A stretch of 64,000 nt of DNA. It comes from Pigmentiphaga litoralis. GTDB lineage: Bacteria > Pseudomonadota > Gammaproteobacteria > Burkholderiales > Burkholderiaceae_B. Position numbers and translations under genes: made by a program. Below, one piece after another: positions 1-64,000 of this stretch. Location of the stretch: NCBI RefSeq assembly GCF_013408655.1, contig NZ_JACCBP010000001.1, positions 2,418,001 to 2,482,000 on the forward strand. The letters are read 5' to 3'. A model generated the notes under the pieces. That model was not told the origin of the DNA. It saw only the letters and a list, made by a program, of their open reading frames with translations, and searched no databases. Numbering within the stretch: the stretch's first letter is position 1; the number at the start of each line of letters is the position of its first letter.

Positions 1-33
1 CCGCTTCCTGGTTCATTCTTCTGGAGCTTCACC

Positions 34-540
34 ATGACCAACCATCCTGTCCCGCCACCCATCGACGCCGACGAATTACCCGAAGCGCGCCTGCGCCGTC
101 TGGGGATCGAGCTGCCCGAGCCGGCGCGCCCGCGTGCCGCCCGCATCCTGATGGCGCGCCGCGTCGGCAACCAGCTGTGGGTGTCCGGCCAGTTGCCCAG
201 CTGGAATGGCGAACTGCGGTACGTGGGCCGCGTCGGCAGCCGGTGGACGCTGTCAGAAGCGCAGGACGCCGCCCGATTGAGCGCGCTCAATGTCCTGGCG
301 CAGGCCCGCGCGCTGTTGACCCATGGCCTGGATGACGTGGTGTCGGTCATCAACCTGCGGGGTTTCGTGACCGTCGAACCCGACTTTACGCAGGTGGCCG
401 ATGCCGTCAACGGCGCGTCGGACCTGATGATGACCGTGTTCGGCGAAGCGGGCGCCCATACCCGCACGGCCGTCGGCGTGGCCAGCATGCCCTACGGGGT
501 GGCGGTGGAAATCGAAGCCTTGTTCGAAGTGCGGGGCTGA
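34..540 (+). CDS. RidA/YjgF-family protein
   Basis: A 168-residue protein of the RidA/YjgF/chorismate-mutase-like fold. Members of the longer subgroup (about 150-165 aa) have a core starting after roughly 35 residues. Here the core has VSGQLPSWNGEL near residue 50, then a long helix rich in Ala/Leu, then VINLRGFVTVEPDF and ending with VAVEIEALFEV. RidA proteins hydrolyse reactive imines/enamines released by PLP enzymes, but this subgroup is often of unknown substrate, and the C-terminal catalytic Arg typical of true RidA (in the 'R-x-AV-A/G' strand) is present only as part of TRTAVGVASMPYG. The ATG at 34 follows a GGAG about 9 bases upstream. It is probably cytosolic. It lies convergent to the LysR gene that follows. 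The family call is good; the substrate is unknown. Confidence 0.8.
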   Translation: MTNHPVPPPIDADELPEARLRRLGIELPEPARPRAARILMARRVGNQLWVSGQLPSWNGELRYVGRVGSRWTLSEAQDAARLSALNVLAQARALLTHGLDDVVSVINLRGFVTVEPDFTQVADAVNGASDLMMTVFGEAGAHTRTAVGVASMPYGVAVEIEALFEVRG

Positions 541-565
541 CCGGTCCGGCCGACACGGGAACGGG

Positions 566-1528
566 CTAGCGCCTGCGGCTGCGCTGCCGGCTTCCATCCG
601 CCGGGCCCGGCAACACGACCGCGCCTTTGGCGGTCTGATGGATCTCTGCCAGACGCGCCGTCAGGATGTCCTGGAACCGGGTCAGCGCCAGGCTGACCGG
701 ACGATCCACCCGCCGCACCAGGAAGCGCGATACCGACAGGCCGGCAACCGGCCCGCCGATGAACGCGCCGCGTTCGATGCCGCGCACCACGGCCGAATAC
801 GGCGACAGATGGCTACCGACCCCGCGCCGCACCAGGTCCTTGATCAGGTGCAGCGCTTCCGCTTCGACCACGACCTTGAGTGTCAATTTCTGGCGCGCGG
901 CCTGATCGTCCAGCATCTGGCGCAGCGTGTTGGCCCGGCTGGGCTGGATCAAGTCGCGGCTGGCCACATCGGCCAATTGATAGCGCTTCTTGCGTCGCGG
1001 CGCGCCATCGGCCGCCGGGGGCTCCATCAGCCAGATCTGCTCGTCGTACAGGTGGGTGGTGACCAGCAAGGGGTTGACGTCCTGCCCGGTAATAAAGGCC
1101 AGGTCCAGACGATCGCCCAGCAGGGCATCGCGCATGGCATGGCTGTAGCCTTCCTGCAGGCTCAGTTCGACATTGGGGTGCCGTGACCGGAAAGTGCCGA
1201 TGACGTCTCCCAGCAGCAAATCCCCCATGGATGGCGGAAAGCCGATGCGCAGCGAACCCGACACCACCGCGCTGGACGCGATCACATCGGCCCGCGTCTG
1301 TTCCAGCAAGCGGAAAATGGCCTGCGCGCCCATGCGCAACTGCCGGCCCGCTTCCGTCGGCTCGGCGCCGCGGCTGTGGCGATACAGCAGTTGCACGCCC
1401 AGCTCGTCTTCCAGCAGATGCACGTGCCGCGTGATCGCCGGCTGGGCAATATGCAGCGCAGCCGCCGCCTTGGTGAAGCTGCGCAGGTCCACCACCTGCA
1501 CGAAATACCGAAGCTGCAACAGATCCAC
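566..1528 (-). CDS. LysR-family transcriptional regulator
   Basis: Typical LysR regulator of 320 residues. The N-terminal winged helix-turn-helix begins VDLLQLRYFVQVVD and has FTKAAAALHIAQPAITRHV as recognition region; the C-terminal part is a periplasmic-binding-protein-like effector domain. I chose the GTG at 1528 because it gives the standard LysR N-terminus and is preceded by a GGGAG about 8 bases upstream. An in-frame extension to 1579 would run through an inverted repeat (1550-1567) that looks like an operator. It is divergent from the ornithine cyclodeaminase-like gene at 1724, so it probably controls that gene, the Bug receptor and the hydrolase downstream. The effector is unknown. 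Confidence 0.9.
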   Translation of the reverse strand: MDLLQLRYFVQVVDLRSFTKAAAALHIAQPAITRHVHLLEDELGVQLLYRHSRGAEPTEAGRQLRMGAQAIFRLLEQTRADVIASSAVVSGSLRIGFPPSMGDLLLGDVIGTFRSRHPNVELSLQEGYSHAMRDALLGDRLDLAFITGQDVNPLLVTTHLYDEQIWLMEPPAADGAPRRKKRYQLADVASRDLIQPSRANTLRQMLDDQAARQKLTLKVVVEAEALHLIKDLVRRGVGSHLSPYSAVVRGIERGAFIGGPVAGLSVSRFLVRRVDRPVSLALTRFQDILTARLAEIHQTAKGAVVLPGPADGSRQRSRRR

Positions 1529-1549
1529 GACGACCGCTCCCTGACTGTC

Positions 1550-1567
1550 GATCATCGAATGATGATC
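1550..1567. promoter_or_regulatory. inverted repeat in the divergent LysR promoter
   Basis: GATCATC-GAAT-GATGATC: perfect 7-bp arms around a 4-base centre, just upstream of the preferred start of the LysR gene and on the side facing the divergent ornithine cyclodeaminase-like gene. A dyad of this size in a LysR divergent promoter is a reasonable autoregulatory operator. This is inference from position and symmetry only. Confidence 0.45.
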
Positions 1568-1723
1568 CCGGAACGCCAACCCGCCGTCCCATCACACAAT
1601 GTTATCGCTTCCATCAAAACACGGTATTTCCTGAATGACACGCCGCGCCTCTACAGTCGCACAGCGGCAGGCAACGATGCCGTGCTTCCTGACCTTCTGC
1701 CCCCGTTCCTGCGACGAGACCCC

Positions 1724-2683
1724 ATGGCCCGATTCCTGACCGAAGACGATGTTGGACGTTTGCTCACCATGCCCATGGCCCTGGACGCCGTGGAGGCGGT
1801 CATGGCCGAAATGGCGGACGGCGCCGCGCAGAACATTCCGCGTGAACGCCTGCGCACGCCAGGCACGACGCAGCACCTGTTGCAGGGCCTGGTGCCCAGC
1901 GAACAGGCCGTGGGCTACAAGGTCTACACGATCAGCCAGGGGGTCGTGCGCTTCCTGCTCCATGTCTACGACACGACCGATGGCCACCTTGCCGGGATCC
2001 TGCAGGCGCAGACACTGGGGATGATGCGCACCGGCGCGGCCAGCGGCGTCGCGACCCGGCACCTTGCCCGCGCGGACGCCGCGGTGCTGGGCGTGTTCGG
2101 CAGCGGAAGGCAGGCGGTCGGCCAGATCGAAGCGGTCTGCCATGTACGGTCCATTCGGGAAGTGAAGGTGCACGCCCGCGATCCGCGGAAACTGGCAGCC
2201 TTCTGCGACGCCATGTCGCGCCGGGTCGGCATCCGTGTCCGCCCAGCGGAAAGCGCCGAAGACACGGTCCGCGGCAGCGACATCGTCACCACCATCACCA
2301 CGTCGGACGTGCCGGTGTTCGACGGCGCCTGGCTCGCCCCCGGCACGCACGTGAACGCCGCCGGGGCGAACATGCTCAGCAAGCGCGAAGTCGACGAGAC
2401 GACCTTGCAACGCTGCAACGCGATCGTCGTAGACGGCCGCGCCGTTGCCCAGAAGGAATGCGGCGACCTGCTGCCCCTGCTGGAAAAAGGCCGCCTGGGT
2501 TGGGGCGACATCCACGAATTGGGCGAGGTGATCACCGGCCGGCGTCCCGGGCGGCGCGACGCCGACGACATCACGTGCTTCGAATCATTGGGCCTGGCCA
2601 TCCAGGACATCATCGTGGGCGCCCGCTTGCTGCCGCTCGCCCACACGCAAGGATTGGGTACCGATTTACCAGTGGGGATCTAG
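1724..2683 (+). CDS. ornithine cyclodeaminase / mu-crystallin family dehydrogenase
   Basis: 319-residue member of the ornithine cyclodeaminase/mu-crystallin family, NAD(P)-dependent enzymes that act on amino or imino acids (ornithine cyclodeaminase, alanine dehydrogenase, ketimine reductase). Visible are the N-terminal FLTEDDVGRLLTM start, the substrate-side GMMRTGAASGVATRHLA, the Rossmann motif VFGSGRQAVGQ, and GTHVNAAGANMLSKREVD near the nucleotide. The ATG at 1724 is used because the N-terminus then matches the family; the reading frame is open much further upstream, but that part is antisense to the LysR gene. It is followed 30 bases later by a Bug receptor and a hydrolase, suggesting a small catabolic operon. 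The true substrate cannot be told from sequence. Confidence 0.88.
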   Translation: MARFLTEDDVGRLLTMPMALDAVEAVMAEMADGAAQNIPRERLRTPGTTQHLLQGLVPSEQAVGYKVYTISQGVVRFLLHVYDTTDGHLAGILQAQTLGMMRTGAASGVATRHLARADAAVLGVFGSGRQAVGQIEAVCHVRSIREVKVHARDPRKLAAFCDAMSRRVGIRVRPAESAEDTVRGSDIVTTITTSDVPVFDGAWLAPGTHVNAAGANMLSKREVDETTLQRCNAIVVDGRAVAQKECGDLLPLLEKGRLGWGDIHELGEVITGRRPGRRDADDITCFESLGLAIQDIIVGARLLPLAHTQGLGTDLPVGI

Positions 2684-2713
2684 ATATTCCCGCGGACACA
2701 CCAGGAGACACGC

Positions 2714-3700
2714 ATGACCTTCATCCGCCTGCCCGGCGCGCCCGCCCTGATTGTCGGGGCCTGCCTGGGCCTTGCCTTGCCTCTGGGCGCCCATGCCCAG
2801 GACTATCCCAGCCGTCCGATCCGGCTGGTCGTTCCCTTCCCTGCGGGCGGCCCGACCGACGCCTACGCGCGGCTGATCGGCCAGAAGCTGAGCGAGACCT
2901 GGAAGCAGACGGTTGTCATTGACAACAAACCGGGCGCCACCGGGTTGATCGGCAGCAACATCGTCAAGGAGGCCGCGCCCGACGGCTACACCCTGCTGTT
3001 CACCTCGAACAGTGCGCAGGTGATCGGTCCATTGCTGCACAAGCCTGCCTCGTTCGACTCGGTCGCCGACTTCACGCCTGTCACCATGGTGATCCGTTAT
3101 CCCATGTATTTCCTGGTGTCCAGCGCATTGCCGGCCAGGAGCCTGAAAGAGTTCGTCGCGCTCGCCAAACAGCGTCCCGGCAAACTCAATTATTCGAGCG
3201 TCGGCCTTGGAAGCGGCGGCCATCTGGCCTGCGAACTGATCAACCTTGCCGCCGGCATCGACACGGTGCATGTACCGTACAAGGGCGCTGCCCCGGCGCA
3301 GGCCGCCCTGGCCGCGGGCGAAGTGGACTTCATGTGTGATTCGGTCGGCTTTTCGCAGCCCATGGTGCAGGCCGGCAAGATGCGTGGCCTGGCCGTCACG
3401 GCATCCAAGCGTTCGCCTGCCGTGCCCGACGTACCGACGGCCGCCGAAGAAGGCGTGCGCGGTGTCGAAGCCTACATCTGGACCGGCGTGTTCGGCCCGA
3501 AAGGCATGCCCGACGCCATTCGCGACAAGTTGCAGACCGAGGTGGCCCGCATCATGGCCCTGCCGGAATTCAAGGCGCGGGCGGACAAGGACGGATCGGA
3601 AATCATCGCTGGCAGCCCGGCCAGCCTGACGCAGGACATGACCGCCGAAAAAGCCACCTGGGCTCGCGTGATCGCCGACAAGAACATCAAGGCGCAGTAA
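2714..3700 (+). CDS. Bug-family (TctC) periplasmic solute-binding protein
   Basis: 328-residue Bug/tripartite tricarboxylate transporter receptor. The signal peptide ends in LGAHA before QDYPSRPIRLVVPFPAGGPTD, the hallmark N-terminus of mature Bug proteins. Other family marks are NKPGATGLIGSNIVKEAAPDGYTLL and the ligand-loop HVPYKGAAPAQ. These periplasmic receptors bind carboxylates, amino acids or amides with a two-lobed Venus-flytrap fold. No TctA/TctB membrane partners lie nearby, which is common in Bordetella-like genomes. The gene sits between the cyclodeaminase-like gene and a CocE-type hydrolase, so the ligand may be their substrate. The ATG is preceded by AGGAGA at good spacing. Confidence 0.93.
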   Translation: MTFIRLPGAPALIVGACLGLALPLGAHAQDYPSRPIRLVVPFPAGGPTDAYARLIGQKLSETWKQTVVIDNKPGATGLIGSNIVKEAAPDGYTLLFTSNSAQVIGPLLHKPASFDSVADFTPVTMVIRYPMYFLVSSALPARSLKEFVALAKQRPGKLNYSSVGLGSGGHLACELINLAAGIDTVHVPYKGAAPAQAALAAGEVDFMCDSVGFSQPMVQAGKMRGLAVTASKRSPAVPDVPTAAEEGVRGVEAYIWTGVFGPKGMPDAIRDKLQTEVARIMALPEFKARADKDGSEIIAGSPASLTQDMTAEKATWARVIADKNIKAQ

Positions 3701-3734
3701 GCCGCCCGCCCCGCCTTTCATCAGGAAACGAAGC

Positions 3735-5492
3735 ATGAGCACCTCACCCCTTACCCCCCTGCGCAGCGAAGCGCGGGACGGCATGCGCATCGATTGGGAC
3801 ACGCCCATTCCCATGGACGATGGCGTCGTCCTGCGCTGCGATGTCTTCCGTCCGGACGACGACCAGGCCTATCCCGTCCTGCTGAGCTACGGCCCGTATG
3901 GCAAAGGGCTCGCCTTTCAGGAAGGCTACAAGACGGCATGGGACATCATGGTCGAGCAGCACCCGGACACCGCGCGCGGCTCATCCAACGCCTACCAGAA
4001 CTGGGAAGTGGTCGACCCGGAAAAGTGGGTGCCCGACGGCTACGTCTGCATTCGTATCGATTCGCGCGGGGCCGGCCGATCGCCGGGCGTATCCGACCAG
4101 CACTCGCCCCGCGAAACAAAAGACATCGTCGACAGCATCGAGTGGGCCGCCGCGCAGCCCTGGTGCACCGGCAAGGTCGGCATGAACGGCATTTCGTACT
4201 ACGCGATCAACGCCTGGCGCGCAGCCGCGCAACAACCGCCCAACTTGGCCGCCATCTGCGCGTGGGAAGGCAACAGTGACCGCTATCGCGAAGCCACGCA
4301 CCACGGCGGCATTCTGTGTGTCTTTGCCAAGAACTGGCACGAGATGCAGGTCAAGACCGTGCAGCATGGACGCGGCGAACGTGGCGCCCGCAGCGCTTTC
4401 AACGGCGAATGGGTATGCGGCCCCGACACCTTGCCGGAAGACCAGTTGGCCGACAACCGGGTCGACATGTGGCGGCAACTGATCCAGCATCCGCTGGACG
4501 ACGACTACTACCGGGAGCGTTCCCCCGACTTCGACCGGATCACCGTGCCGTTCCTGTCGGCCGGCAACTGGGGCGGGCAAGGGCTGCATCTGCGCGGCAA
4601 TATCGAAGCCTTCATGCGATCGGCATCGACGCAGAAGTGGCTGGAAATGCACGGCGGCGCGCATTGGGCCGAGTTCTATACCGACTACGGCGTGACCTTG
4701 CAGAAGCGCTTTTTCGGGCATTTCCTGAAGGGCGAGGCGACCGGCTGGGAAGACCAGGCGCCGGTGCAATTGCAGATCCGCCATGTTGATCGTTTCGTGG
4801 TGCGCGGTGAACACGAATGGCCCCTGGCCCGCACGCAGTGGACCCGCTTCCACCTGAATCCGGATGACCTCAGCCTGAGCCAGGAACCCGCCCGCTCAAG
4901 CTTGAGCACGCTCGACTTTGACGCGATGGGCGACGGCCTGACCTTCCGATCGTTGCCCATGACCACCGACACCGAAATCACCGGCCCGTCGGTGCTTCGC
5001 CTGAAGGTGTCGTCGTCGACGACCGACGCGGACATCTTTGCGGTGCTGCGCGTGTTTGATCCGTCGGGCACCGAAGTCGTGTTCCACGGCGCGCTCGACC
5101 CGCACACGCCGATCGGACAAGGCTGGCTGCGCGCGTCACATCGCAAGCAGGACGCCGCGCTGAGCCTGCCCTACCGGCCCTACTACACACACGACGAACC
5201 GTGGCCACTGACCCCGGGCGAGCCTGTTGCCCTGGATGTCGAGATCTGGCCCACCTGCATCGTGGTGCCGGTCGGCTACCGGATCGCGATCACGGTCCGC
5301 GGCAAGGATTACGAATGGGACGGCCCCGCGGCCCGGCTGTCGAACATGAAGCATCCCATGAAGGGCTGCGGCCCGTTCGTGCATGACGATCCGGATGACC
5401 GCCCGATGCACACCTTTGGCGGGGTCACGACCCTGCACTTTGGTGATGCGGCGGACAATGCGGTGATGCTGCCGGTGATCCCGGCGGATTGA
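3735..5492 (+). CDS. CocE/NonD-family hydrolase (X-Pro peptidase-like)
   Basis: 585-residue CocE/NonD hydrolase: an alpha/beta-hydrolase domain (about residues 20-330) followed by a C-terminal jelly-roll (X-Pro dipeptidyl-peptidase C-terminal-like, about 340-570). The nucleophile is probably Ser154 in NGISYYA, equivalent to the GxSYxG of the family. The Asp of FDRITVPFLSAGNWGG and the His in HGGAHWAEFY region are candidates for the rest of the triad. Relatives cleave esters (cocaine), amides or peptides; the substrate here is unknown. It has no signal peptide, so it should be cytosolic. The start has CAGGAAA upstream. It follows the Bug receptor by 34 bases and is probably co-transcribed with it. 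Confidence 0.88.
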   Translation: MSTSPLTPLRSEARDGMRIDWDTPIPMDDGVVLRCDVFRPDDDQAYPVLLSYGPYGKGLAFQEGYKTAWDIMVEQHPDTARGSSNAYQNWEVVDPEKWVPDGYVCIRIDSRGAGRSPGVSDQHSPRETKDIVDSIEWAAAQPWCTGKVGMNGISYYAINAWRAAAQQPPNLAAICAWEGNSDRYREATHHGGILCVFAKNWHEMQVKTVQHGRGERGARSAFNGEWVCGPDTLPEDQLADNRVDMWRQLIQHPLDDDYYRERSPDFDRITVPFLSAGNWGGQGLHLRGNIEAFMRSASTQKWLEMHGGAHWAEFYTDYGVTLQKRFFGHFLKGEATGWEDQAPVQLQIRHVDRFVVRGEHEWPLARTQWTRFHLNPDDLSLSQEPARSSLSTLDFDAMGDGLTFRSLPMTTDTEITGPSVLRLKVSSSTTDADIFAVLRVFDPSGTEVVFHGALDPHTPIGQGWLRASHRKQDAALSLPYRPYYTHDEPWPLTPGEPVALDVEIWPTCIVVPVGYRIAITVRGKDYEWDGPAARLSNMKHPMKGCGPFVHDDPDDRPMHTFGGVTTLHFGDAADNAVMLPVIPAD

Positions 5493-5534
5493 CCTGCGGC
5501 ACTCGGGGGGCGATCCGCTGCCGCCCGCCCTTGC

Positions 5535-6542
5535 CTACTCCGGCCGGATATTGCGTTCCTTGACCACGGTTGCCCACTTCGCCATGTCCTTCTGCAGGAA
5601 GCTGGCAAAGTCGGCGCGCGTGCTGCCAACGACGTCTACCGAGTCCTTGGCCAGGCGTTCCTTCACGTCCGGCCGCGTCACGAAGCGGACCACGTCGCGG
5701 TTGATGCGGTCCAGCACATCGACCGGGGTACGGGCGGGCGCAAAAATGCCATACCAGTTCACGGTTTCAAAGCCGGTCAGCCCGCCCTCAGCCAGGGTCG
5801 GCACGTCGGGCAAGGCTGCTTCACGTTTGCTGCCGGTGCTGGCAATGGCCATGAGCTTGCCGGACCGCACATACGGCAACGACGTGCTGGGGTTGTCGAA
5901 GAAGTAGCTCACCTGCCCGCCCAACAGGTCCGGCATGGCTTGCCCGGTGCCCTTGTAGGGAACGTGGGTCACCTGGATTCCGGCGGACGCGGCAAAGAGT
6001 TCGCTCGACATATAGCTCATGCCCGTGTTGCCGACCGACGCAATGGTCAGCGCGCCGGGCTTGTTTTTGGCCAGGGCCACCATGTCGCGTACCGTTCTGG
6101 CCGGCGCGCCCGGATGGGCGACCAGCAGCATGGCATTTTCGGCAACGCGTACGACGGGCGCCAGGTCCTTGGCGGGGTCGTACGGCAGCTTGGGATACAT
6201 AGCCGCAATGATGGCGTAGGGCGACGTCGTGAAGAGCAGCGTCAGGCCGTCGGGCGCGGCCTTGGCGACGGCGTCGGTGCCGATCTGGGTATTGGCCCCG
6301 GGCCGGTTTTCCACGATCACCGACCTGCCCGAGGTCTTGGCCAGGTCTTCGGCTAGCAGACGCGCCATGGCGTCGGTCGTGCCACCCGGCGGAAACGGCA
6401 CGATGATGCGCACCATGCCCGTGGGCCAGTCCGCGGCCGTGGCCGCTGACGAGGCACCGGGCCAGGCGGCCACGGCGCATAGTGCGGCCAGAGTGGTAGC
6501 GCCCACCGTTGCGGCAAGGCCAGGAATCTTCAGGGTCAGCAT
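5535..6542 (-). CDS. Bug-family (TctC) periplasmic solute-binding protein
   Basis: 335-residue Bug receptor. A long hydrophobic signal region is followed by the mature start ATAADWPTGMVRIIVPFPPGG. Further marks are ENRPGANTQIGTDAVAKAAPDG and HVPYKGTGQAMPDLLGG. The ATG has a strong GGAGGAG about 6 bases upstream. It lies 70 bases downstream of the amidohydrolase gene on the same strand, so the two are probably co-transcribed and the receptor may deliver the substrate of that enzyme. No TctA/TctB partners are near. Confidence 0.93.
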   Translation of the reverse strand: MLTLKIPGLAATVGATTLAALCAVAAWPGASSAATAADWPTGMVRIIVPFPPGGTTDAMARLLAEDLAKTSGRSVIVENRPGANTQIGTDAVAKAAPDGLTLLFTTSPYAIIAAMYPKLPYDPAKDLAPVVRVAENAMLLVAHPGAPARTVRDMVALAKNKPGALTIASVGNTGMSYMSSELFAASAGIQVTHVPYKGTGQAMPDLLGGQVSYFFDNPSTSLPYVRSGKLMAIASTGSKREAALPDVPTLAEGGLTGFETVNWYGIFAPARTPVDVLDRINRDVVRFVTRPDVKERLAKDSVDVVGSTRADFASFLQKDMAKWATVVKERNIRPE

Positions 6543-6612
6543 GGGGGTCTCCTCCGTGTGTTGCGGCGCGCCCGGTCTGCGCGGGCGTCGTCATCGATGT
6601 CAGGCGCAGGGC

Positions 6613-7608
6613 TCAGCCAGCAAATCGTGGGAACAGCGGCAACGCATTGTCGCGAGCGATCGCCTGTTGCCGCTTCGCGTCGAAGTGGTCCGGCTGCGTC
6701 AGCGCATCCACCGTCAGGGTCGTGACCGATTCCGGCGCATAGGGCCAGTCGCTGCCGAACACGATGCGGTCGGGCCGCGCCACGGCATCCAGCGACCCAA
6801 AAGTGGACGGGCCCGCCGAGATCGCCGTGTCATACCAGAATCGTCCCAGCCGCTCCATGATGTCGTCGGGCGACAGCCGCGGCAGCCGGGGATCAATCAC
6901 CGGCGATACCGACATGCGCCACGAAATGTAGGGCAGCGCCCCCCCGGCATGGGCCAGGATGAACCGGATGTCGGGATAGCGGTCCAGCGTGCCGCTGAAA
7001 ACCAGGTTGGCGGCGGCGCGCGTCGTGTCGAACAGGAACTCCATCATGAACGCCGGGTACGGCAGCTGAATGGTCCGGCTCGACGGATGAAAGTTGGGAT
7101 GGATGAAGACCACCGCGCGCCGCCGCGACAGCTCGGCCATCAACGGTTCGAAATGCGGGTCACCCAGGAAGCGCTCGCCATAGCTGGCCAGCAGGCATAC
7201 GCCGTCCAGCTTGAGCGTATCGAGCGCATAGGCGACTTCCTTGCAGGCCGCGTCCACATCGGGCAGCGGCACGGTGGCAAACGCGCCGAAGCGGGTCGGC
7301 CGGTCGCTGATCAGACCCGCCATGTAGTCGTTGCACCGGCGGGCCAGCGCCGCCGCCGCCGCGTCGTCCCCAAAGTGCACGCCGGGCTGCGACACCGACA
7401 GGATGGCGGCGGCAATGCCATGCCGGTCCATCAGCTGCAATGACGCATCGGGCGTCCAGGCCGGAAAGCCGGAACTGATGGTGGGCCCCCGGCCGGCGGC
7501 GATCACCGCATCACGAAAGAAGTGCGGGATGGTGTGGAAATGCACGTCGATCCGTTGGGGATCGGGCTGGCGGTCGTGTGCGGATACGGGTCGTGCCTGG
7601 TCGCTCAT
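6613..7608 (-). CDS. amidohydrolase of the ACMSD-like (amidohydrolase 2) family
   Basis: 331-residue TIM-barrel hydrolase of the amidohydrolase-2/ACMSD family (decarboxylases and hydrolases such as 2-amino-3-carboxymuconate semialdehyde decarboxylase, gamma-resorcylate decarboxylase and 4-oxalomesaconate hydratase relatives). Metal-site motifs: RIDVHFHTIP (H-x-H) near residue 20, VFIHPNFHPS, ILAHAGGALPY, and the late Asp in VFGSDWPYAPES. The ATG at 7608 has AGGAG upstream; the frame extends further but without a Shine-Dalgarno sequence. It is divergent from a LysR gene and shares with it a promoter rich in dyads (7696-7723). Decarboxylase versus hydrolase cannot be decided. Confidence 0.88.
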   Translation of the reverse strand: MSDQARPVSAHDRQPDPQRIDVHFHTIPHFFRDAVIAAGRGPTISSGFPAWTPDASLQLMDRHGIAAAILSVSQPGVHFGDDAAAAALARRCNDYMAGLISDRPTRFGAFATVPLPDVDAACKEVAYALDTLKLDGVCLLASYGERFLGDPHFEPLMAELSRRRAVVFIHPNFHPSSRTIQLPYPAFMMEFLFDTTRAAANLVFSGTLDRYPDIRFILAHAGGALPYISWRMSVSPVIDPRLPRLSPDDIMERLGRFWYDTAISAGPSTFGSLDAVARPDRIVFGSDWPYAPESVTTLTVDALTQPDHFDAKRQQAIARDNALPLFPRFAG

Positions 7609-7695
7609 TGGCGGCTCCTGTACGGCCTGGCGGCCGGGTCGTCTCTGGCCCGAAGTATGGTCGCGGCGCACGGCGGCAAGCAACGGGTGCTGGGG

Positions 7696-7723
7696 CTATA
7701 CCCGGTATAGGCGGATGCCTATA
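7696..7723. promoter_or_regulatory. LysR-type operator with overlapping dyads
   Basis: Two overlapping inverted repeats in the 132-base divergent promoter between the amidohydrolase and a LysR gene. CTATACC-C-GGTATAG (7696-7710) is a perfect 15-bp dyad containing a T-N11-A LysR box. It shares its right arm with TATAGGC-GGAT-GCCTATA (7706-7723). Three related half-sites in 28 bases fit a LysR recognition plus activation site. Confidence 0.6.
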
Positions 7724-7740
7724 TGTGCTAGTTTTCGAGC

Positions 7741-8652
7741 ATGCTCAATCTTTCCGTCCGCAGCCTGGAAGTGTTCGTTGCCGTTGCCGAATCCGGCAGC
7801 TTTGTCGCGGCCGCGGATCGTCTGGGCATCACGCAGCCCTCGGTCAGCGACCACATCCGGTCACTCGAGGCACGCAGCCGGACACATCTGGTGGAGCGGC
7901 GGCGCGGCCGCTCGGGCCAGCTGACGGATGCGGGCCTCGCGCTGCTGGCGCACGCCCGCGCCCTCCTCAGCCATGCCAGCGATCTGTCGGATGACCTGTC
8001 GCGCCGCAGCCAGTCCGCAAGCCGGCAGGTGGTGCTGGCCTGCCAGCCCGCCGTCGCCAGTCTGCTGTTGCCCCCCTGTCTGGCCGGCTTTGCCCGCGAC
8101 CAGCCGGACACCGATCTGGCGACGCTTGCCGTCGATACCGACACCGTGGTGCAACACCTGACAAGGGGCACGGCTGATGTCGGTTGCCTGCTTGCGCGAA
8201 ACGCATTGCCGTCCTTGCCGTCCGATGTGATTGCGCAGGTGACCTTCGTGATCGTGGCCGCGCCCACGCATGCGCTGGCGGGCCGCGCCGCCGTATCGCC
8301 ACAGGAAGTCGCCCGCCACCAGTTCGTGCGCGCCACGCATCGGCTCGGCTTCGGGCCGCAGATGAATGACATGCTGGCGATGGCAGGCATTGCCGACGCG
8401 CCGGTCGTGGCACGCGCGACCGAGTCCGCCGTGGTCCGCGCGATGGCGATGGCGGGCGTCGGCATGTTGTGCACGCTGGCGCGCGCGGTGGAACGCGAAG
8501 TGGCGGCCGGCGTGCTGACGGTGATCCGCATGACCGGCGAGCCGATGCAGATGGAACTGCGGCTGGCGCACACGCCGTGCCGGCGGCCCAGCGACACGAC
8601 AGCAACGCTGATGCGTCACATCGCGGCGCACTTCGCGGTCGAATCTCGTTGA
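7741..8652 (+). CDS. LysR-family transcriptional regulator
   Basis: 303-residue LysR protein. The N-terminal helix-turn-helix reads LNLSVRSLEVFVAVAESGSF then AADRLGITQPSVSDHI; the effector-binding domain starts near residue 95. It is divergent from the amidohydrolase/Bug operon, with a strong dyad operator between them, and is followed by another Bug receptor 76 bases downstream. So it probably regulates the amidohydrolase side and possibly itself. The effector is unknown. Confidence 0.92.
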   Translation: MLNLSVRSLEVFVAVAESGSFVAAADRLGITQPSVSDHIRSLEARSRTHLVERRRGRSGQLTDAGLALLAHARALLSHASDLSDDLSRRSQSASRQVVLACQPAVASLLLPPCLAGFARDQPDTDLATLAVDTDTVVQHLTRGTADVGCLLARNALPSLPSDVIAQVTFVIVAAPTHALAGRAAVSPQEVARHQFVRATHRLGFGPQMNDMLAMAGIADAPVVARATESAVVRAMAMAGVGMLCTLARAVEREVAAGVLTVIRMTGEPMQMELRLAHTPCRRPSDTTATLMRHIAAHFAVESR

Positions 8653-8728
8653 TAAACACAACTTGTTGCGCTACCGTACTCGCATTCGACGACGGGGCAC
8701 CTTGATGCTTCGCGCAATGGAGGATGAC

Positions 8729-9712
8729 ATGTTCGTGTTTGCTACCCGCCGGCTTGCCGGTGCGATGTGGGCGACGGCCGCCGTGGCCGCCCTGGCCGCG
8801 CCCCTGGGGGCTGTCGCCCAGACCTATCCCACCCGGCCGGTCCAGGTCATCGTGCCCTACCCGCCCGGCGGCCTGACGGATGGCATCGTGCGCCAGGTGG
8901 CGCAGGGGCTGACCGAAAAGTGGAAGACCACCGTCTTCATCGAAAACAAGGGCGGGGGCGGCACGACGATAGGCACGGCGTATGTGGCGCGCGCGGCGGC
9001 CGATGGCCAGACGCTGCTGTTCACCAGCACGGGCTACGTCACCAACCAGGTATTGATGAAGTCCCTGCCCTATTCGGCCGATGCCTTCACGCCGATCGCG
9101 ATGGGTGCGACGGCGCCGAATGTGCTGTACGTGCATCCGTCGGTGCCGGCGACCAATCTGGCCGAGCTGCTGACCTACGCCAGAGCCAACCCGGGTGCCT
9201 TGAAATTTGCGTCCACCGGCCACGGGTCCAGCCCGCATCTGACAGCCGAACTGTTCGCCTCCAAGACCGGGATTTCCATGGTCCACGTGCCGTACAAGGG
9301 CGCGGGGCCGGCGCTGGCCGATCTGCTGGCGGGGCATGTGAACGCCATGTTCCACTTCCCGGCGTCGCTGGCCTTGGCCAAGGAAGGCAAGCTGAAGGCG
9401 ATTGCGGTCGCCAGCACCGACAAGCTCAAAGAAGCACCCGGGTTGCCGACGTTCATCGACAGCGGCGTGCCCGATGTGGTGTCAAGTTCCTGGTTCGGTT
9501 TCTTTGCCCCGGCCGCCACGCCCCAGCCGGTCAAGGACAAGCTGCACAAGGACATCGCCGACGTGCTCGCATCCGCACGGCTGCGCGCTTTCATGGAGGA
9601 ATCGGGGCTGACCGAGACCCCCATGACGCAGGCGGAGTTCGCGACCTTCATCACGAATGAACAGGACAAGTGGGCGACGGTGATTCGCGAACGGAAGATA
9701 CCGATCGAGTGA
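8729..9712 (+). CDS. Bug-family (TctC) periplasmic solute-binding protein
   Basis: 327-residue Bug receptor. The signal peptide ends LGAVA before QTYPTRPVQVIVPYPPGG; ENKGGGGTTIGTAYVARAAADG and HVPYKGAGPALADLLAGH follow. I chose the ATG at 8729 because GGAGG lies 5 bases upstream and it gives a compact signal peptide; ATGs at 8705 and 8717 in the same frame are less well placed. It stands just after a LysR gene on the same strand and converges on an SMP-30-type gene. Orphan receptor; ligand unknown. Confidence 0.92.
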   Translation: MFVFATRRLAGAMWATAAVAALAAPLGAVAQTYPTRPVQVIVPYPPGGLTDGIVRQVAQGLTEKWKTTVFIENKGGGGTTIGTAYVARAAADGQTLLFTSTGYVTNQVLMKSLPYSADAFTPIAMGATAPNVLYVHPSVPATNLAELLTYARANPGALKFASTGHGSSPHLTAELFASKTGISMVHVPYKGAGPALADLLAGHVNAMFHFPASLALAKEGKLKAIAVASTDKLKEAPGLPTFIDSGVPDVVSSSWFGFFAPAATPQPVKDKLHKDIADVLASARLRAFMEESGLTETPMTQAEFATFITNEQDKWATVIRERKIPIE

Positions 9713-9729
9713 GGCGGCCCGTGCGGCGC

Positions 9730-10611
9730 TCACCCGCGAAAGCGCGGTTCCCTGATGCCCTTGACGCCCACGTCCATCATCAGCAACGCACCGGCCGGCT
9801 CGGTCGCCAGTTGCTCGGGCGTCAGTCGCTGCGAATGGCTGGTCACGAACAGCATGCCCAGGTCTGGCCCGCCAAAGGCCGGACAGGTCGGGTTCGTGAC
9901 CGGTAGCCGGATCACGCGGTCCACGCTGCCGTCCGGCGCGAGCCGCACCAGTTCGCCCGACGCGACCATCGCCGTCCACAGATAGCCGTCCGCATCGACC
10001 GTCGACCCGTCAGGCCGGCCGACCTGATGCGTCCAATCCTTGAACACGCGCCGGTTCGTGATCCGACCTTCGTCAATGTCGAAGTCGTAGGCCCAGATGA
10101 TCTGGATATGCGTGTCGGCAAAGTACATCGTCTTGTCGTCGGGGCTCCACGCCACCGAGTTCGGCACCACGATACCGGTCGCCATGGGCGTGGCCTGGTA
10201 GTCCGGATCGAAGCGATACAGGGTGCCGTCGGGCTCGCGCTGCGCGTCGCGCATGCTGCCGACCCAGAACCGGCCGCGCCGATCGCACTTGCCATCATTG
10301 AGCCGGTTGTGCGGCAGGTCCGCTTCGGGATGGTTGATGAAACGCGGCGGCTCGCCGGTGTCGGGGTCGTACACAAAAAAGCCGCGCTGCGTCGCGAGCA
10401 GGAAACCGCCGGCCTCACGCAGGGCGATGCTGCCGGTCAGCAGGCCGTCGGGCAGCCGGATCGCGCGGTGCGCGCACGTGGCAGGATCGTAGGACTGCAG
10501 CGCCGGACGCCGCACGTCGACCCACCACAACCGCTGCGTGCGATCGCACCACAACGGCACTTCGCCAAGAATGTCCGCGCCCTGCACGGCGCAGTGAATG
10601 TCGAGGGTCAT
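9730..10611 (-). CDS. SMP-30/gluconolactonase-family lactonase
   Basis: 293-residue six-bladed beta-propeller of the SMP-30/gluconolaconase/LRE family, which hydrolyses sugar lactones with a divalent metal. Likely metal ligands are Glu17 in LGEVPLW, Asn151 in VVPNSVAWSPD and Asp201 in GRPDGSTVDADGYLW; RLNDGKCD near residue 105 is also characteristic. It has no signal peptide. Length fits the family. It is downstream of the porin on the same strand and convergent with a Bug receptor. A role in sugar-acid catabolism is likely but the specific lactone is unknown. Confidence 0.9.
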   Translation of the reverse strand: MTLDIHCAVQGADILGEVPLWCDRTQRLWWVDVRRPALQSYDPATCAHRAIRLPDGLLTGSIALREAGGFLLATQRGFFVYDPDTGEPPRFINHPEADLPHNRLNDGKCDRRGRFWVGSMRDAQREPDGTLYRFDPDYQATPMATGIVVPNSVAWSPDDKTMYFADTHIQIIWAYDFDIDEGRITNRRVFKDWTHQVGRPDGSTVDADGYLWTAMVASGELVRLAPDGSVDRVIRLPVTNPTCPAFGGPDLGMLFVTSHSQRLTPEQLATEPAGALLMMDVGVKGIREPRFRG

Positions 10612-10710
10612 GAGAATGTCTCCCGGCCTGCCTTCGGCCTATCGTTGATTTTCTCAACTATATCGGAGACGGCGGAAACGCGGCAAGCAAAGGCGACGCC
10701 TCTTCCGCCG

Positions 10711-10760
10711 GCCCATCAACCCGGCCCATGAACCCGACCCATCACCCCGACTCAACAACC
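10711..10760. repeat. degenerate 13-bp tandem repeat
   Basis: Between the porin stop and the SMP-30-type start there are tandem copies with a 13-base period: GCCCATCAACCCG, GCCCATGAACCCG, ACCCATCACCCCG and a decayed fourth copy starting ACTCAACAACC. It is a short noncoding minisatellite with no obvious function. Confidence 0.7.
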
Positions 10761-10765
10761 GCCGA

Positions 10766-11839
10766 CTAGAACCGCGTGCGCACGCCTGCCATCGCGCCGA
10801 TCCGCGTCGGGTTCGATGCGTAGAAGGGCGTGAAGAAGCCCGGCGTGCTCGCCACGCCTATCCACTCCCCTTGCAGCCAGGTGTAATCGGCCGCCACATA
10901 CACGTCGCTGCGCTTGGACAACGCATAGCCCAGGATCGCGCCCGTGCTGACGCGCTGGCCCGACGCGCCGCCCCGCGACAGCCTGTCATAGGTGATGGCG
11001 CCGATCAGGCTCCAGGCCGGGGCCAGCGTGGCGTTGAAGCCCGTGTAGACCGCCTGGTTCAGCGTGTCCGACTGCGCCAGGTGGTTCCATGTGTAGCCCA
11101 GGTAGAGCTTGGCGCGGTCGAGCGCATAGGTCCCGCCCACCGACCACGTGGTCTGGCGGGTCGCAGGCACGACCGACCCGAAGTAGCTTTCAACGTCCTT
11201 CTGCACCTGATACACGCCGGCCAGCATGACGCGGCCGGTGGTGTGCGACACCGCCCCGGCATAGGTCGCGCCGGTGCTGACGGCCTGACCCGGACGTTCA
11301 CCGGGGGTGTAGCTCGCCATGAGCGTGGTATTGCCCACCGCGCCCACGTACTTGACCATATTTTCCTGGCGCAGGCCGGTGTAGGTCGTGCCCTGGTAGC
11401 CCAACAGCACCAGGTTGCCCAGGTAGGTGGCTTCGTAGCTGCCGATCACGTCTTGCGGCAACGTGAATTGCCGGCCCACCGTCACGCGGCCAAAGCCGCC
11501 CGACAGGCCCAGCGTCGATTGGCGGCCGAACAGGCGGCCGCCCTGCTGGTTGATGCCAGTGTCCGGTGAATAGCCGGTTTCGAGCACGAACTCGGCCTTG
11601 TAGCCGCCGCCCAGTTCTTCGGCGCCCCGGAACCCCAGCCGGCTGCCGGTCAGCACGCCGTCGGACAGTTGCGCCTTTCCACTGCCGTCCGCGCCCTCGT
11701 GGGTGCTGTAGCGCACGGCGGTATCGATCAGGCCGTAGACGGTGACGTTGGATTGGGCGTGGACGAGGCAGGGTGCGGCGGACAGGGCCGCCAGGGACAG
11801 GGCCCAGGCGCCCGGCGCCGGGCGGAACAGACGGATCAT
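10766..11839 (-). CDS. general outer-membrane porin (Gram-negative porin family)
   Basis: 357-residue trimeric-porin family protein of the betaproteobacterial OmpC/Omp32 type. The signal peptide ends in LVHA before QSNVTVYGLIDTAVRY, the standard mature start. LSDGVLTGSRLGFRGAEELG then GGYKAEFVLETGY are typical, and the chain ends GAMAGVRTRF with the C-terminal Phe needed for outer-membrane assembly. The ATG at 11839 is chosen because it opens the signal peptide; an in-frame extension upstream would run through a terminator hairpin. It forms passive diffusion channels for small solutes. It is followed by an SMP-30 lactonase gene on the same strand. Confidence 0.93.
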   Translation of the reverse strand: MIRLFRPAPGAWALSLAALSAAPCLVHAQSNVTVYGLIDTAVRYSTHEGADGSGKAQLSDGVLTGSRLGFRGAEELGGGYKAEFVLETGYSPDTGINQQGGRLFGRQSTLGLSGGFGRVTVGRQFTLPQDVIGSYEATYLGNLVLLGYQGTTYTGLRQENMVKYVGAVGNTTLMASYTPGERPGQAVSTGATYAGAVSHTTGRVMLAGVYQVQKDVESYFGSVVPATRQTTWSVGGTYALDRAKLYLGYTWNHLAQSDTLNQAVYTGFNATLAPAWSLIGAITYDRLSRGGASGQRVSTGAILGYALSKRSDVYVAADYTWLQGEWIGVASTPGFFTPFYASNPTRIGAMAGVRTRF

Positions 11840-11895
11840 TGCAAGGCTCGACAAGGCGCGCACCCGGAACGACTCGGCATCCAGGCGGCGCTGGC

Positions 11896-11926
11896 AAAAA
11901 AAAACGCGCGGGGACAAGCCCGCGCG
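11896..11926 (-). terminator. Rho-independent terminator after the ring-opening amidohydrolase
   Basis: Perfect 8-bp stem CGCGCGGG (11905-11912) with CCCGCGCG (11919-11926), loop of 6, followed on the minus strand by a run of nine T (complement of A at 11896-11904). It lies 24 bases past the stop of the cyanuric-acid-hydrolase-like gene and separates it from the porin gene. Confidence 0.9.
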
Positions 11927-11950
11927 CCGGCAGTATAAAGCACCGTCCTG

Positions 11951-13051
11951 CTACACCCGCGCCACCACGGCGAACGGGCCGCCGCCCGCCGGGCCCTGGT
12001 GTTCCGCGCCGCCCGACACATAGACCGCGCTCTGCCCCACGACCGAGGCCACCACGGCTCCCACTGCGGCACGCGCATGGCGGGTCGAGTTGATATCCGA
12101 ATCGTTGAGCATGGTGTGCCGCACGCCGCGCACCTTCCCGTCGGGTGACGCTTCCGCCTTGCCGAACACGTTCACGATACGTTCGGCCAACGCCGCGCGG
12201 CCCATGCCCGGATCGATGTCCAGGCGCTGCAGGCAGGCGCGCAGGCTGTCGGCGTCGATCGCGTCATCCATGACGCCGTGGTCGATCACGTACGGGCTGT
12301 CGGACGCGCGGCTCATGCCCATCACGATCACGACGTTGTAGTCGATCTCGATACCGGCCGACGCCGACGCCACGCCCGAAAACAGCGACCAGTCGGCGTT
12401 GATCGATTCGTTGCTGACCGCCGATTCGGCGATCTCGCCCGTGGCGACCGCGACCCCCAATGCGGACGCCGCACGCGACGCCCCCATGGATTCGTAGGTT
12501 TCGTGCGCAACCGGCGTTTGGCCGCGCGACAGCGCATCGGCGATCTTGGTCGACGTCAGCAGCGGGCATTTGACCTGCACGAAGTGCACGTCCGCCGTCG
12601 AAGCAATGCCAGCCTCGGCCATCGCCTCCTTGACGGCCTGTGCGGTCTCTTTGACCTGCACCGTGGTGCCCAGTTCTTCAGGCAGGAAGGCGCGGGTGAA
12701 GGCAATGCCGATGGCCAATCGCGGCGCGCCGTCATGCGTATCGTCAGTCACCTTGCGCGTGAACACCGTGAAGTGCGGGCTGAGCACGCCTTCGGTCCCG
12801 CCCGACATCACGAAGGCAATGCGATGCTCCACGTCGTCGGCGGTCATGTCCAGGCGCGGCGCCAGGGCGTGGCACCAGGCGCGCGTGGCGTATTCGCGCG
12901 TGAAGTCGTTCACGCAGCCGTTGCCTTCGGTCTTGCCCATGACGGCAACGATGTCTGCCGGGTCGATTTCGCCCGCGTCGATCAGCGTGAGAGCGCCCGA
13001 AATGTCGCCCGGACCGCTGCAGAGAATCTTGTGGACACCAACGCGTTGCAT
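11951..13051 (-). CDS. ring-opening amidohydrolase (cyanuric acid amidohydrolase/barbiturase family)
   Basis: 366-residue member of the small AtzD/TrzD/barbiturase family, which hydrolyses a C-N bond of cyanuric acid or barbituric acid. The fold is three repeats, each giving a Lys/Ser pair. Candidates here are Lys40 (MGKTEGNG) with Ser83 (VMSGGTEG), Lys161 (VQVKCPLL) with Ser231, and Lys298 (FGKAEA) with Ser346 (VSGGAEHQG). The C-terminal SGGAEHQGPAGGGP is a family signature. Length fits. It is divergent from a LysR regulator, like the atzR/atzD arrangement known from the s-triazine pathway, and is closed by a strong terminator. No AtzE/AtzF-like genes follow directly. Cyanurate versus barbiturate or another ring cannot be decided by eye. 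Confidence 0.9.
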   Translation of the reverse strand: MQRVGVHKILCSGPGDISGALTLIDAGEIDPADIVAVMGKTEGNGCVNDFTREYATRAWCHALAPRLDMTADDVEHRIAFVMSGGTEGVLSPHFTVFTRKVTDDTHDGAPRLAIGIAFTRAFLPEELGTTVQVKETAQAVKEAMAEAGIASTADVHFVQVKCPLLTSTKIADALSRGQTPVAHETYESMGASRAASALGVAVATGEIAESAVSNESINADWSLFSGVASASAGIEIDYNVVIVMGMSRASDSPYVIDHGVMDDAIDADSLRACLQRLDIDPGMGRAALAERIVNVFGKAEASPDGKVRGVRHTMLNDSDINSTRHARAAVGAVVASVVGQSAVYVSGGAEHQGPAGGGPFAVVARV

Positions 13052-13169
13052 GGAAAAGCTCCTGGAAAGTCAACCAACGATGCCCCATCATGCCGTCACG
13101 AGTGCATCGTATCCAGTGCTAAAGTCGGTGCACCCTGTTCGAATTCCAGCAACGCTCGCATCCTGTCCC

Positions 13170-14072
13170 ATGTCCCTCCAGTACCTGCGCGTTTTCCGCC
13201 ACATCGACGAAATCGCCCGCTGCGGTTCCATTCGCAAGGCGGCCGAAGCCCTGTTCCTGACGCCTTCGGCGCTGGACCGCCGCCTGCAGGACCTGGAAGC
13301 GGAACTGGGCACGCCCCTGTTCGAGCGGCACGCCCGCGGCATGCGGCTGACGTCGGCGGGCGAGATCTTTCTGCATCATGTACGCGCCCAACGGGCGGAC
13401 TTCGAACGTGTGCGCGCCGAAATCGAGCAACTGAAAGGCCTGCAACGCGGCAGCGTGTCGGTAGTCGCCAGCCAGGCCCTGGTCCACACCGTCCTGCCCC
13501 AGGTGATCCAGCAGTTCAACGAACGGCATCCCGGCATCACTTTTACCGTGACCGTGGCCGACCACGCGGTCGTCATCCAGGCGCTGCGGGAATTCCAGGC
13601 CGACCTGGGCATCGTCTACCACGCGCCCGCAGCCGCCGACGTGCTGCCCCTGTTCACGGTAGACCAGGCGCTGTGCGCCGTCATGGCCGAAGGGCATCCC
13701 CTTGCCGCGCAGCCGGGCGTCAGCATGGCCGACTGCCTGGCCTACCCGGCCGCCCTGCCCGACCGGTCGCTGGGTGGCCGGATCGTGCTGGATCAGTTCT
13801 TTGCACGCAGCTCGCTCAAGCCCAAGGTGGCGATGGAATCGAATTCCTTCGAAATGCTGCGCAACTACGTGCGCGGCACCACCGCCGTCACCTTCCAGAT
13901 TCCGCTGGGTGCGCCGATGGCCGAGGCGCGGGATGGCGTCGTGGCCCGGCCCATCACCGACCGCAAGCTGGAGCGCAGCACGCTGGTGGTCGCGCAGCTC
14001 AAGGGCCGTCCGTTACCTGGACCGGCGGCGCGCTTTGTCGAAGCGCTGCGCGAGGTACTGGTGCGCCAATAA
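13170..14072 (+). CDS. LysR-family transcriptional regulator
   Basis: 300-residue LysR protein. The HTH region has LQYLRVFRHIDEIARCGSI then AAEALFLTPSALDRRLQDLE. The effector domain follows from about residue 90. The ATG at 13170 gives the normal LysR start; the frame is open far upstream only because that region is antisense to the divergent amidohydrolase gene. The 118-base divergent promoter includes the 8-bp palindrome GGTGCACC (13127-13134), a possible operator element. It probably controls the ring-opening amidohydrolase, by analogy with AtzR. Confidence 0.9.
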   Translation: MSLQYLRVFRHIDEIARCGSIRKAAEALFLTPSALDRRLQDLEAELGTPLFERHARGMRLTSAGEIFLHHVRAQRADFERVRAEIEQLKGLQRGSVSVVASQALVHTVLPQVIQQFNERHPGITFTVTVADHAVVIQALREFQADLGIVYHAPAAADVLPLFTVDQALCAVMAEGHPLAAQPGVSMADCLAYPAALPDRSLGGRIVLDQFFARSSLKPKVAMESNSFEMLRNYVRGTTAVTFQIPLGAPMAEARDGVVARPITDRKLERSTLVVAQLKGRPLPGPAARFVEALREVLVRQ

Positions 14073-14185
14073 CGTCAGGTTGTCGGCCAATGGCCGAGTT
14101 ACAGGCGCTTTCCAAGTCGAGACGCCCTGTCGCACGCACGGTCGCGCACGCGAGCTACGCTAGCCCTTCACTTTAGGAGCGACTC

Positions 14186-14611
14186 ATGAAGAAGAAAGGT
14201 TCGGCAGTCTGGCAAGGCGGGATCAAGGACGGTCAAGGCAAGATCTCGACCGAAACCGGCGTCCTGAAAGATGCCCCGTACGGATTCAAGTCACGCTTCG
14301 AGACCGGCCCCGGCACCAACCCCGAAGAATTGATCGGCGCGGCCCACGCCGCCTGCTTCTCGATGGCCCTGTCGTTGGAATTGGGCAACGCTGGCATCAC
14401 CGCGCAAAACATCGCGACGACGTCGACGATCACGCTCGACAAGGTCGGCGAAGGCTTCGCCATTACGGCCGCCCACCTGGACGTGACCGTGACGGCGCCT
14501 GGCTCCGACAAGGACGCCGTGCAGAAAGCCGTGGATAACGCCAAGGTCGGCTGCCCGGTTTCCAAGGTGCTGAACGCCACGATCACGATGGATTCGAAGA
14601 TCGAAAACTGA
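14186..14611 (+). CDS. OsmC-family peroxiredoxin
   Basis: 141-residue OsmC protein (osmotically inducible, thiol-dependent hydroperoxide reductase). The two catalytic cysteines are Cys57 in AHAACFSMALSLEL and Cys123 in NAKVGCPVSKVL; the conserved Arg and Glu are in KSRFETGPGTNPEELI. Length matches E. coli OsmC, and like it begins with a Lys-rich stretch then WQGGIKDG. It is cytosolic and detoxifies organic peroxides. TAGGAG precedes the ATG. A hairpin terminator lies about 100 bases downstream, so it is probably monocistronic. Confidence 0.93.
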   Translation: MKKKGSAVWQGGIKDGQGKISTETGVLKDAPYGFKSRFETGPGTNPEELIGAAHAACFSMALSLELGNAGITAQNIATTSTITLDKVGEGFAITAAHLDVTVTAPGSDKDAVQKAVDNAKVGCPVSKVLNATITMDSKIEN

Positions 14612-14709
14612 TGTTCGGAAAGTGCTAGCGCAGCGATAGTCGCAAGCACCGGAACAGTTGTTGCGCTGCATCTCGCGCACGTTCGGAAAGCACTGCATAA
14701 TCGAGTTGA

Positions 14710-14738
14710 ACGGGTCCTTCGTGGGCCCGTTGTTGTTT
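14710..14738 (+). terminator. putative Rho-independent terminator after the OsmC gene
   Basis: Stem ACGGGTCC (14710-14717) with GGGCCCGT (14723-14730), one G-T pair, loop of 5, then TGTTGTTT. It lies between the OsmC gene and the EAL-domain gene and supports placing the start of the latter beyond it. Confidence 0.6.
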
Positions 14739-14792
14739 GCGCCTATCCGGCAAGACATCCCGAACTCGACACTCCGGACTGGAGCCCGACGC

Positions 14793-16574
14793 GTGCTGCG
14801 CAAGAATGCCACCCCCCTCCCCTGGTCGACTCCGGCCTGGGTCGCCGATTCGGTCTATCGCCTTGCACTTGAAGCCGCGCCCTGCGGCATGTTCCTGTGC
14901 GATGCCGACGGCACGTTCCAGCTGGTCAACCTGGCGTATGAACGCCTGACCGGCTACAGCGCCGCCGAACTGGTCGGCGTTGCCACCTTCGACACCCTGC
15001 ACGAACCCAGCGAATGGCAGCAGCGGCGCGAGGAATTGCTGTCCCCCACCGTTCCCGTCCAGCACGCCTACGCGGCGGGACCGGTGCGCGACATCCACAC
15101 CCTGCCTGATTCCGAATGGGTCTACGTGCGCCGCAACCAGAGCCGGGTGAACGTGTTGCTGACGATGTCGCAACTGACCGACCATGCGGGGCGCCTGCAG
15201 GGCTATGTGGGCATGGTGATGGACAACACGCGGCGCGCGCAGCAGCAGTCGCGGCTGTGGTACCTGTCCCACCACGATGAACTGACGGGCCTGCCCAACC
15301 AGACCTGGGTCGAAGAACACCTGGACATGGCGATCCAGCGGCGCAAGGTCATGAGCGAACCCGTGTTGCTGACGGTGATCGAGATCGACAATCTGCGCAA
15401 GCTGCACGACACGCTGGGTCCCGCCGCGCGCGAAACCGCGATCAAGCATGTGGCCGAACGCCTGCGCGCCGGGTGCGACGCCAGCCAGTCGGTCGGGCTG
15501 ATGAGCGCAACCCAGTTCGCGATCGTGACCACTGGCTTGCGCACCATGGGCCCGGAACGCGAAGCCGCGCTGCTGCGGTCGCTGGCCCAGCCTGTGGATT
15601 ACCTGGGCACCCAGCTGCGCCTGACGGTCAGCGCCGGCGCCTGCGCCTTTCCCGACGCGGGCACGGAAGCCACGTCCCTGATCCGGCGCGCGCTGCTGGC
15701 GCTGAGCGCCGCGCGCAACGAGGGCGGCAACACCCTGCGCCATTTTGAATACACCATGCAGGCCCAGTCCACGCGCCGCCTGGAACTGGAAGTGCTGCTG
15801 CAGGAAGCGGTGGAAACCGAGCAGTTCACCCTGGCGTTCCAGCCGCAGATCCACCTGGCCAACGGGCGCATCACGCTGGCCGAGGCCTTGCTGCGGTGGA
15901 ATCACCCGGTCAAGGGCGCGATCGGCCCGGGCGAATTCATTCCCGTTGCCGAAGATACCGGTCTGATCCTGCCCATGGGGGAATGGGTGGTGCGCACGGC
16001 CTGCCGCCAGGCCGCGCGTATCGTGTCGCGCTTTGGCACCTGCCCGCGGATCGCCGTGAACGTGTCGCCGATCCAGTTCCGCAAGGTGGACGTGTTGAAG
16101 ATGGTGGAGCGCGCGCTGGATGCCGCGTCGCTGGACCCGGCCTACCTGGAAGTCGAGATTACCGAAGGCGTGCTGCTGGATGACACGTCGGCCGCCATGG
16201 CCACGATCAAGGGCCTGCGGGACATGGGGGTCGAGATCGCGATCGATGATTTCGGGACCGGCTATTCCAGCCTGTCTTACCTGACCCGGTTCCAGGTGGA
16301 CCGGATCAAGATCGACCGGTCACTGGTCATGGCCATGTCCACCGGGCGGCAAGGCCGCGCGATCGTCAGCGCCATCATCGCAATGGCGCATGAACTGGGC
16401 ATCCATGTGACGGCGGAAGGGGTCGAGACGGCCGACGATGCCGACAGCCTGACCAGACTCGGGTGCGATGAAGCGCAGGGCTACTGGTTTTCGCGGCCGC
16501 TGAACCCGGCGGCCTTCGAACACGTCCTGTCGCCGCTGCCTTCGACCCTGCTGCAGCCTTCGACGCTGGTCTGA
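14793..16574 (+). CDS. PAS-GGDEF-EAL protein, probable c-di-GMP phosphodiesterase with dead cyclase domain
   Basis: 593 residues in three parts: a PAS sensor domain (FLCDADGTFQLVNLAYERLTGYS near residue 45, shown in part), a GGDEF-type domain, and an EAL domain. The GGDEF catalytic motif is replaced by SATQF (around base 15504), so diguanylate cyclase activity is not expected. The EAL domain keeps the key motifs: EALLRWNHP, NVSPIQF, EITEGVL, IDDFGTGYSS, IKIDRS and AEGVET, so c-di-GMP hydrolysis is likely, with the degenerate GGDEF perhaps binding GTP. No membrane segment is seen. The GTG at 14793 has a GGAG upstream and lies past the terminator; an open frame back to 14658 is less likely to be used. 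It is convergent with the Anbu operon. Confidence 0.88.
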   Translation: MLRKNATPLPWSTPAWVADSVYRLALEAAPCGMFLCDADGTFQLVNLAYERLTGYSAAELVGVATFDTLHEPSEWQQRREELLSPTVPVQHAYAAGPVRDIHTLPDSEWVYVRRNQSRVNVLLTMSQLTDHAGRLQGYVGMVMDNTRRAQQQSRLWYLSHHDELTGLPNQTWVEEHLDMAIQRRKVMSEPVLLTVIEIDNLRKLHDTLGPAARETAIKHVAERLRAGCDASQSVGLMSATQFAIVTTGLRTMGPEREAALLRSLAQPVDYLGTQLRLTVSAGACAFPDAGTEATSLIRRALLALSAARNEGGNTLRHFEYTMQAQSTRRLELEVLLQEAVETEQFTLAFQPQIHLANGRITLAEALLRWNHPVKGAIGPGEFIPVAEDTGLILPMGEWVVRTACRQAARIVSRFGTCPRIAVNVSPIQFRKVDVLKMVERALDAASLDPAYLEVEITEGVLLDDTSAAMATIKGLRDMGVEIAIDDFGTGYSSLSYLTRFQVDRIKIDRSLVMAMSTGRQGRAIVSAIIAMAHELGIHVTAEGVETADDADSLTRLGCDEAQGYWFSRPLNPAAFEHVLSPLPSTLLQPSTLV

Positions 16575-16592
16575 CCCGGCGCCCCCGGCCGA

Positions 16593-17465
16593 TCAGGCGT
16601 CGCGCAGGGGCGGCGCTTCTTGCGCCAACGTCTGGGCGGGCGTCGGGACCAGTTCGATATCCCCGGCGATCGGCATGTCGGCCCGCGGCGGCGCTTCAAC
16701 CTTGAACGAGCGTTCGCCCGCCGGCACCGCCTGGGGCGACGATGTCCACTTCGGATCCGGAATCTCGGTAAACACCTGGCGCAGGCGTTCGCCCCAGGTC
16801 GAGTGGATCATCTGGTAGTACTCGTTGGTGTGGTCGATCAGCGCGTACTTGGTCACGCGCAGGCTGTCCTTTTCATACACCAGCAGGTCCAGCGGCAGGC
16901 CCACCGACACGTTGGACCGCAGTGTCGAATCCATGGAGATCAGCGCGCACTTGGCCAGTTCGTCAAGCGGCGTGGACGGCGTGATGACCCGGTCGATGAT
17001 GGGCTTGCCGTACTTGGCTTCGCCGATCTGGAAATACGGGTTCATGGTCGACGCTTCGATGAAGTTGCCGGCCGCGTAAATCTGGAACAGCCGCATCTTC
17101 TGGCCATGGATCTGGCCACCGAGCAGGAAGCTGCAATTGAATTCGACGTTGAATTCCTGCAGCGCCGCGGCGTGCTGCTTGTAGACCTCGCGCACGGCCT
17201 CGCCGATCAGGCGCGCCGCCTCGAACAGGGATGGCACCGTCCACAAGGTCTGGCCACCTGGATGGGTCGGCTCGGTCAGCAGTTGCACCACCGACTGCGT
17301 CAGGGCGAGGTTGCCCGCGGTCATCAGCACCAGCACACGTTCGCCCGGCTGCTCGAAGACCGCCATCTTGCGAAAGGTGCTGACGTGATCGACGCCAGCG
17401 TTGGTGCGGGTATCCGACAGGAACACGAGGCCGTCGGACACGCTCATTGCGACACAGTAAGTCAT
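16593..17465 (-). CDS. Anbu-type proteasome-like protease subunit
   Basis: 290-residue Ntn-hydrolase of the Anbu (ancestral beta subunit) family, a bacterial proteasome relative. The ATG at 17465 makes the protein start MTYCVAM, so Met removal exposes Thr as the nucleophile. Counting from that Thr, Asp17 (SDTRTNAG) and Lys32 (STFRKM) occupy the other catalytic positions of the fold. A TTG 15 bases upstream is in frame but would hide the Thr. The last 45 residues are Pro/Ala-rich and probably flexible. It is the last gene of a four-gene operon (ATP-grasp, alpha-E, transglutaminase, Anbu), a combination known to recur in proteobacteria. The substrate is not established. Cytosolic. Confidence 0.92.
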   Translation of the reverse strand: MTYCVAMSVSDGLVFLSDTRTNAGVDHVSTFRKMAVFEQPGERVLVLMTAGNLALTQSVVQLLTEPTHPGGQTLWTVPSLFEAARLIGEAVREVYKQHAAALQEFNVEFNCSFLLGGQIHGQKMRLFQIYAAGNFIEASTMNPYFQIGEAKYGKPIIDRVITPSTPLDELAKCALISMDSTLRSNVSVGLPLDLLVYEKDSLRVTKYALIDHTNEYYQMIHSTWGERLRQVFTEIPDPKWTSSPQAVPAGERSFKVEAPPRADMPIAGDIELVPTPAQTLAQEAPPLRDA

Positions 17466-17540
17466 GGTCTGGGAAAACAAGTGGAACGCGATGGACCGTC
17501 CATTCTACCGTCTGTCGCGCCCCGGACTGACCCGTATCGC

Positions 17541-18356
17541 CTAGAAGCTTTTGACCACGACCTGCACTTTGACGTCCACCGACAACGTCTCGTTTCCGCC
17601 CCCGACCCGCATCCCGCGCAGCGGCGCCGCCGCCGAGTAGTCGCGTCCCACTGCCAGCCGGCAATACTGCTCGCTGGCGAACTGGCCCTGGGTCACGTCC
17701 ACCGAGATCCAGCCGCAGTCTTCGAGCCAGACATCGACCCAGGCGTGACTGGCGGCCTGCTCGCCGATCTCGGGTGCATTGCTGGTTTCAAGGTAGCCGC
17801 TGACATACCGTGCGGGCAGATTGCGCGCGCGGCAGCAGGCGATGAACAGATGCGCATGGTCCTGGCAGACGCCTTTGCCCTGGGCCAGGGCTTCGGCCGC
17901 CGTGCCCGTGACTTCGGTCGACCCGGTCTGGTAGGCGACCTTGCCGCGAATGGTCTGCGCCAGGTTGACCAGCGACGACGGCGACTTCAGGTCGGTAATC
18001 GTGTTGGCCAGATCCAGGATCGCAGGGTCCACTTCCGTCAATGGCGTCGTGCAGGTGAAGTGTTCGAGCGGAATCCGCCCGGGGCCTTCCAGCAGACGGC
18101 CGTCCTGCAAAGGCGTGGTTTCGACTTCGCCGGTGGCCGTGAAGGTCATCTCGGTAATGGGCCGCGTCAGCACCAGCGTCTGCAGCGTATTGCCGTAGGC
18201 GTCGAGCGACGTGTTGAGCTTGCCCGGCACCGACAGGTCCCAGTTGGCGACGAACTGGGTCGGCGCCGAATTCGGGGTCAGCCGGATCTGCTGGATGGAA
18301 TACAGCACGGGGCTGTCATAGGTGTAGCGGGTCTGGTGGCGGATCGACAGACGCAT
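17541..18356 (-). CDS. transglutaminase-like cysteine peptidase family protein
   Basis: 271-residue protein with an N-terminal beta domain (MRLSIRHQTRYTYDSPV) followed by a transglutaminase/papain-like core. The catalytic triad is probably Cys164 (GKGVCQDHAHLF), His204 (ASHAWVDVW) and Asp220 (WISVDVTQG). No signal peptide is seen. It belongs to the type that is genetically linked to alpha-E, ATP-grasp and Anbu proteins. It may hydrolyse or transfer amide bonds made by the ATP-grasp partner. It starts 9 bases after the alpha-E stop, consistent with one transcript, and lies 75 bases before Anbu. Confidence 0.92.
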   Translation of the reverse strand: MRLSIRHQTRYTYDSPVLYSIQQIRLTPNSAPTQFVANWDLSVPGKLNTSLDAYGNTLQTLVLTRPITEMTFTATGEVETTPLQDGRLLEGPGRIPLEHFTCTTPLTEVDPAILDLANTITDLKSPSSLVNLAQTIRGKVAYQTGSTEVTGTAAEALAQGKGVCQDHAHLFIACCRARNLPARYVSGYLETSNAPEIGEQAASHAWVDVWLEDCGWISVDVTQGQFASEQYCRLAVGRDYSAAAPLRGMRVGGGNETLSVDVKVQVVVKSF

Positions 18357-18365
18357 GGGAGCCCC

Positions 18366-19319
18366 TTATACCGTCGTCGGCAGCAAGAACGTCGTGCTGA
18401 TCTTGTTGCCAAGCACATACATGCGGGCCAGGAACTGGGTGAGGTACTCGTGCAGACCTTGGTCCAGCACGTCGCGAATGTCCGAGAACAGGAGTTCGGC
18501 GCGCAGCTTGCCGGCGTAGCGCTCGCATTCCATCGAGTTCTGCGTGGTCAGCATGGCCAGGTTGGTCACGACGCCGTCGAGCGAGGCCAGCAGCGACCGC
18601 GGCATGGACGGATTCAGGATCAGCAGTTCCACCACGCGTTCCGGCGCGAGCACGTCGCGGTAGACCTGGCGATAGATTTCCAGCGCCGACACCGAGCTCA
18701 GGATGGACGTCCAGTAATAGAAGTCGTCCAATTGCGCGGCGCTGACCGTGCCGGTTTCGCGCCCGCCGCTCACGAAACGAACGTCCAGGATCCGCGCCGT
18801 GTTGTCGGCCCGTTCCAGGAAGGTGCCCAGCTGCGTGAAGTAGAAGGCGCCGTCCTGCAGCGCGGTGCCCAGGGTCACGCCGCGCGACAGGTGCGAACGG
18901 AACTTGACCCATTCGAACAGTGCGTTCGGATCCTGCAGCCAGCCGTTGTCGGCCAGGCGGTTGCCGAATTCCAGCCAGGTGTGGTTGATGGTTTCCCACG
19001 ATTCGGTCGTGATCGCGCCGCGCACGGCCCGGGCGTTTTCACGCGCCGCCTGCAGGCAGCGCAGGATGGACGACGGATTGTCGGCGTCGGTGACCATGAA
19101 GCGCAGCACGTTCTCGGGCGTGAGCGCATCGTAGCGCTCGGAAAATGCCTGGCCGAGTTCGGAGATGTCCAGGACCGCGCGTTGGCTGCGCGTTGCGCTT
19201 TCTTCCGATTGCGGCAACAGCAGGGCTTTGAGGGTGACGTCGAGCATGCGCGCGGTGTTTTCCGCGCGTTCCATGTATCGGGCCATCCAGAACAGATGAT
19301 CGGCGGTTCGACTCAGCAT
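18366..19319 (-). CDS. alpha-E domain protein (DUF403)
   Basis: 317-residue, almost entirely helical alpha-E domain protein. The N-terminus MLSRTADHLFWMARYMERAE is the family signature, with RADNTARILDVRF in the second half. The biochemical role is unknown; members always occur near the circularly permuted ATP-grasp protein and are thought to work with it. The ATG lies one base after the ATP-grasp stop, so the two are tightly co-translated. No membrane segment. Confidence 0.92.
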   Translation of the reverse strand: MLSRTADHLFWMARYMERAENTARMLDVTLKALLLPQSEESATRSQRAVLDISELGQAFSERYDALTPENVLRFMVTDADNPSSILRCLQAARENARAVRGAITTESWETINHTWLEFGNRLADNGWLQDPNALFEWVKFRSHLSRGVTLGTALQDGAFYFTQLGTFLERADNTARILDVRFVSGGRETGTVSAAQLDDFYYWTSILSSVSALEIYRQVYRDVLAPERVVELLILNPSMPRSLLASLDGVVTNLAMLTTQNSMECERYAGKLRAELLFSDIRDVLDQGLHEYLTQFLARMYVLGNKISTTFLLPTTV

Positions 19320-19320
19320 C

Positions 19321-20739
19321 TTATTTCTCGGTAATCCACGTGTCTTTCGTTCCCCCGCCCTGCGACGAGTTCACCACCAGCGAGCCTTCGCGCAGCGCCA
19401 CCCGGGTCAGGCCGCCTGCGACCATCGACACGTTCTTGCCCGACAACACGAAGGGGCGAAGGTCGATGTGGCGCGGCGCGACGCCCGATTCCACGAAGGT
19501 GGGGCAGGACGAGAGCGCAAGGGTGGGCTGGGCGATGTAGCCATTGGGCCGGGCAATGAGCCGGGCCCGGAAGGCTTCGATCTCGGCCTTGGACGAGGTC
19601 GGCCCGACCAGCATGCCGTAGCCGCCGGCGCCGTGGACTTCCTTGACGACCAGTTCCGGCAGGTTGGCCAGCACGTACGACAGTTCGTCGGGCTTGCGGC
19701 ACTGCCAGGTCGGCACGTTCTTGAGAATGGGTTCTTCGGACAGGTAGAACTTGACCATGTCCGGCACGAAGGGATAGATGGACTTGTCGTCGGCCACGCC
19801 GGTACCGATGGCATTGGCCAGCGCCACCCGGCCGGCGCGATAGACCGACAGCAGTCCCGGCACGCCCAGCGCGGAGTCGGCGCGGAAGGCAAGCGGATCC
19901 AGGAAGTCGTCGTCCAGGCGGCGGTAGATGACATCGACGCGCTTCGGGCCGCGCGTGGTGCGCATGAACACGCTGTTGTCGTCGACGAACAGGTCCTGCC
20001 CCTGCACCAGTTCCACGCCCATCTGCTGCGCCAGGAAGGCGTGTTCGAAGTAGGCGGAGTTGTACATGCCGGGCGTCAGCACCACGACCGTCGGATCGTC
20101 GACGCCGCTGGGCGCCACCGACCGCAGGCTTTCCAGCAGCAGGTCGGGATAGTGGGCGACCGGCGCGACCTTGTTCTGCACGAACAGCTCGGGGAACAAC
20201 CGCATCATCATCTTGCGGTTTTCAAGCATGTAGGACACGCCCGAGGGCACGCGCAGATTGTCTTCCAGCACGTAGAACGTGCCGTCGTTGTCGCCGCCGG
20301 CCTTGACGATGTCGACGCCGGCCACGTGAGCATAGATGTCACGCGGCACCGACACGCCCTGCATTTCCGGACGGTACTGAGCATTGGTATAGACCTGCTC
20401 GGCCGGAATCACGCCGGCGCGGACAATGCGGCGGTCGTGATAGACGTCGTGGATGAACATGTTGAGGGCGCGGACGCGCTGAGCGAGACCGTCTCGCAGC
20501 AGGCTCCATTCGTCGCCCGGAATGATCCGGGGGATCAGGTCGAACGGGATCAGCCTTTCGGTGCCGCCCGCGTCCCCATCGACCGCGAAGGTGATTCCGA
20601 CACGTCGGAAAACAAGGTCGGCTTCCGCCCGCTTGCGCGCCATCGTCTCGGGAGACTGGCGGGAGAGCCAAGCGCCGAAGCGCTCGTAATGCTGGCGGAC
20701 CTTACCTTCTTCAAACTGCATTTCGTTGTAAGACCGCAT
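19321..20739 (-). CDS. circularly permuted ATP-grasp type 2 protein (DUF404/DUF407)
   Basis: 472-residue protein of the circularly permuted ATP-grasp family. Marks include the early FHERFGAW-like segment (HYERFGAWL), PFDLIPRIIPGDEW, RALNMFIHDVYHDRRI, VLEDNLRVPSGVSYMLENR and the C-terminal VVKEVHGAGGYGMLVGP, which resembles an ATP-binding loop. Such enzymes are predicted to ligate an amine and a carboxylate using ATP. It is the first gene of the operon with alpha-E, transglutaminase and Anbu. The 213 bases upstream hold the promoter, but I see no convincing -35/-10 pair. The product of the reaction is unknown. Confidence 0.92.
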   Translation of the reverse strand: MRSYNEMQFEEGKVRQHYERFGAWLSRQSPETMARKRAEADLVFRRVGITFAVDGDAGGTERLIPFDLIPRIIPGDEWSLLRDGLAQRVRALNMFIHDVYHDRRIVRAGVIPAEQVYTNAQYRPEMQGVSVPRDIYAHVAGVDIVKAGGDNDGTFYVLEDNLRVPSGVSYMLENRKMMMRLFPELFVQNKVAPVAHYPDLLLESLRSVAPSGVDDPTVVVLTPGMYNSAYFEHAFLAQQMGVELVQGQDLFVDDNSVFMRTTRGPKRVDVIYRRLDDDFLDPLAFRADSALGVPGLLSVYRAGRVALANAIGTGVADDKSIYPFVPDMVKFYLSEEPILKNVPTWQCRKPDELSYVLANLPELVVKEVHGAGGYGMLVGPTSSKAEIEAFRARLIARPNGYIAQPTLALSSCPTFVESGVAPRHIDLRPFVLSGKNVSMVAGGLTRVALREGSLVVNSSQGGGTKDTWITEK

Positions 20740-20952
20740 CGTGTGCCTTTCGCCTTTCGCGCTCTGCGCAATGTGACTTTTCTACTAAAGCAAAGGCCGT
20801 ACCCGTTCGCCATGCACGTTTTGCCACAGCTGCGCACCATCGGGAGGCGTGGGTGCCGGTCCCCCTGCACCACGTGTCCTCATCATAAGCTGGGCAGCAC
20901 CACCTTGGTTACACAATTACCGGCGCCACGCGCAAATCCCGGGCCGAAATGA

Positions 20953-21855
20953 TTACGGAATATTGCCGCCCGCCGGGGGCTCACCGGAATCCAGGAATCG
21001 TGCTACGTCGTCAAGCACCGGTCCGAGGAAGCGGGTGGGCCTGGCCAGGGCGCCGATCAGGGTGACGTGGCTCAGGCCCGGGTAATAGTGCTCGAAAGCC
21101 TGGCCGCCGTGTTCGCGCACGCTCGCCGCCAGCCGTTCGGAGTTTCCCGGACGGACCGTGGTGTCCTTGAGGCCGGACATCAGCAGCAGCGGAGGCGATT
21201 TGCCATCGACATGGGTGATCGGTTGCGTGGTGCGCAGGTCGGTGGCGGTGCCGAAGATGATCTTGAGCGTGGGATCGGTCAGCGGCAGGAAGTCATAGGG
21301 GCCGGCCAGGCCCACCACGCTGCGGATCGCACCGCGGCGCGGGCCCAGCCAGCGATCATCCATGACCAGGTCGACCGCAATATAGGCGCCGGCCGAATGC
21401 CCCATCAGGTGGACACGCGACGGATCGCCAGCAAAGTCGGCCAGGTGATCCAGCGTCCACCGCACGGCCGCCGCGCCGTCGTCCATGAAGCCGGGGTAGC
21501 GGACCTCGGGGTAAATGCGGTAGTCCGCCAGCACCACGACGTAGCCGCGCGACGTCAGGGCTTCGGCAACGAACAGGTAGTCCTGCTTGCGGCCGCTGTC
21601 CCAGTTGCCGCCGTAGAAGAACACCACGACGGGACGCAGGGCCGAGGACGGCGGCCGGGTCGGCACATAGACGTCGACCGATTGCCGGGGCGACGGGCCG
21701 TAGGACAGATCGGCTTGGCGGGTAAACCCGCTTTCAGGGACGAGGGCGTTGATCGCCTGGACGGTGGAACAGCCCGCCACGATCAGGGCGGGGATGCACA
21801 GACAGGCCACCTTCAGGCAGGTGCGCCAGAAGGCCTGGGTCGGGGACAGGGGCAT
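20953..21855 (-). CDS. lipoprotein alpha/beta-hydrolase (BD-FAE/carboxylesterase-like)
   Basis: 300-residue esterase-like protein with a lipoprotein signal: LIVAGC with Cys29 as the lipidated residue. The alpha/beta-hydrolase core has oxyanion-hole strand VVFFYGGNWDSG, nucleophile Ser154 (MGHSAGAY), Asp231 (SGLKDTTV) and His263 (PGLSHVTLI). In hormone-sensitive-lipase-type esterases the loop reads HGGG; here Tyr replaces the His. It is anchored to a membrane facing the periplasm. It lies 213 bases upstream of the ATP-grasp operon on the same strand and may or may not be co-transcribed. Substrate unknown. Confidence 0.88.
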   Translation of the reverse strand: MPLSPTQAFWRTCLKVACLCIPALIVAGCSTVQAINALVPESGFTRQADLSYGPSPRQSVDVYVPTRPPSSALRPVVVFFYGGNWDSGRKQDYLFVAEALTSRGYVVVLADYRIYPEVRYPGFMDDGAAAVRWTLDHLADFAGDPSRVHLMGHSAGAYIAVDLVMDDRWLGPRRGAIRSVVGLAGPYDFLPLTDPTLKIIFGTATDLRTTQPITHVDGKSPPLLLMSGLKDTTVRPGNSERLAASVREHGGQAFEHYYPGLSHVTLIGALARPTRFLGPVLDDVARFLDSGEPPAGGNIP

Positions 21856-21870
21856 GCGGTATCCGGTAGT

Positions 21871-21889
21871 TGCGGGGTGTCAGCCCGCA
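21871..21889. other. short hairpin between guanine deaminase and the lipoprotein esterase
   Basis: TGCGGG (21871-21876) pairs with CCCGCA (21884-21889) across a 7-base loop, downstream of the guanine deaminase stop on the minus strand. There is no T tract, so it is at best a weak terminator. Confidence 0.35.
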
Positions 21890-21909
21890 GCGTATCAGTC
21901 TGCCGCGCT

Positions 21910-23331
21910 TCAGCCTGGAATGCCCGGCAACGACGCGTCGTGGGGCCGGGGGTCCGGGGCGCCGCCGTCCGTGACCGCTGCGTCCTGCGCATAGTGAAAG
22001 GCTTCATCACGCGCGCTGTCGTAAACCGGCACGCCGGCCACGTAGGTGGCCTTGACGGCCCGGTCGTCGCCCAGCGTCATCAGCACGAACAGCTTTTCCA
22101 GGATGTCCTGGGTGAAGCCCATGCGGAAGGCGATCAGCGGCGTCGGCGCCAGATCCAGCACGACCAGGTCGGCGTCGTACCCCGGCGCGACCGATCCCAG
22201 CGAGTCCTGCAGGTACAGGGCCTCGGCCCCGCCCCGCGTCGCCAGGTAGAAGGCATGCGCTGCCGTCAGCCGGCCCTGCGCCATTTGCGAAACCTTGTAG
22301 GCTTCGTTCAGGGTGTGCAGCGTGCTGAAGCTGGTGCCCGCGCCGATGTCCGACCCGATGCCCACGCGGACCGGCCGATCCGTCTGCTTGGCTTCGGTCA
22401 GCTTGAACAGGCCGCTGCCCAGGAACAGGTTGGACGTCGGGCAATGCGCCAGCGCCGATCCGGTGCGATGGCAGCACGCGAAGTCGACATCATCCATGTG
22501 CACCGCGTGGCCGAAGATGGCGCGTGGACCGGTCAGGCCGGCATGGTCATACACGTCCAGATAGCTGGAACGTTGCGGGAACAGATCGCGCACCCAGTCG
22601 ATCTCGCCGGTGTTTTCGGCCAGATGGGTCTGCATGTAGGTGCCGGGGTGCTCTTTCCACAACCGCGCGGCGGCGGCCAATTGTTCGTCGGTGGACGACG
22701 CGGCAAACCGCGGCGTGATGCAGTACAGCTGCCTGCCGCGGCCATGCCACTTCTGCAGCAAGGCCTTTGATTCGTCGTAGCCGCGTTCGGCGGTGTCCAG
22801 CAGCGCATCAGGCGCGTGCCGGTCCATCAGCACCTTGCCCGCGATCATCCGGGTGTTGAAACGTTCGGATTCTTCAAACAACGCGTCCACCGATTCGGGG
22901 TGAACGGTGCAGTACACCGCGGCGGTCGTCGTGCCCGAGCGCAGCAGCTCGCGCAGGAACACACGCGACACGGTATCGGCGTGCGACTTGTCGGCAAACT
23001 GCTGTTCGGCAATGAAGGTGTACTTGTTCAACCATTCCAGCAGTTGCTCGCCGAATGCGCCGATCATTTGCGTTTGCGGGTAGTGCACGTGGCAGTCGAT
23101 GAAGCCGGCGCAGATCAGGCTGTCGGGATAGTGCGTGACCGTGACAGCCGACCCCGCGGCCTGCGTCGCGGCATCCACCGCGGCATCCGAATAGGGATCG
23201 ACCGACACGATCTTGCCGTCCGCCATCACGACCAGGGCGTCGTCCAGATATCGGTAGCTGCTGGCCGGGTCGACCAGGAAAGGGTCCTGATGAAAGGTAA
23301 TGACCGAGCTGCGCAATGCCGTGACAGTCAT
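21910..23331 (-). CDS. guaD: guanine deaminase
   Basis: 473-residue amidohydrolase converting guanine to xanthine and ammonia. Zinc ligands and family motifs: ICAGFIDCHVHYPQ (His81, His83), YMQTHLAEN (His236), FGHAVHMDD (His275), HCPTSNLFLGSGLF and GIGSDIGAGTSF (Asp328). Length fits bacterial GuaD. The ATG at 23331 gives the conserved start; the frame stays open another 530 codons upstream only as a shadow of the divergent aminotransferase. No xanthine dehydrogenase genes lie in the window. It is cytosolic. Whether it belongs with the divergent amine cluster is not clear; it shares that promoter region only. Confidence 0.95.
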   Translation of the reverse strand: MTVTALRSSVITFHQDPFLVDPASSYRYLDDALVVMADGKIVSVDPYSDAAVDAATQAAGSAVTVTHYPDSLICAGFIDCHVHYPQTQMIGAFGEQLLEWLNKYTFIAEQQFADKSHADTVSRVFLRELLRSGTTTAAVYCTVHPESVDALFEESERFNTRMIAGKVLMDRHAPDALLDTAERGYDESKALLQKWHGRGRQLYCITPRFAASSTDEQLAAAARLWKEHPGTYMQTHLAENTGEIDWVRDLFPQRSSYLDVYDHAGLTGPRAIFGHAVHMDDVDFACCHRTGSALAHCPTSNLFLGSGLFKLTEAKQTDRPVRVGIGSDIGAGTSFSTLHTLNEAYKVSQMAQGRLTAAHAFYLATRGGAEALYLQDSLGSVAPGYDADLVVLDLAPTPLIAFRMGFTQDILEKLFVLMTLGDDRAVKATYVAGVPVYDSARDEAFHYAQDAAVTDGGAPDPRPHDASLPGIPG

Positions 23332-23464
23332 GGCGGTGTCCTCATGAAGCGCGCCGATGGCGACGTGGCGAAAGTGCGGCCAGTGTAGAAGAGATTCGTC
23401 TCCACACGTTGCACACAAAGTCTCGACGCCCGGGCAAGGTTGGCGCAGCAGACTGCGCCCAGTC

Positions 23465-23488
23465 GTCACCTCGGGGGCCCGCGGTGAC
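23465..23488. promoter_or_regulatory. 24-bp dyad upstream of the aminotransferase gene
   Basis: Arms GTCACC (23465-23470) and GGTGAC (23483-23488), with an inner GGG/CCC dyad sharing the same centre. It is 29 bases before the aminotransferase start in the divergent region with guaD. It could be an operator or a 5' hairpin; no regulator is assigned. Confidence 0.4.
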
Positions 23489-23517
23489 ACCCACCTTCCT
23501 GAATCGGGGTTGATTCG

Positions 23518-24888
23518 ATGAGCGCAGCGATGCTGGCGGACGAAGCCAAATATTGTTCCTTCGGTGACACGGTCCACTATGTGAACCCACCCAAGATCTT
23601 CACCGGCTGCGACGGCAGCTATATGTTCGATGCCGCGGGCACGCCGTATCTGGATCTGCAGATGTGGTATTCGGCCGTCAACTTCGGCTACAAGAATCCG
23701 CGGCTGACCGCCGTCATGAAAAAGCAGCTGGACGAGCTGCCCCAGGTGGCCAGCCAGTACCTGCATCCGACCAAGATCGAACTGGCCAAGACGATTGCGC
23801 AGGATGCCGAACGCAAGTTCGGCCATGCCGGCCGCGTGCACTTCAATGTGGGCGGATCGCAGTCGATCGAAGACTCGCTCAAGATCGTGCGCAACGCATC
23901 GAATGGCAAAAGCCTGATGTTCGCCTTCGAAGGCGGCTACCACGGCCGCACCCTGGGCGCATCCAGCATCACGTCTAGCTACCGCTACCGCCGCCGCTAC
24001 GGCCACTTCAGCGACCGCGCGCACTTCATTCCTTTCCCCTACCCGTTCCGCCGCAAGCCCGGCATGACGGCCGAGGAATACGCCGACTTTCTGGTCAAGG
24101 ACTTTGCCCGGCTGTTCGAGACCGAATACCACGGCGTGTGGGACCCGAAGGCCGGACAGTGCGAATACGCCGCCTTCTACGCCGAAGCCATCCAGGGCAC
24201 GGGCGGATATGTCGTGCCGCCGCGCAACTACTTTCCGGCGCTGAAAAAGGTGCTGGATCAGTACGGCATCCTGCTGGTGATCGACGAGATCCAGATGGGC
24301 TTCTACCGGACCGGCAAGCTGTGGGCGATCGAGCACTTCGACGTCAAGCCCGACATGATCGTGTTCGGCAAGGCGCTGACCAACGGCATGAATCCGCTGG
24401 GCGGCCTGTGGGCGCGAGAAGAACTGATCAACCCGACGGTGTTCCCGCCCGGGTCCACGCATTCGACCTTTGCGGCCAATCCGCTCGGCACGGCGATCGG
24501 CCTTGAAACGCTGCGCATGACGTCCGAAGACAACTTCGGCCGGCAGGTGATGGAACGGGGCGCCTACTTCCTGGAAGGCTTGCGCGACCTGCAGAAACGG
24601 CACAAGGAAATCGGCGATGTCGATGGCCTGGGCCTGGCGCTGCGCGCCGAGATCTGCCAGGAAGACGGCTTTGCGCCGAACCGCGAATTGCTCGACAAGA
24701 TGGTCGACATCGGCCTGTCGGGCGATCTGGAATACCAGGGCAAGAAGGTCGGCCTGGTGCTGGACGTGGGCGGCTACTACAAGAACGTGATCACCTTTGC
24801 CCCGTCGCTGATGATCTCGTTTGCCGAAATCGACCAGGCCATGGTGCTGCTGGATCAGTTGCTGACGCGCGCAAAACGGGCGATGTGA
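23518..24888 (+). CDS. class III PLP-dependent aminotransferase
   Basis: 456-residue class III (ornithine/acetylornithine/GABA-type) aminotransferase. Key residues: Asp256 in LLVIDEIQMGFYRTGK, which contacts the PLP pyridine nitrogen, and Lys285 in VFGKALTNG, which forms the Schiff base. FEGGYHGRTLG and PPGSTHSTFAANPLG are also diagnostic. These enzymes transfer amino groups at the end (omega position) of diamines or amino acids, or act on 2-amino acids. It is the first gene of a tightly overlapped three-gene operon with an acyltransferase-like and a ureohydrolase-like protein, so it probably makes or removes the amino group of the same molecule. The exact substrate is unknown. Confidence 0.9.
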   Translation: MSAAMLADEAKYCSFGDTVHYVNPPKIFTGCDGSYMFDAAGTPYLDLQMWYSAVNFGYKNPRLTAVMKKQLDELPQVASQYLHPTKIELAKTIAQDAERKFGHAGRVHFNVGGSQSIEDSLKIVRNASNGKSLMFAFEGGYHGRTLGASSITSSYRYRRRYGHFSDRAHFIPFPYPFRRKPGMTAEEYADFLVKDFARLFETEYHGVWDPKAGQCEYAAFYAEAIQGTGGYVVPPRNYFPALKKVLDQYGILLVIDEIQMGFYRTGKLWAIEHFDVKPDMIVFGKALTNGMNPLGGLWAREELINPTVFPPGSTHSTFAANPLGTAIGLETLRMTSEDNFGRQVMERGAYFLEGLRDLQKRHKEIGDVDGLGLALRAEICQEDGFAPNRELLDKMVDIGLSGDLEYQGKKVGLVLDVGGYYKNVITFAPSLMISFAEIDQAMVLLDQLLTRAKRAM

Positions 24889-25979
24889 CGACACTCGAAC
24901 CTGCTCCCCTGCTGTCGGCATTCCTGCGGCATCCGCCGGAAGGGTTCGACGTGCTGACGCTGCCGGCGCCCTGCCACGAACCGGTGTTTGCGGCGCACTT
25001 CGACCTGCTCACCACGGCCGACCCGGCACTGGTGATGCAGGTCAAGGGGCTGCCGGGCTACCGGTGGTGGGGCCGCTGGCTGCGCATCCGCACGGCGTTT
25101 GTCGGGACCACCGTGTCGGAATACGTGCCGCTGCCGGCGGCGCCTTGCGTGCTGCCGCAGATGCGGGTCGCGGCATGGCGCGCCCTGGCGGCGCGCTTTC
25201 GGCTGCTGGTCGTCAAGGATCTGCCCTGCGATTCGCCGCTGCTGGGCGCGCAAGGCAACCTGGCGGCCGATGCCCTGGCGCAGGCCTGCGCCAGGGCAGG
25301 CTTCGTGCTGCTGGCCGGCCAGCAACTGGCCTATGTCGATATCGACTTCGTGTCGATCGATGCCTATCTAGCCCGCTTGTCGGCCAGCCGGCGCAAGAAT
25401 ATCCGGCGCAAGCTGCGCAGCCGGACCGATCTGGACGTGGCGCTGGTACAGACCGGCGACCCCAACTTTGACGACCCCGCCGTGATCGACGCGTATTACG
25501 CGCTGTACCTGAACGTGTATGCGCAAAGCGAGATCCACTTCGACCGGTTGTCGCGCGACTTCTTTGCCTACGTGCTGCGGGACGCGAGCAATGGCGGGAT
25601 GGTGTTTGCATATCGGCATGCGGGCGAGCTGATCGGCTTCAACCTGTGCTTTGAACACGGCGGCAAGCTGATCGACAAGTACGTGGGCTTTGCCTATCCG
25701 CAGGCGCGCACGCACAACCTGTATGCCGTGAGCTGGATCGTGAACCTGGAGCATGCCCTGGCGCGCGGATTGACGCACTACGTGGCGGGGTGGACCGACC
25801 CGCAGGTCAAGGCGGAACTGGGCGCCAGCTTCACGCCGACGCGGCATGCGGTGTATGTGCGCAACCCCCTGCTGCGCAAGCTGGCGCGTGCTTTTGCGCA
25901 TCGCTTCGAGGCGGATCGGGAATGGAAGGAAAGCGCGGGGAGACGCGCCACTGTCGGCCCCCCCGGAGCCGCATCGTGA
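24885..25979 (+). CDS. GNAT/FemAB-like acyltransferase (peptidogalycan-biosynthesis-type)
   Basis: 364-residue protein of the acyl-CoA N-acyltransferase fold related to FemAB and to the COG3146-type family. Recognisable parts are SRRKNIRRKLRSR near residue 170, GFNLCFEHGGKLIDKYVGF near 250-270 and ARTHNLYAVSW. The first 150 residues form a second, less conserved lobe. Likely role: transfer of an acyl or aminoacyl group to an amine. The start is a GTG inside the aminotransferase stop (GTGA overlap), so translation is coupled. The partner and donor are unknown; it could also be a degenerate acetyltransferase. Confidence 0.75.
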   Translation: MTTLEPAPLLSAFLRHPPEGFDVLTLPAPCHEPVFAAHFDLLTTADPALVMQVKGLPGYRWWGRWLRIRTAFVGTTVSEYVPLPAAPCVLPQMRVAAWRALAARFRLLVVKDLPCDSPLLGAQGNLAADALAQACARAGFVLLAGQQLAYVDIDFVSIDAYLARLSASRRKNIRRKLRSRTDLDVALVQTGDPNFDDPAVIDAYYALYLNVYAQSEIHFDRLSRDFFAYVLRDASNGGMVFAYRHAGELIGFNLCFEHGGKLIDKYVGFAYPQARTHNLYAVSWIVNLEHALARGLTHYVAGWTDPQVKAELGASFTPTRHAVYVRNPLLRKLARAFAHRFEADREWKESAGRRATVGPPGAAS

Positions 25980-26866
25980 CGCCGCGCCGGACGCCGGTCG
26001 CACTGGACTTCGATGGGTCGATCGGCGCCCTGCCCGGCATGACCCGCATCGCGTTGGGCACCTGGCAGGAAGCGATCCGTTTCGGCTGCCGCGTGGGGGT
26101 CATGGACGCGCTGTCGACCCAGCTGGCGGCGGCGTTGCCTCGTGAGCACGGCACAGTCCTGATGGGCAGCGGCGACTTCCATCATGTGAGCTGGCCCCTG
26201 ATCGAACGCCAGCGGCGGCGGCTTGACGGCAAGCCGTTCCGGATCGTTGTGTTCGACAACCATCCGGACAACATGCGGTTTCCGTTCGGCGTGCACTGCG
26301 GATCGTGGGTGCGGCGCGTGGCCTTGATGCCCGAGGTAACGCACGTGCATGTGGTGGGCATTACATCCGCCGACATCGGCGCGGCCAGCTGCTGGGAAAA
26401 TTATCTGGCGCCGCTGCGCCGCGGCAAGCTGACGTACTGGAGCGTGGGGGTGGACACGCGATGGGCGCAGTGGGCCGGCGTGGCGCGCGGCTTCCGGTCG
26501 TTCGAACATGTCGACGCAATGATCGATGCGTTCGACGGCATGCTTCGCGGGCAGCCCGAGACCACCTATCTTTCCATCGACAAGGACGCGTTCAGCACGG
26601 ATGTCGTGCGGACCAACTGGGATCAGGGCCGCCTGCTGGAAGCGCATGTTGATCGGGTGATCGATAGCCTGGGCGGGCAGATCGTGGCCAGCGACATCAC
26701 GGGCGAGGTCTCGTCCTATGTGTATCGCAGCCGATGGAAACGGTGGCTGAGCGCTGCCGACGGACAGGACATTGCCGTGTCCGCCGGCGATCTGGCGCAG
26801 TGGCAGGCACAACAGCACGCGTTGAATGCGCGGCTGGTGGCGCGGATCTCGGCGGTCAGCGGCTGA
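25976..26866 (+). CDS. divergent ureohydrolase (arginase/agmatinase)-like protein
   Basis: 296 residues. I recognise the arginase-superfamily metal motifs in order. GSGDFHH (residues 65-70) stands where arginases have GGDHS. DNHPD (94-98) stands where they have DAHTD. LSIDKDAF (199-206) stands where they have SxDxDA. So the likely manganese ligands Asp94, His96, Asp98, Asp202 and Asp204 are present, but the surroundings differ from known arginases or agmatinases. The reaction may be removal of urea from a guanidino compound, or another hydrolysis. It starts with a GTG overlapping the previous stop (GTGA). Its 3' end overlaps the convergent transporter gene by 11 bases. Function inferred only from motifs and context. 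Confidence 0.7.
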   Translation: MTPRRTPVALDFDGSIGALPGMTRIALGTWQEAIRFGCRVGVMDALSTQLAAALPREHGTVLMGSGDFHHVSWPLIERQRRRLDGKPFRIVVFDNHPDNMRFPFGVHCGSWVRRVALMPEVTHVHVVGITSADIGAASCWENYLAPLRRGKLTYWSVGVDTRWAQWAGVARGFRSFEHVDAMIDAFDGMLRGQPETTYLSIDKDAFSTDVVRTNWDQGRLLEAHVDRVIDSLGGQIVASDITGEVSSYVYRSRWKRWLSAADGQDIAVSAGDLAQWQAQQHALNARLVARISAVSG

Positions 26867-27311
26867 TCGAGCTGGACGCGTCGGCAGGCAGGGCATCTGC
26901 CGACGCGCCAGCGCCCCCGTCATCCTTTACCGCAGCCCCGCCCTGCCGGCTTTCCGCGATGGCCAGGCACACGATGCCCGCCACGATCAGCACCGCGCCC
27001 ACGCCTTGCAGCGCCGAGATGTGTTCACCGAACAGCCACACCGAGCACAGCATGACACTGACGATTTCCAGATGCGTGGCGGCATAGGCGGGCCCGATGG
27101 GGGCATGACGCAGCAGCGCCATCCACGTAAAGAACGCACCGATGTAGCCCACGAACGCGCCATAGATCCACGGCTCGCTCGCCACGCGCGCCAGCCATGC
27201 CGCGGACAGGTCCATCGGCAAGGCGTGGTTGGCGGCCAGCTTGAAGCTGACCTGCGCCAGGGTATCGAACCCCATCAACACCAGGAAGCCCAGCAGGTAG
27301 AAGCGGCGCAT
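26856..27311 (-). CDS. four-helix SMR/EamA-type membrane transporter, subunit 2
   Basis: 151-residue membrane protein with four predicted helices (about residues 4-24, 50-70, 75-95 and 100-122) and a charged C-terminal tail. It reads like half of an EamA/DMT protein or an SMR subunit: MGFDTLAQVSFKLAANHA, WIYGAFVGYIGAFFTWM, AYAATHLEIVSVML and LIVAGIVCLAIAES. The ATG overlaps the stop of the preceding four-helix gene (ATGA), suggesting a heterodimer as in ArnE/ArnF or paired SMR pumps. It is the last gene of the minus-strand export operon. Role inferred: export or flipping of a small or lipid-linked product. Confidence 0.85.
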   Translation of the reverse strand: MRRFYLLGFLVLMGFDTLAQVSFKLAANHALPMDLSAAWLARVASEPWIYGAFVGYIGAFFTWMALLRHAPIGPAYAATHLEIVSVMLCSVWLFGEHISALQGVGAVLIVAGIVCLAIAESRQGGAAVKDDGGAGASADALPADASSSISR

Positions 27312-27679
27312 CAGGTCCACCCGACGATGGCGACGCCGGCCGTGATCAGCAGGATGCCGACCACCCGCAGCTGTGACAGCTGTTCCTTGAACAGATAGCG
27401 TCCGGCCAGCATGATCGCCACGATGTTGATCGATCCCAGCAGCACGCCGTCCGACAGCGGCACCAGCGACAGGAAGGCCAGCCAGGCAACGAATTCCACG
27501 ACATAGCAGGACAGCCCCAGCCACAGCCAGGGGCGGCGGGCCATGCCGCGCCAACGGGCCACGCCATCGCCTTCGATCGCGTCGGTCGCCGCATATTTGA
27601 AGGCCAGCTGGCCGCCCGTATCGACGACCACGCAGACCATCCACACCAGCAATGCGACCGGCGGCAAGGTGCTCGTCAT
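27311..27679 (-). CDS. four-helix SMR/EamA-type membrane transporter, subunit 1
   Basis: 122 residues, four predicted transmembrane helices: VALLVWMVCVVVDTGGQLAF, WLWLGLSCYVVEFVAWLAF, VLLGSINIVAIMLAGRYLF and VVGILLITAGVAIVG. The VDTGGQLAFKYAA start parallels the DTLAQVSFKLAAN of the next protein, so the two are homologous halves of a probable heterodimer. The stop overlaps the next start. It lies 55 bases after the esterase gene. Substrate unknown. Confidence 0.85.
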   Translation of the reverse strand: MTSTLPPVALLVWMVCVVVDTGGQLAFKYAATDAIEGDGVARWRGMARRPWLWLGLSCYVVEFVAWLAFLSLVPLSDGVLLGSINIVAIMLAGRYLFKEQLSQLRVVGILLITAGVAIVGWT

Positions 27680-27734
27680 GACATGCCCGTAGTGGATGCG
27701 TTCGGTATTGGAGCGTTCGTTAGCGGAGCGTTCA

Positions 27735-28574
27735 TCACGCCGCGGCGCGCAGCGCGGGTTCGCGCGCGGCCACCACGCGATCGATGAACGCGACCGACCG
27801 GCGGATCACGGTGCGGCGTTGACGGTCGATCGTGACCATGTGGTAGCTGTCGTTCAGCAGCACCGTTTCGACACTGGCCCGATGCACCCGCCGCGCGATC
27901 AGCGCCGCGTTGCGCACGCTGGCCACGTCATCCTGCGTCGCATGCACCACGAGGCAAGGCGAGCGGATGTCGCGCAGCTGCCGGCGGACCGCGGCCGACA
28001 GCGCATACATCTCGGCCACGGCATACCACGGATTGCCGGGCAGGCCGGCCGCGGCGCTGTCGCCGCCCTGCATCTTGGCCACGATGCGGCTGCGCAGGTG
28101 TTCGTCCTTGATGCCGTAAGGCGGCCGCTCGGTAAAGCTGCGGCGACGCCCGACGCCCAAGGCCTTGAACACGGGCAGCAGGAAACACAGCCGCGTAAAG
28201 AACGGCATGCTCCACCCGTCGTGACGGAACATGGTGGCGTACGCCCCCACGCCGTGGACCTGGGCGGGCCGATCGGCCGCCAGCTTCAGCGCCAGCAACG
28301 CGCCCATCGACAGGCCGATCACAAAGAAGTGATCGACGTCGGCCGCAAGCCGGTCGGCGGCGGCGCACACGCTGGCATACCAGTCCTGCCAGCCGGTCGC
28401 GATCAGGTCATCCTCGGTGCCGCAGTGACCGGCCAGCTGCATGCCATGCACCGTGTAGCCGGCCTGATGCAGGCCCTTGCCGACCAGCCGCATTTCATTG
28501 GGGGTGCCGGTCAGACCATGGATCAGCAGTACGCCCACCCGCCCGCCGCGAAACAGGAATTCGTTGTCGGTCAT
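27735..28574 (-). CDS. alpha/beta-hydrolase, carboxylesterase/monoacylglycerol-lipase-like
   Basis: 279-residue alpha/beta-hydrolase. LLIHGLTGTPNEM (oxyanion loop, residues 17-28), nucleophile Ser89 in IGLSMGALLA, an Asp in HATQDDVAS and the His in NDSYHMVTID make up the expected triad. It resembles Est30-type carboxylesterases acting on short or medium acyl esters. No signal peptide. The ATG overlaps the HAD phosphatase stop (ATGA), so the two are co-translated. In this operon it could trim an acyl ester from the exported product or its precursor; that is inference. Confidence 0.85.
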   Translation of the reverse strand: MTDNEFLFRGGRVGVLLIHGLTGTPNEMRLVGKGLHQAGYTVHGMQLAGHCGTEDDLIATGWQDWYASVCAAADRLAADVDHFFVIGLSMGALLALKLAADRPAQVHGVGAYATMFRHDGWSMPFFTRLCFLLPVFKALGVGRRRSFTERPPYGIKDEHLRSRIVAKMQGGDSAAAGLPGNPWYAVAEMYALSAAVRRQLRDIRSPCLVVHATQDDVASVRNAALIARRVHRASVETVLLNDSYHMVTIDRQRRTVIRRSVAFIDRVVAAREPALRAAA

Positions 28575-29242
28575 GCCGAGATCCGGGCGGGTTCGATCAC
28601 GTCGGCCAGCAAGGCCAGCGCCACGCCAAAGTCCGCGATGGGCGCGAACGGAATGCGTTCGGCTTCGCAGTAGTCGATCAGGCGGCTCTTGGCGAACACA
28701 TAGTCTGCCTTGCCCGACACGCAAAAGTCCGACGTGCTGTCGCCCACGAACAGCACTGCCGCGCCGTCCTGGTGATGCACGGCCAGGCAGGCGCATTTGC
28801 AGGTGCCGCTGGCCCGGGTGCACGACGCCTTGGCGTAGGGCGATTCCAGGGCCCAGCGCCGCTCGCCCACCTGCACCAGATGGTTTGCGCTGACCGGCAG
28901 ATCGCCCAGGCCGTGCCGCTGCAGGATGCTGCGGATCACCCGGTCCATGCCGTCGCTGATGACTTCGACCGGCAGGCCCAGCGACTGCGCCGTGCGCACG
29001 AAGTCCACAAAGAACGGATCGATGGCGATGGTGTCCAGATGCGCCGCCAGTTCGTGCTCGCTCATGTCCAGCAACGCGATCTGGCCGCGCATGCATTCCC
29101 GCGAGCCGATGTCGCCGCGCTCCCAGGCGGCTTCCAGTTCATGCCATCCGGGCTGGCCAAACCGTTCCAGCAGCGAGTCGGTCACGTCGGCCAGGCTGAT
29201 GGTGCCGTCGAAGTCGCACTGCACACGCCAAGTTTCATTCAT
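28571..29242 (-). CDS. MtnX-like HAD-IB phosphatase
   Basis: 223-residue HAD-superfamily phosphatase. Motif I is CDFDGTIS with nucleophile Asp10 and acid Asp12, motif II is VISDGMD, and motif IV is LFVGDSTSDFCV. The cap is the small helical type of the HAD-IB/MtnX/PSP group. There is a Cys-rich stretch CTRASGTCKCACL around residues 140-152, which is unusual and could bind metal. The start overlaps the lipoprotein adaptor gene by 8 bases. It probably removes phosphate from a biosynthetic intermediate; the substrate is unknown. It is not accompanied by other methionine-salvage genes, so an MtnX role is unlikely. Confidence 0.85.
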   Translation of the reverse strand: MNETWRVQCDFDGTISLADVTDSLLERFGQPGWHELEAAWERGDIGSRECMRGQIALLDMSEHELAAHLDTIAIDPFFVDFVRTAQSLGLPVEVISDGMDRVIRSILQRHGLGDLPVSANHLVQVGERRWALESPYAKASCTRASGTCKCACLAVHHQDGAAVLFVGDSTSDFCVSGKADYVFAKSRLIDYCEAERIPFAPIADFGVALALLADVIEPARISA

Positions 29243-30263
29243 GGAAGTTCACCCTTACGGTTTGGCCGATGCGCAAGGCCGGCGGCTGGTCGAATTCAAG
29301 GACGCACTCGATGACACGCACCGCGGCGCGCGGCTGGGTGTCGTCATACAGCTGGCTTGCGCCATAGGTCTGCGCGATGCGGATAAGGCGCGCCGGCAGC
29401 GCCTGCTGGCGGCCGTTGGACTCCAGCGTCACATCGGCGCGCATGCCGGGTTTGACTCGCGCGGCATAACTTTCATTGAGTTCCGCGCGCACGATCAGCG
29501 GCCGGTCAGGCACGATCACCAGCAGCGGCGCCGCCTGCCCCGCACGAACCCATGCACCTGCCTGCGTGCTTACTGCCGCCACCCGCCCGCTCTGCGGCGC
29601 GTGGATCGTGCGCTGCGCAAGCGCGTACGCGGCCTGCGCGCGTTTCTGTTTCTGGATGGCGGCGTCGGCACGCGACAGACGCACGGCGGCTTCCAGCTGC
29701 TGCACGGTGGCCGCGGCATCGTCAGCACGCTGACGGTCGGTCGCGCCCAGCGCCGCGGCGGATGCCAGGCGGCGGGCCAGGTCACGGGCGGCCGGCACCC
29801 GGGCAGCGTCCGACTGCGCGACGGCAGTGGCGCGCTGCAGTTCGGCGTCGGCCAGGGCCAGATCGAGTTGCGCCGATTGTTCGGACAATTGGACCAGCAC
29901 CTGGCCGCGCTTGACCGCATCGCCGGGCTTGACCGCGACGTGGGTAACCTGGCCATCGGCCATGGCGGCGATATCGAGCAGCCCGCCATCGATATCGACC
30001 TTGCCCCGCGCGATGGCGACGACCTGGGCGGACGCCGCCGCGGCGTTGGAGCCTGAGGCCGCGGCGTTGGACCCGGAGGGCGCGGCCGCCGCCGATCCCG
30101 CGGTCTGCGCGGTCGGCGCAGCCGACGCCCCATCGGAACATCCGGCCAGACCGCCAAGGGCCATCAGACCAAGAACTGCCCCAAGCCACGTCAGCCGCGT
30201 GACCGGGGACACGCCCCGCAGCAGCGTCGACCGCATCGTGCGGGCCATGAATCGGGCCATCAT
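29235..30263 (-). CDS. HlyD-type periplasmic adaptor lipoprotein
   Basis: 342-residue membrane-fusion protein. The lipobox LGGLAGC gives lipidated Cys42. A low-complexity Ala/Ser linker follows, then biotinyl-lipoyl-like halves (IAAMADGQVTHVAVKPGDAV and PQSGRVAAVSTQAGAWV), a coiled-coil hairpin (about 130-215) and a beta-barrel domain. It links the ABC transporter to the NodT-type outer-membrane factor of the same operon. The ATG at 30263 is preceded by a strong GGAGGA and overlaps the ATPase stop (ATGA). The two ATG codons in tandem make the exact start uncertain by one residue. Confidence 0.88.
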   Translation of the reverse strand: MMARFMARTMRSTLLRGVSPVTRLTWLGAVLGLMALGGLAGCSDGASAAPTAQTAGSAAAAPSGSNAAASGSNAAAASAQVVAIARGKVDIDGGLLDIAAMADGQVTHVAVKPGDAVKRGQVLVQLSEQSAQLDLALADAELQRATAVAQSDAARVPAARDLARRLASAAALGATDRQRADDAAATVQQLEAAVRLSRADAAIQKQKRAQAAYALAQRTIHAPQSGRVAAVSTQAGAWVRAGQAAPLLVIVPDRPLIVRAELNESYAARVKPGMRADVTLESNGRQQALPARLIRIAQTYGASQLYDDTQPRAAVRVIECVLEFDQPPALRIGQTVRVNFHE

Positions 30264-31075
30264 TCCTCCTCCTTGATCACGCCGGCGGCCTGTCCCTGCG
30301 CCTCGCCCTGCCGCCAATCGCCACGGATCATGCCGTCTTCCATCGTCAGGACACGATCGGCATGGCGCACCAGCCGCGGATCGTGGCTGACACACAGCAC
30401 GGTCGTGCCGCGCGTGCGCGCCACACGGTGCAGGATGTCGACCACGTTCTGGCCATTGGTCGCGTCCAGCGCGCTGGTCGGCTCGTCGGCAAACAGCAGT
30501 TGCGGCGCCTTGGCCAAGGCGCGGGCGATCGCCACGCGTTGTTTTTCACCGCCCGACAATTGCGCCGGACGCCAGTCGGCGCGATGCGTCATGCCGACGT
30601 CGTCCAGCGCTTCCCGCGCGCGGCGGCGCGCTTCGCGGCTCGAGATGCCCAGGTAGCCCAAAGGCAGCTCGACCTGTTCGCACGCGGTCAGGGCCGGGAA
30701 CAGATTGAAGCCCTGGAACACAAAGCCCGTGTGATGCAGGCGAAAGCGTTCAATAGCCCGCTTGCTCAGGTTGCCCAGCCGCTGGCCCAGCGCCAGGGCC
30801 TCGCCTTCGTCCGGAGCCTGCAGGCCGCTGAGCAAGGACAGCAGCGTGCTTTTGCCGCAGCCCGACGGACCCGAGATCAGCGTCAGTTCCGCGGGGAACA
30901 CGGCGATCGACAGCCGCTGCAGCACCTGGATGCGGACCACGCCCGACAGGAAGGACTTGCTGACGCCCACCGCTTCCAGGCTGGGCGCCGGGAGGCGAGC
31001 CACGGGTTGACGGGATGCCGGATGGCGGGAGCCGGTCTTGGCAGGTGCGTGCAGCGATGCGGTCTGGATAGGCAT
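30260..31075 (-). CDS. ABC transporter ATP-binding protein (LolD/MacB/DevA type)
   Basis: 271-residue ATPase with a 35-residue N-terminal extension. Walker A is GPSGCGKST, the signature is LSGGE, Walker B is LLFADEPTSALD and the switch His is in CVSHDPRL. GFVFQGFNLFPALTACEQVELPL is the LolD/MacB-type Q-loop region (shown as FQGFNLFPALTA). The ATG at 31075 sits 5 bases after the permease stop. It powers export by the FtsX-type permease with the HlyD adaptor and outer-membrane factor, a DevABC/MacAB-like tripartite system. Confidence 0.92.
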   Translation of the reverse strand: MPIQTASLHAPAKTGSRHPASRQPVARLPAPSLEAVGVSKSFLSGVVRIQVLQRLSIAVFPAELTLISGPSGCGKSTLLSLLSGLQAPDEGEALALGQRLGNLSKRAIERFRLHHTGFVFQGFNLFPALTACEQVELPLGYLGISSREARRRAREALDDVGMTHRADWRPAQLSGGEKQRVAIARALAKAPQLLFADEPTSALDATNGQNVVDILHRVARTRGTTVLCVSHDPRLVRHADRVLTMEDGMIRGDWRQGEAQGQAAGVIKEEE

Positions 31076-31080
31076 GGCAA

Positions 31081-32217
31081 TCACCGCAGCAACATCGAAG
31101 GGTCCGCACGCGACAGGCCGCGCACCGCGATCAGACCTGACACCAGGGCCAGCACGATCACCAGCGCGGCGCACGCCGCCGCCACGGTCACATTCAAGGC
31201 GACCGGCACATCGCGGCTGGCCGCGATCGACAGCAAGGCCGCGCTGGCCAGGCCGCCCACCATCAGCCCCAGGCCGCCGATCCAGCACGACTGTTCCACC
31301 ACCACCCGGCTCAGCGCGGACAGGCTCGCACCCAAGGCATTGAGCGTGGCGTATTCCCGGGCCGATGCCACCACCATGGCCATCAACGACTGGCTGGTAA
31401 TGACCGCGCCGACCAGGCAGACGATCCCCGCCATGAACAGCACGGCCACCCCTGCCCCGGTATCGAAGATCCAGTAACGCTGCGACAGCGTGGCGAACGC
31501 ATCGGCGGTCCAGACTTCGAACGGGCCGAAGGCGGCGTCGGGCACCAGCCGTTGGCGCACGGCGTCGGCCTTGGCCGGATCGCGCACCCGGGCCACGAAA
31601 TAGGTGGCACTGCCCGGCACCGCGTCGGCGGCATCCAGCATGCGGGCCGTGTCGATCGACGCCAGCACATTGACCCCGCCCAAAGCACGCAAGCCCGCGA
31701 CGGTCGCGACCACGTGCACGCGCTGGCCGTTGATCCACGCGGTCGCCCCGTCATCCACACCCAGCGAGGCAAGGTCGGCCCGGTCCACCACCACGGCGCC
31801 CGGGTCAGCCAGCTTGCGGCGCGTGGCCGGCTTGATCAGGCGCGCGAACATCATCGCGTCGGCACGCGTCTCGATGCCCGACACGAACACCGGCACGCCG
31901 CCACCGGTATTGCCCCGGTCACGCCAGTCGCCTTCCACCCACACATAGGGTTCGACGGCGGTCACGTCCGGATCCATGCGCAGGCGCACCTCGACATCGG
32001 GGCTGATGGCCCGGCCGAAGTTCACGCTTTGCGTGCCCGGGAAACCGGCCCACAGGTCGGCTGTCGACCCGGTCACATACACCGACGCGCTGCCGAAAAT
32101 GCCCAGCACCAGGGCAGCCTGCACCGTCAGCAGCACCCCCGAAAAGGCGATCGCCAGCACCGCGGGCAGAAAGCGCCGCCATTCATACACCAGGGTCTTG
32201 CGGGCGAGCGCGATCAT
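31081..32217 (-). CDS. FtsX-family ABC permease (DevC/MacB-like)
   Basis: 378-residue permease. One N-terminal helix (about 17-40) is followed by a large periplasmic domain (about 45-255) and three C-terminal helices (about 260-285, 305-330, 340-370). The C-terminal part has SLMAMVVASAREYATLNALGAS, the typical FtsX coupling region (quoted in part). The topology matches MacB/LolC/DevC mechanotransmission permeases that push substrates from the periplasmic side into an adaptor and TolC-like channel. The ATG overlaps the outer-membrane factor stop (ATGA). Confidence 0.9.
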   Translation of the reverse strand: MIALARKTLVYEWRRFLPAVLAIAFSGVLLTVQAALVLGIFGSASVYVTGSTADLWAGFPGTQSVNFGRAISPDVEVRLRMDPDVTAVEPYVWVEGDWRDRGNTGGGVPVFVSGIETRADAMMFARLIKPATRRKLADPGAVVVDRADLASLGVDDGATAWINGQRVHVVATVAGLRALGGVNVLASIDTARMLDAADAVPGSATYFVARVRDPAKADAVRQRLVPDAAFGPFEVWTADAFATLSQRYWIFDTGAGVAVLFMAGIVCLVGAVITSQSLMAMVVASAREYATLNALGASLSALSRVVVEQSCWIGGLGLMVGGLASAALLSIAASRDVPVALNVTVAAACAALVIVLALVSGLIAVRGLSRADPSMLLR

Positions 32218-33656
32218 GAGGCAGCCTCGTCGTGGGGCGGTGGCGACGCCGCGTCCGGTGGTGGCGTTGCCGCCCCGTCCATCGGCAGCGGCGCGCCGCC
32301 CAGCGCCTTGTACAGGGTCACGAAGGCCAGGTTGCGGCGCGCCCGGGCGACCACCAGATCCTGGTCGGCCGACAACGCGCCCTGCTGGTCGTCCAGGCCA
32401 TCGAAGTCGCTGGCCAGGCCCAGCCCGACCAGGGATTGATGGGTGGACCGCTGCCGTGCGACAGTCTGGCGGGCGTCCTCGAGTTGCGCGACGCGCTCGG
32501 TCTGGAATTGCAGCGCGGCCAGGGCGATTTCAACGTCGGCCACGCCCTCCAGCACAGCCTGCCGGTAGGCCGTCACGGCGGCGTCCAGCGCTTCCCGCTT
32601 CGCGGCGGCGCCGGCCTGACGGCGGCCCCAGTCGAACAGAGGCAGATCGATGATCGGGCCGGCCGCGACCCCTGTGTTGAAGCGCGACCTCGGCGAGCGG
32701 GTCAGGTTGTACGACACCAGATAGGACGCGCCCAGCGCCACGCGGGGATAGAGTTCGGATCGCGCAATGCCCAGTTCGCCCGCGGCTTGGGCCACATCGG
32801 CTTCGGCGCGGCGGATCTCGGGCCGCACCCGCAGCAAGTCCGCGGGCACCTGTGCAATCGACCGGACCGCCAGCGCAGGCTGGCCAGCAGGCGACATCCA
32901 GGCCGGATCCGGCCGCGTCTGTCCCAGCAACGCGGCCAGGCTGTGCGCGGCCGCGGACTGCGCCGCCATCGGATCGGCCAGCGACGCACGGGTCCGTGCC
33001 TGGCGCAGCGCCACGGCATCGCGTTCGCCCGCAGCGGCCAGCCGGTGATCGATGCGGGCATCGATCAGCGCCAGGCTGCGGGCATCCAGCCGCAATTGCG
33101 CCTGACCCTGCGCCAGTTGCTCCTGCGCCGCCCGCAAGTCCAGATAATGGCGCACCACCTCGGCCACCACCGTCACGCGCGCGGCCTGCTCTTCGGCCAG
33201 CGCCAGATCGATCCCGCCCCGGTAGCGCTGGGTGGCGCCTTCGCGCGCGCCGAACAGGCCCAGATCCCAGATCGCATCCAGGCTGCCCTGCAGATAGGTG
33301 TCTTGCGCGGAAGGCGGCTGGACGCTGCGCGTGCCCGCCGACAGGCTCGGCAGGAAGGACGAGGTCACGCCCTGCGACAGTTGCCGGGCCTGCCGCACCC
33401 GGCTGCCGGCCTCGGCCAGCGTCAGGTTCTGCGCCAGCGCCTGGTCCACCAGCGTGTTCAGCGCCGGGTCGTTGAACGCGGTCCACCACGTCCGCAGGTC
33501 GGGCCCCGCCGGCAAGGCAAGCGCCGGATCCGCTTCGCTCCATGCCGCCGGCACGCTGCGATCCAGCGGCGGGATCGGCACGCCCATGCACCCGGCCATA
33601 CCGGCCGCGGCGGCGCACGCCGCAAGGCAAGACATCAGGGGACGGCGTAAAGGCAC
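32214..33656 (-). CDS. NodT/OprM-family outer-membrane efflux lipoprotein
   Basis: About 480-residue RND/ABC-type outer-membrane factor with the duplicated TolC fold. Marks are WWTAFNDPALNTLVDQALAQN, the coiled-coil stretches, and PADLLRVRPEIRRAEADVAQA at mid-protein (quoted in parts). I prefer the GTG at 33656, which gives a positively charged n-region (MPLRRPL) before the hydrophobic stretch and the lipobox MAGC (Cys23). The ATG at 33635 is the alternative and would lack that charge. No clear Shine-Dalgarno is seen for either. It is the first gene of the eight-gene operon and is divergent from the two-component pair. Confidence 0.85.
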   Translation of the reverse strand: MPLRRPLMSCLAACAAAAGMAGCMGVPIPPLDRSVPAAWSEADPALALPAGPDLRTWWTAFNDPALNTLVDQALAQNLTLAEAGSRVRQARQLSQGVTSSFLPSLSAGTRSVQPPSAQDTYLQGSLDAIWDLGLFGAREGATQRYRGGIDLALAEEQAARVTVVAEVVRHYLDLRAAQEQLAQGQAQLRLDARSLALIDARIDHRLAAAGERDAVALRQARTRASLADPMAAQSAAAHSLAALLGQTRPDPAWMSPAGQPALAVRSIAQVPADLLRVRPEIRRAEADVAQAAGELGIARSELYPRVALGASYLVSYNLTRSPRSRFNTGVAAGPIIDLPLFDWGRRQAGAAAKREALDAAVTAYRQAVLEGVADVEIALAALQFQTERVAQLEDARQTVARQRSTHQSLVGLGLASDFDGLDDQQGALSADQDLVVARARRNLAFVTLYKALGGAPLPMDGAATPPPDAASPPPHDEAAS

Positions 33657-33772
33657 GACAGGCGGGTCCAATCCAGAGCCGCCACCAGGGGCGGATGCTG
33701 CCCCGTCCCGGCTGGGGCGGACGGCAAGTGGCCGGATTGTCGATCCCTTGTCTTGCCCGCCGGTGCAGGTTA

Positions 33773-33791
33773 TGTGGAGACTGTGTGGAGA
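33773..33791. promoter_or_regulatory. tandem 11-bp-spaced direct repeat, candidate response-regulator box
   Basis: TGTGGAGA occurs at 33773-33780 and again at 33784-33791, exactly 11 bases apart, one helical turn. OmpR/PhoB-type regulators bind such tandem direct repeats. The site lies in the 219-base divergent promoter between the export operon and the OmpR-type regulator gene at 33876, so it is a good candidate for that regulator's binding site. Confidence 0.6.
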
Positions 33792-33809
33792 GGCCCCAGC
33801 CAGAGAAAT

Positions 33810-33829
33810 GTTGTCGCGAAGGCGATAAC
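33810..33829. promoter_or_regulatory. inverted repeat upstream of the response-regulator gene
   Basis: GTTGTCGC (33810-33817) and GCGATAAC (33822-33829) form 8-bp arms with one mismatch around GAAG, 47 bases before the regulator start. It may be an operator or a leader hairpin. Confidence 0.4.
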
Positions 33830-33875
33830 AAGGCGGATAATCGGCGCAAAACAAGACTCGACAAACAGCCCGCCC

Positions 33876-34598
33876 ATGACCAACCCCGACGCTTCCCATC
33901 TCAACCGGCTGGTCCTCGTTGTCGAAGACGAAGGCAGTCTTGCCGACATCCTGGTCGCCTATCTGCAGCGCGATGGCCTGCGGACGCAACATGCCGACAA
34001 TGGCCTGACCGCCTTGCAGAACTTCCGGCAGAACCGGCCCGACATCGTGTTGCTGGACATCCGGCTGCCGGGCATCGATGGCGTCGATGTGCTGAAAACC
34101 ATCCGCGCCGAAAGCGATACCCCGGTCATCATGGTGACCGCCATGGCCGACGACGTGGACAAGCTGGTCAGCCTGCGTATGGGCGCCGACGACTACGTCG
34201 TCAAACCCTTCAATCCCGCCGAAGTCGTGGCGCGCGTGCGGGCGGTCCTGCGGCGCACTGCGGCGGCGGGGCAGCAGCGGCCGTCCATGCTGCGCGTCGG
34301 ACGCCTGCAGATCGATCGATCAGCCCACGCCGCGTCGGTGCGCGACGATGACGGCACGACCCGGCCCCTGCCGCTGACCCTGACCGAATACAAGCTGCTC
34401 GAAACGATGGCGAACCAGCCGCGGCGCTGCTTCACGCGGTCCGACCTGGTGGAGGCCTGCCTGCCGGAAAGCGACGCGCTGGACCGGGTCATCGACTCGC
34501 ATCTGAGCAAGCTGCGCCGCAAGCTGGAAGTGGGCGGCTGCGGCGACATGATCGACACCGTGCGCGGCATCGGATACCGGCTGTGGCCCGAGTCCTAG
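33876..34598 (+). CDS. OmpR-family response regulator
   Basis: 240-residue regulator. The receiver domain (residues 11-128) has the acidic pocket in VVEDEGS, phospho-acceptor Asp61 (VLLDIRLPG), Thr in MVTAMADD and Lys110 (DDYVVKPFN). The C-terminal winged helix (about 140-238) ends in DSHLSKLRRKLE and TVRGIGYRLWPES. It resembles BaeR/AdeR-type efflux regulators. The ATG at 33876 gives the proper N-terminus. It overlaps the histidine kinase gene by 16 bases. It is divergent from the tripartite exporter operon, which it probably controls. Confidence 0.93.
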   Translation: MTNPDASHLNRLVLVVEDEGSLADILVAYLQRDGLRTQHADNGLTALQNFRQNRPDIVLLDIRLPGIDGVDVLKTIRAESDTPVIMVTAMADDVDKLVSLRMGADDYVVKPFNPAEVVARVRAVLRRTAAAGQQRPSMLRVGRLQIDRSAHAASVRDDDGTTRPLPLTLTEYKLLETMANQPRRCFTRSDLVEACLPESDALDRVIDSHLSKLRRKLEVGGCGDMIDTVRGIGYRLWPES

Positions 34599-35734
34599 AC
34601 CGCATCTGGGTCCGCTTCGGCCTCTACATGGCCGGCACCATCGTCGTGACCTTCGGCCTGGTGATGGGCAGCCTGCTGCTGTATTCCGAGCTTCAGGAAG
34701 GATGGCTGCATCGCAGCCTGCCGAAGACCGCGTCGGCCGAACTGGCCCGGATCGAAGAAGTGGAAGACCGCAACTCGGCGCGCTTTGACGAAATCCTTCG
34801 CGAACATGGCCGCAACAGTATCTGGCTGGACGAGACCTGGCTGCTATTCATGGCCCTGCTGCTCTGCCTGCCGGCCGGTCTGGCCGCGGGCTTCTGGCTG
34901 TCACGGGTGGTGACGCAGCCGCTCAATTCAATTGCGCAAGCGGCCAATCGGGTGGCGCTTGGGGACCTGGGCGTACGCGCGCAACCCGTCCGGCAGCGCG
35001 GCGAACTGGCCGAGCTGGTGCGCGACTTCAATCTGATGACGGACTCGCTGGAAAACCTGGAGCGGGAACGACGGGCCACGGCGGCCGCGATCTCGCATGA
35101 ATTGCGCACGCCACTGGCCGTGCTGCGCGCCCGCCTGTATGCGATCTACGACGATGTGATTCCCGGAACGCCGCAGGAACTGCGGCGGCTATTGGATCAG
35201 GTCGAGCACCTGGGCAGGCTGGTCGACGACGTGCATACCCTGTCGCTGGCGGACGCGGGCCGGCTGTCCCTGCATCGCAGCGATATCGACCTGAGCGCGG
35301 CCTGCGCGCAGTTGCTGTCGACCTATGCCGGCCGCATCGCCGATCACAACGTACGCGCGGAATACCGGACCGACATCGTGCCGGTCCACGCGAACGCCGA
35401 CCCGGACCGGATCAACCAGATCCTGTCCAACCTGATAGAAAATGCGTTGCGGTATGCGGCCAGCGGCGAGTGGCTGGAAATCGCGGTGCATCGGCACGAC
35501 GACAAGGCCGTGCTGACCGTGACCGATCGTGGCCCCGGTCTGCCCGAAGATGTGGTGGCGCATCTGTTCGAGCGCTTTCACCGCACCGATCTGTCGCGAT
35601 CGCGAGAGACCGGCGGGTCGGGACTGGGCCTGGCCATCGTGCAGACCCTCGTCATCCAACAAGGCGGCCAAGTGACTGCAGAACGGCCGGCCGAGGGCGG
35701 CACCCGTTTCCGGGTAGCCCTGCCGGCGGCCTGA
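34583..35734 (+). CDS. sensor histidine kinase (BaeS/AdeS-like)
   Basis: 383-residue membrane kinase. Two transmembrane helices (about 11-33 and 84-106) flank a short 50-residue periplasmic loop. A HAMP linker follows (VTQPLNSIAQAANRVALGDL). Then the phospho-acceptor His is in AAAISHELRTPLAVL, the N box in LSNLIENALRYA, G1 in VTDRGPGLP and G2 in GGSGLGLAIV. The GTG at 34583 lies within the regulator gene and gives coupled translation. The small loop suggests sensing within or near the membrane. Likely signal: a substrate or stress relieved by the divergent exporter. Confidence 0.92.
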   Translation: MARVLDRIWVRFGLYMAGTIVVTFGLVMGSLLLYSELQEGWLHRSLPKTASAELARIEEVEDRNSARFDEILREHGRNSIWLDETWLLFMALLLCLPAGLAAGFWLSRVVTQPLNSIAQAANRVALGDLGVRAQPVRQRGELAELVRDFNLMTDSLENLERERRATAAAISHELRTPLAVLRARLYAIYDDVIPGTPQELRRLLDQVEHLGRLVDDVHTLSLADAGRLSLHRSDIDLSAACAQLLSTYAGRIADHNVRAEYRTDIVPVHANADPDRINQILSNLIENALRYAASGEWLEIAVHRHDDKAVLTVTDRGPGLPEDVVAHLFERFHRTDLSRSRETGGSGLGLAIVQTLVIQQGGQVTAERPAEGGTRFRVALPAA

Positions 35735-35737
35735 GGG

Positions 35738-35763
35738 AAAAAAGGACCCCGAGGGCCCTCGGG
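35738..35763 (-). terminator. Rho-independent terminator after the Old Yellow Enzyme gene
   Basis: Perfect palindrome CCCGAGGG-CCCTCGGG (35748-35763) followed on the minus strand by TCC and six T (complement of A at 35738-35743). It starts right after the stop of the alkene reductase gene and lies between it and the convergent histidine kinase, so it may also stop the kinase transcript. Confidence 0.8.
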
Positions 35764-35764
35764 C

Positions 35765-36820
35765 TCACCCCAGCGCCGGGTAGTCCACGTAGCCTTCCGC
35801 GGTCGGTGCGTAGAAGGTTTCGGGCTTGGGCGCGTTCAGTTCGGCCTTCAGTTCGAAACGCTTCGGCAGATCGGGATTGGCGATGAACAGCTGACCGAAT
35901 GCAACCGCGTCGGCTTCACCGGCGTCCAGCGTGCGCTGGGCGTCTTCTTGCGTGAACTTTTCGTTGGCCACATAGATGCCGCCGAAGGCTTCCTTCAGTT
36001 GCGGGCCAAGACGCGGCGAGTCCAGCGATTCGCGAGCGCAGATGAACGCGATCTTGCGCTTGCCGAGTTCGCGGGCCACATAGCCGAAGGTTGCACCCAG
36101 GTTCGAGTCGCTGGTGTCGTGCGAGTCGCTGCGCGGCGCAAGGTGCATGCCGACACGCGAAGCGCCCCACACGTCGATGCACGCATCGGTGATTTCCAGC
36201 ATCAGGCGGGCGCGGTTTTCGACCGAGCCACCGTAGGCGTCGATGCGCTTGTTCACGCCGTCCTGCAGGAACTGGTCGAGCAGGTAGCCGTTGGCGCCGT
36301 GGATCTCGACACCATCAAAACCGGCGCGCTTGGCGTTTTCGGCGCCCTTGCGGAATGCCGCCACGACACCCGGGATCTCGTCGATCGACAGTTCACGCGG
36401 GGTCACGTATTCCTTCTTGGGACGGACCAGGCTGACGTGGCCGGCTGGCGCAATGGCGCTGGGGCCGACGGGCAGTTCGCCATTCAGGAAGATGGGGTCC
36501 GAAATGCGGCCCACGTGCCACAGCTGCAGGAAGATGGTGCCGCCCTTGGCATGCACGGCGTCGGTGATCTGCTTCCAGCCTTCCACCTGCTCGTCGGACC
36601 AGATGCCCGGGGTGTCGGCATACCCCACGCCCTGCGGCGTGACGGCGGTGGCTTCGGACAGGATCAGTCCGGCGCTGGAACGTTGCTCGTAGTACTGCTT
36701 CATCAGGGCGTTGGGGACGCGACCTTCGCCGACGGCGCGCGAGCGGGTCAGCGGCGCCATGAAAATGCGGTTGCGCAAGGTCAGGTCACCAACGGTGATC
36801 GGGTCGAACAGGGTAGGCAT
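35765..36820 (-). CDS. nemA: Old Yellow Enzyme-family alkene reductase
   Basis: 351-residue FMN-dependent Old Yellow Enzyme of the NemA/pentaerythritol tetranitrate reductase type. MPTLFDPITVGDLTLRNRIF is the usual start, RIFMAPLTRSRA the FMN region, GVEIHGANGYLLDQFL holds the substrate-binding His/Asn pair, and YGGSVENRARLMLE follows. These enzymes reduce activated C=C bonds, nitrate esters and N-ethylmaleimide with NADPH. It follows an ArsR-type regulator with a 25-base gap, so the two are probably one operon responding to electrophiles. The gene symbol reflects family only. Confidence 0.92.
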   Translation of the reverse strand: MPTLFDPITVGDLTLRNRIFMAPLTRSRAVGEGRVPNALMKQYYEQRSSAGLILSEATAVTPQGVGYADTPGIWSDEQVEGWKQITDAVHAKGGTIFLQLWHVGRISDPIFLNGELPVGPSAIAPAGHVSLVRPKKEYVTPRELSIDEIPGVVAAFRKGAENAKRAGFDGVEIHGANGYLLDQFLQDGVNKRIDAYGGSVENRARLMLEITDACIDVWGASRVGMHLAPRSDSHDTSDSNLGATFGYVARELGKRKIAFICARESLDSPRLGPQLKEAFGGIYVANEKFTQEDAQRTLDAGEADAVAFGQLFIANPDLPKRFELKAELNAPKPETFYAPTAEGYVDYPALG

Positions 36821-36845
36821 GAGGTATCCAGTAAAAACGCGGCGA

Positions 36846-37142
36846 TCAGAAATCGCTGTTCATGTGGTCAAGGAACGCCTGGATGACAGGTTCATTCCGC
36901 TTGAAAAAGACCCATTGGCCAACGCGTCGCGAGGTCACCAGTTCGGCGCGCAACAGCGCCGCCAGGTGAACCGAAACGGTCGACTGCGACAGGCCCGTGC
37001 GATCGTCGATCATGCCGGCACACACGCCGAATTCCAGCGGATGTTCCTGCGTTGCGAAGTACGCTTCGGGCGTCTTGAGCCAAGCCAGGATCTGTCTCCG
37101 GACCGGGTTGGCCAGCGCCTTGTGGATGGCGTCGATGTCCAT
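36846..37142 (-). CDS. ArsR-family transcriptional repressor
   Basis: 98-residue ArsR/SmtB winged-helix protein. The start MDIDAIHKALANPVRRQIL is typical, and the recognition helix is LSQSTVSVHLAALLRAELV. The wing is VTSRRVGQWVFFKRNE. A single Cys41 (EFGVCAGMID) lies just before the recognition helix and could sense electrophiles or metals, but there is no CxC metal motif. I use the ATG at 37142 rather than the TTG 12 bases upstream. It precedes the alkene reductase gene and is preceded by AATATCG dyads that look like its operator. Confidence 0.9.
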   Translation of the reverse strand: MDIDAIHKALANPVRRQILAWLKTPEAYFATQEHPLEFGVCAGMIDDRTGLSQSTVSVHLAALLRAELVTSRRVGQWVFFKRNEPVIQAFLDHMNSDF

Positions 37143-37157
37143 GGGTGTCAGCAAAGT

Positions 37158-37202
37158 AAATATCGGGAAAACACAAACCTAATATCGATACTTTACGATA
37201 TT
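37158..37202. promoter_or_regulatory. candidate ArsR operator
   Basis: AATATCG (37181-37187) and CGATATT (37196-37202) form a perfect 7-bp inverted repeat with 8-base spacing. A third half-site AAATATCG lies at 37158-37165, nearer the ArsR start. ArsR operators often are AT-rich imperfect dyads of this kind. Located 16-60 bases upstream of the ArsR gene. Confidence 0.6.
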
Positions 37203-37238
37203 GGCCGGCGCAACGCCAGCTGGCGTTGGTAAGCAAGC

Positions 37239-38675
37239 TTATCTGCCCGGCGCCGTCCAGCCGCCGCCCATGGCGCGATACAGGTCGACTTCGGCCGTCA
37301 GCAGGTTGGTGCGGATCTGCAGCAGGCTGACTTCGGCCGTGTTGAGCGTGCGCTGCGCGTCCAGCGCTTCCAGGTACGACGCGTAGCCATTGCGCTGCCG
37401 GTTGACCGCAATCCGCAGGGCTTCGGCGGCGGCGGCACGCCGTTCGGCCACCTGCACTTCCTGCTCGCGCAAGCGTTCCACGGCAACCAGCCCGTTGTTG
37501 CTTTCGGAAAAGGCATTGCGCACGGTCGACTCGTAGGCAAACACTGCCTGGTCGCGCACGGCCGCCGACACCTCGGTCTGTGCCCGCAGCCGCCCGCCTT
37601 CGAACAGGGGCGCGAGCACGCTGCCGCCGATCGACCACAAGGTGAAGGGGTTGTTCAACAGCTGGTCGAGCGTGAAGCCTTGCACACCGGCGGTCGCGGT
37701 CAGGCGCAAGGACGGCAGCAGTTGATCGCGCGCGGCGCGCAGACTGGCGTCGGCCGCCACCACGGCGCGTTCCGCCTGAAAGATATCGGGGCGGCGGCGC
37801 AGCAGTTCGGACGGCAGGCCATCGGGCAGCGGCGGCATCCGGATGTCGCCCAGCGCGGGGCCGCGCGGGATCGGACCCGGATTGGCGCCGATCAGGATGC
37901 TGAGGGCGTTTTCCTGCTGCTGGATGGCGCGTTGCAGCTGCGGAATGGTCTCGGCCGTGGCGCGGTATTCGGACTGCGCCTGCAGCCATTCCAGGCGCGA
38001 GCTGTAGCCGGTCTCGAACTGCCGGCGCGCAAAATCCAGCGAGCGCTGGCGCGTTTCCAGTGTGGCCTGCGCCAGCGCCAATTGCGCATCCTGGCCACGC
38101 AGGGTCAGGTAGCCGGACGCAGCGGACGCGGCCACCGACAGGGCTGCCGCATCGGCGGCGGCCTGACGCGCTTCGGCGTCGGCAAACGCCGCCTCGGTCA
38201 GCCGGGCGATGCGGCCCCATACGTCGACTTCATAGGCTGCCTGCACGCCTGCCTGATAGACCGTCAGTTCCCGATCGACACCCAGTGCACTGAGCGATCG
38301 GGCGCGCGACGGCGACACCGACAGGTCCAGCGTCGGGTAGCGCGCGGCCTGCGCGATCCGCAGCCGCGCCTGAAATTCTTCCATGCGCGAGCGGGCCACC
38401 CGCAGGTCGCCATTGCCTGCCAGGGCCCTATCCACCAGCGCGTTCAACGCCGGGTCACCAAACGCCGTCCACCATGCCGCTTCGATCGGCGCTGAAGGGC
38501 CGACGCGGGTGCGCCAATCAGCGGGCACCTGAAGGGTCGATGCCGGCGGCGGTTGCGGCGGCGCGGTGCAGGCAGACAGGAGCGTGGCCAGCGCGGCGAT
38601 GACGGTGGCGGTCAGGGCGGCGGACACAGCGGCGGACACCGTGGCCGGGCCGGTACTTTCAAGGCTACCCCGCAT
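37239..38675 (-). CDS. NodT-family outer-membrane efflux lipoprotein
   Basis: 478-residue outer-membrane factor. Lipobox LLSAC gives lipidated Cys36; WWTAFGDPALNALVDRALAGN and PSELLRRRPDIFQAERAVVAA are NodT/OprM marks. The ATG at 38675 overlaps the adaptor stop (ATGA). It is the third gene of an EmrA/EmrB/NodT-like operon. It forms the exit duct for the MFS-type pump. A second, unrelated-by-position NodT homologue lies at 32214-33656. Confidence 0.92.
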   Translation of the reverse strand: MRGSLESTGPATVSAAVSAALTATVIAALATLLSACTAPPQPPPASTLQVPADWRTRVGPSAPIEAAWWTAFGDPALNALVDRALAGNGDLRVARSRMEEFQARLRIAQAARYPTLDLSVSPSRARSLSALGVDRELTVYQAGVQAAYEVDVWGRIARLTEAAFADAEARQAAADAAALSVAASAASGYLTLRGQDAQLALAQATLETRQRSLDFARRQFETGYSSRLEWLQAQSEYRATAETIPQLQRAIQQQENALSILIGANPGPIPRGPALGDIRMPPLPDGLPSELLRRRPDIFQAERAVVAADASLRAARDQLLPSLRLTATAGVQGFTLDQLLNNPFTLWSIGGSVLAPLFEGGRLRAQTEVSAAVRDQAVFAYESTVRNAFSESNNGLVAVERLREQEVQVAERRAAAAEALRIAVNRQRNGYASYLEALDAQRTLNTAEVSLLQIRTNLLTAEVDLYRAMGGGWTAPGR

Positions 38676-39808
38676 CACCGCGGCGCCTCCGTTTCGACCG
38701 GGACGCTGGCCGTGTCGATGCTGGCGACCACCGACATGCCGGGCCGCAGCCGGTCGGCCAGCGGCTGGTCCGGATCGATGCGGATGCGCACCGGGATGCG
38801 CTGCGCGATCTTCACGAAGTTGCCCGTCGCGTTGTCGGCTGCCAGCACGCTGAACTCCGACCCCGTGGCCGGCGATATGCGTTCGACATGCCCGGTCAGC
38901 TTCGCCCGATTCAAGGCGTCGATCTGCAGCGTGGCGGCCTGCCCCAGCCGCACCTGCGCCATCTGCGTTTCCTTCAGATTGGCAATCACCCAGACCTGTT
39001 CGGGCACCAGCGCCATCAGTTGCGCGCCCGAGTTCACATAGGCGCCCTGCCGCACCAGCACCTGGCCAAGCAGGCCATCCCGCGGCGCGACGATGCGGGT
39101 GTTGGACAGGTCGATCTCGGCCAGTTGCACGGCGGCCTGCGCGGCTTCCACCGCAGCCTCCAGCGACCCGCGATTGACGACCACGGTTTCGCGATCCTGG
39201 CGCGAAATTTCCAGCGCCGCCCTTGCCTGCTCTGCCGCGGCCGCGGCCTGCGCGTGCGCCGCACGGGTCTGGTCGCGTTCGCGCAATGACAGGGAACCAT
39301 CCGACACCAGTTCTTCGACCCGGCGCAGATCCGCGGTGGAACGTGCCGCCTGCGCGTCGGCATTCGCAATGGCCGCGCGATTCTGCGCAATGACGGCATC
39401 GGCGCGGCGGCGCTGCTGTAGCGCGTTGGCCAGCGCGGCTTTCTGCGCTGACAGTTGCGCCAGCGCCTGGTCCAGGCGCTGTTTGTAGATGCGGTCATCG
39501 ATCCGCACCAGCAGGTCGCCGGCCTTGACGCGCTGGAAGTCCTGCACCCGCACCTCGGCCACGTAGCCGCTCAGTTGCGGGCCGATCAGCGTGACCTGCC
39601 CGCGTACATAGGCGTTCTCGGTGCTTTGCACGCCGCTTGTGAATGGCGGAAGCCGCCATGCATACAGAACGATCAGTACACCGATGATCGCGATGCCCGC
39701 GAAAAGAGACAGCGACAGCGCCCGGCGGCCACTGAACCGGCGCGCAGGCGGTGGCGGGGGGGCAGCAGCGGCGGGCGGTATCGCGGAAGGCGGGGCGGGT
39801 GTGCTCAT
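38675..39808 (-). CDS. EmrA-type membrane-fusion protein
   Basis: 377-residue HlyD-family adaptor. A Pro/Ala-rich cytoplasmic start is followed by one transmembrane helix (about 31-50) and then ENAYVRGQVTLIGPQLSGYV, the hallmark of EmrA/HlyD-like adaptors. A long coiled-coil hairpin (about 95-205) and the conserved IVAPRDGLLGQVLV and MSVVASIDT follow. Together with the 14-helix MFS protein upstream and the NodT channel downstream it makes a multidrug tripartite pump. I use the ATG at 39808; an ATG at 39844 would overlap the MFS stop, and neither has a clear Shine-Dalgarno. Confidence 0.9.
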   Translation of the reverse strand: MSTPAPPSAIPPAAAAPPPPPARRFSGRRALSLSLFAGIAIIGVLIVLYAWRLPPFTSGVQSTENAYVRGQVTLIGPQLSGYVAEVRVQDFQRVKAGDLLVRIDDRIYKQRLDQALAQLSAQKAALANALQQRRRADAVIAQNRAAIANADAQAARSTADLRRVEELVSDGSLSLRERDQTRAAHAQAAAAAEQARAALEISRQDRETVVVNRGSLEAAVEAAQAAVQLAEIDLSNTRIVAPRDGLLGQVLVRQGAYVNSGAQLMALVPEQVWVIANLKETQMAQVRLGQAATLQIDALNRAKLTGHVERISPATGSEFSVLAADNATGNFVKIAQRIPVRIRIDPDQPLADRLRPGMSVVASIDTASVPVETEAPR

Positions 39809-39833
39809 GGTGGGTGGAAAGCCAGGTACGGGA

Positions 39834-41564
39834 TCAGTCGGCATTGCCGATCGGCGCAACCGCCATGCCGGCTTCGGCATCGGGAGGGGGCGGCCGGCGG
39901 GGCGTGACGGGGGACGATGGCGCTGCCGCGGCCACCGTGGCCGCCACGGGCGCAGGGGCATAGCGGTTGATCAGCAATCGCACCATGGCCCAGATCAGGG
40001 TGCCGATCGCAATACACGCGATCAGCAGGAATACATCGTTATAGGCCAGCACGTTGGCCTCGCGCGTGGCAGCGGCGCCGAGCGACACCACCGCTTCGGC
40101 ATCACGCAGGGCCGGGTCGGCCAGCACCCCCGACGTGGCGCCCGCGCTGCCCTGTATCCGCGCAGCCACCAGCGGGTTCTGCAGCGTCAACGACTCGACC
40201 AGAATGCTCGAGTGGAATTTTTCGCGCACGATCTGGAACGTGCCCAGCAGCGCTGCACCCAGCAGGCCGCCCAGGTTCTGGGCCATGCCGAACAGCACCG
40301 AAAAGCTGATCAGGTTGCGCGGCTCGGCAATGACGCCGCTCATGCCGCTGAGCATGGCCGCGCCCAGAAAGAAGGTGCCGCCAAAGCCGAGCAGGAACTG
40401 GCTCACATACATGTTCGCCGGCCGGGTCAGGTTGGTGGCATGCGCATCGATCAGTGCACCGATAGTCATCAGGATCAACGACACGACAATGGGCATGGCG
40501 ATCCGTTTCGGATGGATCGTCATTGCGCTGGCGGCCAGTCCGGCCACGGACCCAAGCAGCACCACACCGAACAGCCCCTGCATCTGGTCATTCGCCATGC
40601 CGAGCGCGGTCAGGAAACCGACGGCCCCGGTGGCCTGTTCCGACAGCACGATACGGATCAGCGTGATCGCCACGCCCAGCCGGATGATGCTTGCACTCGT
40701 CAACCATCGGGTGTTCAGCAAGGGGCGCGCGCGATGATGCTCGACCGCAAAGCCCGCCGTGATCAGCACGATGGCGCCGGCCAGCGCCCACCCCAGCCAC
40801 GCCGTCTCGGTCCACCAGCCGAAGCGGCCCAGTGACAGCACCGCGCAGAGCAACGCGACGCCCGGTGCGAATAGGCTGAAGGTCAGGAAATCCAGGGGCT
40901 CGAAGGTCTTGATCCGGTCGCCGGGCGGCAGCTTGAGCGCCAGCACGCAGGCCAGTGACAGCAGGGCCAGCCCCAGCTCGAACAAATACAGCCCCCGCCA
41001 CTCGCCAAACTCCAGCAGCTCCGACGAAAAGATGCGGGCCAGGGGCAGCGCCAGTTGCGAGAACCCCAGTCCCAGCACCAGCCCTTTCAGCCGGTGTTTG
41101 GCGGGAAAGGCCTGCAGCGTGTAATACAGACCGAGCGACGTCAGTGCGGCGCCGACCATGCCGTGCGCCGCCCGCACCGCGATGGCGGACCCCAGGTCGT
41201 TCACGAAAAGGTGAGCGAACGTCACCAGGGCGTACAACAGCAGGAAGGCTTCGGTGAACAGGCGCAGGCCGAACTGCTGGCGAAACTTCACAAGCAGGAT
41301 GTTCATCGACACATTGGTCATGACATAGGCGGCCGGCAGCCAGGCCATTTCTGACGCATAGGCGCCCAGGGAGCCCTGCAGATTCAGCAGGTTGGCCGTC
41401 ACCAGCGCATTGCCCAGGCCACCCGTCATCGCCACGATGAACCCCACGATCGCATAGGCCGCGCGCTTGGGCGGGGAATGCAGCGGACTCGATGGCGAGC
41501 CCGGCAGCATGGGCCGTTCGTGCGGCAGCCAGTCTCTGGGGGCGTAAGGGTTGGTCGAGGCCAT
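39834..41564 (-). CDS. MFS drug transporter, DHA2/EmrB-like
   Basis: 576-residue major facilitator protein with about 14 predicted helices between residues 35 and 535. VNFGG-type signals are weak, but MAWLPAAYVMTNVSMNILL near residue 75 and RAAHGMVGAALTSLGLYYT (motif A/C-like regions) fit the DHA2 family. The C-terminal tail is Pro-rich. It is first in the operon with EmrA-like and NodT-like partners, 25 bases upstream of the adaptor. Exports hydrophobic or organic-anion compounds by proton antiport; substrate unknown. It is divergent from creA. Confidence 0.9.
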   Translation of the reverse strand: MASTNPYAPRDWLPHERPMLPGSPSSPLHSPPKRAAYAIVGFIVAMTGGLGNALVTANLLNLQGSLGAYASEMAWLPAAYVMTNVSMNILLVKFRQQFGLRLFTEAFLLLYALVTFAHLFVNDLGSAIAVRAAHGMVGAALTSLGLYYTLQAFPAKHRLKGLVLGLGFSQLALPLARIFSSELLEFGEWRGLYLFELGLALLSLACVLALKLPPGDRIKTFEPLDFLTFSLFAPGVALLCAVLSLGRFGWWTETAWLGWALAGAIVLITAGFAVEHHRARPLLNTRWLTSASIIRLGVAITLIRIVLSEQATGAVGFLTALGMANDQMQGLFGVVLLGSVAGLAASAMTIHPKRIAMPIVVSLILMTIGALIDAHATNLTRPANMYVSQFLLGFGGTFFLGAAMLSGMSGVIAEPRNLISFSVLFGMAQNLGGLLGAALLGTFQIVREKFHSSILVESLTLQNPLVAARIQGSAGATSGVLADPALRDAEAVVSLGAAATREANVLAYNDVFLLIACIAIGTLIWAMVRLLINRYAPAPVAATVAAAAPSSPVTPRRPPPPDAEAGMAVAPIGNAD

Positions 41565-41763
41565 GCAGTCGATGGGTCAGGTAACGGTGCAGGGGAACAC
41601 AGCGGCAGGCCCTGTATTACGCCAGATAATCCCGGCGGCCATCCACCGCGGGCCATAACCGCTTGCATAACTTTGTAGCAGTTCGTGTCGCGCCCCTGGC
41701 ACGGCTGTGCTCTGATGCAGGGTGGCCTCTGCTTCCGCTGCGGCCGCCTTATCGGATAAACGT

Positions 41764-42231
41764 ATGAAACGCCACCTGCTGCTTCTTCTTGCCCTGACCC
41801 TGTCGGGCGCCGCCCATGCAGAAACCGTGGGCGAGGTCGACACCGTCTTCAAGTTCATCGGTCCCGATCACAAGATCGTGGTCGAAGCCTACGACGACCC
41901 CAAGGTGCAAGGCGTGACCTGCTACGTGTCGCGCGCCAAGACCGGCGGCGTGAAGGGCGCACTGGGCCTGGCCGAAGACAAGGCCGAGGCGTCCATCGCA
42001 TGCCGTCAGGTCGGCCCGATCGCCTTCCGCGGCACCCTGCCAAAACAGGAAGAAGTGTTCAACGAACGCCTGTCCATCCTGTTCAAGAAGCTGCGTGTGG
42101 TGCGCATGGTCGACGCGTCGCGCAGCACGCTGGTCTACCTGACGTATTCGGATCGGGTCATTGAAGGTTCACCCCAGAACGGCGTTACCGCCGTGCCGGT
42201 CGACCGCGCCACCCCCATCCCCGTCAAGTAA
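41764..42231 (+). CDS. creA: CreA family protein
   Basis: 155-residue exported protein of the CreA family. The signal peptide [19 protein letters not shown] precedes [19 protein letters not shown], the conserved mature start. [23 protein letters not shown] and IACRQVGPI (two conserved Cys) are diagnostic. The function is poorly known. The ATG at 41764 begins the signal peptide; a longer open frame upstream is not needed. It is divergent from the EmrB-like pump and followed by the DUF445 gene. Confidence 0.92.
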
Positions 42232-42240
42232 GCCTTGCCT

Positions 42241-43533
42241 GTGCAGCCCGCCGACACCGCGCCGCTCTCCCCTTCCGCTGCCGACGACCTGAAGCGCCAG
42301 CAACTGCGGCGCATGCAGTGGATTGCCACGGGCATGTTCTTCGTGGTCACCGCAATCTATGCGGCGGCAACGGTGCTGGACACACGGCATCCGGCATGGA
42401 GTTATGTGGCCGCCTTTGCCGAAGCGGCCATGGTCGGTGCGATTGCCGACTGGTTCGCGGTGACGGCGCTGTTCCGTCATCCGCTGGGCCTGCGCTTCAT
42501 CCCGCATACGGCGATCATTCCGCGCAACAAGGCGCGCATTGCCGACAACCTGGGCGCGTTCGTGCAAGGCGAGTTCTTTGCGCATGAGCGCATCGCGGCC
42601 ATGGTGCAATCGCTGGACCCCGCCAGCCGCCTGGCCGCCTGGCTGGCCGTGCCGGCCAATGCGGGCGTGCTGGCCGACACCGTGCGCCAGGCCTTGCTGC
42701 TTGCGCTGAAAGCCCTGGATGACCGCGCGGTGCGGCAGTTCCTGGACCGCAATCTGTCGAATCTGTTTCGCGAACTGGACCTGTCGGCGCTCAGCGGCAA
42801 GGTGCTGCAGGCCCTGACCCACGAAGGCCGCCACCAGGCCATTCTGGATCAATTGCTGAAAAGCCTGAACCAGTTCATCAGCCAGCCCGAGATCAAGGAA
42901 AGCCTGGTCGATCAGCTGGCGACCAAGGTGCCGCTGTATTTTGACAAGATCAAGGCGTCCACGGCACGCTATCTGCTGGAACGTGCGCTGGACTCGGTGC
43001 GCGAGCTGCTGATCGCGGTGGACGAGAACCCGGAACATCCGCTGCGCATCCGGTTCGACGCGTCGATTGCCAGCTTCGCGACGCGGCTGGAAGACGATCC
43101 GGAACTCAAGGCGACCATTCGTCAGTACCAGGAACAGATGGCCGCCAATCCGGCACTGCGGCGCTACGTCGAAGGCCTCTGGACGGACTTCAAGGCCTGG
43201 ATCGAACGGGACCTGGCGGCGGAACATTCGCGGCTGCACGGCCGCGTGACGTCGGTGCTGGTGCATGCCGGCGCGACCCTGTCCGCAGACGCGGCCATGC
43301 GCAACTGGATCAACACGCAGCTGATGGCGCGGGTCCCGGGCGTGCTGGACCGCCTGCGGCCCCGCATCGGTGCGCTGATCTCGGACAAGGTCAAGGAATG
43401 GAAAGATGAAGAAGTGGTCGACAAGGTCGAACTGAACATCGGCAAGGATCTGCAGTACATCCGCATCAATGGAACATTGGTGGGTGGGCTGGTGGGACTT
43501 CTCATCCACGCCGTGACGGTATGGCTGCGCTGA
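42241..43533 (+). CDS. DUF445 membrane protein
   Basis: About 430-residue DUF445 protein with an N-terminal helical hairpin (about residues 27-65) containing GAIADWFAVTALFRHPLG, the family signature, and IIPRNKARIADNLG. A long, mostly helical middle is followed by a C-terminal transmembrane helix (GTLVGGLVGLLIHAV). Function unknown; related proteins are inner-membrane proteins of unknown role. The start is uncertain: GTG at 42241 or TTG at 42235, without a good Shine-Dalgarno. It begins only 9 bases after creA and could be co-transcribed with it. Confidence 0.88.
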   Translation: MQPADTAPLSPSAADDLKRQQLRRMQWIATGMFFVVTAIYAAATVLDTRHPAWSYVAAFAEAAMVGAIADWFAVTALFRHPLGLRFIPHTAIIPRNKARIADNLGAFVQGEFFAHERIAAMVQSLDPASRLAAWLAVPANAGVLADTVRQALLLALKALDDRAVRQFLDRNLSNLFRELDLSALSGKVLQALTHEGRHQAILDQLLKSLNQFISQPEIKESLVDQLATKVPLYFDKIKASTARYLLERALDSVRELLIAVDENPEHPLRIRFDASIASFATRLEDDPELKATIRQYQEQMAANPALRRYVEGLWTDFKAWIERDLAAEHSRLHGRVTSVLVHAGATLSADAAMRNWINTQLMARVPGVLDRLRPRIGALISDKVKEWKDEEVVDKVELNIGKDLQYIRINGTLVGGLVGLLIHAVTVWLR

Positions 43534-43564
43534 TCCCTTGCCATCATCCGACAAGGAGGACGTG

Positions 43565-44275
43565 ATGGAATATGAACTCTGGTATTGGGACGGCATTCCC
43601 GGCCGCGGCGAATTCGTGCGGCTGGCGCTGGAAGGCGCGGGCATTCCGTACGTGGAGCGCGCGCGTGGGCCCGACGTCGACGACAACGCATTGGTCGATG
43701 ACATGGCGCGCGACCGGCCGCATCCGCCGTTTGCGCCGCCCTATCTGGTTGCCGGTCAGCTCACCATCGCGCAGACCGCCAACATCCTGCTGTTCCTGGG
43801 CGAAAAGCACGGGTTGGCGCCTACCGATACGGCCGGCAAGCTGTGGGTCAACCAGCTGCAATTGACGATCGCGGATATGGTTGCGGAAGTCCACGATGTG
43901 CACCACCCTATCGACTCGTCGATGTATTACGAAGACCAGCAGCCCGAAGCCAAACGCAAGGCCTACAGCTTTCGCCGCAACCGCATCCCCAAATACCTGG
44001 GCTATTTCGAACGCGTGCTGGAAGCCCAGGGCGACTGGCTGGCGGGCGGCACGGACTGGACCTATGCCGACCTGTCGCTGTTCATTCTGGTGGATGGCCT
44101 GAAGTTCGCCTTTCCGAAACGGCTGGCGCACGTCGGCAAGAATTATCCGCGCGTGATGGCCCTGCACCGCAAGGTCGCGGAACTGGACGCCTTGCAGGAC
44201 TACTTCAAGAGCGACCGCCGCCTGCCCTACGGCGACGGCATTTTCCGCCACTACCCGGAACTCGACGAAGCGTAA
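43565..44275 (+). CDS. glutathione S-transferase family protein
   Basis: 236-residue GST-like protein. The thioredoxin-fold N-terminus reads YELWYWDGIPGRGEFVRLAL, followed by PPYLVAGQLTIAQTANILLFLG (the cis-Pro/glutathione Ser-type region) and a helical C-terminal domain with DWTYADLSLFILVDGL. A strong AAGGAGGA sits 5 bases before the ATG. Substrate unknown; conjugation or thiol transfer. It follows the DUF445 gene by 31 bases. It is not closely similar to the second GST at 48499. Confidence 0.88.
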   Translation: MEYELWYWDGIPGRGEFVRLALEGAGIPYVERARGPDVDDNALVDDMARDRPHPPFAPPYLVAGQLTIAQTANILLFLGEKHGLAPTDTAGKLWVNQLQLTIADMVAEVHDVHHPIDSSMYYEDQQPEAKRKAYSFRRNRIPKYLGYFERVLEAQGDWLAGGTDWTYADLSLFILVDGLKFAFPKRLAHVGKNYPRVMALHRKVAELDALQDYFKSDRRLPYGDGIFRHYPELDEA

Positions 44276-44291
44276 GCTTTGTCGCGACGCG

Positions 44292-45593
44292 CTAGCGCGC
44301 CGGCATGTCCTTCTCGGTGTAGACCAGTTCGCTGCGCGCGTCCGCAGGGATCGGGCCGAAAGTGTCGGCCCATGCCGCGGCCTGCGCCTGCATGGCCGCA
44401 AGCCGTGCCGGATCGCGCTGCGCCAGATTCGCGCGTTCCCGCTCGTCCACCGACAGGTCGAACAGATAGCGGTTGCCGTCCACCTCAAGGTATTTCCAGT
44501 CCCCCTCGCGCACCGCCTGTTGCGACCGATGATTCATGCGCCAATACATGGGCCGGTCGAACACCTGATCCGGCCTGCGCAGCACGGGCCACATCGACAC
44601 GCCATCCAGCGGATAGTCCGGGTGCGGGGCCACGCCGGCAATATCCAGCATCGTCGCCGTCCAGTCCATCGTCATGCAATGCTGGGTGCAGACCTCGCCT
44701 TCCGGGAGCTTGCCTGCCCACTGCACGATGTAGGGCACACGAATCCCGCCTTCGGTCAGATCCATCTTGCCGCCCACCAGCGGCCACGTGTCCGAAAACC
44801 GCTCGCCCCCGTTGTCGCTGGTAAAGATGACGACGGTGTCGTCGGCCAGGCCCAGGTCATCCAGCGCCTGCAGCACCCGGCCGCAGCCTTCGTCCAGCGC
44901 CTTGATCATCTCGCCATACACGTGCACCGACCCGCCATCCAGGTGCCGGATGTCGGTATCGACGTGCGCGTTCGGACCGCCCTGCGCGCGCGGCTCCCAC
45001 GGCCAATGCGGCGCGGTGTAGTGCAGGCTCAGCAGAAAAGGCTTGCGATCGCCGGCGCGGGTCGCCAGGTAATCGACGGCTTCGTCCGTCAGCAGATCGG
45101 TCAGGTAATGGCCGTCGTAATGCGCCGGTTCACCGTTCTTGACGAGGTCGTGCTTGCCCATGCGGTCCACGTGGCTGAAGTAGCTCACCCCGCCCGACAG
45201 CGGACCGATGTGGTAGTCGTAGCCGCTTTTCTGCGGACCGAAATGCGGGGGGTAGCCCAGGTGCCATTTGCCGATCAGCGCGGTGTGATATCCCGCGTCG
45301 CGCAGCAAGGACGGCAGGGTCGGATGGCCTGGCGGCATGCCGATCTCGGTGCTGCCGCGAAAGCGCCCGGTCATGGGTTCTTCGGCCGCGCCGCGCAGCC
45401 GGTACTGATAGCGCCCGGTGATCAGGCCAAAACGCGTCGGCGAACACACCGGCGAATTCGAATAGCCCTGCGTGAAGCGCACGCCGCGCGCGGCCATCCG
45501 GTCCAGGTTGGGCGACACCGGCTTGCGGCCGCCGTAGCAGCCCAGGTCCGCATAGCCGAGGTCATCGGCCAGAATGAAAATGAAGTTGGTCAT
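44292..45593 (-). CDS. type I sulfatase (arylsulfatase family)
   Basis: 433-residue formylglycine-dependent sulfatase. The metal-binding FILADDLGYADLG (Asp10, Asp11) and the modification motif SPVCSPTRFGLITGR are clear: Cys50 of CSPTR is converted to formylglycine. GKWHLG and TSDNGGE are further active-site motifs. No signal peptide, so it is probably cytosolic. No formylglycine-generating enzyme gene is in the window. It is 11 bases downstream of a Bug receptor in the same orientation, suggesting uptake and desulfation of a sulfate ester or choline-sulfate-like compound; the substrate is not known. Confidence 0.93.
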   Translation of the reverse strand: MTNFIFILADDLGYADLGCYGGRKPVSPNLDRMAARGVRFTQGYSNSPVCSPTRFGLITGRYQYRLRGAAEEPMTGRFRGSTEIGMPPGHPTLPSLLRDAGYHTALIGKWHLGYPPHFGPQKSGYDYHIGPLSGGVSYFSHVDRMGKHDLVKNGEPAHYDGHYLTDLLTDEAVDYLATRAGDRKPFLLSLHYTAPHWPWEPRAQGGPNAHVDTDIRHLDGGSVHVYGEMIKALDEGCGRVLQALDDLGLADDTVVIFTSDNGGERFSDTWPLVGGKMDLTEGGIRVPYIVQWAGKLPEGEVCTQHCMTMDWTATMLDIAGVAPHPDYPLDGVSMWPVLRRPDQVFDRPMYWRMNHRSQQAVREGDWKYLEVDGNRYLFDLSVDERERANLAQRDPARLAAMQAQAAAWADTFGPIPADARSELVYTEKDMPAR

Positions 45594-45604
45594 GCTGTTC
45601 CGCT

Positions 45605-46579
45605 TCAGTCCACCGACATGCCGCTGGACTTGATGATCTTGAGGTACCGGTCGCGGGTGGCCGACAGCTCGCGCGTGGCCGCGTCGCCGCGCAGGTTCAT
45701 GGGGCTGATATCCATCGTGCGCAGCCGCTCCTGGATGTCCGGAGCCGCCAGCGCCGTGGTGATCGCGCCTTCGAGTTTATCGACGATGGCCTGCGGCGTG
45801 CCACTCGGCGCCATCACCGTGTAGATCACGTCCTGGCGCACGTCGGGGTAGCCCAGCTCGGCCGTGGTCGGCACGTTCGGCAGCAGCGGCGACCGCGCGC
45901 GCCCCGTGACGGCCAGCGGCGTGACCGTGCCGGCCTGCACCTGCTGGATCAGGCCCGAGGCCGCCAGCGCCGCGGCCTGCACCTCGCCCGACACCAGCGC
46001 CAGCACGGCCGGCGCATTGCCGCGATACGGCACATGCGTGATCTTCAGGCCGGTCGCCTGCGCCAGCATCGCCCCGCTCAAATGGCCGGGCGAACCATTG
46101 CCGGCCGAACTGAAGCTGACGGGATCCGTGCGGCCCTTGGCCACCAGATCCTTGAGCGTGCTCACCTGCACCTTCGGGCTGACCGCGATCAGCATGTTCG
46201 ACGACCCGAACAAGGTGACCGGCTTGAGCTGGTCCAGCTTGAAGCCCAGGTTGGGATACAGGCCCGGGTTCACGGTAAAGGTGGAATCCAGTCCGACCAG
46301 CAGCGTGTAGCCGTCGGGCGCGGCAGTTGCCACCGATGCTGCGCCGATGTTGCCGCCGCTGCCCGTCTTGTTTTCGACCACGAATGGCTGCTTGAATTGC
46401 AGCGCCAGCTTTTCGCCGATCAGGCGCGCCATGATGTCCAGCGGGCCGCCCGCCGTGAAGTTGACGACGAGCTTGACGGGCTTGTCGGGATACTCGGCCC
46501 GCGCCGGCGCACTTGCGCCCAGGGTGCAGGCCAGGGCGACCGACGTGGCGGCCAGGAATCGCGACGGGTGATGAAGCAT
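45605..46579 (-). CDS. Bug-family (TctC) periplasmic solute-binding protein
   Basis: 324-residue Bug receptor. The signal peptide ends ASAPARA before EYPDKPVKLVVNFTAGGPLD; ENKTGSGGNIGAASVATAAPDG and HVPYRGNAPAVLALVSGE follow. GGAGGAG precedes the ATG at 46579, which I use instead of an upstream open stretch. It shares an operon with the sulfatase and is divergent from a LysR gene. Ligand possibly a sulfated or sulfonated compound, by context. Confidence 0.93.
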   Translation of the reverse strand: MLHHPSRFLAATSVALACTLGASAPARAEYPDKPVKLVVNFTAGGPLDIMARLIGEKLALQFKQPFVVENKTGSGGNIGAASVATAAPDGYTLLVGLDSTFTVNPGLYPNLGFKLDQLKPVTLFGSSNMLIAVSPKVQVSTLKDLVAKGRTDPVSFSSAGNGSPGHLSGAMLAQATGLKITHVPYRGNAPAVLALVSGEVQAAALAASGLIQQVQAGTVTPLAVTGRARSPLLPNVPTTAELGYPDVRQDVIYTVMAPSGTPQAIVDKLEGAITTALAAPDIQERLRTMDISPMNLRGDAATRELSATRDRYLKIIKSSGMSVD

Positions 46580-46706
46580 GGCAAACTCTCCTCCGATAGA
46601 CGTGACTTGCAGGTCGAGTACCTGCCTCACTGTGCGCCGATCATATCGGCCCCGGGCCGGCAGCAGGTTGACGGTTACGCCAGACAATTGAGCGATAGGA
46701 AATCTC

Positions 46707-47627
46707 TTGAGGTTCTTCGACCCCCGGCTGCGGCTGCGCCATCTGCAATGCCTGATCGCCCTGGCGAGTCATCGCAGTGTGCTGAAGGCCGCCGACGCCC
46801 TGTCATTGACTCCGTCGGCCGTGTCCAAGTCGCTGTCGGAACTGGAAGACATCACGGGCGAGATCCTGTTCCTGCGCTATCGCAAGGGGCTGGAACTGAC
46901 CGCGGCGGGCCATACCCTGCTGCGCCATGCCGCCCAGGCCATGGGCATGCTGCAAGACGGTTTCGATCAGCTTGGGTCCGGCAACAAGGCGCCGGAACAC
47001 CTGCGGATCGGCGTGCTGCCCACGGCTGAAACCGCCCTGGTCCCGCTGTCCATCATTGACCTGCAGGCGCGCTATCCCGACGTGCTGGTCACGGCCCACA
47101 ACGGCGCCAACCCCGAATTGCTGATGCGATTGCGCCTGGGGGAACTCGACCTGGTGCTCGGCCGTATTGCCGAACCCAGCCAGATGGTCGGCATTGCCTT
47201 CGAGCATCTGTATTCGGAACCGATGGTGCTGGTGGTGCGGGCCGGACATCCGCTGCTCGCGCAACACGAGGTGGCGCCTGCCGACCTGGCTGCCTACCCG
47301 ATGGTGTTGCCGACGCCCGGCACCTTCATCCGCGCCGCCGCCGACACCTTCTTTACCAGCAATGGCATCGCGCCGTCGGCACGCTGCACCGAGACGCTGT
47401 CATCGAGCGTGGCCGGCGCGCTGATGCGCGAGAGCGATGCGGTGTGGTTCAGCCCCGAAGGCATCGTTGCGCATGACGTTTCAAGCGGACGGGCGGCCGT
47501 GCTGCGCATCGATACCCGCGGCACCACGGCCTCGGTCGGGTTGTCGACGATGGGCGCCACGCCGCCCGGCCCGGCCGTGCAGGCCTTCATGGATATCGTG
47601 CGGCACCGGGCAGCGGGCAAGGGTTAG
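46707..47627 (+). CDS. LysR-family transcriptional regulator (PcaQ-like)
   Basis: 306-residue LysR protein. The HTH has LRHLQCLIALASHRSVLKA then ALSLTPSAVSKSLSELE, an N-terminus like PcaQ-type regulators. The start is a TTG at 46707 preceded by AGGA at suitable spacing; no in-frame ATG gives a proper LysR start. It is divergent from the Bug/sulfatase operon, which it probably controls. Effector unknown. Confidence 0.88.
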   Translation: MRFFDPRLRLRHLQCLIALASHRSVLKAADALSLTPSAVSKSLSELEDITGEILFLRYRKGLELTAAGHTLLRHAAQAMGMLQDGFDQLGSGNKAPEHLRIGVLPTAETALVPLSIIDLQARYPDVLVTAHNGANPELLMRLRLGELDLVLGRIAEPSQMVGIAFEHLYSEPMVLVVRAGHPLLAQHEVAPADLAAYPMVLPTPGTFIRAAADTFFTSNGIAPSARCTETLSSSVAGALMRESDAVWFSPEGIVAHDVSSGRAAVLRIDTRGTTASVGLSTMGATPPGPAVQAFMDIVRHRAAGKG

Positions 47628-47634
47628 GGGCGGG

Positions 47635-48339
47635 TCAGGCCTGCTTGCGCCAGAGCGCCGCGCCGCCCCGGATGCCCGCGTCGTTCGACCCGACCTTGAC
47701 GTTGTCGGGCAGCGTGATGGTCAGCTCGCGCGCATTGCCGCCGCCGATATGGATGCGATCCGCATGCAGCAAGGTATGCAGGATGGGCAGCACCCGCGCC
47801 ATGCGCGAATTCCAGCGGCGCTTGCCGATCCGCTCGAACGCCGCGTTGCCCACGTATTCATCATAGGTACGGTCCTTGTGGACCGGGTGATGCCCCAGTT
47901 CCATGTGCGGCATCAGGTCGCCGTCACGGAACAGCGCGCTGCCAAAACCGGTGCCCAGGGTGATCACCAGCTCGACCCCCTTGCCTTCGATCAGGGCGAA
48001 GCCCTGCATGTCGGCATCGTTCAGCAACCGCGCCGGATGGCCCCCAAGGCGTTCCGACAAGGTGTCGGCCAGCGGAAAGCCGTACCAGATGTCCTTGCCC
48101 AGGTTTGCCGCGGTCAGGACCTTGCCATCGCGCACCACACCGGGGAAGCCGATCGAAATGCGGTCGTAGGCCGGCAGATCCTTGACCAGATTCACGATGG
48201 CCTCGACCACCACTTTCGGCTTGGCCGGCTTGGGAGTGTCGATACGCACGCGCCCGGTCTGCATGACGCCGTCCTCGTCGATCACGTCGGCCTTGATGCC
48301 GCTGCCGCCAATGTCGATCGCCAAAATTCCGGGCTTCAT
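47635..48339 (-). CDS. ROK-family kinase, polyphosphate-glucokinase-like
   Basis: 234-residue sugar kinase of the ROK fold most like polyphosphate glucokinase. ILAIDIGGSGIKADVID (phosphate 1), GFPGVVRDGKVLTAANLG, LLNDADMQGFA and VITLGTGFGSALF (adenosine/phosphate 2) are seen, and the length is typical of PPGK. It would phosphorylate glucose using polyphosphate or ATP. The usual ROK CxCGxxGC zinc motif is absent, as in PPGK. The ATG at 48339 has AGGAG upstream. Convergent with the LysR gene and divergent from the second GST. Confidence 0.85.
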   Translation of the reverse strand: MKPGILAIDIGGSGIKADVIDEDGVMQTGRVRIDTPKPAKPKVVVEAIVNLVKDLPAYDRISIGFPGVVRDGKVLTAANLGKDIWYGFPLADTLSERLGGHPARLLNDADMQGFALIEGKGVELVITLGTGFGSALFRDGDLMPHMELGHHPVHKDRTYDEYVGNAAFERIGKRRWNSRMARVLPILHTLLHADRIHIGGGNARELTITLPDNVKVGSNDAGIRGGAALWRKQA

Positions 48340-48498
48340 CGTGTCTCCTGCCTGCGTGTGGTTGAGCGGGGAGTGTGACATGCAGACCGGTTGACGACCG
48401 CAACGAGCTGTAAAACCCGTCTGGGGAATCGACGCCGTTCCGCGGCAGCGGCGCGACGCGCTACAGTCATTGCAACAACCACTCGTGGAGTTCACCCC

Positions 48499-49131
48499 GT
48501 GATCACCCTTTACACCTGGACCACCCCCAACGGCCGCAAGGCGTCCATCATGCTCGAAGAACTGGGCTGGAAGTACGAGGTCAAGCCGATCAACATCGGC
48601 AAGAATGAACAGTTCACTGACGAATTCCTGGCGATCGCACCCAACAACAAGATCCCGGCGATTGTCGACCATGACGCCGAAGGCGGCCCGCTGTCGATCT
48701 TTGAAAGCGGCGCGATCCTGACCTACCTGGCCGAAAAAAGCGGCCAGTTCCTGCCCGCCTCGGGCCCCGGCCGCTACAAGGTGCTGGAATGGCTGCACTG
48801 GCAGATCGGCGGCTTGGGCCCCATGCTGGGCCAGCTTGGCTACTTTGGCGTGCGTGCGGAAGAAAAGACCCCGGCGGCCATCGAACGTTTTACCGAAGAA
48901 TCCGATCGCCTGCTGACGGTCATGGACACGCAGCTGCAGCGCCATCCGTACCTGGCGGGGGACGAGTATTCGATCGCCGACATCTCGTGCTACGCCTGGA
49001 CCGTGGCGGCCACCACCTTCCTGGGCAAGGTGCTGGGCGACCGGCTCGACAGCAAGGAAGCGTTGCACCGCTGGCTGGAAACGCTGGGCGATCGCCCTGC
49101 CGTGCAGCGTGGAATGAAGATCCCCGGCTGA
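48499..49131 (+). CDS. GST-family disulfide-bond oxidoreductase (YfcG/Ure2p-like)
   Basis: 210-residue GST-like protein starting ITLYTWTTPNGRKASIML, the YfcG/Ure2p-type N-terminus in which a Thr/Asn pair replaces the usual catalytic Tyr/Ser/Cys. KIPAIVDHD and GPLSIFESGAIL are the glutathione-binding region; the C-terminal helical domain has YSIADISCYAWTV. These enzymes reduce disulfides with glutathione. The start is a GTG at 48499 with GGAG eight bases upstream. The stop lies in a hairpin shared with the convergent GntR gene. Confidence 0.9.
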   Translation: MITLYTWTTPNGRKASIMLEELGWKYEVKPINIGKNEQFTDEFLAIAPNNKIPAIVDHDAEGGPLSIFESGAILTYLAEKSGQFLPASGPGRYKVLEWLHWQIGGLGPMLGQLGYFGVRAEEKTPAAIERFTEESDRLLTVMDTQLQRHPYLAGDEYSIADISCYAWTVAATTFLGKVLGDRLDSKEALHRWLETLGDRPAVQRGMKIPG

Positions 49132-49145
49132 TCAATCGATCAGCC
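49126..49145. terminator. stem-loop between convergent genes
   Basis: GGCTGATC-AATC-GATCAGCC: perfect 8-bp inverted repeat overlapping the GST stop codon and lying just before the end of the convergent GntR gene. No T tract on either side, so terminator function is only possible. Confidence 0.4.
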
Positions 49146-49149
49146 CAGC

Positions 49150-49935
49150 TCACTCCATCCCAAGCATGTGCGCCAGGCTCTTGCCTGGCTTTTCCGCAAT
49201 CAGGTTGATGCGGTTTTCCAGCACCAGCAGGTGGGCTTCCATGGCGCGGACCGCGCCTTCGGCATCGCGCGCGGCAATGCAATCGACCACCGCCTGATGC
49301 TCGTCGTGTTCGCATGACGCGTTGCCCGGCGGTTCGAACAGGGCCACCACCAGCGAACACCGCGACACCAGTTCGCCCAGATAGCGCTGCAGGATCGAGT
49401 TGCGCGACAGTTCCGCCAGGCGCAGATGGAAGCTGCTGGCCAGCCGCGCCCATTCCGTCTGCTTGTAGCGGTGCATGGCATGGTGTTCTTCTTTCAGCTG
49501 CCGGCGCAGCGCGGTCAGATCGGCCTTGGTCGCGTGCTCGACCACCAGCGGCATGATCGCCGCTTCGAGCGCGCGGCGGGCTTCGAACAGCTTGCCCACT
49601 TCTTCGCGAGACGGCATGGCCACGATCGCGCCCCGGTTCGGACGCAATTCAACGATGTGATCGTGCGCCAGCTTTTGCAGCACCTTCTGCACCAGCGTGC
49701 GGCCGACACCGAACAACTCGCACAGCGCGGCCTCGGGCAGTTTGGTGCCCGGCGTCAGCCGCTGGCTCATCACGCTATCGACCACCGCCTGGTAGATGCG
49801 AGTCTCGATGGCGTCGCCGGTATCGGCGTTGTCGATGCCCAGCGATTCGTCATTGTCGGCAGGCCGCGCCGGCCCGACGGTCGGACGCACCTTGGGACGG
49901 CCGCGCGGCCGGGAAGCGGAAGGAAGAGAGGACAT
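49150..49935 (-). CDS. GntR-family regulator (FCD domain)
   Basis: 261-residue GntR/FadR-type regulator. A disordered Arg/Pro-rich N-terminus (RPRGRPK) precedes the winged helix: LPEAALCELFGVGRTLVQKVLQKLAHDHIVELRPNRGAIV (quoted parts only: LFGVGRTLVQKVL). The C-terminal FCD-type helical domain starts around residue 110, with FHLRLAELSRN and CEHDEHQAVVDCI giving possible metal or ligand residues. It is the fourth gene of the SnoaL/deacetylase/amidase operon, 4 bases after the amidase stop, and probably controls that operon and the divergent importer. Confidence 0.9.
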   Translation of the reverse strand: MSSLPSASRPRGRPKVRPTVGPARPADNDESLGIDNADTGDAIETRIYQAVVDSVMSQRLTPGTKLPEAALCELFGVGRTLVQKVLQKLAHDHIVELRPNRGAIVAMPSREEVGKLFEARRALEAAIMPLVVEHATKADLTALRRQLKEEHHAMHRYKQTEWARLASSFHLRLAELSRNSILQRYLGELVSRCSLVVALFEPPGNASCEHDEHQAVVDCIAARDAEGAVRAMEAHLLVLENRINLIAEKPGKSLAHMLGME

Positions 49936-49939
49936 CCGC

Positions 49940-51244
49940 TTATTTTGCCACCGCGGCCGACCCGGTGCCTGACGACAGGTTGACATCCGCAACGATCGCC
50001 GCGGCGTCCCCCTCGTCGCCTGCACCGGCGCCGAGGCAACCCAGCTGCCGTCCCAGGCGGACCGCGATCCGGATCAGCGCCAGGTCGCTGCCCTTGGGAC
50101 CCATCAGAGACACGCCCACCGGCAGGCCCCCTTCCCCGATGAAGGGCAGATTGACTTGTGGCAGTCCCGACAGGCCCGCAATGCAGGTGATCCGGAAGGT
50201 GCGCGTGCGAACGGTGTCGACGACATCGGGCGCGGCGTCGCGTTTCAAGGCTTCGCTCGATGCCGAAGGCAGCACCGCAATGCCGTCGTCACCCAGCAAC
50301 CTGTTCATGCGGTCCACGATCGCGGCCTTGCGGGCAAACGCGGGCTCGGCGGCCGTCGGCGTCACGGTGCTGGCGAACTTCCATCGCGATGCGATCGCGT
50401 CACCAAATACCGGCTGGGCCGACGTGATCCACGCACCTTGCGCCTGCCAGGCATCGAAGGCCGATGCCGTCACGTAGGTCATGCGCCAGGACTCGAGGCC
50501 CTCGTCCGCAACCCGCACGTCCTCGGCGTTCGCAGGCGTCTTCGCCTGCCCCAGCATCGCCGCCAGCGCGTCGGTCACTTTCGCGATCGGCCCTGCAAAC
50601 ACGGCATCGGCCTCGTCGCACGCGTCCGCCAGGCGCAGCACGCGATGAAATGCCAGCGGCGCGGCCGGCATCAGCACGTCCGCCACCTGCTCGAAAACCA
50701 TGGCGCTTGACGCAAGCCAGGTGGCGGTATCGAACTGCGGCGCCATCGGCACCAGCCCTGCCGACGACAAGGCGCCCTGCGACGTGCGCAGGCCCCACAG
50801 TCCGCAGTAGCTGGCCGGCACCCTTGTCGACCCGCCGGTGTCCGTGCCCAGCGCAAAGTCACATAAGCCCGCCGCCACGGCCGCCGCCGACCCGCTGGAC
50901 GATCCACCCGGCACCCGGTCCGGCGCGCGGGCATTGATGGGCGTGCCGTAATGCGCGTTGTCACCGGCAATGCTGTAGGCCAGTTCGTCGGTCAAGGTCT
51001 TGCCGACCAAGGTCGCGCCCGCATCCAGCAGCTTCTGGACGACAGGGCTGGTCGCGGTCGCGGCATCATGGGTGGCCAGCCAGGTCGGATTGCCCGCGCC
51101 GGTCACGTGGCCCGCCACGTCGTACAGATCCTTGGCCGCAAACCGCAGGCCGGCCAAGGGGCCGTGCGCCGCGCCGTCGATCACGAAACGGCCATGCGGC
51201 ACCCAGGCGCCCACGGTGTCGTGGATGGGAAAATCGTCGTTCAT
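49940..51244 (-). CDS. amidase-signature hydrolase
   Basis: 434-residue amidase-signature enzyme. The Ser-cisSer-Lys triad is visible: Lys38 (RFAAKDLYDV), the Ser cluster at 115-117 (PGGSSSGSA) and nucleophile Ser139 (GTDTGGSTRVPAS). The family hydrolyses linear amides or nitrogen-linked acyl groups. The ATG overlaps the stop of the deacetylase-like gene (ATGA). It has no signal peptide. In this operon it would cut a product of the deacetylase-fold enzyme. Exact substrate unknown. Confidence 0.92.
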   Translation of the reverse strand: MNDDFPIHDTVGAWVPHGRFVIDGAAHGPLAGLRFAAKDLYDVAGHVTGAGNPTWLATHDAATATSPVVQKLLDAGATLVGKTLTDELAYSIAGDNAHYGTPINARAPDRVPGGSSSGSAAAVAAGLCDFALGTDTGGSTRVPASYCGLWGLRTSQGALSSAGLVPMAPQFDTATWLASSAMVFEQVADVLMPAAPLAFHRVLRLADACDEADAVFAGPIAKVTDALAAMLGQAKTPANAEDVRVADEGLESWRMTYVTASAFDAWQAQGAWITSAQPVFGDAIASRWKFASTVTPTAAEPAFARKAAIVDRMNRLLGDDGIAVLPSASSEALKRDAAPDVVDTVRTRTFRITCIAGLSGLPQVNLPFIGEGGLPVGVSLMGPKGSDLALIRIAVRLGRQLGCLGAGAGDEGDAAAIVADVNLSSGTGSAAVAK

Positions 51245-52230
51245 GGGCGGGCTCCGTGCAGGGCAGATTCTGGGAAAGGGGAAGTCGAAGCCGGCAACAC
51301 CGCATCGACGTGATCGCAGATGGCGCCGGGGGTCGTGAACCAGATCTCGCCGCGGTCGCGGGCGCGGGCCAGGTGTTCCAGCGCGCGCCGCAGGTGCCGC
51401 AAGCGATAGGGCTGGCCCACCAGATAGGGATGCAAGGCAATGCCCATCACCAGCGATTCGCGGCGCGATTGATGCAGCATCTCGTCGAAGTTGTCGACGA
51501 TCATGCCCGTAAAGTCCTTGGCGTCCATCTGCCGCGCAATGATCATCGGGATGTCGTTCAATTCCTGTGGATAGGGAATGGCCCACAGCGGCTGCCCGCC
51601 CCGCGTACGCATGCGGGTCGGCTGATCGTCATGGCACCAGTTCAGGGTGTAGCGATAGCCGGTCTCGGCCAGCAGGTCGGGGGTCACCGCCGACTCGGCG
51701 ATCCACGGCGACAGCCACCCGGCCGGCGCGCCCGCGCCGCTGGCGGCGATACGATCGCGGCAGTGCTGCAGCAAGGCGCGTTCGTCGGCTTCCGCCATCG
51801 CGCCCTGGTGCACCGAGTTGGTATGGCCATGGCCGATCAATTCGTCGCCGCGCGCCACGCACGCGGCGATCACGTCGGGGCAGTGATCGAAGATCGCGGT
51901 GTTCGCGATCACGCCTGAAGGCAAGCCCAGATCGTCGAACAATTCCAGGCAGCGCCACACGCCGACGCGGTTCCCGTATTCGCGCCAAGAATAATTGAGC
52001 ACATCCGGTTCGCCCAGCGCCGGGCCGATCCGCGCGCCCATGCCTTCGCCAAACGCAAAGTGTTCGATGTTGAAGCCCAGGTAAACCGCCAGCCGCGCGC
52101 CGTTGGGCCACCGGTAGTCAGCACGCTGATGAATCGGCGAATAGTCGAAGCGGTCATGCACGGTCAGCGGGCCATGCGCGGGCGCGGCGTGGACCAAGGC
52201 GCCATTCGGAAACGTGTTCGATGCCGTCAT
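51241..52230 (-). CDS. polysaccharide-deacetylase-fold hydrolase (PuuE allantoinase-like)
   Basis: 329-residue protein of the NodB/CE4 fold, in the subgroup that includes PuuE-type allantoinase and related cyclic-amide hydrolases. It begins RWPNGARLAVYLGFNIEHFAF, where classical deacetylases have a TFDD motif; here no such Asp pair is seen, as in metal-independent PuuE relatives. IGHGHTNSVHQG (residues 121-132) stands at the second motif, AGWLSPW at the third, and ALHPYLVGQPYRL near the end. Classic sugar deacetylation is therefore unlikely; a ring or amide hydrolase role fits better. It is between the SnoaL-like and amidase genes with ATGA overlaps on both sides. Confidence 0.82.
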   Translation of the reverse strand: MTASNTFPNGALVHAAPAHGPLTVHDRFDYSPIHQRADYRWPNGARLAVYLGFNIEHFAFGEGMGARIGPALGEPDVLNYSWREYGNRVGVWRCLELFDDLGLPSGVIANTAIFDHCPDVIAACVARGDELIGHGHTNSVHQGAMAEADERALLQHCRDRIAASGAGAPAGWLSPWIAESAVTPDLLAETGYRYTLNWCHDDQPTRMRTRGGQPLWAIPYPQELNDIPMIIARQMDAKDFTGMIVDNFDEMLHQSRRESLVMGIALHPYLVGQPYRLRHLRRALEHLARARDRGEIWFTTPGAICDHVDAVLPASTSPFPESALHGARP

Positions 52231-52655
52231 AGCGCCGCCAGTCCTGCACGCACCATCAGCCATTCGGCGCTGTCGTTCCACACGTCCATCTGCACGATCA
52301 GGCCGTCCTTGATCACATAGCGGTCCACGTACCGGTTGCCTTCGAAGGGCGTGCCATCCAGCCATTCGCCATACAGCGTGCCGCGGTTATAGACCACCGC
52401 ATGCGCATCGGTTGCGCCTGCCACGACCTCGGTCGCCTCGAAGCGTTTCTTGACCCACTTGTAGCGGCTGGCATTGAAGGCCGCGCATTCGGCCGGGTCG
52501 CGCATGGCGCGGCCGCCGGTGAACCGGATCGCCAGATCGGGCGCAACGAATCGCCGCGCGCCCTCGGGATCCGGCTTCATCAGGATGGTCAGATAGGTGT
52601 CGACGAGGACTGCCGGGTCCTGGACCTCGGGTGTCGATGATGGTGCGCCATGCAT
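52227..52655 (-). CDS. SnoaL/NTF2-like protein
   Basis: 142-residue nuclear-transport-factor-2-like protein of the SnoaL type. RFVAPDLAIRFTGGRAMRD, the ALA-type cone-shaped fold strands, and YVDRYVIKDGLIVQMDVWND are typical. Such small proteins are isomerases, dehydratases or ligand-binding proteins. AAAGGAG precedes the ATG at 52655. First gene of the operon with the PuuE-like hydrolase, amidase and GntR regulator; its role is unknown. Divergent from the branched-chain-type importer. Confidence 0.85.
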   Translation of the reverse strand: MHGAPSSTPEVQDPAVLVDTYLTILMKPDPEGARRFVAPDLAIRFTGGRAMRDPAECAAFNASRYKWVKKRFEATEVVAGATDAHAVVYNRGTLYGEWLDGTPFEGNRYVDRYVIKDGLIVQMDVWNDSAEWLMVRAGLAAL

Positions 52656-52688
52656 GCTTTTCTCCTTTTTCCGCACCGTAACCGTGCA

Positions 52689-52753
52689 TTTATTGGTGCG
52701 GATCAGTTTATTGGATTGTCGGCAAAAAATTTGAATTCTTGCTGGCAAAAAAT
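52689..52753. promoter_or_regulatory. AT-rich divergent promoter with two pairs of direct repeats
   Basis: The 206-base gap between the SnoaL-like and solute-binding-protein genes is AT-rich compared with its surroundings. TTTATTGG occurs at 52689 and 52707 (18 bases apart), and GGCAAAAAAT at 52721 and 52744 (23 bases apart). These are candidates for the GntR regulator's sites or for promoter elements of both operons. Confidence 0.5.
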
Positions 52754-52861
52754 GGCTTTTCGACGGGGCGGACACACCGCCGCGCGCCGGACTTGGCACA
52801 GCCCTTGCATAAGGCATGCCAGCACTTCCCGATCATCCACTCACCTCATTGAGGAATCACC

Positions 52862-54046
52862 ATGACTCAGCTTTCGCGCCGCACCCTGCTTTCCGTTGCC
52901 GTCGCCCTGGTCGGCATCGGCGCCTCCTCCGGCGCGTTCGCCGCCGACCCGATCAAGATCGGCCTGGTCACCGCCCTGTCAGGCCAATCGGCCCTGGCCG
53001 GCGAAGCGCTGACGCGCGGCATGCAGGTCGCGATCGACGAGATCAATGCCAAGGGTGGCCTGCTGGGCGGCCGCAAGCTGACGCTGGTGCGCCGTGACGA
53101 TGAAGGCAACCCTGCCAAGGGCGTGGTGGCCGCGCGCGAACTGATCTTCAAGGAAAAGGTGGCAGTCATTTTCGGCGGGCTGGATACGCCGGTGTCCATG
53201 GCCATCGTGCCGCTTGCGAACCAGAGCAAGGTGCCCTTCATGGGACCCTGGGCGGCTGGCACGGCCATCACGCAGAATGGCGCGAATCCGAACTATGCGT
53301 TCCGCGTTTCGGCCGTGGACGAGACCGTGGACAAGGGCATGGTCGACTACGCACAGAAGACGTTCAAGACGTCCAAGTTCGGTCTGGTCATGATCAACAA
53401 CCCCTGGGGTGAGTCGAACGAAAAGGGCCTGATCGCCGCGCTGGCCGCCAAGGGCATGAAGCCGGTCGGCAGCGAAAAATTCGAAGGCAGCGATGTGGAT
53501 CTGGTACCCCAGCTCACGCGACTGAAGGCCGCCGGTGCAGATACCCTCTTCCTGGTTGGCAACGTCGGCCCGTCGGCCCAGATGGTCAAGTCGCTGGACC
53601 GCATGGGCTGGAAGGTGCCCGTCGTATCGCACTGGGGTCCGGCGGGTGGCCGCTTTACCGAACTGGCCGGCCCCAACGGCAAGATCGTCCACTTCGTGCA
53701 GACCTACAGCTTCTTTGGCAAGCAGTCGCCCACCGGCGAAAAAGTCATCAGCGCACTGAAGGCCAAGTATTCCGACATCAAGGGCCCGAACGACATCAGC
53801 CCGGCCGTGGGCGTGGCCAACGCCTACGACGCCATGCAGCTGACCGCACTGGCGATTGCGCAAGCCAACTCCACGGATGGCGACGCCATCCGCCAGGGCT
53901 ACTACAAGATCGCCAGCTATGACGGCCTGATCAAGTCCTACAAGCAGCCTTTCTCGGCCACGCAACACGACGCACTGACCGAAAACGACTACGTGTGGGC
54001 GCAGTTCATCGACAACCGCATCCTGCCAGTCGGCATGGCCAACTGA
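52862..54046 (+). CDS. branched-chain-type ABC transporter substrate-binding protein
   Basis: 394-residue periplasmic binding protein of the LivJ/LivK type (peripla_BP_6). A twin-Arg-like start (MTQLSRRTLLSVAVAL) with signal cleavage after GAFA precedes DPIKIGLVTALSGQSALAG, then the two-lobe receptor domain to the end. It binds amino acids, amides, urea or aromatics. It is the first gene of the importer operon with LivH and the fused LivMGF protein, and is divergent from the amidase operon, so its ligand may be the amide degraded there. Confidence 0.9.
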   Translation: MTQLSRRTLLSVAVALVGIGASSGAFAADPIKIGLVTALSGQSALAGEALTRGMQVAIDEINAKGGLLGGRKLTLVRRDDEGNPAKGVVAARELIFKEKVAVIFGGLDTPVSMAIVPLANQSKVPFMGPWAAGTAITQNGANPNYAFRVSAVDETVDKGMVDYAQKTFKTSKFGLVMINNPWGESNEKGLIAALAAKGMKPVGSEKFEGSDVDLVPQLTRLKAAGADTLFLVGNVGPSAQMVKSLDRMGWKVPVVSHWGPAGGRFTELAGPNGKIVHFVQTYSFFGKQSPTGEKVISALKAKYSDIKGPNDISPAVGVANAYDAMQLTALAIAQANSTDGDAIRQGYYKIASYDGLIKSYKQPFSATQHDALTENDYVWAQFIDNRILPVGMAN

Positions 54047-54063
54047 CGCTGCGCGGAGACGTC

Positions 54064-54939
54064 ATGCTGCTATCGGCACTTATCAGCGGGCTGGGCCTGG
54101 GAAGCATGTATGGCCTGATGGCCCTCGGCTTCTACATCACCTACGCCGTTTCGGGCACGGTCAATTTCGCGCAGGGCAGTTCGATGATGCTCGGCGCGGT
54201 GCTGTGCTTCTGCTTCGCCCAGACGCTGGGCTGGCCCATGCCGATGGCCATCATGGCGGCGCTGCTGCTGTGCGCGGTGTATGGACTGCTGGTCGAGTTC
54301 ATCGCCGTGCGGCCATTTACCGCGCGCGGCTCCAATGCCTGGTTGATGTCGACGGTGGCCCTGGGCATCGTCCTCGACAACCTCGTCATGCACACCTTCG
54401 GCAAGGAACCGCGCAGCCTGCCGTCCCCCCTGGTGGGCTCGCCGCTGGAAATCGGCGGCGTCAACCTCGGGGTCTATCCGCTGCAATTGCTCATTCCGGT
54501 GCTGGGCCTGGCGCTGGCCGCCGCCCTGCACTTCATCGCGCGGCGCACGCGCTGGGGAACGGCCATGCTGGCGGTGGTCCAGAACCGTGACGCCGCCCGC
54601 CTCATGGGCATCCCGATCACCCGCGCGATTGCCATTGCCTTTGCGCTGTCCACCCTGTTCGCGGGCGTGGCCGGCGTGTTGATCGCGCCGCTCTTCAACG
54701 TCAATTCGGACATGGGCACGTTGTTCGGCCTGAAAGCGTTTGCCGTGGCCATCCTTGGCGGCATCACCAGCGCCTGGGGCGTCATGTTCGCGGGGCTGCT
54801 GTTCGGTCTGGTCGAAGCGCTGATCACCGTCACGCTCGGGTCCGGCTACACGCAGATCATCACGTTCGCGCTGGTGATCGTCGTGCTGGCCGTCCGCCCC
54901 ACTGGCCTGTTCGGCCGCGCCGAGGTGAAGAAAGTATGA
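54064..54939 (+). CDS. livH: branched-chain-type ABC permease LivH
   Basis: 291-residue LivH-type inner-membrane permease with about eight helices. GLGLGSMYGLMALGFYITYAVSG at the N-terminus and NFAQGSSMMLGAVL are typical; RDAARLMGIPITRAIAIAF and GITSAWGVMFAGLLFGLVE follow (quoted parts). The ATG at 54064 has GGAGA upstream. The stop overlaps the LivMGF start (ATGA). It pairs with the LivM part of that fusion to form the translocation pore. Confidence 0.92.
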   Translation: MLLSALISGLGLGSMYGLMALGFYITYAVSGTVNFAQGSSMMLGAVLCFCFAQTLGWPMPMAIMAALLLCAVYGLLVEFIAVRPFTARGSNAWLMSTVALGIVLDNLVMHTFGKEPRSLPSPLVGSPLEIGGVNLGVYPLQLLIPVLGLALAAALHFIARRTRWGTAMLAVVQNRDAARLMGIPITRAIAIAFALSTLFAGVAGVLIAPLFNVNSDMGTLFGLKAFAVAILGGITSAWGVMFAGLLFGLVEALITVTLGSGYTQIITFALVIVVLAVRPTGLFGRAEVKKV

Positions 54940-57434
54940 ACCGCCTGTCCATCCCCCTTGCGCTGCTGATCGCGGCGGGCGCGATTGCGCTGGCGCTCAC
55001 GGTCAACAGCTACTACGTGTTCGTGCTCGCCAACGTGGCGCTGATCGCCATCGTCGGCATCGGGCTCAATGTCTTGCTGGGCCTGACCGGCCAGGTCTCG
55101 TTCGGCCACATTGGTTTCTATGCGATCGGCGCGTATGCGGTCGCGATCCTGACCAGCAAGGCCGGCTGGAGTTTCTGGGCGGCCTGGCCCGTGGGCGCCC
55201 TGATCGCGGGCTTGCTGGGCGCCTTGCTGGCGCTGCCGGCCTTGCGCGTGAAGGGCCCTTACCTGGCCATGATCACCATTGCGTTCAGCTTCATCGTGCA
55301 GCACGGCGCGGTCGAAATGCGCAGCCTGACCGGTGGCCAGAACGGCATCATGAACATTGGCGCGCCCTCGTTCGGCGGTGTCATCGGCACCGAACAAGGC
55401 GTGGCCATTCTGGCCATCATCTCGACGCTGGTGTTGCTCGGCGCGTATGCGCTGCTGTCGCGCGGCACCTGGGGCGCCGCCATGCGCGCCGTCAAGGACA
55501 GCGAAATCGCGGCCGAGTCGATCGGCCTCAGCCCGCTGGTCGTCAAGACGGTGGCGTTCGCGGTCTCGGCCTTGCTGGCCGGTCTCGCGGGCGGACTGTT
55601 CGCGCCGCTGTCAGGCTTCGTGACGCCCGACACCTTCAGCTTCATGCAGTCGATCCTGTTCGTGCTGGTGGTCATCATCGGTGGCGCCGGATCGATCGCC
55701 GGACCGGTGATCGGCGCGGCCATCGTCGGCGTGCTGCCCGAAGTCCTGTCCAGCCTGGAAGACTATCGCCTGTTGTTCTTCGGCGGCCTGTTGCTGCTGG
55801 TGTTGTGGATTGCGCCCGAAGGCGTCATGGGCCTGCTGCGCAAGCTGGCCGCCAAGGTGCGCGCCACGCCGCGTGCAGGGTTGCGCGGTGCGGCGTCCAG
55901 TACGGCGCCCGCCCCGGCGTCCCCCATTGCGGCCCGTGCCCGCGGGGTGCTCCATGCTCGCGAATTGGGCATGACCTTCGGAGGGGTGCGAGCCGTCAGT
56001 GGATTGAGTTTCGATGTGCCTGCCGGCGCGGTCACCAGCCTGATCGGCCCGAACGGTGCAGGCAAGACGACCGCATTGAACATGCTCAGCGGCTTCTATC
56101 GGCCCACGGCCGGCGGCTTCGCGCTGGGCGATCGCAGCCTGCAGGCCACCGCCGCCTTCCGTATCGCGCGGCATGGCGTGGCCCGCACCTATCAGACCTC
56201 GCAACTGTTCGGCAGCCTGAGCGTGGAAGACAACGTCGCGCTGGCGTTGAATCGCGGCGTGCTGGGCGGCCTGCTCGGGGCACGGCGCTTCGCGTCGCCC
56301 TTCGTGCGGGCGCGCAGCCGGCAATTGCTGGACTACTGCGGCTATCGCGGATCGGTCGACACGCCGGCGGCGGACCTGGCCCATGTGGATCGCCGCCTGG
56401 TCGAGATTGCCCGTGCCCTGGCGACCGATCCGGACGTGCTGTTGCTGGACGAACCTGCGGCCGGCTTGTCGCGCGAAGACAAGGAACGCCTGGCGACCCT
56501 GCTCCGCCAGATCGCCGGCGCAGGCCTGGGCGTGGTGGTGGTCGAGCACGACATGGCGCTGGTCATGGCGATCTCGGATCAGATCGTCGTGCTGGATGCC
56601 GGCCAGCGCCTGGCCGTCGGCACGCCGGCGCAGATCCAGCAGGATCCGGCCGTACGCCAGGCCTACCTGGGCGAATCGCTGGTCGCCGCCGATCAGGCCC
56701 CCAAGGCACGCGATGCGCTGGTCGGCCCGACCCTGCTGGGCGTGGATGATCTGGTGGCTGGCTACGGCGCCGAACCGGTGCTGCACGGCATCAGCCTGCA
56801 GGTCAAACGTGGCGAGATGGTCGCGCTGCTCGGGGCTAACGGCGCGGGCAAATCGACGCTGATGCGCACGCTGTCGGGTCTGCATCGTTCGGTATCGGGC
56901 GGTCTGCACCTGGACGGCAACAGCCTGGAACACAAGCCGGCCGAAGCCGTGGTGGGACTGGGCCTAGTGCTGGTGCCCGAAGGCCGGCAGGTCTTCAGTG
57001 AACTGACGGTTCTGGACAACATCCGGCTGGGCGCCTTCCTGCATCCCGACAACATCGATGCCCGCGTGGAAGAGATGCTGACGCGTTTCCCGCGCCTGCG
57101 CGAGCGGCTGCATCAACGCGCCGGCCTGCTGTCGGGCGGCGAGCAGCAGATGCTGGCCGTGGCGCGCGGGCTGATGGCCAAGCCCCGCATCCTGCTGCTC
57201 GACGAACCGTCGCTGGGCCTGGCGCCCAAGGTCATCGCCGAACTGTTCGCTGCGCTGGACCAGCTGCGGCAAGAGAACATGACCATCCTGCTGGTGGACC
57301 AGATGGCGGCCCTGGCGCTGGCCCTTGCCGACCGTGCCTATGTCATCGAAGGCGGACGGGTGGTTGCCCAAGGCACCGCCGCCGAGATTGCCGCCAACGA
57401 CGATCTGGCCAAGGCGTATCTGGGCGGCCACTGA
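54936..57434 (+). CDS. fused LivM-LivG-LivF ABC transporter protein
   Basis: 832-residue single polypeptide joining three Liv subunits. Residues 1-300 are a LivM-type permease (about nine helices), 301-340 a Pro/Ala-rich linker, 341-590 a LivG-type ATPase and 600-832 a LivF-type ATPase. Walker A sites are GPNGAGKTT (371-379) and GANGAGKST (633-641), Walker B lies at 501-507 and 753-758. The LivF half has LSGGE (732-736), but the LivG half has LAHVD (481-485) where LSxGQ is expected. The switch His is His538 in LivG and Gln789 in LivF. So one ATP site is complete and the other is degenerate. No frameshift is seen; the fusion looks genuine. LivM-LivG fusions occur in other genomes; all three together is less usual to me. 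Confidence 0.9.
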   Translation: MNRLSIPLALLIAAGAIALALTVNSYYVFVLANVALIAIVGIGLNVLLGLTGQVSFGHIGFYAIGAYAVAILTSKAGWSFWAAWPVGALIAGLLGALLALPALRVKGPYLAMITIAFSFIVQHGAVEMRSLTGGQNGIMNIGAPSFGGVIGTEQGVAILAIISTLVLLGAYALLSRGTWGAAMRAVKDSEIAAESIGLSPLVVKTVAFAVSALLAGLAGGLFAPLSGFVTPDTFSFMQSILFVLVVIIGGAGSIAGPVIGAAIVGVLPEVLSSLEDYRLLFFGGLLLLVLWIAPEGVMGLLRKLAAKVRATPRAGLRGAASSTAPAPASPIAARARGVLHARELGMTFGGVRAVSGLSFDVPAGAVTSLIGPNGAGKTTALNMLSGFYRPTAGGFALGDRSLQATAAFRIARHGVARTYQTSQLFGSLSVEDNVALALNRGVLGGLLGARRFASPFVRARSRQLLDYCGYRGSVDTPAADLAHVDRRLVEIARALATDPDVLLLDEPAAGLSREDKERLATLLRQIAGAGLGVVVVEHDMALVMAISDQIVVLDAGQRLAVGTPAQIQQDPAVRQAYLGESLVAADQAPKARDALVGPTLLGVDDLVAGYGAEPVLHGISLQVKRGEMVALLGANGAGKSTLMRTLSGLHRSVSGGLHLDGNSLEHKPAEAVVGLGLVLVPEGRQVFSELTVLDNIRLGAFLHPDNIDARVEEMLTRFPRLRERLHQRAGLLSGGEQQMLAVARGLMAKPRILLLDEPSLGLAPKVIAELFAALDQLRQENMTILLVDQMAALALALADRAYVIEGGRVVAQGTAAEIAANDDLAKAYLGGH

Positions 57435-57460
57435 ACCCCTTGCCCTGCGGTGCCGATCGC

Positions 57461-57496
57461 GGGGAGGTGCCCCGCGCGGCACCTCCCCTTTATTTT
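57461..57496 (+). terminator. Rho-independent terminator after the importer operon
   Basis: Perfect 11-bp stem GGGGAGGTGCC (57461-57471) with GGCACCTCCCC (57478-57488), loop of 6, then TTTATTTT. It lies 27 bases after the LivMGF stop and just before the oxygenase gene, so that gene needs its own promoter or read-through. Confidence 0.95.
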
Positions 57497-57510
57497 CGAT
57501 CGGAGGCGTC

Positions 57511-58497
57511 ATGCCCTTGCTTCACGTTCCCATCATCGACATCGAACCCTTTCTGCAAGGTGACGACCGCGCAAAACGCGCCGTGGCTGCCGAGGTAGAC
57601 CGCGCCTGTCGCGATATCGGTTTCCTGATCATTTCCGGTCACGGCGTCGCGCCCGAATTGCTGGCCAGGATGCGCGCCGTATCCAACGCGTTCTTCGATT
57701 TGCCCATGCCGGACAAGCTGAGGGTCGCGCAACCTGCCAAGGACGTCACCCGCGGCTATATCGGTATCGAGCAGGAATCGGTCGGCCGGTCGCGCGACGC
57801 CACCGCCACGGCGGGTGACCTGAACGAAAGCCTGATGATCGGCCCCGTCGATGCGGTGGACCCGGCCTACGCGGCAGCGCCCGCCGCCGGCAAACATTTC
57901 GCGCCCAACTTGTGGCCCGAGGCGCCCGCCGAATTGCGCGACACCTTCAGCACCTACTACCGGGAGATGGGCCAGTTGGCGACGCAGCTGATGCGCATCT
58001 TTGCGCTGGGCCTGGGGCTGGACGAACACCACTTCGATACGTCGGTGGACAAGCACATCAGCCGGCTGCGGGTGCGCAACTACCCGGCGCAGTCCGAGAC
58101 CCCGGTACCCGGCCAGATCCGCGCAGGTGCGCATTCCGATTACGGCAGCCTGACCATCCTGGCAACCGAAGACAAACCCGGCGGCCTGCAGGTGTTCAAT
58201 GCCGCGGGCGAGTGGGTCGATGTGCCCATCGTGCCCGACTGTTTCATCATCAATATCGGCGACCTGATGGCGCGCTGGACCAACGACGCCTGGGTGTCGA
58301 CCCTGCATCGCGTCGTCAATCCGCCCGCCGACGCGGGCGCGGCCAGCCGTCGCCTGTCAGTGGTGTTTTTCCATAACCCCAACTACGACGCCGAGATCCG
58401 CTGCATTCCGACTTGCACGGGCGACGCGCCCAAGTATCCGGCCACGACCTCGGGCGAACATTTGCGCACCCTGTTCGTGGCGACGCAGAACGCGTGA
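57511..58497 (+). CDS. isopenicillin-N-synthase-like 2-oxoglutarate/Fe(II) oxygenase
   Basis: 328-residue member of the isopenicillin N synthase/2-oxoglutarate-Fe(II) dioxygenase family. The iron ligands are His208 and Asp210 (GAHSDYGSL) and His266 (TLHRVVNPP); Arg281-x-Ser283 (RRLSVVFF) binds the cosubstrate carboxylate. The N-terminal DIGFLIISGHGV is typical. The ATG follows CGGAGG. It probably hydroxylates or otherwise oxidises a small molecule, perhaps the importer ligand. A strong terminator separates it from the importer operon. Confidence 0.92.
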   Translation: MPLLHVPIIDIEPFLQGDDRAKRAVAAEVDRACRDIGFLIISGHGVAPELLARMRAVSNAFFDLPMPDKLRVAQPAKDVTRGYIGIEQESVGRSRDATATAGDLNESLMIGPVDAVDPAYAAAPAAGKHFAPNLWPEAPAELRDTFSTYYREMGQLATQLMRIFALGLGLDEHHFDTSVDKHISRLRVRNYPAQSETPVPGQIRAGAHSDYGSLTILATEDKPGGLQVFNAAGEWVDVPIVPDCFIINIGDLMARWTNDAWVSTLHRVVNPPADAGAASRRLSVVFFHNPNYDAEIRCIPTCTGDAPKYPATTSGEHLRTLFVATQNA

Positions 58498-58597
58498 CGA
58501 CATAGCCCAAGGCGGGTGCGAGCCGCCGGCATTGCCTGCCACCCGCCCGCCTGGTATATCGTTGACGCTTTCCACCAGTTCCGTTCAGAGCGCCCGC

Positions 58598-59158
58598 ATG
58601 ACTTCAGCCCCTTCCCTCCTCGTCCGTGACGCGACCGAAATCGACCTTGCCGCCATCGAAGCCATCTACCGGCCCTACGTGCTGACGAACCTGGCCACCT
58701 TCGAAGAGATCCCGCCGTCGATCGACGAACTGAGCCGGCGGCTGGCCACGGTGCGCGCGCTGGGCCTGCCCTATCTGGTCGCGGAACGGGATGGTCAGGT
58801 CGTGGGCTACTGCTACGCCAACACCTACCGCGCGCGGCCGGCGTATCGCAACACGATCGAGGATTCGGTCTACCTGGCCGACGGGATGGGCGGGCAAGGC
58901 ATCGGCCGGGCATTGTTGAGCACGCTCATCGAACGCTGCGCCCAAGGCGGATGGCGCCAGATGGTCGCCGTGATCGGCGACAGCGCCAACACCGCATCGG
59001 TCGGCCTGCACCGCAGCCTGGGCTTCGAGATGATCGGCACCATGCCCGCGGTAGGCTTCAAACTGGGCCGCTGGGTCGACACCGTCATCATGCAACGCCC
59101 GCTCGGCCCCGGCGGCGACGAACCGCCAGAACCGCTGAAGACGCAGCAACAGAGCTGA
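58598..59158 (+). CDS. GNAT N-acetyltransferase (phosphinothricin-acetyltransferase-like)
   Basis: 186-residue GNAT enzyme with the phosphinothricin/methionine-sulfoximine acetyltransferase pattern. The start LLVRDATEIDLAAIEAIYRPYV, EDSVYLADGMGGQGIGRALL (acetyl-CoA loop) and SVGLHRSLGFEMIGTMPAVGFKLGRWVDTV are diagnostic (quoted in parts). It acetylates amino groups of phosphinothricin-like or other amino acids. I use the ATG at 58598. Its 3' side ends in a Burkholderiales-style repeat before msrA. Confidence 0.9.
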   Translation: MTSAPSLLVRDATEIDLAAIEAIYRPYVLTNLATFEEIPPSIDELSRRLATVRALGLPYLVAERDGQVVGYCYANTYRARPAYRNTIEDSVYLADGMGGQGIGRALLSTLIERCAQGGWRQMVAVIGDSANTASVGLHRSLGFEMIGTMPAVGFKLGRWVDTVIMQRPLGPGGDEPPEPLKTQQQS

Positions 59159-59190
59159 GCGCACGCGTCGGCACCAAGCGCCGGGACACA

Positions 59191-59256
59191 GCGGATCCGG
59201 CTCCGCCGGTCCGCCAGTGTCGCCCCCGGGGGAGGCGCAAAGCGCCTAGGGGGGGC
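59191..59256. repeat. GC-rich intergenic repeat with hairpin
   Basis: Between the convergent GNAT and msrA genes: a GGATCCGGCTCCGCC stretch, then GCCCCC (59222-59227), the stem-loop AGGCGC-AAA-GCGCCT (59233-59247), then a G run closing with GC (59249-59256). Closely similar GCCCCC...GGCGC hairpins recur in intergenic gaps of Burkholderiales genomes as I remember them. It may serve as a bidirectional terminator. Single copy within this window. Confidence 0.5.
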
Positions 59257-59988
59257 TTACCTCGTCACCCGCACGGCGTCCGCGTGATAGGAGGCGGGGA
59301 ACAGCTTTTCCAACGCCTCCACCTTCGGCAGATCATTGAACGCAATGTACGGATGGCCGGGGTTCCTGAGCAGGAAGTCCTGGTGATACGCCTCGGCCGG
59401 GTAGAACGCCGGCAGGGTCTCCAGCGTCGTCACGATCGGCTTGGGCCACACCTTGGACTGATTCAGCTGCGCGATGTACGCCTCGGCCACCTTGCGCTGC
59501 GCCGGGTTGGCGGGGAACAGCGCCGACCGGTACTGCGTGCCCGTGTCCGGCCCCTGCCGGTTCAGCTGCGTCGGGTCATGCGCGACCGAAAAGTAGATCT
59601 GCAGCAACTGCCCGTAGGTCACCTGCTTGGGGTCGTACGTCACCTGCACCGCTTCGGCATGCCGCGTGCGGCCACCGCTGACTTTGTCATAGGTCGCACC
59701 GGCCGCGTCCCCGCCCGCGTAGCCGGACACGGCCTTCGTCACGCCCTTCACGTGCTGGAATACGCCCTGCACACCCCAGAAGCAGCCGCCCGCGAACACG
59801 GCCGTCTCGGTCTGCGCGGTGCTGGCCGGCATGTCCATTTTTGGCGGCGCGATCACGACCGGATCCTCGGCCGCGAAGGCGATCGGCAACACGGCCAGCG
59901 CACTGGCAGCCAGCACGGCGGCGGCGCCTGCGCGCGCCAGGGCGCCCCGGCTCGGGCGGTGATCAGACAGGAATTGGACGAATGACAT
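59257..59988 (-). CDS. msrA: exported peptide-methionine (S)-S-oxide reductase
   Basis: 243-residue MsrA with an N-terminal export signal (hydrophobic stretch to about residue 40, cleavage probably after FAA) so it acts in the periplasm. The catalytic Cys69 is in AVFAGGCFWGVQGVF; GYAGG, HAEAVQVTYDP and YHQDFLLRNPGHPYI are conserved. The C-terminal resolving-Cys arrangement of cytosolic MsrA is absent. It repairs oxidised methionine in exported proteins. AGGAA precedes the ATG. Divergent from a two-component system. Confidence 0.93.
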   Translation of the reverse strand: MSFVQFLSDHRPSRGALARAGAAAVLAASALAVLPIAFAAEDPVVIAPPKMDMPASTAQTETAVFAGGCFWGVQGVFQHVKGVTKAVSGYAGGDAAGATYDKVSGGRTRHAEAVQVTYDPKQVTYGQLLQIYFSVAHDPTQLNRQGPDTGTQYRSALFPANPAQRKVAEAYIAQLNQSKVWPKPIVTTLETLPAFYPAEAYHQDFLLRNPGHPYIAFNDLPKVEALEKLFPASYHADAVRVTR

Positions 59989-60160
59989 GGCGTTTCCTAG
60001 GCGGCCTGAATGGCCATGACCGCATTGTCTGCCCGAAGGGATCATCAAGTCCTCACGCAAAGTTAAAGGATTTGTGATCTTGATCGCGCCGTAATTGGCG
60101 ACAATGGCGACTGCCGCGCCGCCTGACCGGGGCGGCGCCCCCTTTTCCCACCGGTGCGCC

Positions 60161-60892
60161 ATGGACATCCAGAAGCGGGTGCTGATCGTTGAAGACGACA
60201 CCCATATTGCCGAACTGCTGCGCATGCACCTGCATGACGAGGGCTATCAGGTCGAGCACGCCGCCGACGGCACCGCCGGCCTGCGCCTGCTTGAAGAAAG
60301 CGGCTGGGACGCCCTGGTGCTGGACCTGATGCTGCCCGGCATCGATGGCCTGGAATTGTGCCGCCGCGCGCGCGCCATGACGCGCTACACCCCGATCATC
60401 ATCATCAGCGCGCGGTCCAGCGAAGTGCACCGCATTTTGGGCCTGGAGATCGGCGCGGACGACTACCTGGCCAAGCCTTTTTCCATGCTGGAACTGGTGG
60501 CTCGGGTCAAGGCCCTGCTGCGGCGCACTGACGCCATGGCGCGCAACATGAAGATCGACGCGGGCAATCTGGACATCGGCGGCGTGTCGATCAACCCGCT
60601 GGCGCGCGAAGCTACCGTCGACGGCGCGGCCATCGAACTGACGCCCCGCGAGTTCGACCTGCTGTATTTTTTCGCGCGTCATCCGGGCACGGTCTTCTCG
60701 CGCATGGACCTGCTCAATCACGTCTGGGGCTACCAGCACGACGGCTATGAACATACCGTCAACACCCACATCAACCGGCTGCGCATGAAAGTGGAAGCCG
60801 ATCCGTCGGCGCCGCGCCGCATCCTGACGGTCTGGGGCCGCGGCTACAAGTTCGCGGGCGCGGCAGGCCCCGCCGCCGGGGAAACGCCGTGA
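60161..60892 (+). CDS. OmpR-family response regulator
   Basis: 243-residue regulator. Receiver domain residues 6-120: acidic pocket in VLIVEDDTHIAE, phospho-acceptor Asp55 (LVLDLMLPG), Thr/Ser in IISARSSE and Lys105 (YLAKPFS). The winged helix (about 140-238) has LTPREFDLLYFFARHPG and NTHINRLRMKVE. The ATG at 60161 is chosen; upstream in-frame sequence overlaps the promoter. The stop overlaps the kinase start (TGATG). Divergent from msrA, 172 bases away, so it might regulate that gene too. Confidence 0.93.
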   Translation: MDIQKRVLIVEDDTHIAELLRMHLHDEGYQVEHAADGTAGLRLLEESGWDALVLDLMLPGIDGLELCRRARAMTRYTPIIIISARSSEVHRILGLEIGADDYLAKPFSMLELVARVKALLRRTDAMARNMKIDAGNLDIGGVSINPLAREATVDGAAIELTPREFDLLYFFARHPGTVFSRMDLLNHVWGYQHDGYEHTVNTHINRLRMKVEADPSAPRRILTVWGRGYKFAGAAGPAAGETP

Positions 60893-62367
60893 TGCGTCTG
60901 TCCCTGTCGCAGCGCCTGTCGGTCGCCTTTGCCGTGCTGCTGCTGATCAGCTGCAGTGTGTCGGCGGTACTTCAGATGCGCGCCAACACCCAGCACGAAC
61001 AGGAAACCGTGCAACGCTTGTCGGCCGGACTGGCCGGCCACATCGCCAGCAATAGCGAACTGATGGACCGAAGCGGCTGGAAGCCGCAGGCCGTGCGCGA
61101 CCTGTTCAACAAATTGATGGCGGTCAATCCCAGTGTCGAGGTCTACTTGCTGGATCGCGACGGCCAGGTCGTGGCCAGCGGCGCACCCCGCCGGCTGCGG
61201 CGGGATCAGGTCGACCTGGCCCCCATCCGGCAACTGCTGGCAGGCCATGCCCTCCCCTTGTTTGGCGACGATCCGCGCAGCCCGTCCGGCCGCAAGGTGT
61301 TCAGCGCCGCGCCGCTCAAGGTCGGCGACGAAGACATGGGCTACGTGTATGTGGTGCTGCTTGGCCAGGCGCATGACATGCTTGCGGCCGACGTGGCCGC
61401 CAGTTCGGTGCTGCGGACCACCTTGTGGTCGCTGGCCGTGGCCGGCTTCGGCATTCTGTTCGCGGGGCTGATCGCATTTCGCCTGATCACCCGTCCGCTG
61501 CGCAGCCTGACCGACACCGTGCGTCACTTCGATACCGACGGCGCGGCGCTGGCTGCCCTGGCGCCGCCCGGTGCGGTGGCCGATGTCGACAAGGAAAAGG
61601 ACGACATCGTCATTCTGCGGCAGGCTTTTGCGCAGATGGCGCAGCGGCTGGCCGAACAATGGCGGCAGCTGACACGCCAGGACCAGCAGCGGCGCGAAAT
61701 GGTCGCCAATATTTCGCACGACCTGCGCACGCCGCTGACTTCCCTTCACGGCTATCTGGAAACGCTGGCCGTGAAGGGCGACAGCCTGGATGCGACCGAG
61801 CGCCGGCGCTATCTGGACATCGCGCTGGGCCAGAGCCGCAAGGTCGGCCGGCTTGCGCAGGAACTGTTCGAACTGGCGCGCCTGGAATCGGGCACCGTCC
61901 AGCCCGAACCCGAAACCTTCTCGTTGCCCGAGCTGGTGCAGGACGTGCTGCAGAAGTGCGAGCTGGCCGCCGAAGCGCGCGATCAGCATCTGGTGGCCGA
62001 CTTTGCACAGGACCTGCCCCCCGTGCATGCCGACCTGGGCATGATCGAACGTGTACTGACGAACTTGCTGGATAATGCGATCCGTCACAGCCCGGCCGGC
62101 GGACGGATCGAAGTTGTGCTGCGCAAGGGCACCGCGGGCGTGGACGTGGAAGTCAGCGATACCGGTCCGGGCATTCCGGCGGCCGCGCGCGACAGCCTGT
62201 TCCTGCGGCCGTCCAGCCTGGGCGGATCGGCCCGGCGCGATGGCGGCGGCCTGGGGCTCGTGATCGTCCACCGCATATTGCAGCTGCATCACAGCGACAT
62301 CCGATTGATCGACGTGCCTGCCAAGGGCGCGGTTTTCCACTTCTCGCTTTCCCCTTCGACCGCATGA
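60892..62367 (+). CDS. sensor histidine kinase
   Basis: 491-residue membrane kinase. Two transmembrane helices (about 10-28 and 178-202) enclose a 150-residue periplasmic sensor domain. A HAMP region follows (ITRPLRSLTDTVRHFDTDGA). Phospho-acceptor His in NISHDLRTPLTSLHG, N box in LTNLLDNAIRHS, G1 in VSDTGPGIP and G2 in DGGGLGLVIV. The ATG at 60892 overlaps the regulator stop; a GTG three bases earlier is also in frame. The stop overlaps the next LysR start (ATGA). Signal unknown. Confidence 0.92.
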   Translation: MRLSLSQRLSVAFAVLLLISCSVSAVLQMRANTQHEQETVQRLSAGLAGHIASNSELMDRSGWKPQAVRDLFNKLMAVNPSVEVYLLDRDGQVVASGAPRRLRRDQVDLAPIRQLLAGHALPLFGDDPRSPSGRKVFSAAPLKVGDEDMGYVYVVLLGQAHDMLAADVAASSVLRTTLWSLAVAGFGILFAGLIAFRLITRPLRSLTDTVRHFDTDGAALAALAPPGAVADVDKEKDDIVILRQAFAQMAQRLAEQWRQLTRQDQQRREMVANISHDLRTPLTSLHGYLETLAVKGDSLDATERRRYLDIALGQSRKVGRLAQELFELARLESGTVQPEPETFSLPELVQDVLQKCELAAEARDQHLVADFAQDLPPVHADLGMIERVLTNLLDNAIRHSPAGGRIEVVLRKGTAGVDVEVSDTGPGIPAAARDSLFLRPSSLGGSARRDGGGLGLVIVHRILQLHHSDIRLIDVPAKGAVFHFSLSPSTA

Positions 62368-63308
62368 AAGGTTCGCGCAATTCCCTGTCGTCGCTCCGTG
62401 TCTTCCTGGCTGCCGGACGCCACCTGAACTTCAGCCGCACCGCCGAAGAACTGCACCTGACGCAGAGCGCGGTCAGCAAGCACATCCAGGCGCTTGAAGA
62501 ACGTCTGGGCACTGCCCTGTTCAAACGCACGCCCACCGGCTTGCGCGTGACCTATGCCGGCGCGCTCTACCTCGAAAAGATCACGGCGGCGGTCCGGCTG
62601 ATCGACGAAGCCGATGCCCTGGTCGCGCACCCCAACGCCCGCGTCAATCTGAACATTGCGGTGTCGCCCTCGTTCGCGCAGTACTGCCTGATTCCGAATC
62701 TGCAGGAATTCTTCGAGATGCATCCGGAGATCCGCATCAACGTGCGCCCGCGCCTGATGCTGGGCCGCGACAAGGCCGAACGGTTCGATGCCGAGATCCA
62801 GTTGCACACCGGCTATGCGTCGGGCATGGCCACGCAATACCTGTGCGGCAAACGCATGGCGCTGGTGGCGTCGCCGGCCTTGCTGGACCGCCAGCCGATC
62901 CGCAGCCTGGCCGACCTGGATGGCGTGACGCTGCTCAAGCGCGCGCAGCGTGGCTACAGCTGGGACGACTGGAAGACCGAGGCCGCCCCGACCTGGGCAG
63001 GCCCCAGTCCGAGCGCACCCGAGTACGAAGGGTTCTCGTTGCTGCTGCCCGCACTGCTGCACGGGTTGGGCGCCGCGGTGGTCCCCCTGTGTCTGGTCGG
63101 CGATGCGCTGGCCAACGGCACGCTGGTCAGACCCCTGGGCGAGTCGGTCGACGGCCGCTATGGCTACCACCTGATGCTGCCGCGCCCGAACCAGGGCGGA
63201 CCCTATCTGGACGCCTTCAGCACCTGGATCACCCAGCTGGGCGAACGGCTGGACGGCCCCCAGCATGAGGCCGCTGGCGACACGATGACCCATTCCACCC
63301 AGGAATAG
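62364..63308 (+). CDS. LysR-family transcriptional regulator (GcvA-like)
   Basis: 314-residue LysR protein with the GcvA/AmpR-type start SLSSLRVFLAAGRHLNFS and HTH LTQSAVSKHIQALEERLG. The effector domain shows SPSFAQYCLIPNLQEFF and WDDWKTEAAP, as in GcvA relatives. Its ATG is the overlap ATGA with the kinase stop, so it is translationally coupled to the two-component system, which is unusual for a LysR gene. A Bug receptor follows 80 bases downstream on the same strand. Confidence 0.9.
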   Translation: MKGSRNSLSSLRVFLAAGRHLNFSRTAEELHLTQSAVSKHIQALEERLGTALFKRTPTGLRVTYAGALYLEKITAAVRLIDEADALVAHPNARVNLNIAVSPSFAQYCLIPNLQEFFEMHPEIRINVRPRLMLGRDKAERFDAEIQLHTGYASGMATQYLCGKRMALVASPALLDRQPIRSLADLDGVTLLKRAQRGYSWDDWKTEAAPTWAGPSPSAPEYEGFSLLLPALLHGLGAAVVPLCLVGDALANGTLVRPLGESVDGRYGYHLMLPRPNQGGPYLDAFSTWITQLGERLDGPQHEAAGDTMTHSTQE

Positions 63309-63388
63309 CGCATGCCGATTCTTCGCTGGTCCATCGGCCTGGCGAACCGCACAATGCCTGCAAGATGAACTTCCAGGCACGCACCGTC

Positions 63389-64000
63389 ATGAATCCCAGG
63401 AATACCCTTGCCGCACTGCTGGCCGCCGGCCTGACAGCCGCCACGTTGGCAGCACCCGCCCACGCCGCTTACCCCGACCGCCCGATCAAGATCGTCGTGC
63501 CCTACGTGGCCGGCGGCAGTTCGGACGTTATCGCCCGGGCCATCAGCGATGAGCTTGGCGCCGTGCTGGGCCAGTCGGTCGTGGTCGAAAACCGTGCCGG
63601 CGCGGGGTCGATGATCGGTACCGGCTACGTCGCCAACGAAGCGGCCGACGGCTACACCCTGCTGATCGCCGACGTTCCCTTCACCATCGTGCCCGCGCTG
63701 TACCGCGAACGCGTGAAGTACGACGTACAGAAAGACTTTGCACCGATCGCCTTGCTGGGTGTGGCGCCCACCTATCTGTTCGTGAATCCGTCGTTCCCGG
63801 TCAAGACGGCGCCCGAACTGGTCAAGGCCGCGAAAGACCGCCCCGGCACCATCTCGATCGGGTCCGGCGGCAACGGCGCGCTGACACACCTGATGGCCGA
63901 GCTGTTCATGATCAACACCGGCAGCCAGCTGGTGCATGTGCCTTACAAGGGCGCGGGCGCCGCCGTCAACGATCTGGCCGCCGGCCAGATCCAGACCAGC
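63389..64000 (+). CDS. Bug-family (TctC) periplasmic solute-binding protein, 3' partial
   Basis: Incomplete gene running off the right edge; 204 codons are visible from the ATG at 63389, or 212 from the in-frame ATG at 63365. The signal peptide ends PAHA before AYPDRPIKIVVPYVAGGSSD; ENRAGAGSMIGTGYVANEAADG and HVPYKGAGAAVNDLAAGQ follow, all Bug hallmarks. About a third of the protein is missing. Same strand as the LysR gene upstream. Ligand unknown. Confidence 0.92.
   Translation, partial: MNPRNTLAALLAAGLTAATLAAPAHAAYPDRPIKIVVPYVAGGSSDVIARAISDELGAVLGQSVVVENRAGAGSMIGTGYVANEAADGYTLLIADVPFTIVPALYRERVKYDVQKDFAPIALLGVAPTYLFVNPSFPVKTAPELVKAAKDRPGTISIGSGGNGALTHLMAELFMINTGSQLVHVPYKGAGAAVNDLAAGQIQTS

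Follow-up and report, generated by a model that had tools for sequence, protein, structure and literature searches.

The two operons described here, which converge in the genome of a soil bacterium, belong together, and their coupling is well supported by co-occurrence across genera, by co-occurrence where they are not adjacent, and by a common promoter element. We propose that they form a single two-promoter regulon that would make an acylated or aminoacylated amine and export the product in two steps, a reading to which we give a little better than an even chance. The suggestion of an earlier note on this DNA, that an N-acylated or lipid-like amine is synthesised and exported, is plausible.

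Layout of the locus

In the window, i.e., the whole 64-kb stretch of DNA analysed, a plus-strand operon (amT-femAB-arg) faces an eight-gene minus-strand operon transcribed in the order oep, ftsx, abc, mfp, had, abh, eam1, eam2, and the eleven genes are all present, as is the two-component pair (Table 1). The amT/femAB and femAB/arg junctions are 4-base GTGA overlaps, and the three-gene plus operon of the earlier note is thus borne out by coordinates and overlaps. For the minus operon, which had been described as joined mostly by ATGA overlaps or gaps under 60 bases, the eight genes and their spacing hold: ATGA overlaps occur at oep/ftsx, abc/mfp and had/abh, mfp and had overlap by 8 bases, abh and eam1 are 55 bases apart, and eam1 and eam2 share 1 base; one junction, ftsx/abc, is GTGA instead. 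At their stop ends, arg and eam2 share 11 bases, and the OmpR-type two-component pair, also claimed earlier, diverges from oep at a distance of 240 bases. The gene arrangement exceeds chance, since it is conserved in other genera.

The minus-operon starts were chosen among candidate starts, and the Pfam scans of eam2, mfp, abc, oep and rr used reading frames longer than the coordinates given. The Pfam gathering score was reached by all thirteen proteins except eam1, and the catalytic motifs are intact in the cluster proteins. Neither Rfam, at gathering thresholds, nor a tRNA scan gave a match in the window.

Table 1. Coordinates and assignments of the genes and promoter elements, numbered from the first base of the window.
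Feature	Position	Strand	Assignment
plus-operon promoter element	23397..23443	+	CTCCACA-type 7-base repeats, 11-base period; ~75-120 bases upstream of amT
amT	23518..24888	+	class III PLP aminotransferase, 456 aa; PF00202 250 bits; GKALTNG motif
femAB	24885..25979	+	FemAB-like/GNAT-fold transferase, 364 aa
arg	25976..26866	+	divergent ureohydrolase, 296 aa
eam2	26856..27311	-	small EamA/SMR-type membrane protein, 151 aa; PF00892 33.1 bits (longer frame)
eam1	27311..27679	-	partner EamA/SMR-type membrane protein, 122 aa; PF00892 26.8 bits, just below gathering cut-off 28.2
abh	27735..28574	-	alpha/beta hydrolase, esterase/lipase-like, 279 aa; PF12146 76.8 bits; GLSMG nucleophile motif
had	28571..29242	-	MtnX-like HAD-IB phosphatase, 223 aa; TIGR01489
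mfp	29235..30263	-	periplasmic adaptor, 342 aa; PF13437, PF16576; LAGC lipobox
abc	30260..31084	-	DevA/LolD/MacB-type ATPase, 274 aa; PF00005
ftsx	31081..32217	-	FtsX-type permease, 378 aa; PF02687 35.2 bits
oep	32214..33635	-	NodT-type outer-membrane channel with lipobox, 473 aa; PF02321
minus-operon promoter element	33747..33793	-	repeats as those at 23397
rr	33876..34598	+	OmpR/PhoB-type response regulator; PF00072, PF00486
hk	34583..35734	+	membrane histidine kinase; PF02518, PF00512, PF00672; SHELRTP H-box

Co-occurrence and the shared promoter element

With arg as bait, a scan of 84,980 species genomes confirmed 401 relatives; the loci compared were the best 80 of these 401, which are not a random sample and in which related species are not independent, and the searches across the class scored the best 4-6 candidates per genome. 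All eleven genes occurred together in 32 of the best 80 loci (of 401), spread over Burkholderiales, Rhodanobacteraceae and Pseudomonas luteola/asuensis, and at least six of the eight minus-strand genes were present in 34 of the 52 loci, among the same best 80, that carried amT-femAB-arg. Linked sets were seen in Variovorax, Comamonas, Delftia, Paracidovorax, Herminiimonas, Rhodanobacter, Frateuria, Fulvimonas and P. luteola/asuensis, and the pairwise identities of the two operons were correlated at 0.97.

The association extends to genomes where the operons are apart. Fifteen of 16 arg-positive genomes that were checked whole had an ftsx orthologue (50-69% identity), which in 14 of these lay beyond the stretch around arg, whereas only two of 367 sampled arg-negative genomes had ftsx at 50% identity or above (52-56%), with matches of 29-39% in three more. 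Three Dyella and one Dokdonella genome had amT and ftsx at a distance of 3-4 kb from each other, outside the stretch around arg. A failure of the operons to co-occur, which the earlier note named as refuting, was looked for and not seen: they co-occur across genera.

Nonetheless, the cluster is modular and its parts are not inseparable, because one genome (G066) has the core without femAB or arg beside it and three genomes have amT without the exporter. In G066, amT, the whole minus operon and the RR/HK pair adjoin, with no femAB, arg or degT beside them, and neither arg nor a DegT orthologue was found in the whole genome. It is one of four genomes in the class sample of 367 with amT and no arg (G066, G159, G416, G349); in the latter three there was no ftsx match at E 1e-25. 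The enzymes were present in G058, with no ftsx match, and the amT orthologue was not found in either Rudaea genome. G066 and the three genomes with amT and no permease, together with the separate transcription of the convergent operons and their separation in some genomes, would suit a chance neighbourhood of operons with no functional link; however, the linkage kept across many genera, the co-occurrence in genomes where the operons are apart and the common promoter element bring that reading close to refutation, and two independent operons were rejected as a candidate on these same grounds.

The promoter element consists of three CTCCACA-like 7-base repeats at 11-base spacing, and is shared by both operons. 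Promoter models were trained on the amT or oep promoters of other genera, with the window left out. The amT-trained model placed the amT site best in the window (51.0) and the oep site second (11.2), with the next site at -7.1; the oep-trained model placed the oep site best (26.0) and the amT site next (25.7), followed by -1.9, and in the held-out G066 these two promoters again took the top two places with it. The exact repeat pattern occurs at only two places in the 6.17 Mb window genome, both of them these promoters, and the control gave 0, although the count is weak alone, as ~0.6 chance sites are expected. Where the RR is 57-73% identical, the oep-promoter site was present in 16 of 16 named loci and the amT-promoter site in 14 of the 16, these loci being the training set of the models. 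Nevertheless, regulation through the element is not universal, since 25 of 50 amT promoters and 19 of 36 oep promoters scored with the models had no site, and none was found in loci with a different regulator. The results agree with the earlier claim that the two operons are coupled, and the RR is proposed to activate both, presumably by binding the element.

The HK has two hydrophobic segments flanking a loop of ~50 residues. The nearest NCBIfam models were AdeR for the RR (256.1 bits; cut-off 340 not reached) and BaeS and AdeS for the HK (238.1 and 221.5 bits; cut-off 500 for each not reached). Such neighbours, albeit below cut-off, are also what one would see if the locus served resistance or detoxification, with the RR/HK pair sensing a toxic amine or membrane-active compound, the enzymes modifying it and the exporters expelling it, and G066, with its exporter, hydrolases and amT but no femAB or arg beside them, points the same way; we regard this as rather unlikely in view of the biosynthetic features considered below.

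Exporter and enzymes

A tripartite ABC efflux system in the broad sense (MacAB/DevBCA-like) is present, with permease, ATPase, adaptor and channel in one operon, the exporter genes overlapping and the domains PF02687, PF00005, PF13437/PF16576 and PF02321 above their gathering scores. Like DevBCA-TolC and MacAB-TolC, it has a separate FtsX-type permease and LolD/DevA/MacB-type ATPase, an adaptor and an outer-membrane channel; unlike them, it falls short of the NCBIfam cut-offs for DevA, DevB, DevC and MacB, its channel is NodT-like with a lipobox, and a HAD phosphatase, an esterase and a paired small transporter are co-transcribed, as judged by overlap. The best NCBIfam matches were DevA for abc (219.1 bits; cut-off 295.8) and DevC for ftsx (54.6 bits; cut-off 290.35), mfp scored 44.5 bits against the DevB model (cut-off 129), and oep scored 207.3 bits over nearly the whole NodT model TIGR01845, just under its cut-off of 210.05. 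Efflux systems often contain NodT and MacAB-like parts, which also fits detoxification.

The two adjacent small EamA/SMR-type genes resemble the paired SMR transporters MdtIJ (polyamine) and ArnEF (lipid). Their best NCBIfam models were ArnE for eam1 (32.6 bits) and ArnF for eam2 (31.1 bits), far below the cut-offs of 92 and 99; for the SMR family PF00893, eam2 scored 20.7 bits against a gathering score of 23.7, and eam1 was unlisted at E 1e-3. Unlike MdtIJ and ArnEF, both proteins carry an Asp in helix 1, where the known types have Glu or Asn. This residue, which by a comparison by eye may correspond to EmrE Glu14, is invariant in both (Asp16 in 62 of 62 eam2 sequences, Asp20 in 57 of 57 eam1 sequences) and sits 8 residues before an invariant Lys. 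By contrast, lipid-type SMRs often carry Asn at the helix-1 acidic position, according to PMC9574504, and the invariant Asp speaks for proton-coupled cation transport by the Eam pair over a lipid flippase. Of the paired flippase-like transporters claimed earlier, the pairing stands, while the ArnE, ArnF and SMR cut-offs were missed and the Asp points to cation transport more than to lipid flipping.

The same Asp weighs against another alternative, modification of the cell envelope, by which FemAB would aminoacylate or acylate a lipid, the Eam pair flip it and the ABC/NodT line move it to the outer leaflet, so that an amine-bearing lipid is placed in the outer membrane instead of being secreted and the negative surface charge falls, as with MprF or Arn. 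The Arn models of the Eam proteins, however distant, and the DevC/DevA matches of the permease and ATPase favour it, as does the FemAB fold (see below). No sugar-nucleotide enzyme, glycosyltransferase or ArnT-like transferase is found among the thirteen genes, and the tripartite outer-membrane channel would suggest release from the cell; we hold the envelope explanation to be unlikely. An Arn-type aminoarabinose pathway as such was rejected, given the missing sugar-nucleotide enzyme and glycosyltransferase and Arn scores far below cut-off.

Among the enzymes, AmT would make the amine; it is 76-87% identical in the 32 loci (among the best 80 of 401) that hold all eleven genes, which seems too conserved for a detoxifying enzyme with varied substrates. 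FemAB has the two GNAT-like lobes of the FemAB/MprF type, and its fold is nearest to Sba18/Sbb17, MprF and FemX, which are aminoacyl-tRNA-dependent transferases, although it is only 10-18% identical to FemAB, FemX, MprF and the streptothricin enzymes Sba18/Sbb17; the window protein had no PF02388 match at E 1e-3, and its sequence profile found no relative among solved structures at E 0.1. We infer N-acyl or N-aminoacyl transfer, and because of the fold neighbours aminoacylation is as likely as acylation; the FemAB/GNAT-like acyltransferase of the earlier note is thus upheld in its fold and not in a preference for acylation. For arg, described there as ureohydrolase-like, the arginase-like fold was confirmed. 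Ureohydrolases bind their binuclear metal through the motifs GGDHS, DAHxD and SxDxDxxDP; in arg, GSGDFHH, DNHPDN and SIDKD show little or no variation, yet depart from these motifs, and the third lacks the DP. With a weak PF00491 score (which nonetheless reached gathering) and 10-18% identity, it differs from agmatinase, guanidinase and proclavaminate amidinohydrolase, and it is probably a binuclear metal hydrolase. The had protein scored 98.5 bits with TIGR01489 (cut-off 81.55) and did not reach the MtnX equivalog models (88.4 vs 292 and 71.3 vs 303.2 bits); its nearest solved structure by sequence profile is 2fea.

Relatives add a DegT-like PLP enzyme and often a ketosynthase (KS) with an acyl carrier protein (ACP). 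Among the best 80 loci (of 401), KS and ACP were found in 42 and a CFA synthase beside arg in 14, which also suits envelope modification. KS and ACP adjoin the exporter in G347 and had-amT in two genomes of family f125, and DegT occurred at orthologue level in two of 370 class genomes, both with arg. That KS and ACP, the DegT-like enzyme and FemAB share these neighbourhoods in many genera looks biosynthetic, and argues against detoxification. In NodE/NodF-NodA logic a dedicated KS and ACP feed an N-acyltransferase, and KS and ACP beside a GNAT-fold transferase in the 42 loci resemble it; in contrast, the window genome has no KS orthologue. Its best KS match elsewhere (41%, vs 41-46% in other Burkholderiales-type genomes) was taken as housekeeping FabF, and DegT gave only partial matches of ~31% identity. 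Since both orthologues are missing, this genome may make a different product.

In two sampled genomes, DegT relatives that are distant but nearly full-length adjoin FemAB-type genes in exopolysaccharide clusters; those pairs sit among glycosyltransferases (one also with a polysaccharide deacetylase), whereas the present cluster has no glycosyltransferase. EmbRS, described in PMC3684757, is a LuxR-type system with polysaccharide clusters and was rejected as a match to the present one.

In G347, one strand carries speE, a speE-like gene, an MsbA-like exporter, KS, ACP and an exporter of the cluster type. A tblastn search at E 1e-8 detected no similarity between the speE-like gene of Pigmentiphaga loci and that of G347, and the window contains no match to either; such spermidine-synthase-like neighbours are no more than a hint of a polyamine product.

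Proposed pathway and its significance

In the two-promoter regulon that we favour, the HK would sense an envelope-side signal and the RR would activate the two promoters, so that enzymes and exporter are made together. AmT would provide the amine and HAD take off a phosphate, FemAB would acylate or aminoacylate that amine, Arg may cut a C-N bond, either in the precursor or in the product, and Abh may work on an ester-containing intermediate. Eam1/Eam2 would exchange protons for the cationic product to bring it over the inner membrane, and from the periplasm Mfp-Abc-Ftsx-Oep would then drive it out through the outer membrane. In relatives, the DegT-like enzyme and, in many, the dedicated KS and ACP would feed the same pathway, which points to a fatty or polyketide-like chain. 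A bolder form, which we consider improbable, is a new class of secreted natural product, in which the AmT-derived amine would receive an amino acid from a FemAB-like aminoacyl-tRNA-dependent ligase, Arg would edit it (e.g., arginyl to ornithinyl), relatives would add a KS/ACP chain, and the proton-coupled small-transporter pair would hand the product to the DevBCA/MacAB-like line, all under the dedicated two-promoter regulon.

Literature searches found no published description of the cluster, despite the 401 relatives among 84,980 species genomes. If one compound is indeed made and exported, a class of amine-based products would be gained, along with an uncommon combination in which a pair of small transporters is joined to an ABC tripartite exporter. 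Through the promoter element of both operons the coupling can be tested directly, and, if the proposal is true, one regulator governs both halves.

Arrangement of the genes in the window

In the window, which occupies C1:2418001-2482000 of a 6.17-Mb genome, amT (class III aminotransferase), femAB (FemAB/GNAT-like transferase) and arg (ureohydrolase-like) lie on the plus strand, and oep-ftsx-abc-mfp (a tripartite ABC exporter), had (phosphatase), abh (esterase-like) and the small transporter genes eam1 and eam2 follow one another on the minus strand. The two operons converge, arg and eam2 sharing their last 11 bases, and the genes of a response regulator (rr) and a histidine kinase (hk) are divergent from oep. 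The protein families named in the earlier note were borne out at the broad-family level by Pfam and NCBIfam assignments, and the catalytic motifs that were sought are all intact in the window proteins. Among named organisms, the closest relative of arg was that of Pigmentiphaga litoralis (81% identity). Additional features of the window and of related loci are collected in the table; for one of these, the guanine deaminase gene, no relative at 40% identity was found among the 90 loci examined.

Features observed beside the cluster in the window and in other genomes
Feature	Sequence	Position	Strand	Remark
Circularly permuted ATP-grasp protein	window	19321-20739	-	PF14403, 555 bits; first of four consecutive reading frames on the same strand, 16593 to 20739
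Guanine deaminase gene	window	21910-23331	-	directly upstream of amT and divergent from it
Second, separate tripartite exporter	window	37239-41564	-	NodT-type channel, EmrA-like adaptor, MFS permease
Alkaline phosphatase gene	L064 (Pseudomonas luteola)	5256-6725		just upstream of the cluster
Spermidine synthase, MsbA-like exporter, spermidine-synthase-like gene, KS, ACP, oep-ftsx-abc-mfp	L174 (genome G347)	958-12140	one strand	
degT match	G303:C68	22003-23199		one in-frame TGA

Co-occurrence and descent of the two operons

An alignment of arg was scanned against genome contigs, by which 401 relatives were confirmed, and the best 80 loci were analyzed, the presence of neighboring genes being called by identity thresholds set in this analysis and several of the loci being cut by contig ends. 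Co-occurrence of the two operons in other genomes, a check proposed in the earlier note, was indeed seen, since all eleven genes were found together in 32 of these 80 loci. Individually, femAB was beside arg in all 80, followed by eam2 and degT (a divergent DegT/DnrJ-type PLP enzyme; 61 each), eam1 (59), abh (57), amT (52), ketosynthase (KS) and acyl carrier protein (ACP) genes (42 each), had (40), ftsx and oep (38 each), mfp (37), abc (35) and a cyclopropane synthase (14), and 14 loci had none of the eight minus-strand genes.

A genome-wide search for ftsx was then made in two sets of eight arg-positive genomes, in which some of the copies may share the contig of arg beyond the stretch fetched. 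The first set, chosen for incomplete or rearranged neighborhoods (three Dyella, two Rudaea, one Dokdonella, one Luteibacter and G058), yielded ftsx in seven at 50-62% identity, the Luteibacter gene being the linked copy noted before, and no match in G058; amT orthologues (68-77%) were found in six of these eight, both Rudaea genomes lacking one. The second set was drawn from the 14 loci lacking all eight minus-strand genes and yielded ftsx in all eight genomes (52-69%). In a sample of 370 genomes of the same class, own genome included, where only the best 4-6 candidates per genome were scored, arg was found in three, and degT at orthologue level in two, both arg-positive (507-556 bits, the next being 172). 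At E 1e-25, ftsx was found in eight, five of them (own included) at 52% identity or above, two of these five without arg, and three weaker (29-39%), all without arg. At E 1e-80, amT was found in seven (own, three at 75-80%, three at 60-64%), four of them without arg. Since the species are related to one another, these co-occurrence counts are not independent events.

The concatenated trees of the plus and minus operons were broadly congruent. In both, the 16 Rhodanobacteraceae rows formed a single clade, outside which fell the window, Pseudomonas luteola/asuensis, Herminiimonas and Comamonadaceae; the window branch was long, and its exact position differed between the trees. Pairwise identities of the two operons correlated at 0.97 (34 rows), a value that could be explained by vertical descent alone.

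A promoter element common to both operons

In several genera, the regions upstream of amT and oep carry the same element, which consists of CTCCACA-like heptamers with an 11-base spacing, as in OmpR/PhoB-type boxes. The amT-promoter model was built on the named loci with the window excluded from training (50 of 52 were long enough, with sites in 25 of the 50), and for the oep-promoter model 36 loci out of 38 were used, 17 of these 36 giving sites. In the window, the amT-trained model placed the amT promoter first (51.0) and the oep promoter second (11.2), all else scoring -7.1 or lower, and the oep-trained model returned the same two on top (26.0 and 25.7; next -1.9). In the held-out genome G066, both promoters led with the oep-trained model (31.2 and 17.9; next 4.2), and the amT promoter alone was found with the amT-trained model (14.5; next -6.1). 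In held-out locus L031, the stretch of which ends before oep, the amT promoter was top with both. Neither model found a promoter site in L096, L129 and L130, where a nearby regulator is 38-41% identical; there was likewise none in L033, a rearranged same-genus version without a regulator in its stretch, or in L049, L174 and L177 (best 3.7), and in L037 a single isolated score of 7.0 fell outside both promoters. Genome-wide, the pattern CTCCAYANNNNNNNCAYAHA was confined to the amT and oep promoters, and its reversed control occurred nowhere; as the pattern was designed after seeing both promoters, and about 0.6 chance matches are expected by arithmetic, this exact-pattern count mainly says that the regulon is narrow.

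Modular composition of the gene set

The stretch from G066 holds amT, eam2, eam1, abh, had, mfp, abc, ftsx, oep, rr and hk in the order of the window, without femAB, arg and degT, and no arg or DegT orthologue was found genome-wide. In genome family f125, abh-had-amT or had-amT-ACP-KS stand in a row on one strand, followed by a glucose-6-phosphate dehydrogenase gene, with no ftsx match at E 1e-25; the second arrangement is seen in its loci L186 and L187, in which exporter, femAB and arg are absent within the stretch. In G347, KS and ACP are directly upstream of the exporter genes. From these variants, the set splits into a core (amT, had, abh, the Eam pair, exporter and regulator) and two modules, femAB-arg-degT and KS-ACP. 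Of these, the window genome carries the core together with femAB-arg, and genome-wide search found neither degT nor KS orthologues. Where present (L060, L064 and 59 more named loci, besides L031), degT usually adjoins eam2; in the window, without it, arg abuts eam2. Other same-genus genomes (L032-L036, L038-L040) are rearranged, amT-femAB-arg adjoining oep-ftsx and degT lying about 8 kb from arg; in longer records of this version (L058, L068, L081, L084), the eam pair is 9-10 kb away.

No description of the cluster was found in the searched literature, which omits most subscription journals, so that its being undescribed, as the earlier note had suggested, is not proven. With a system for detoxification and one for modifying envelope lipids as the main rival explanations, we favor on balance, and with modest confidence, one regulon for making and exporting an acylated or aminoacylated amine, of which we infer the enzymatic order, signal and product. 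The arrangement in L186 and L187 may be a simpler relative that could reveal the core chemistry.
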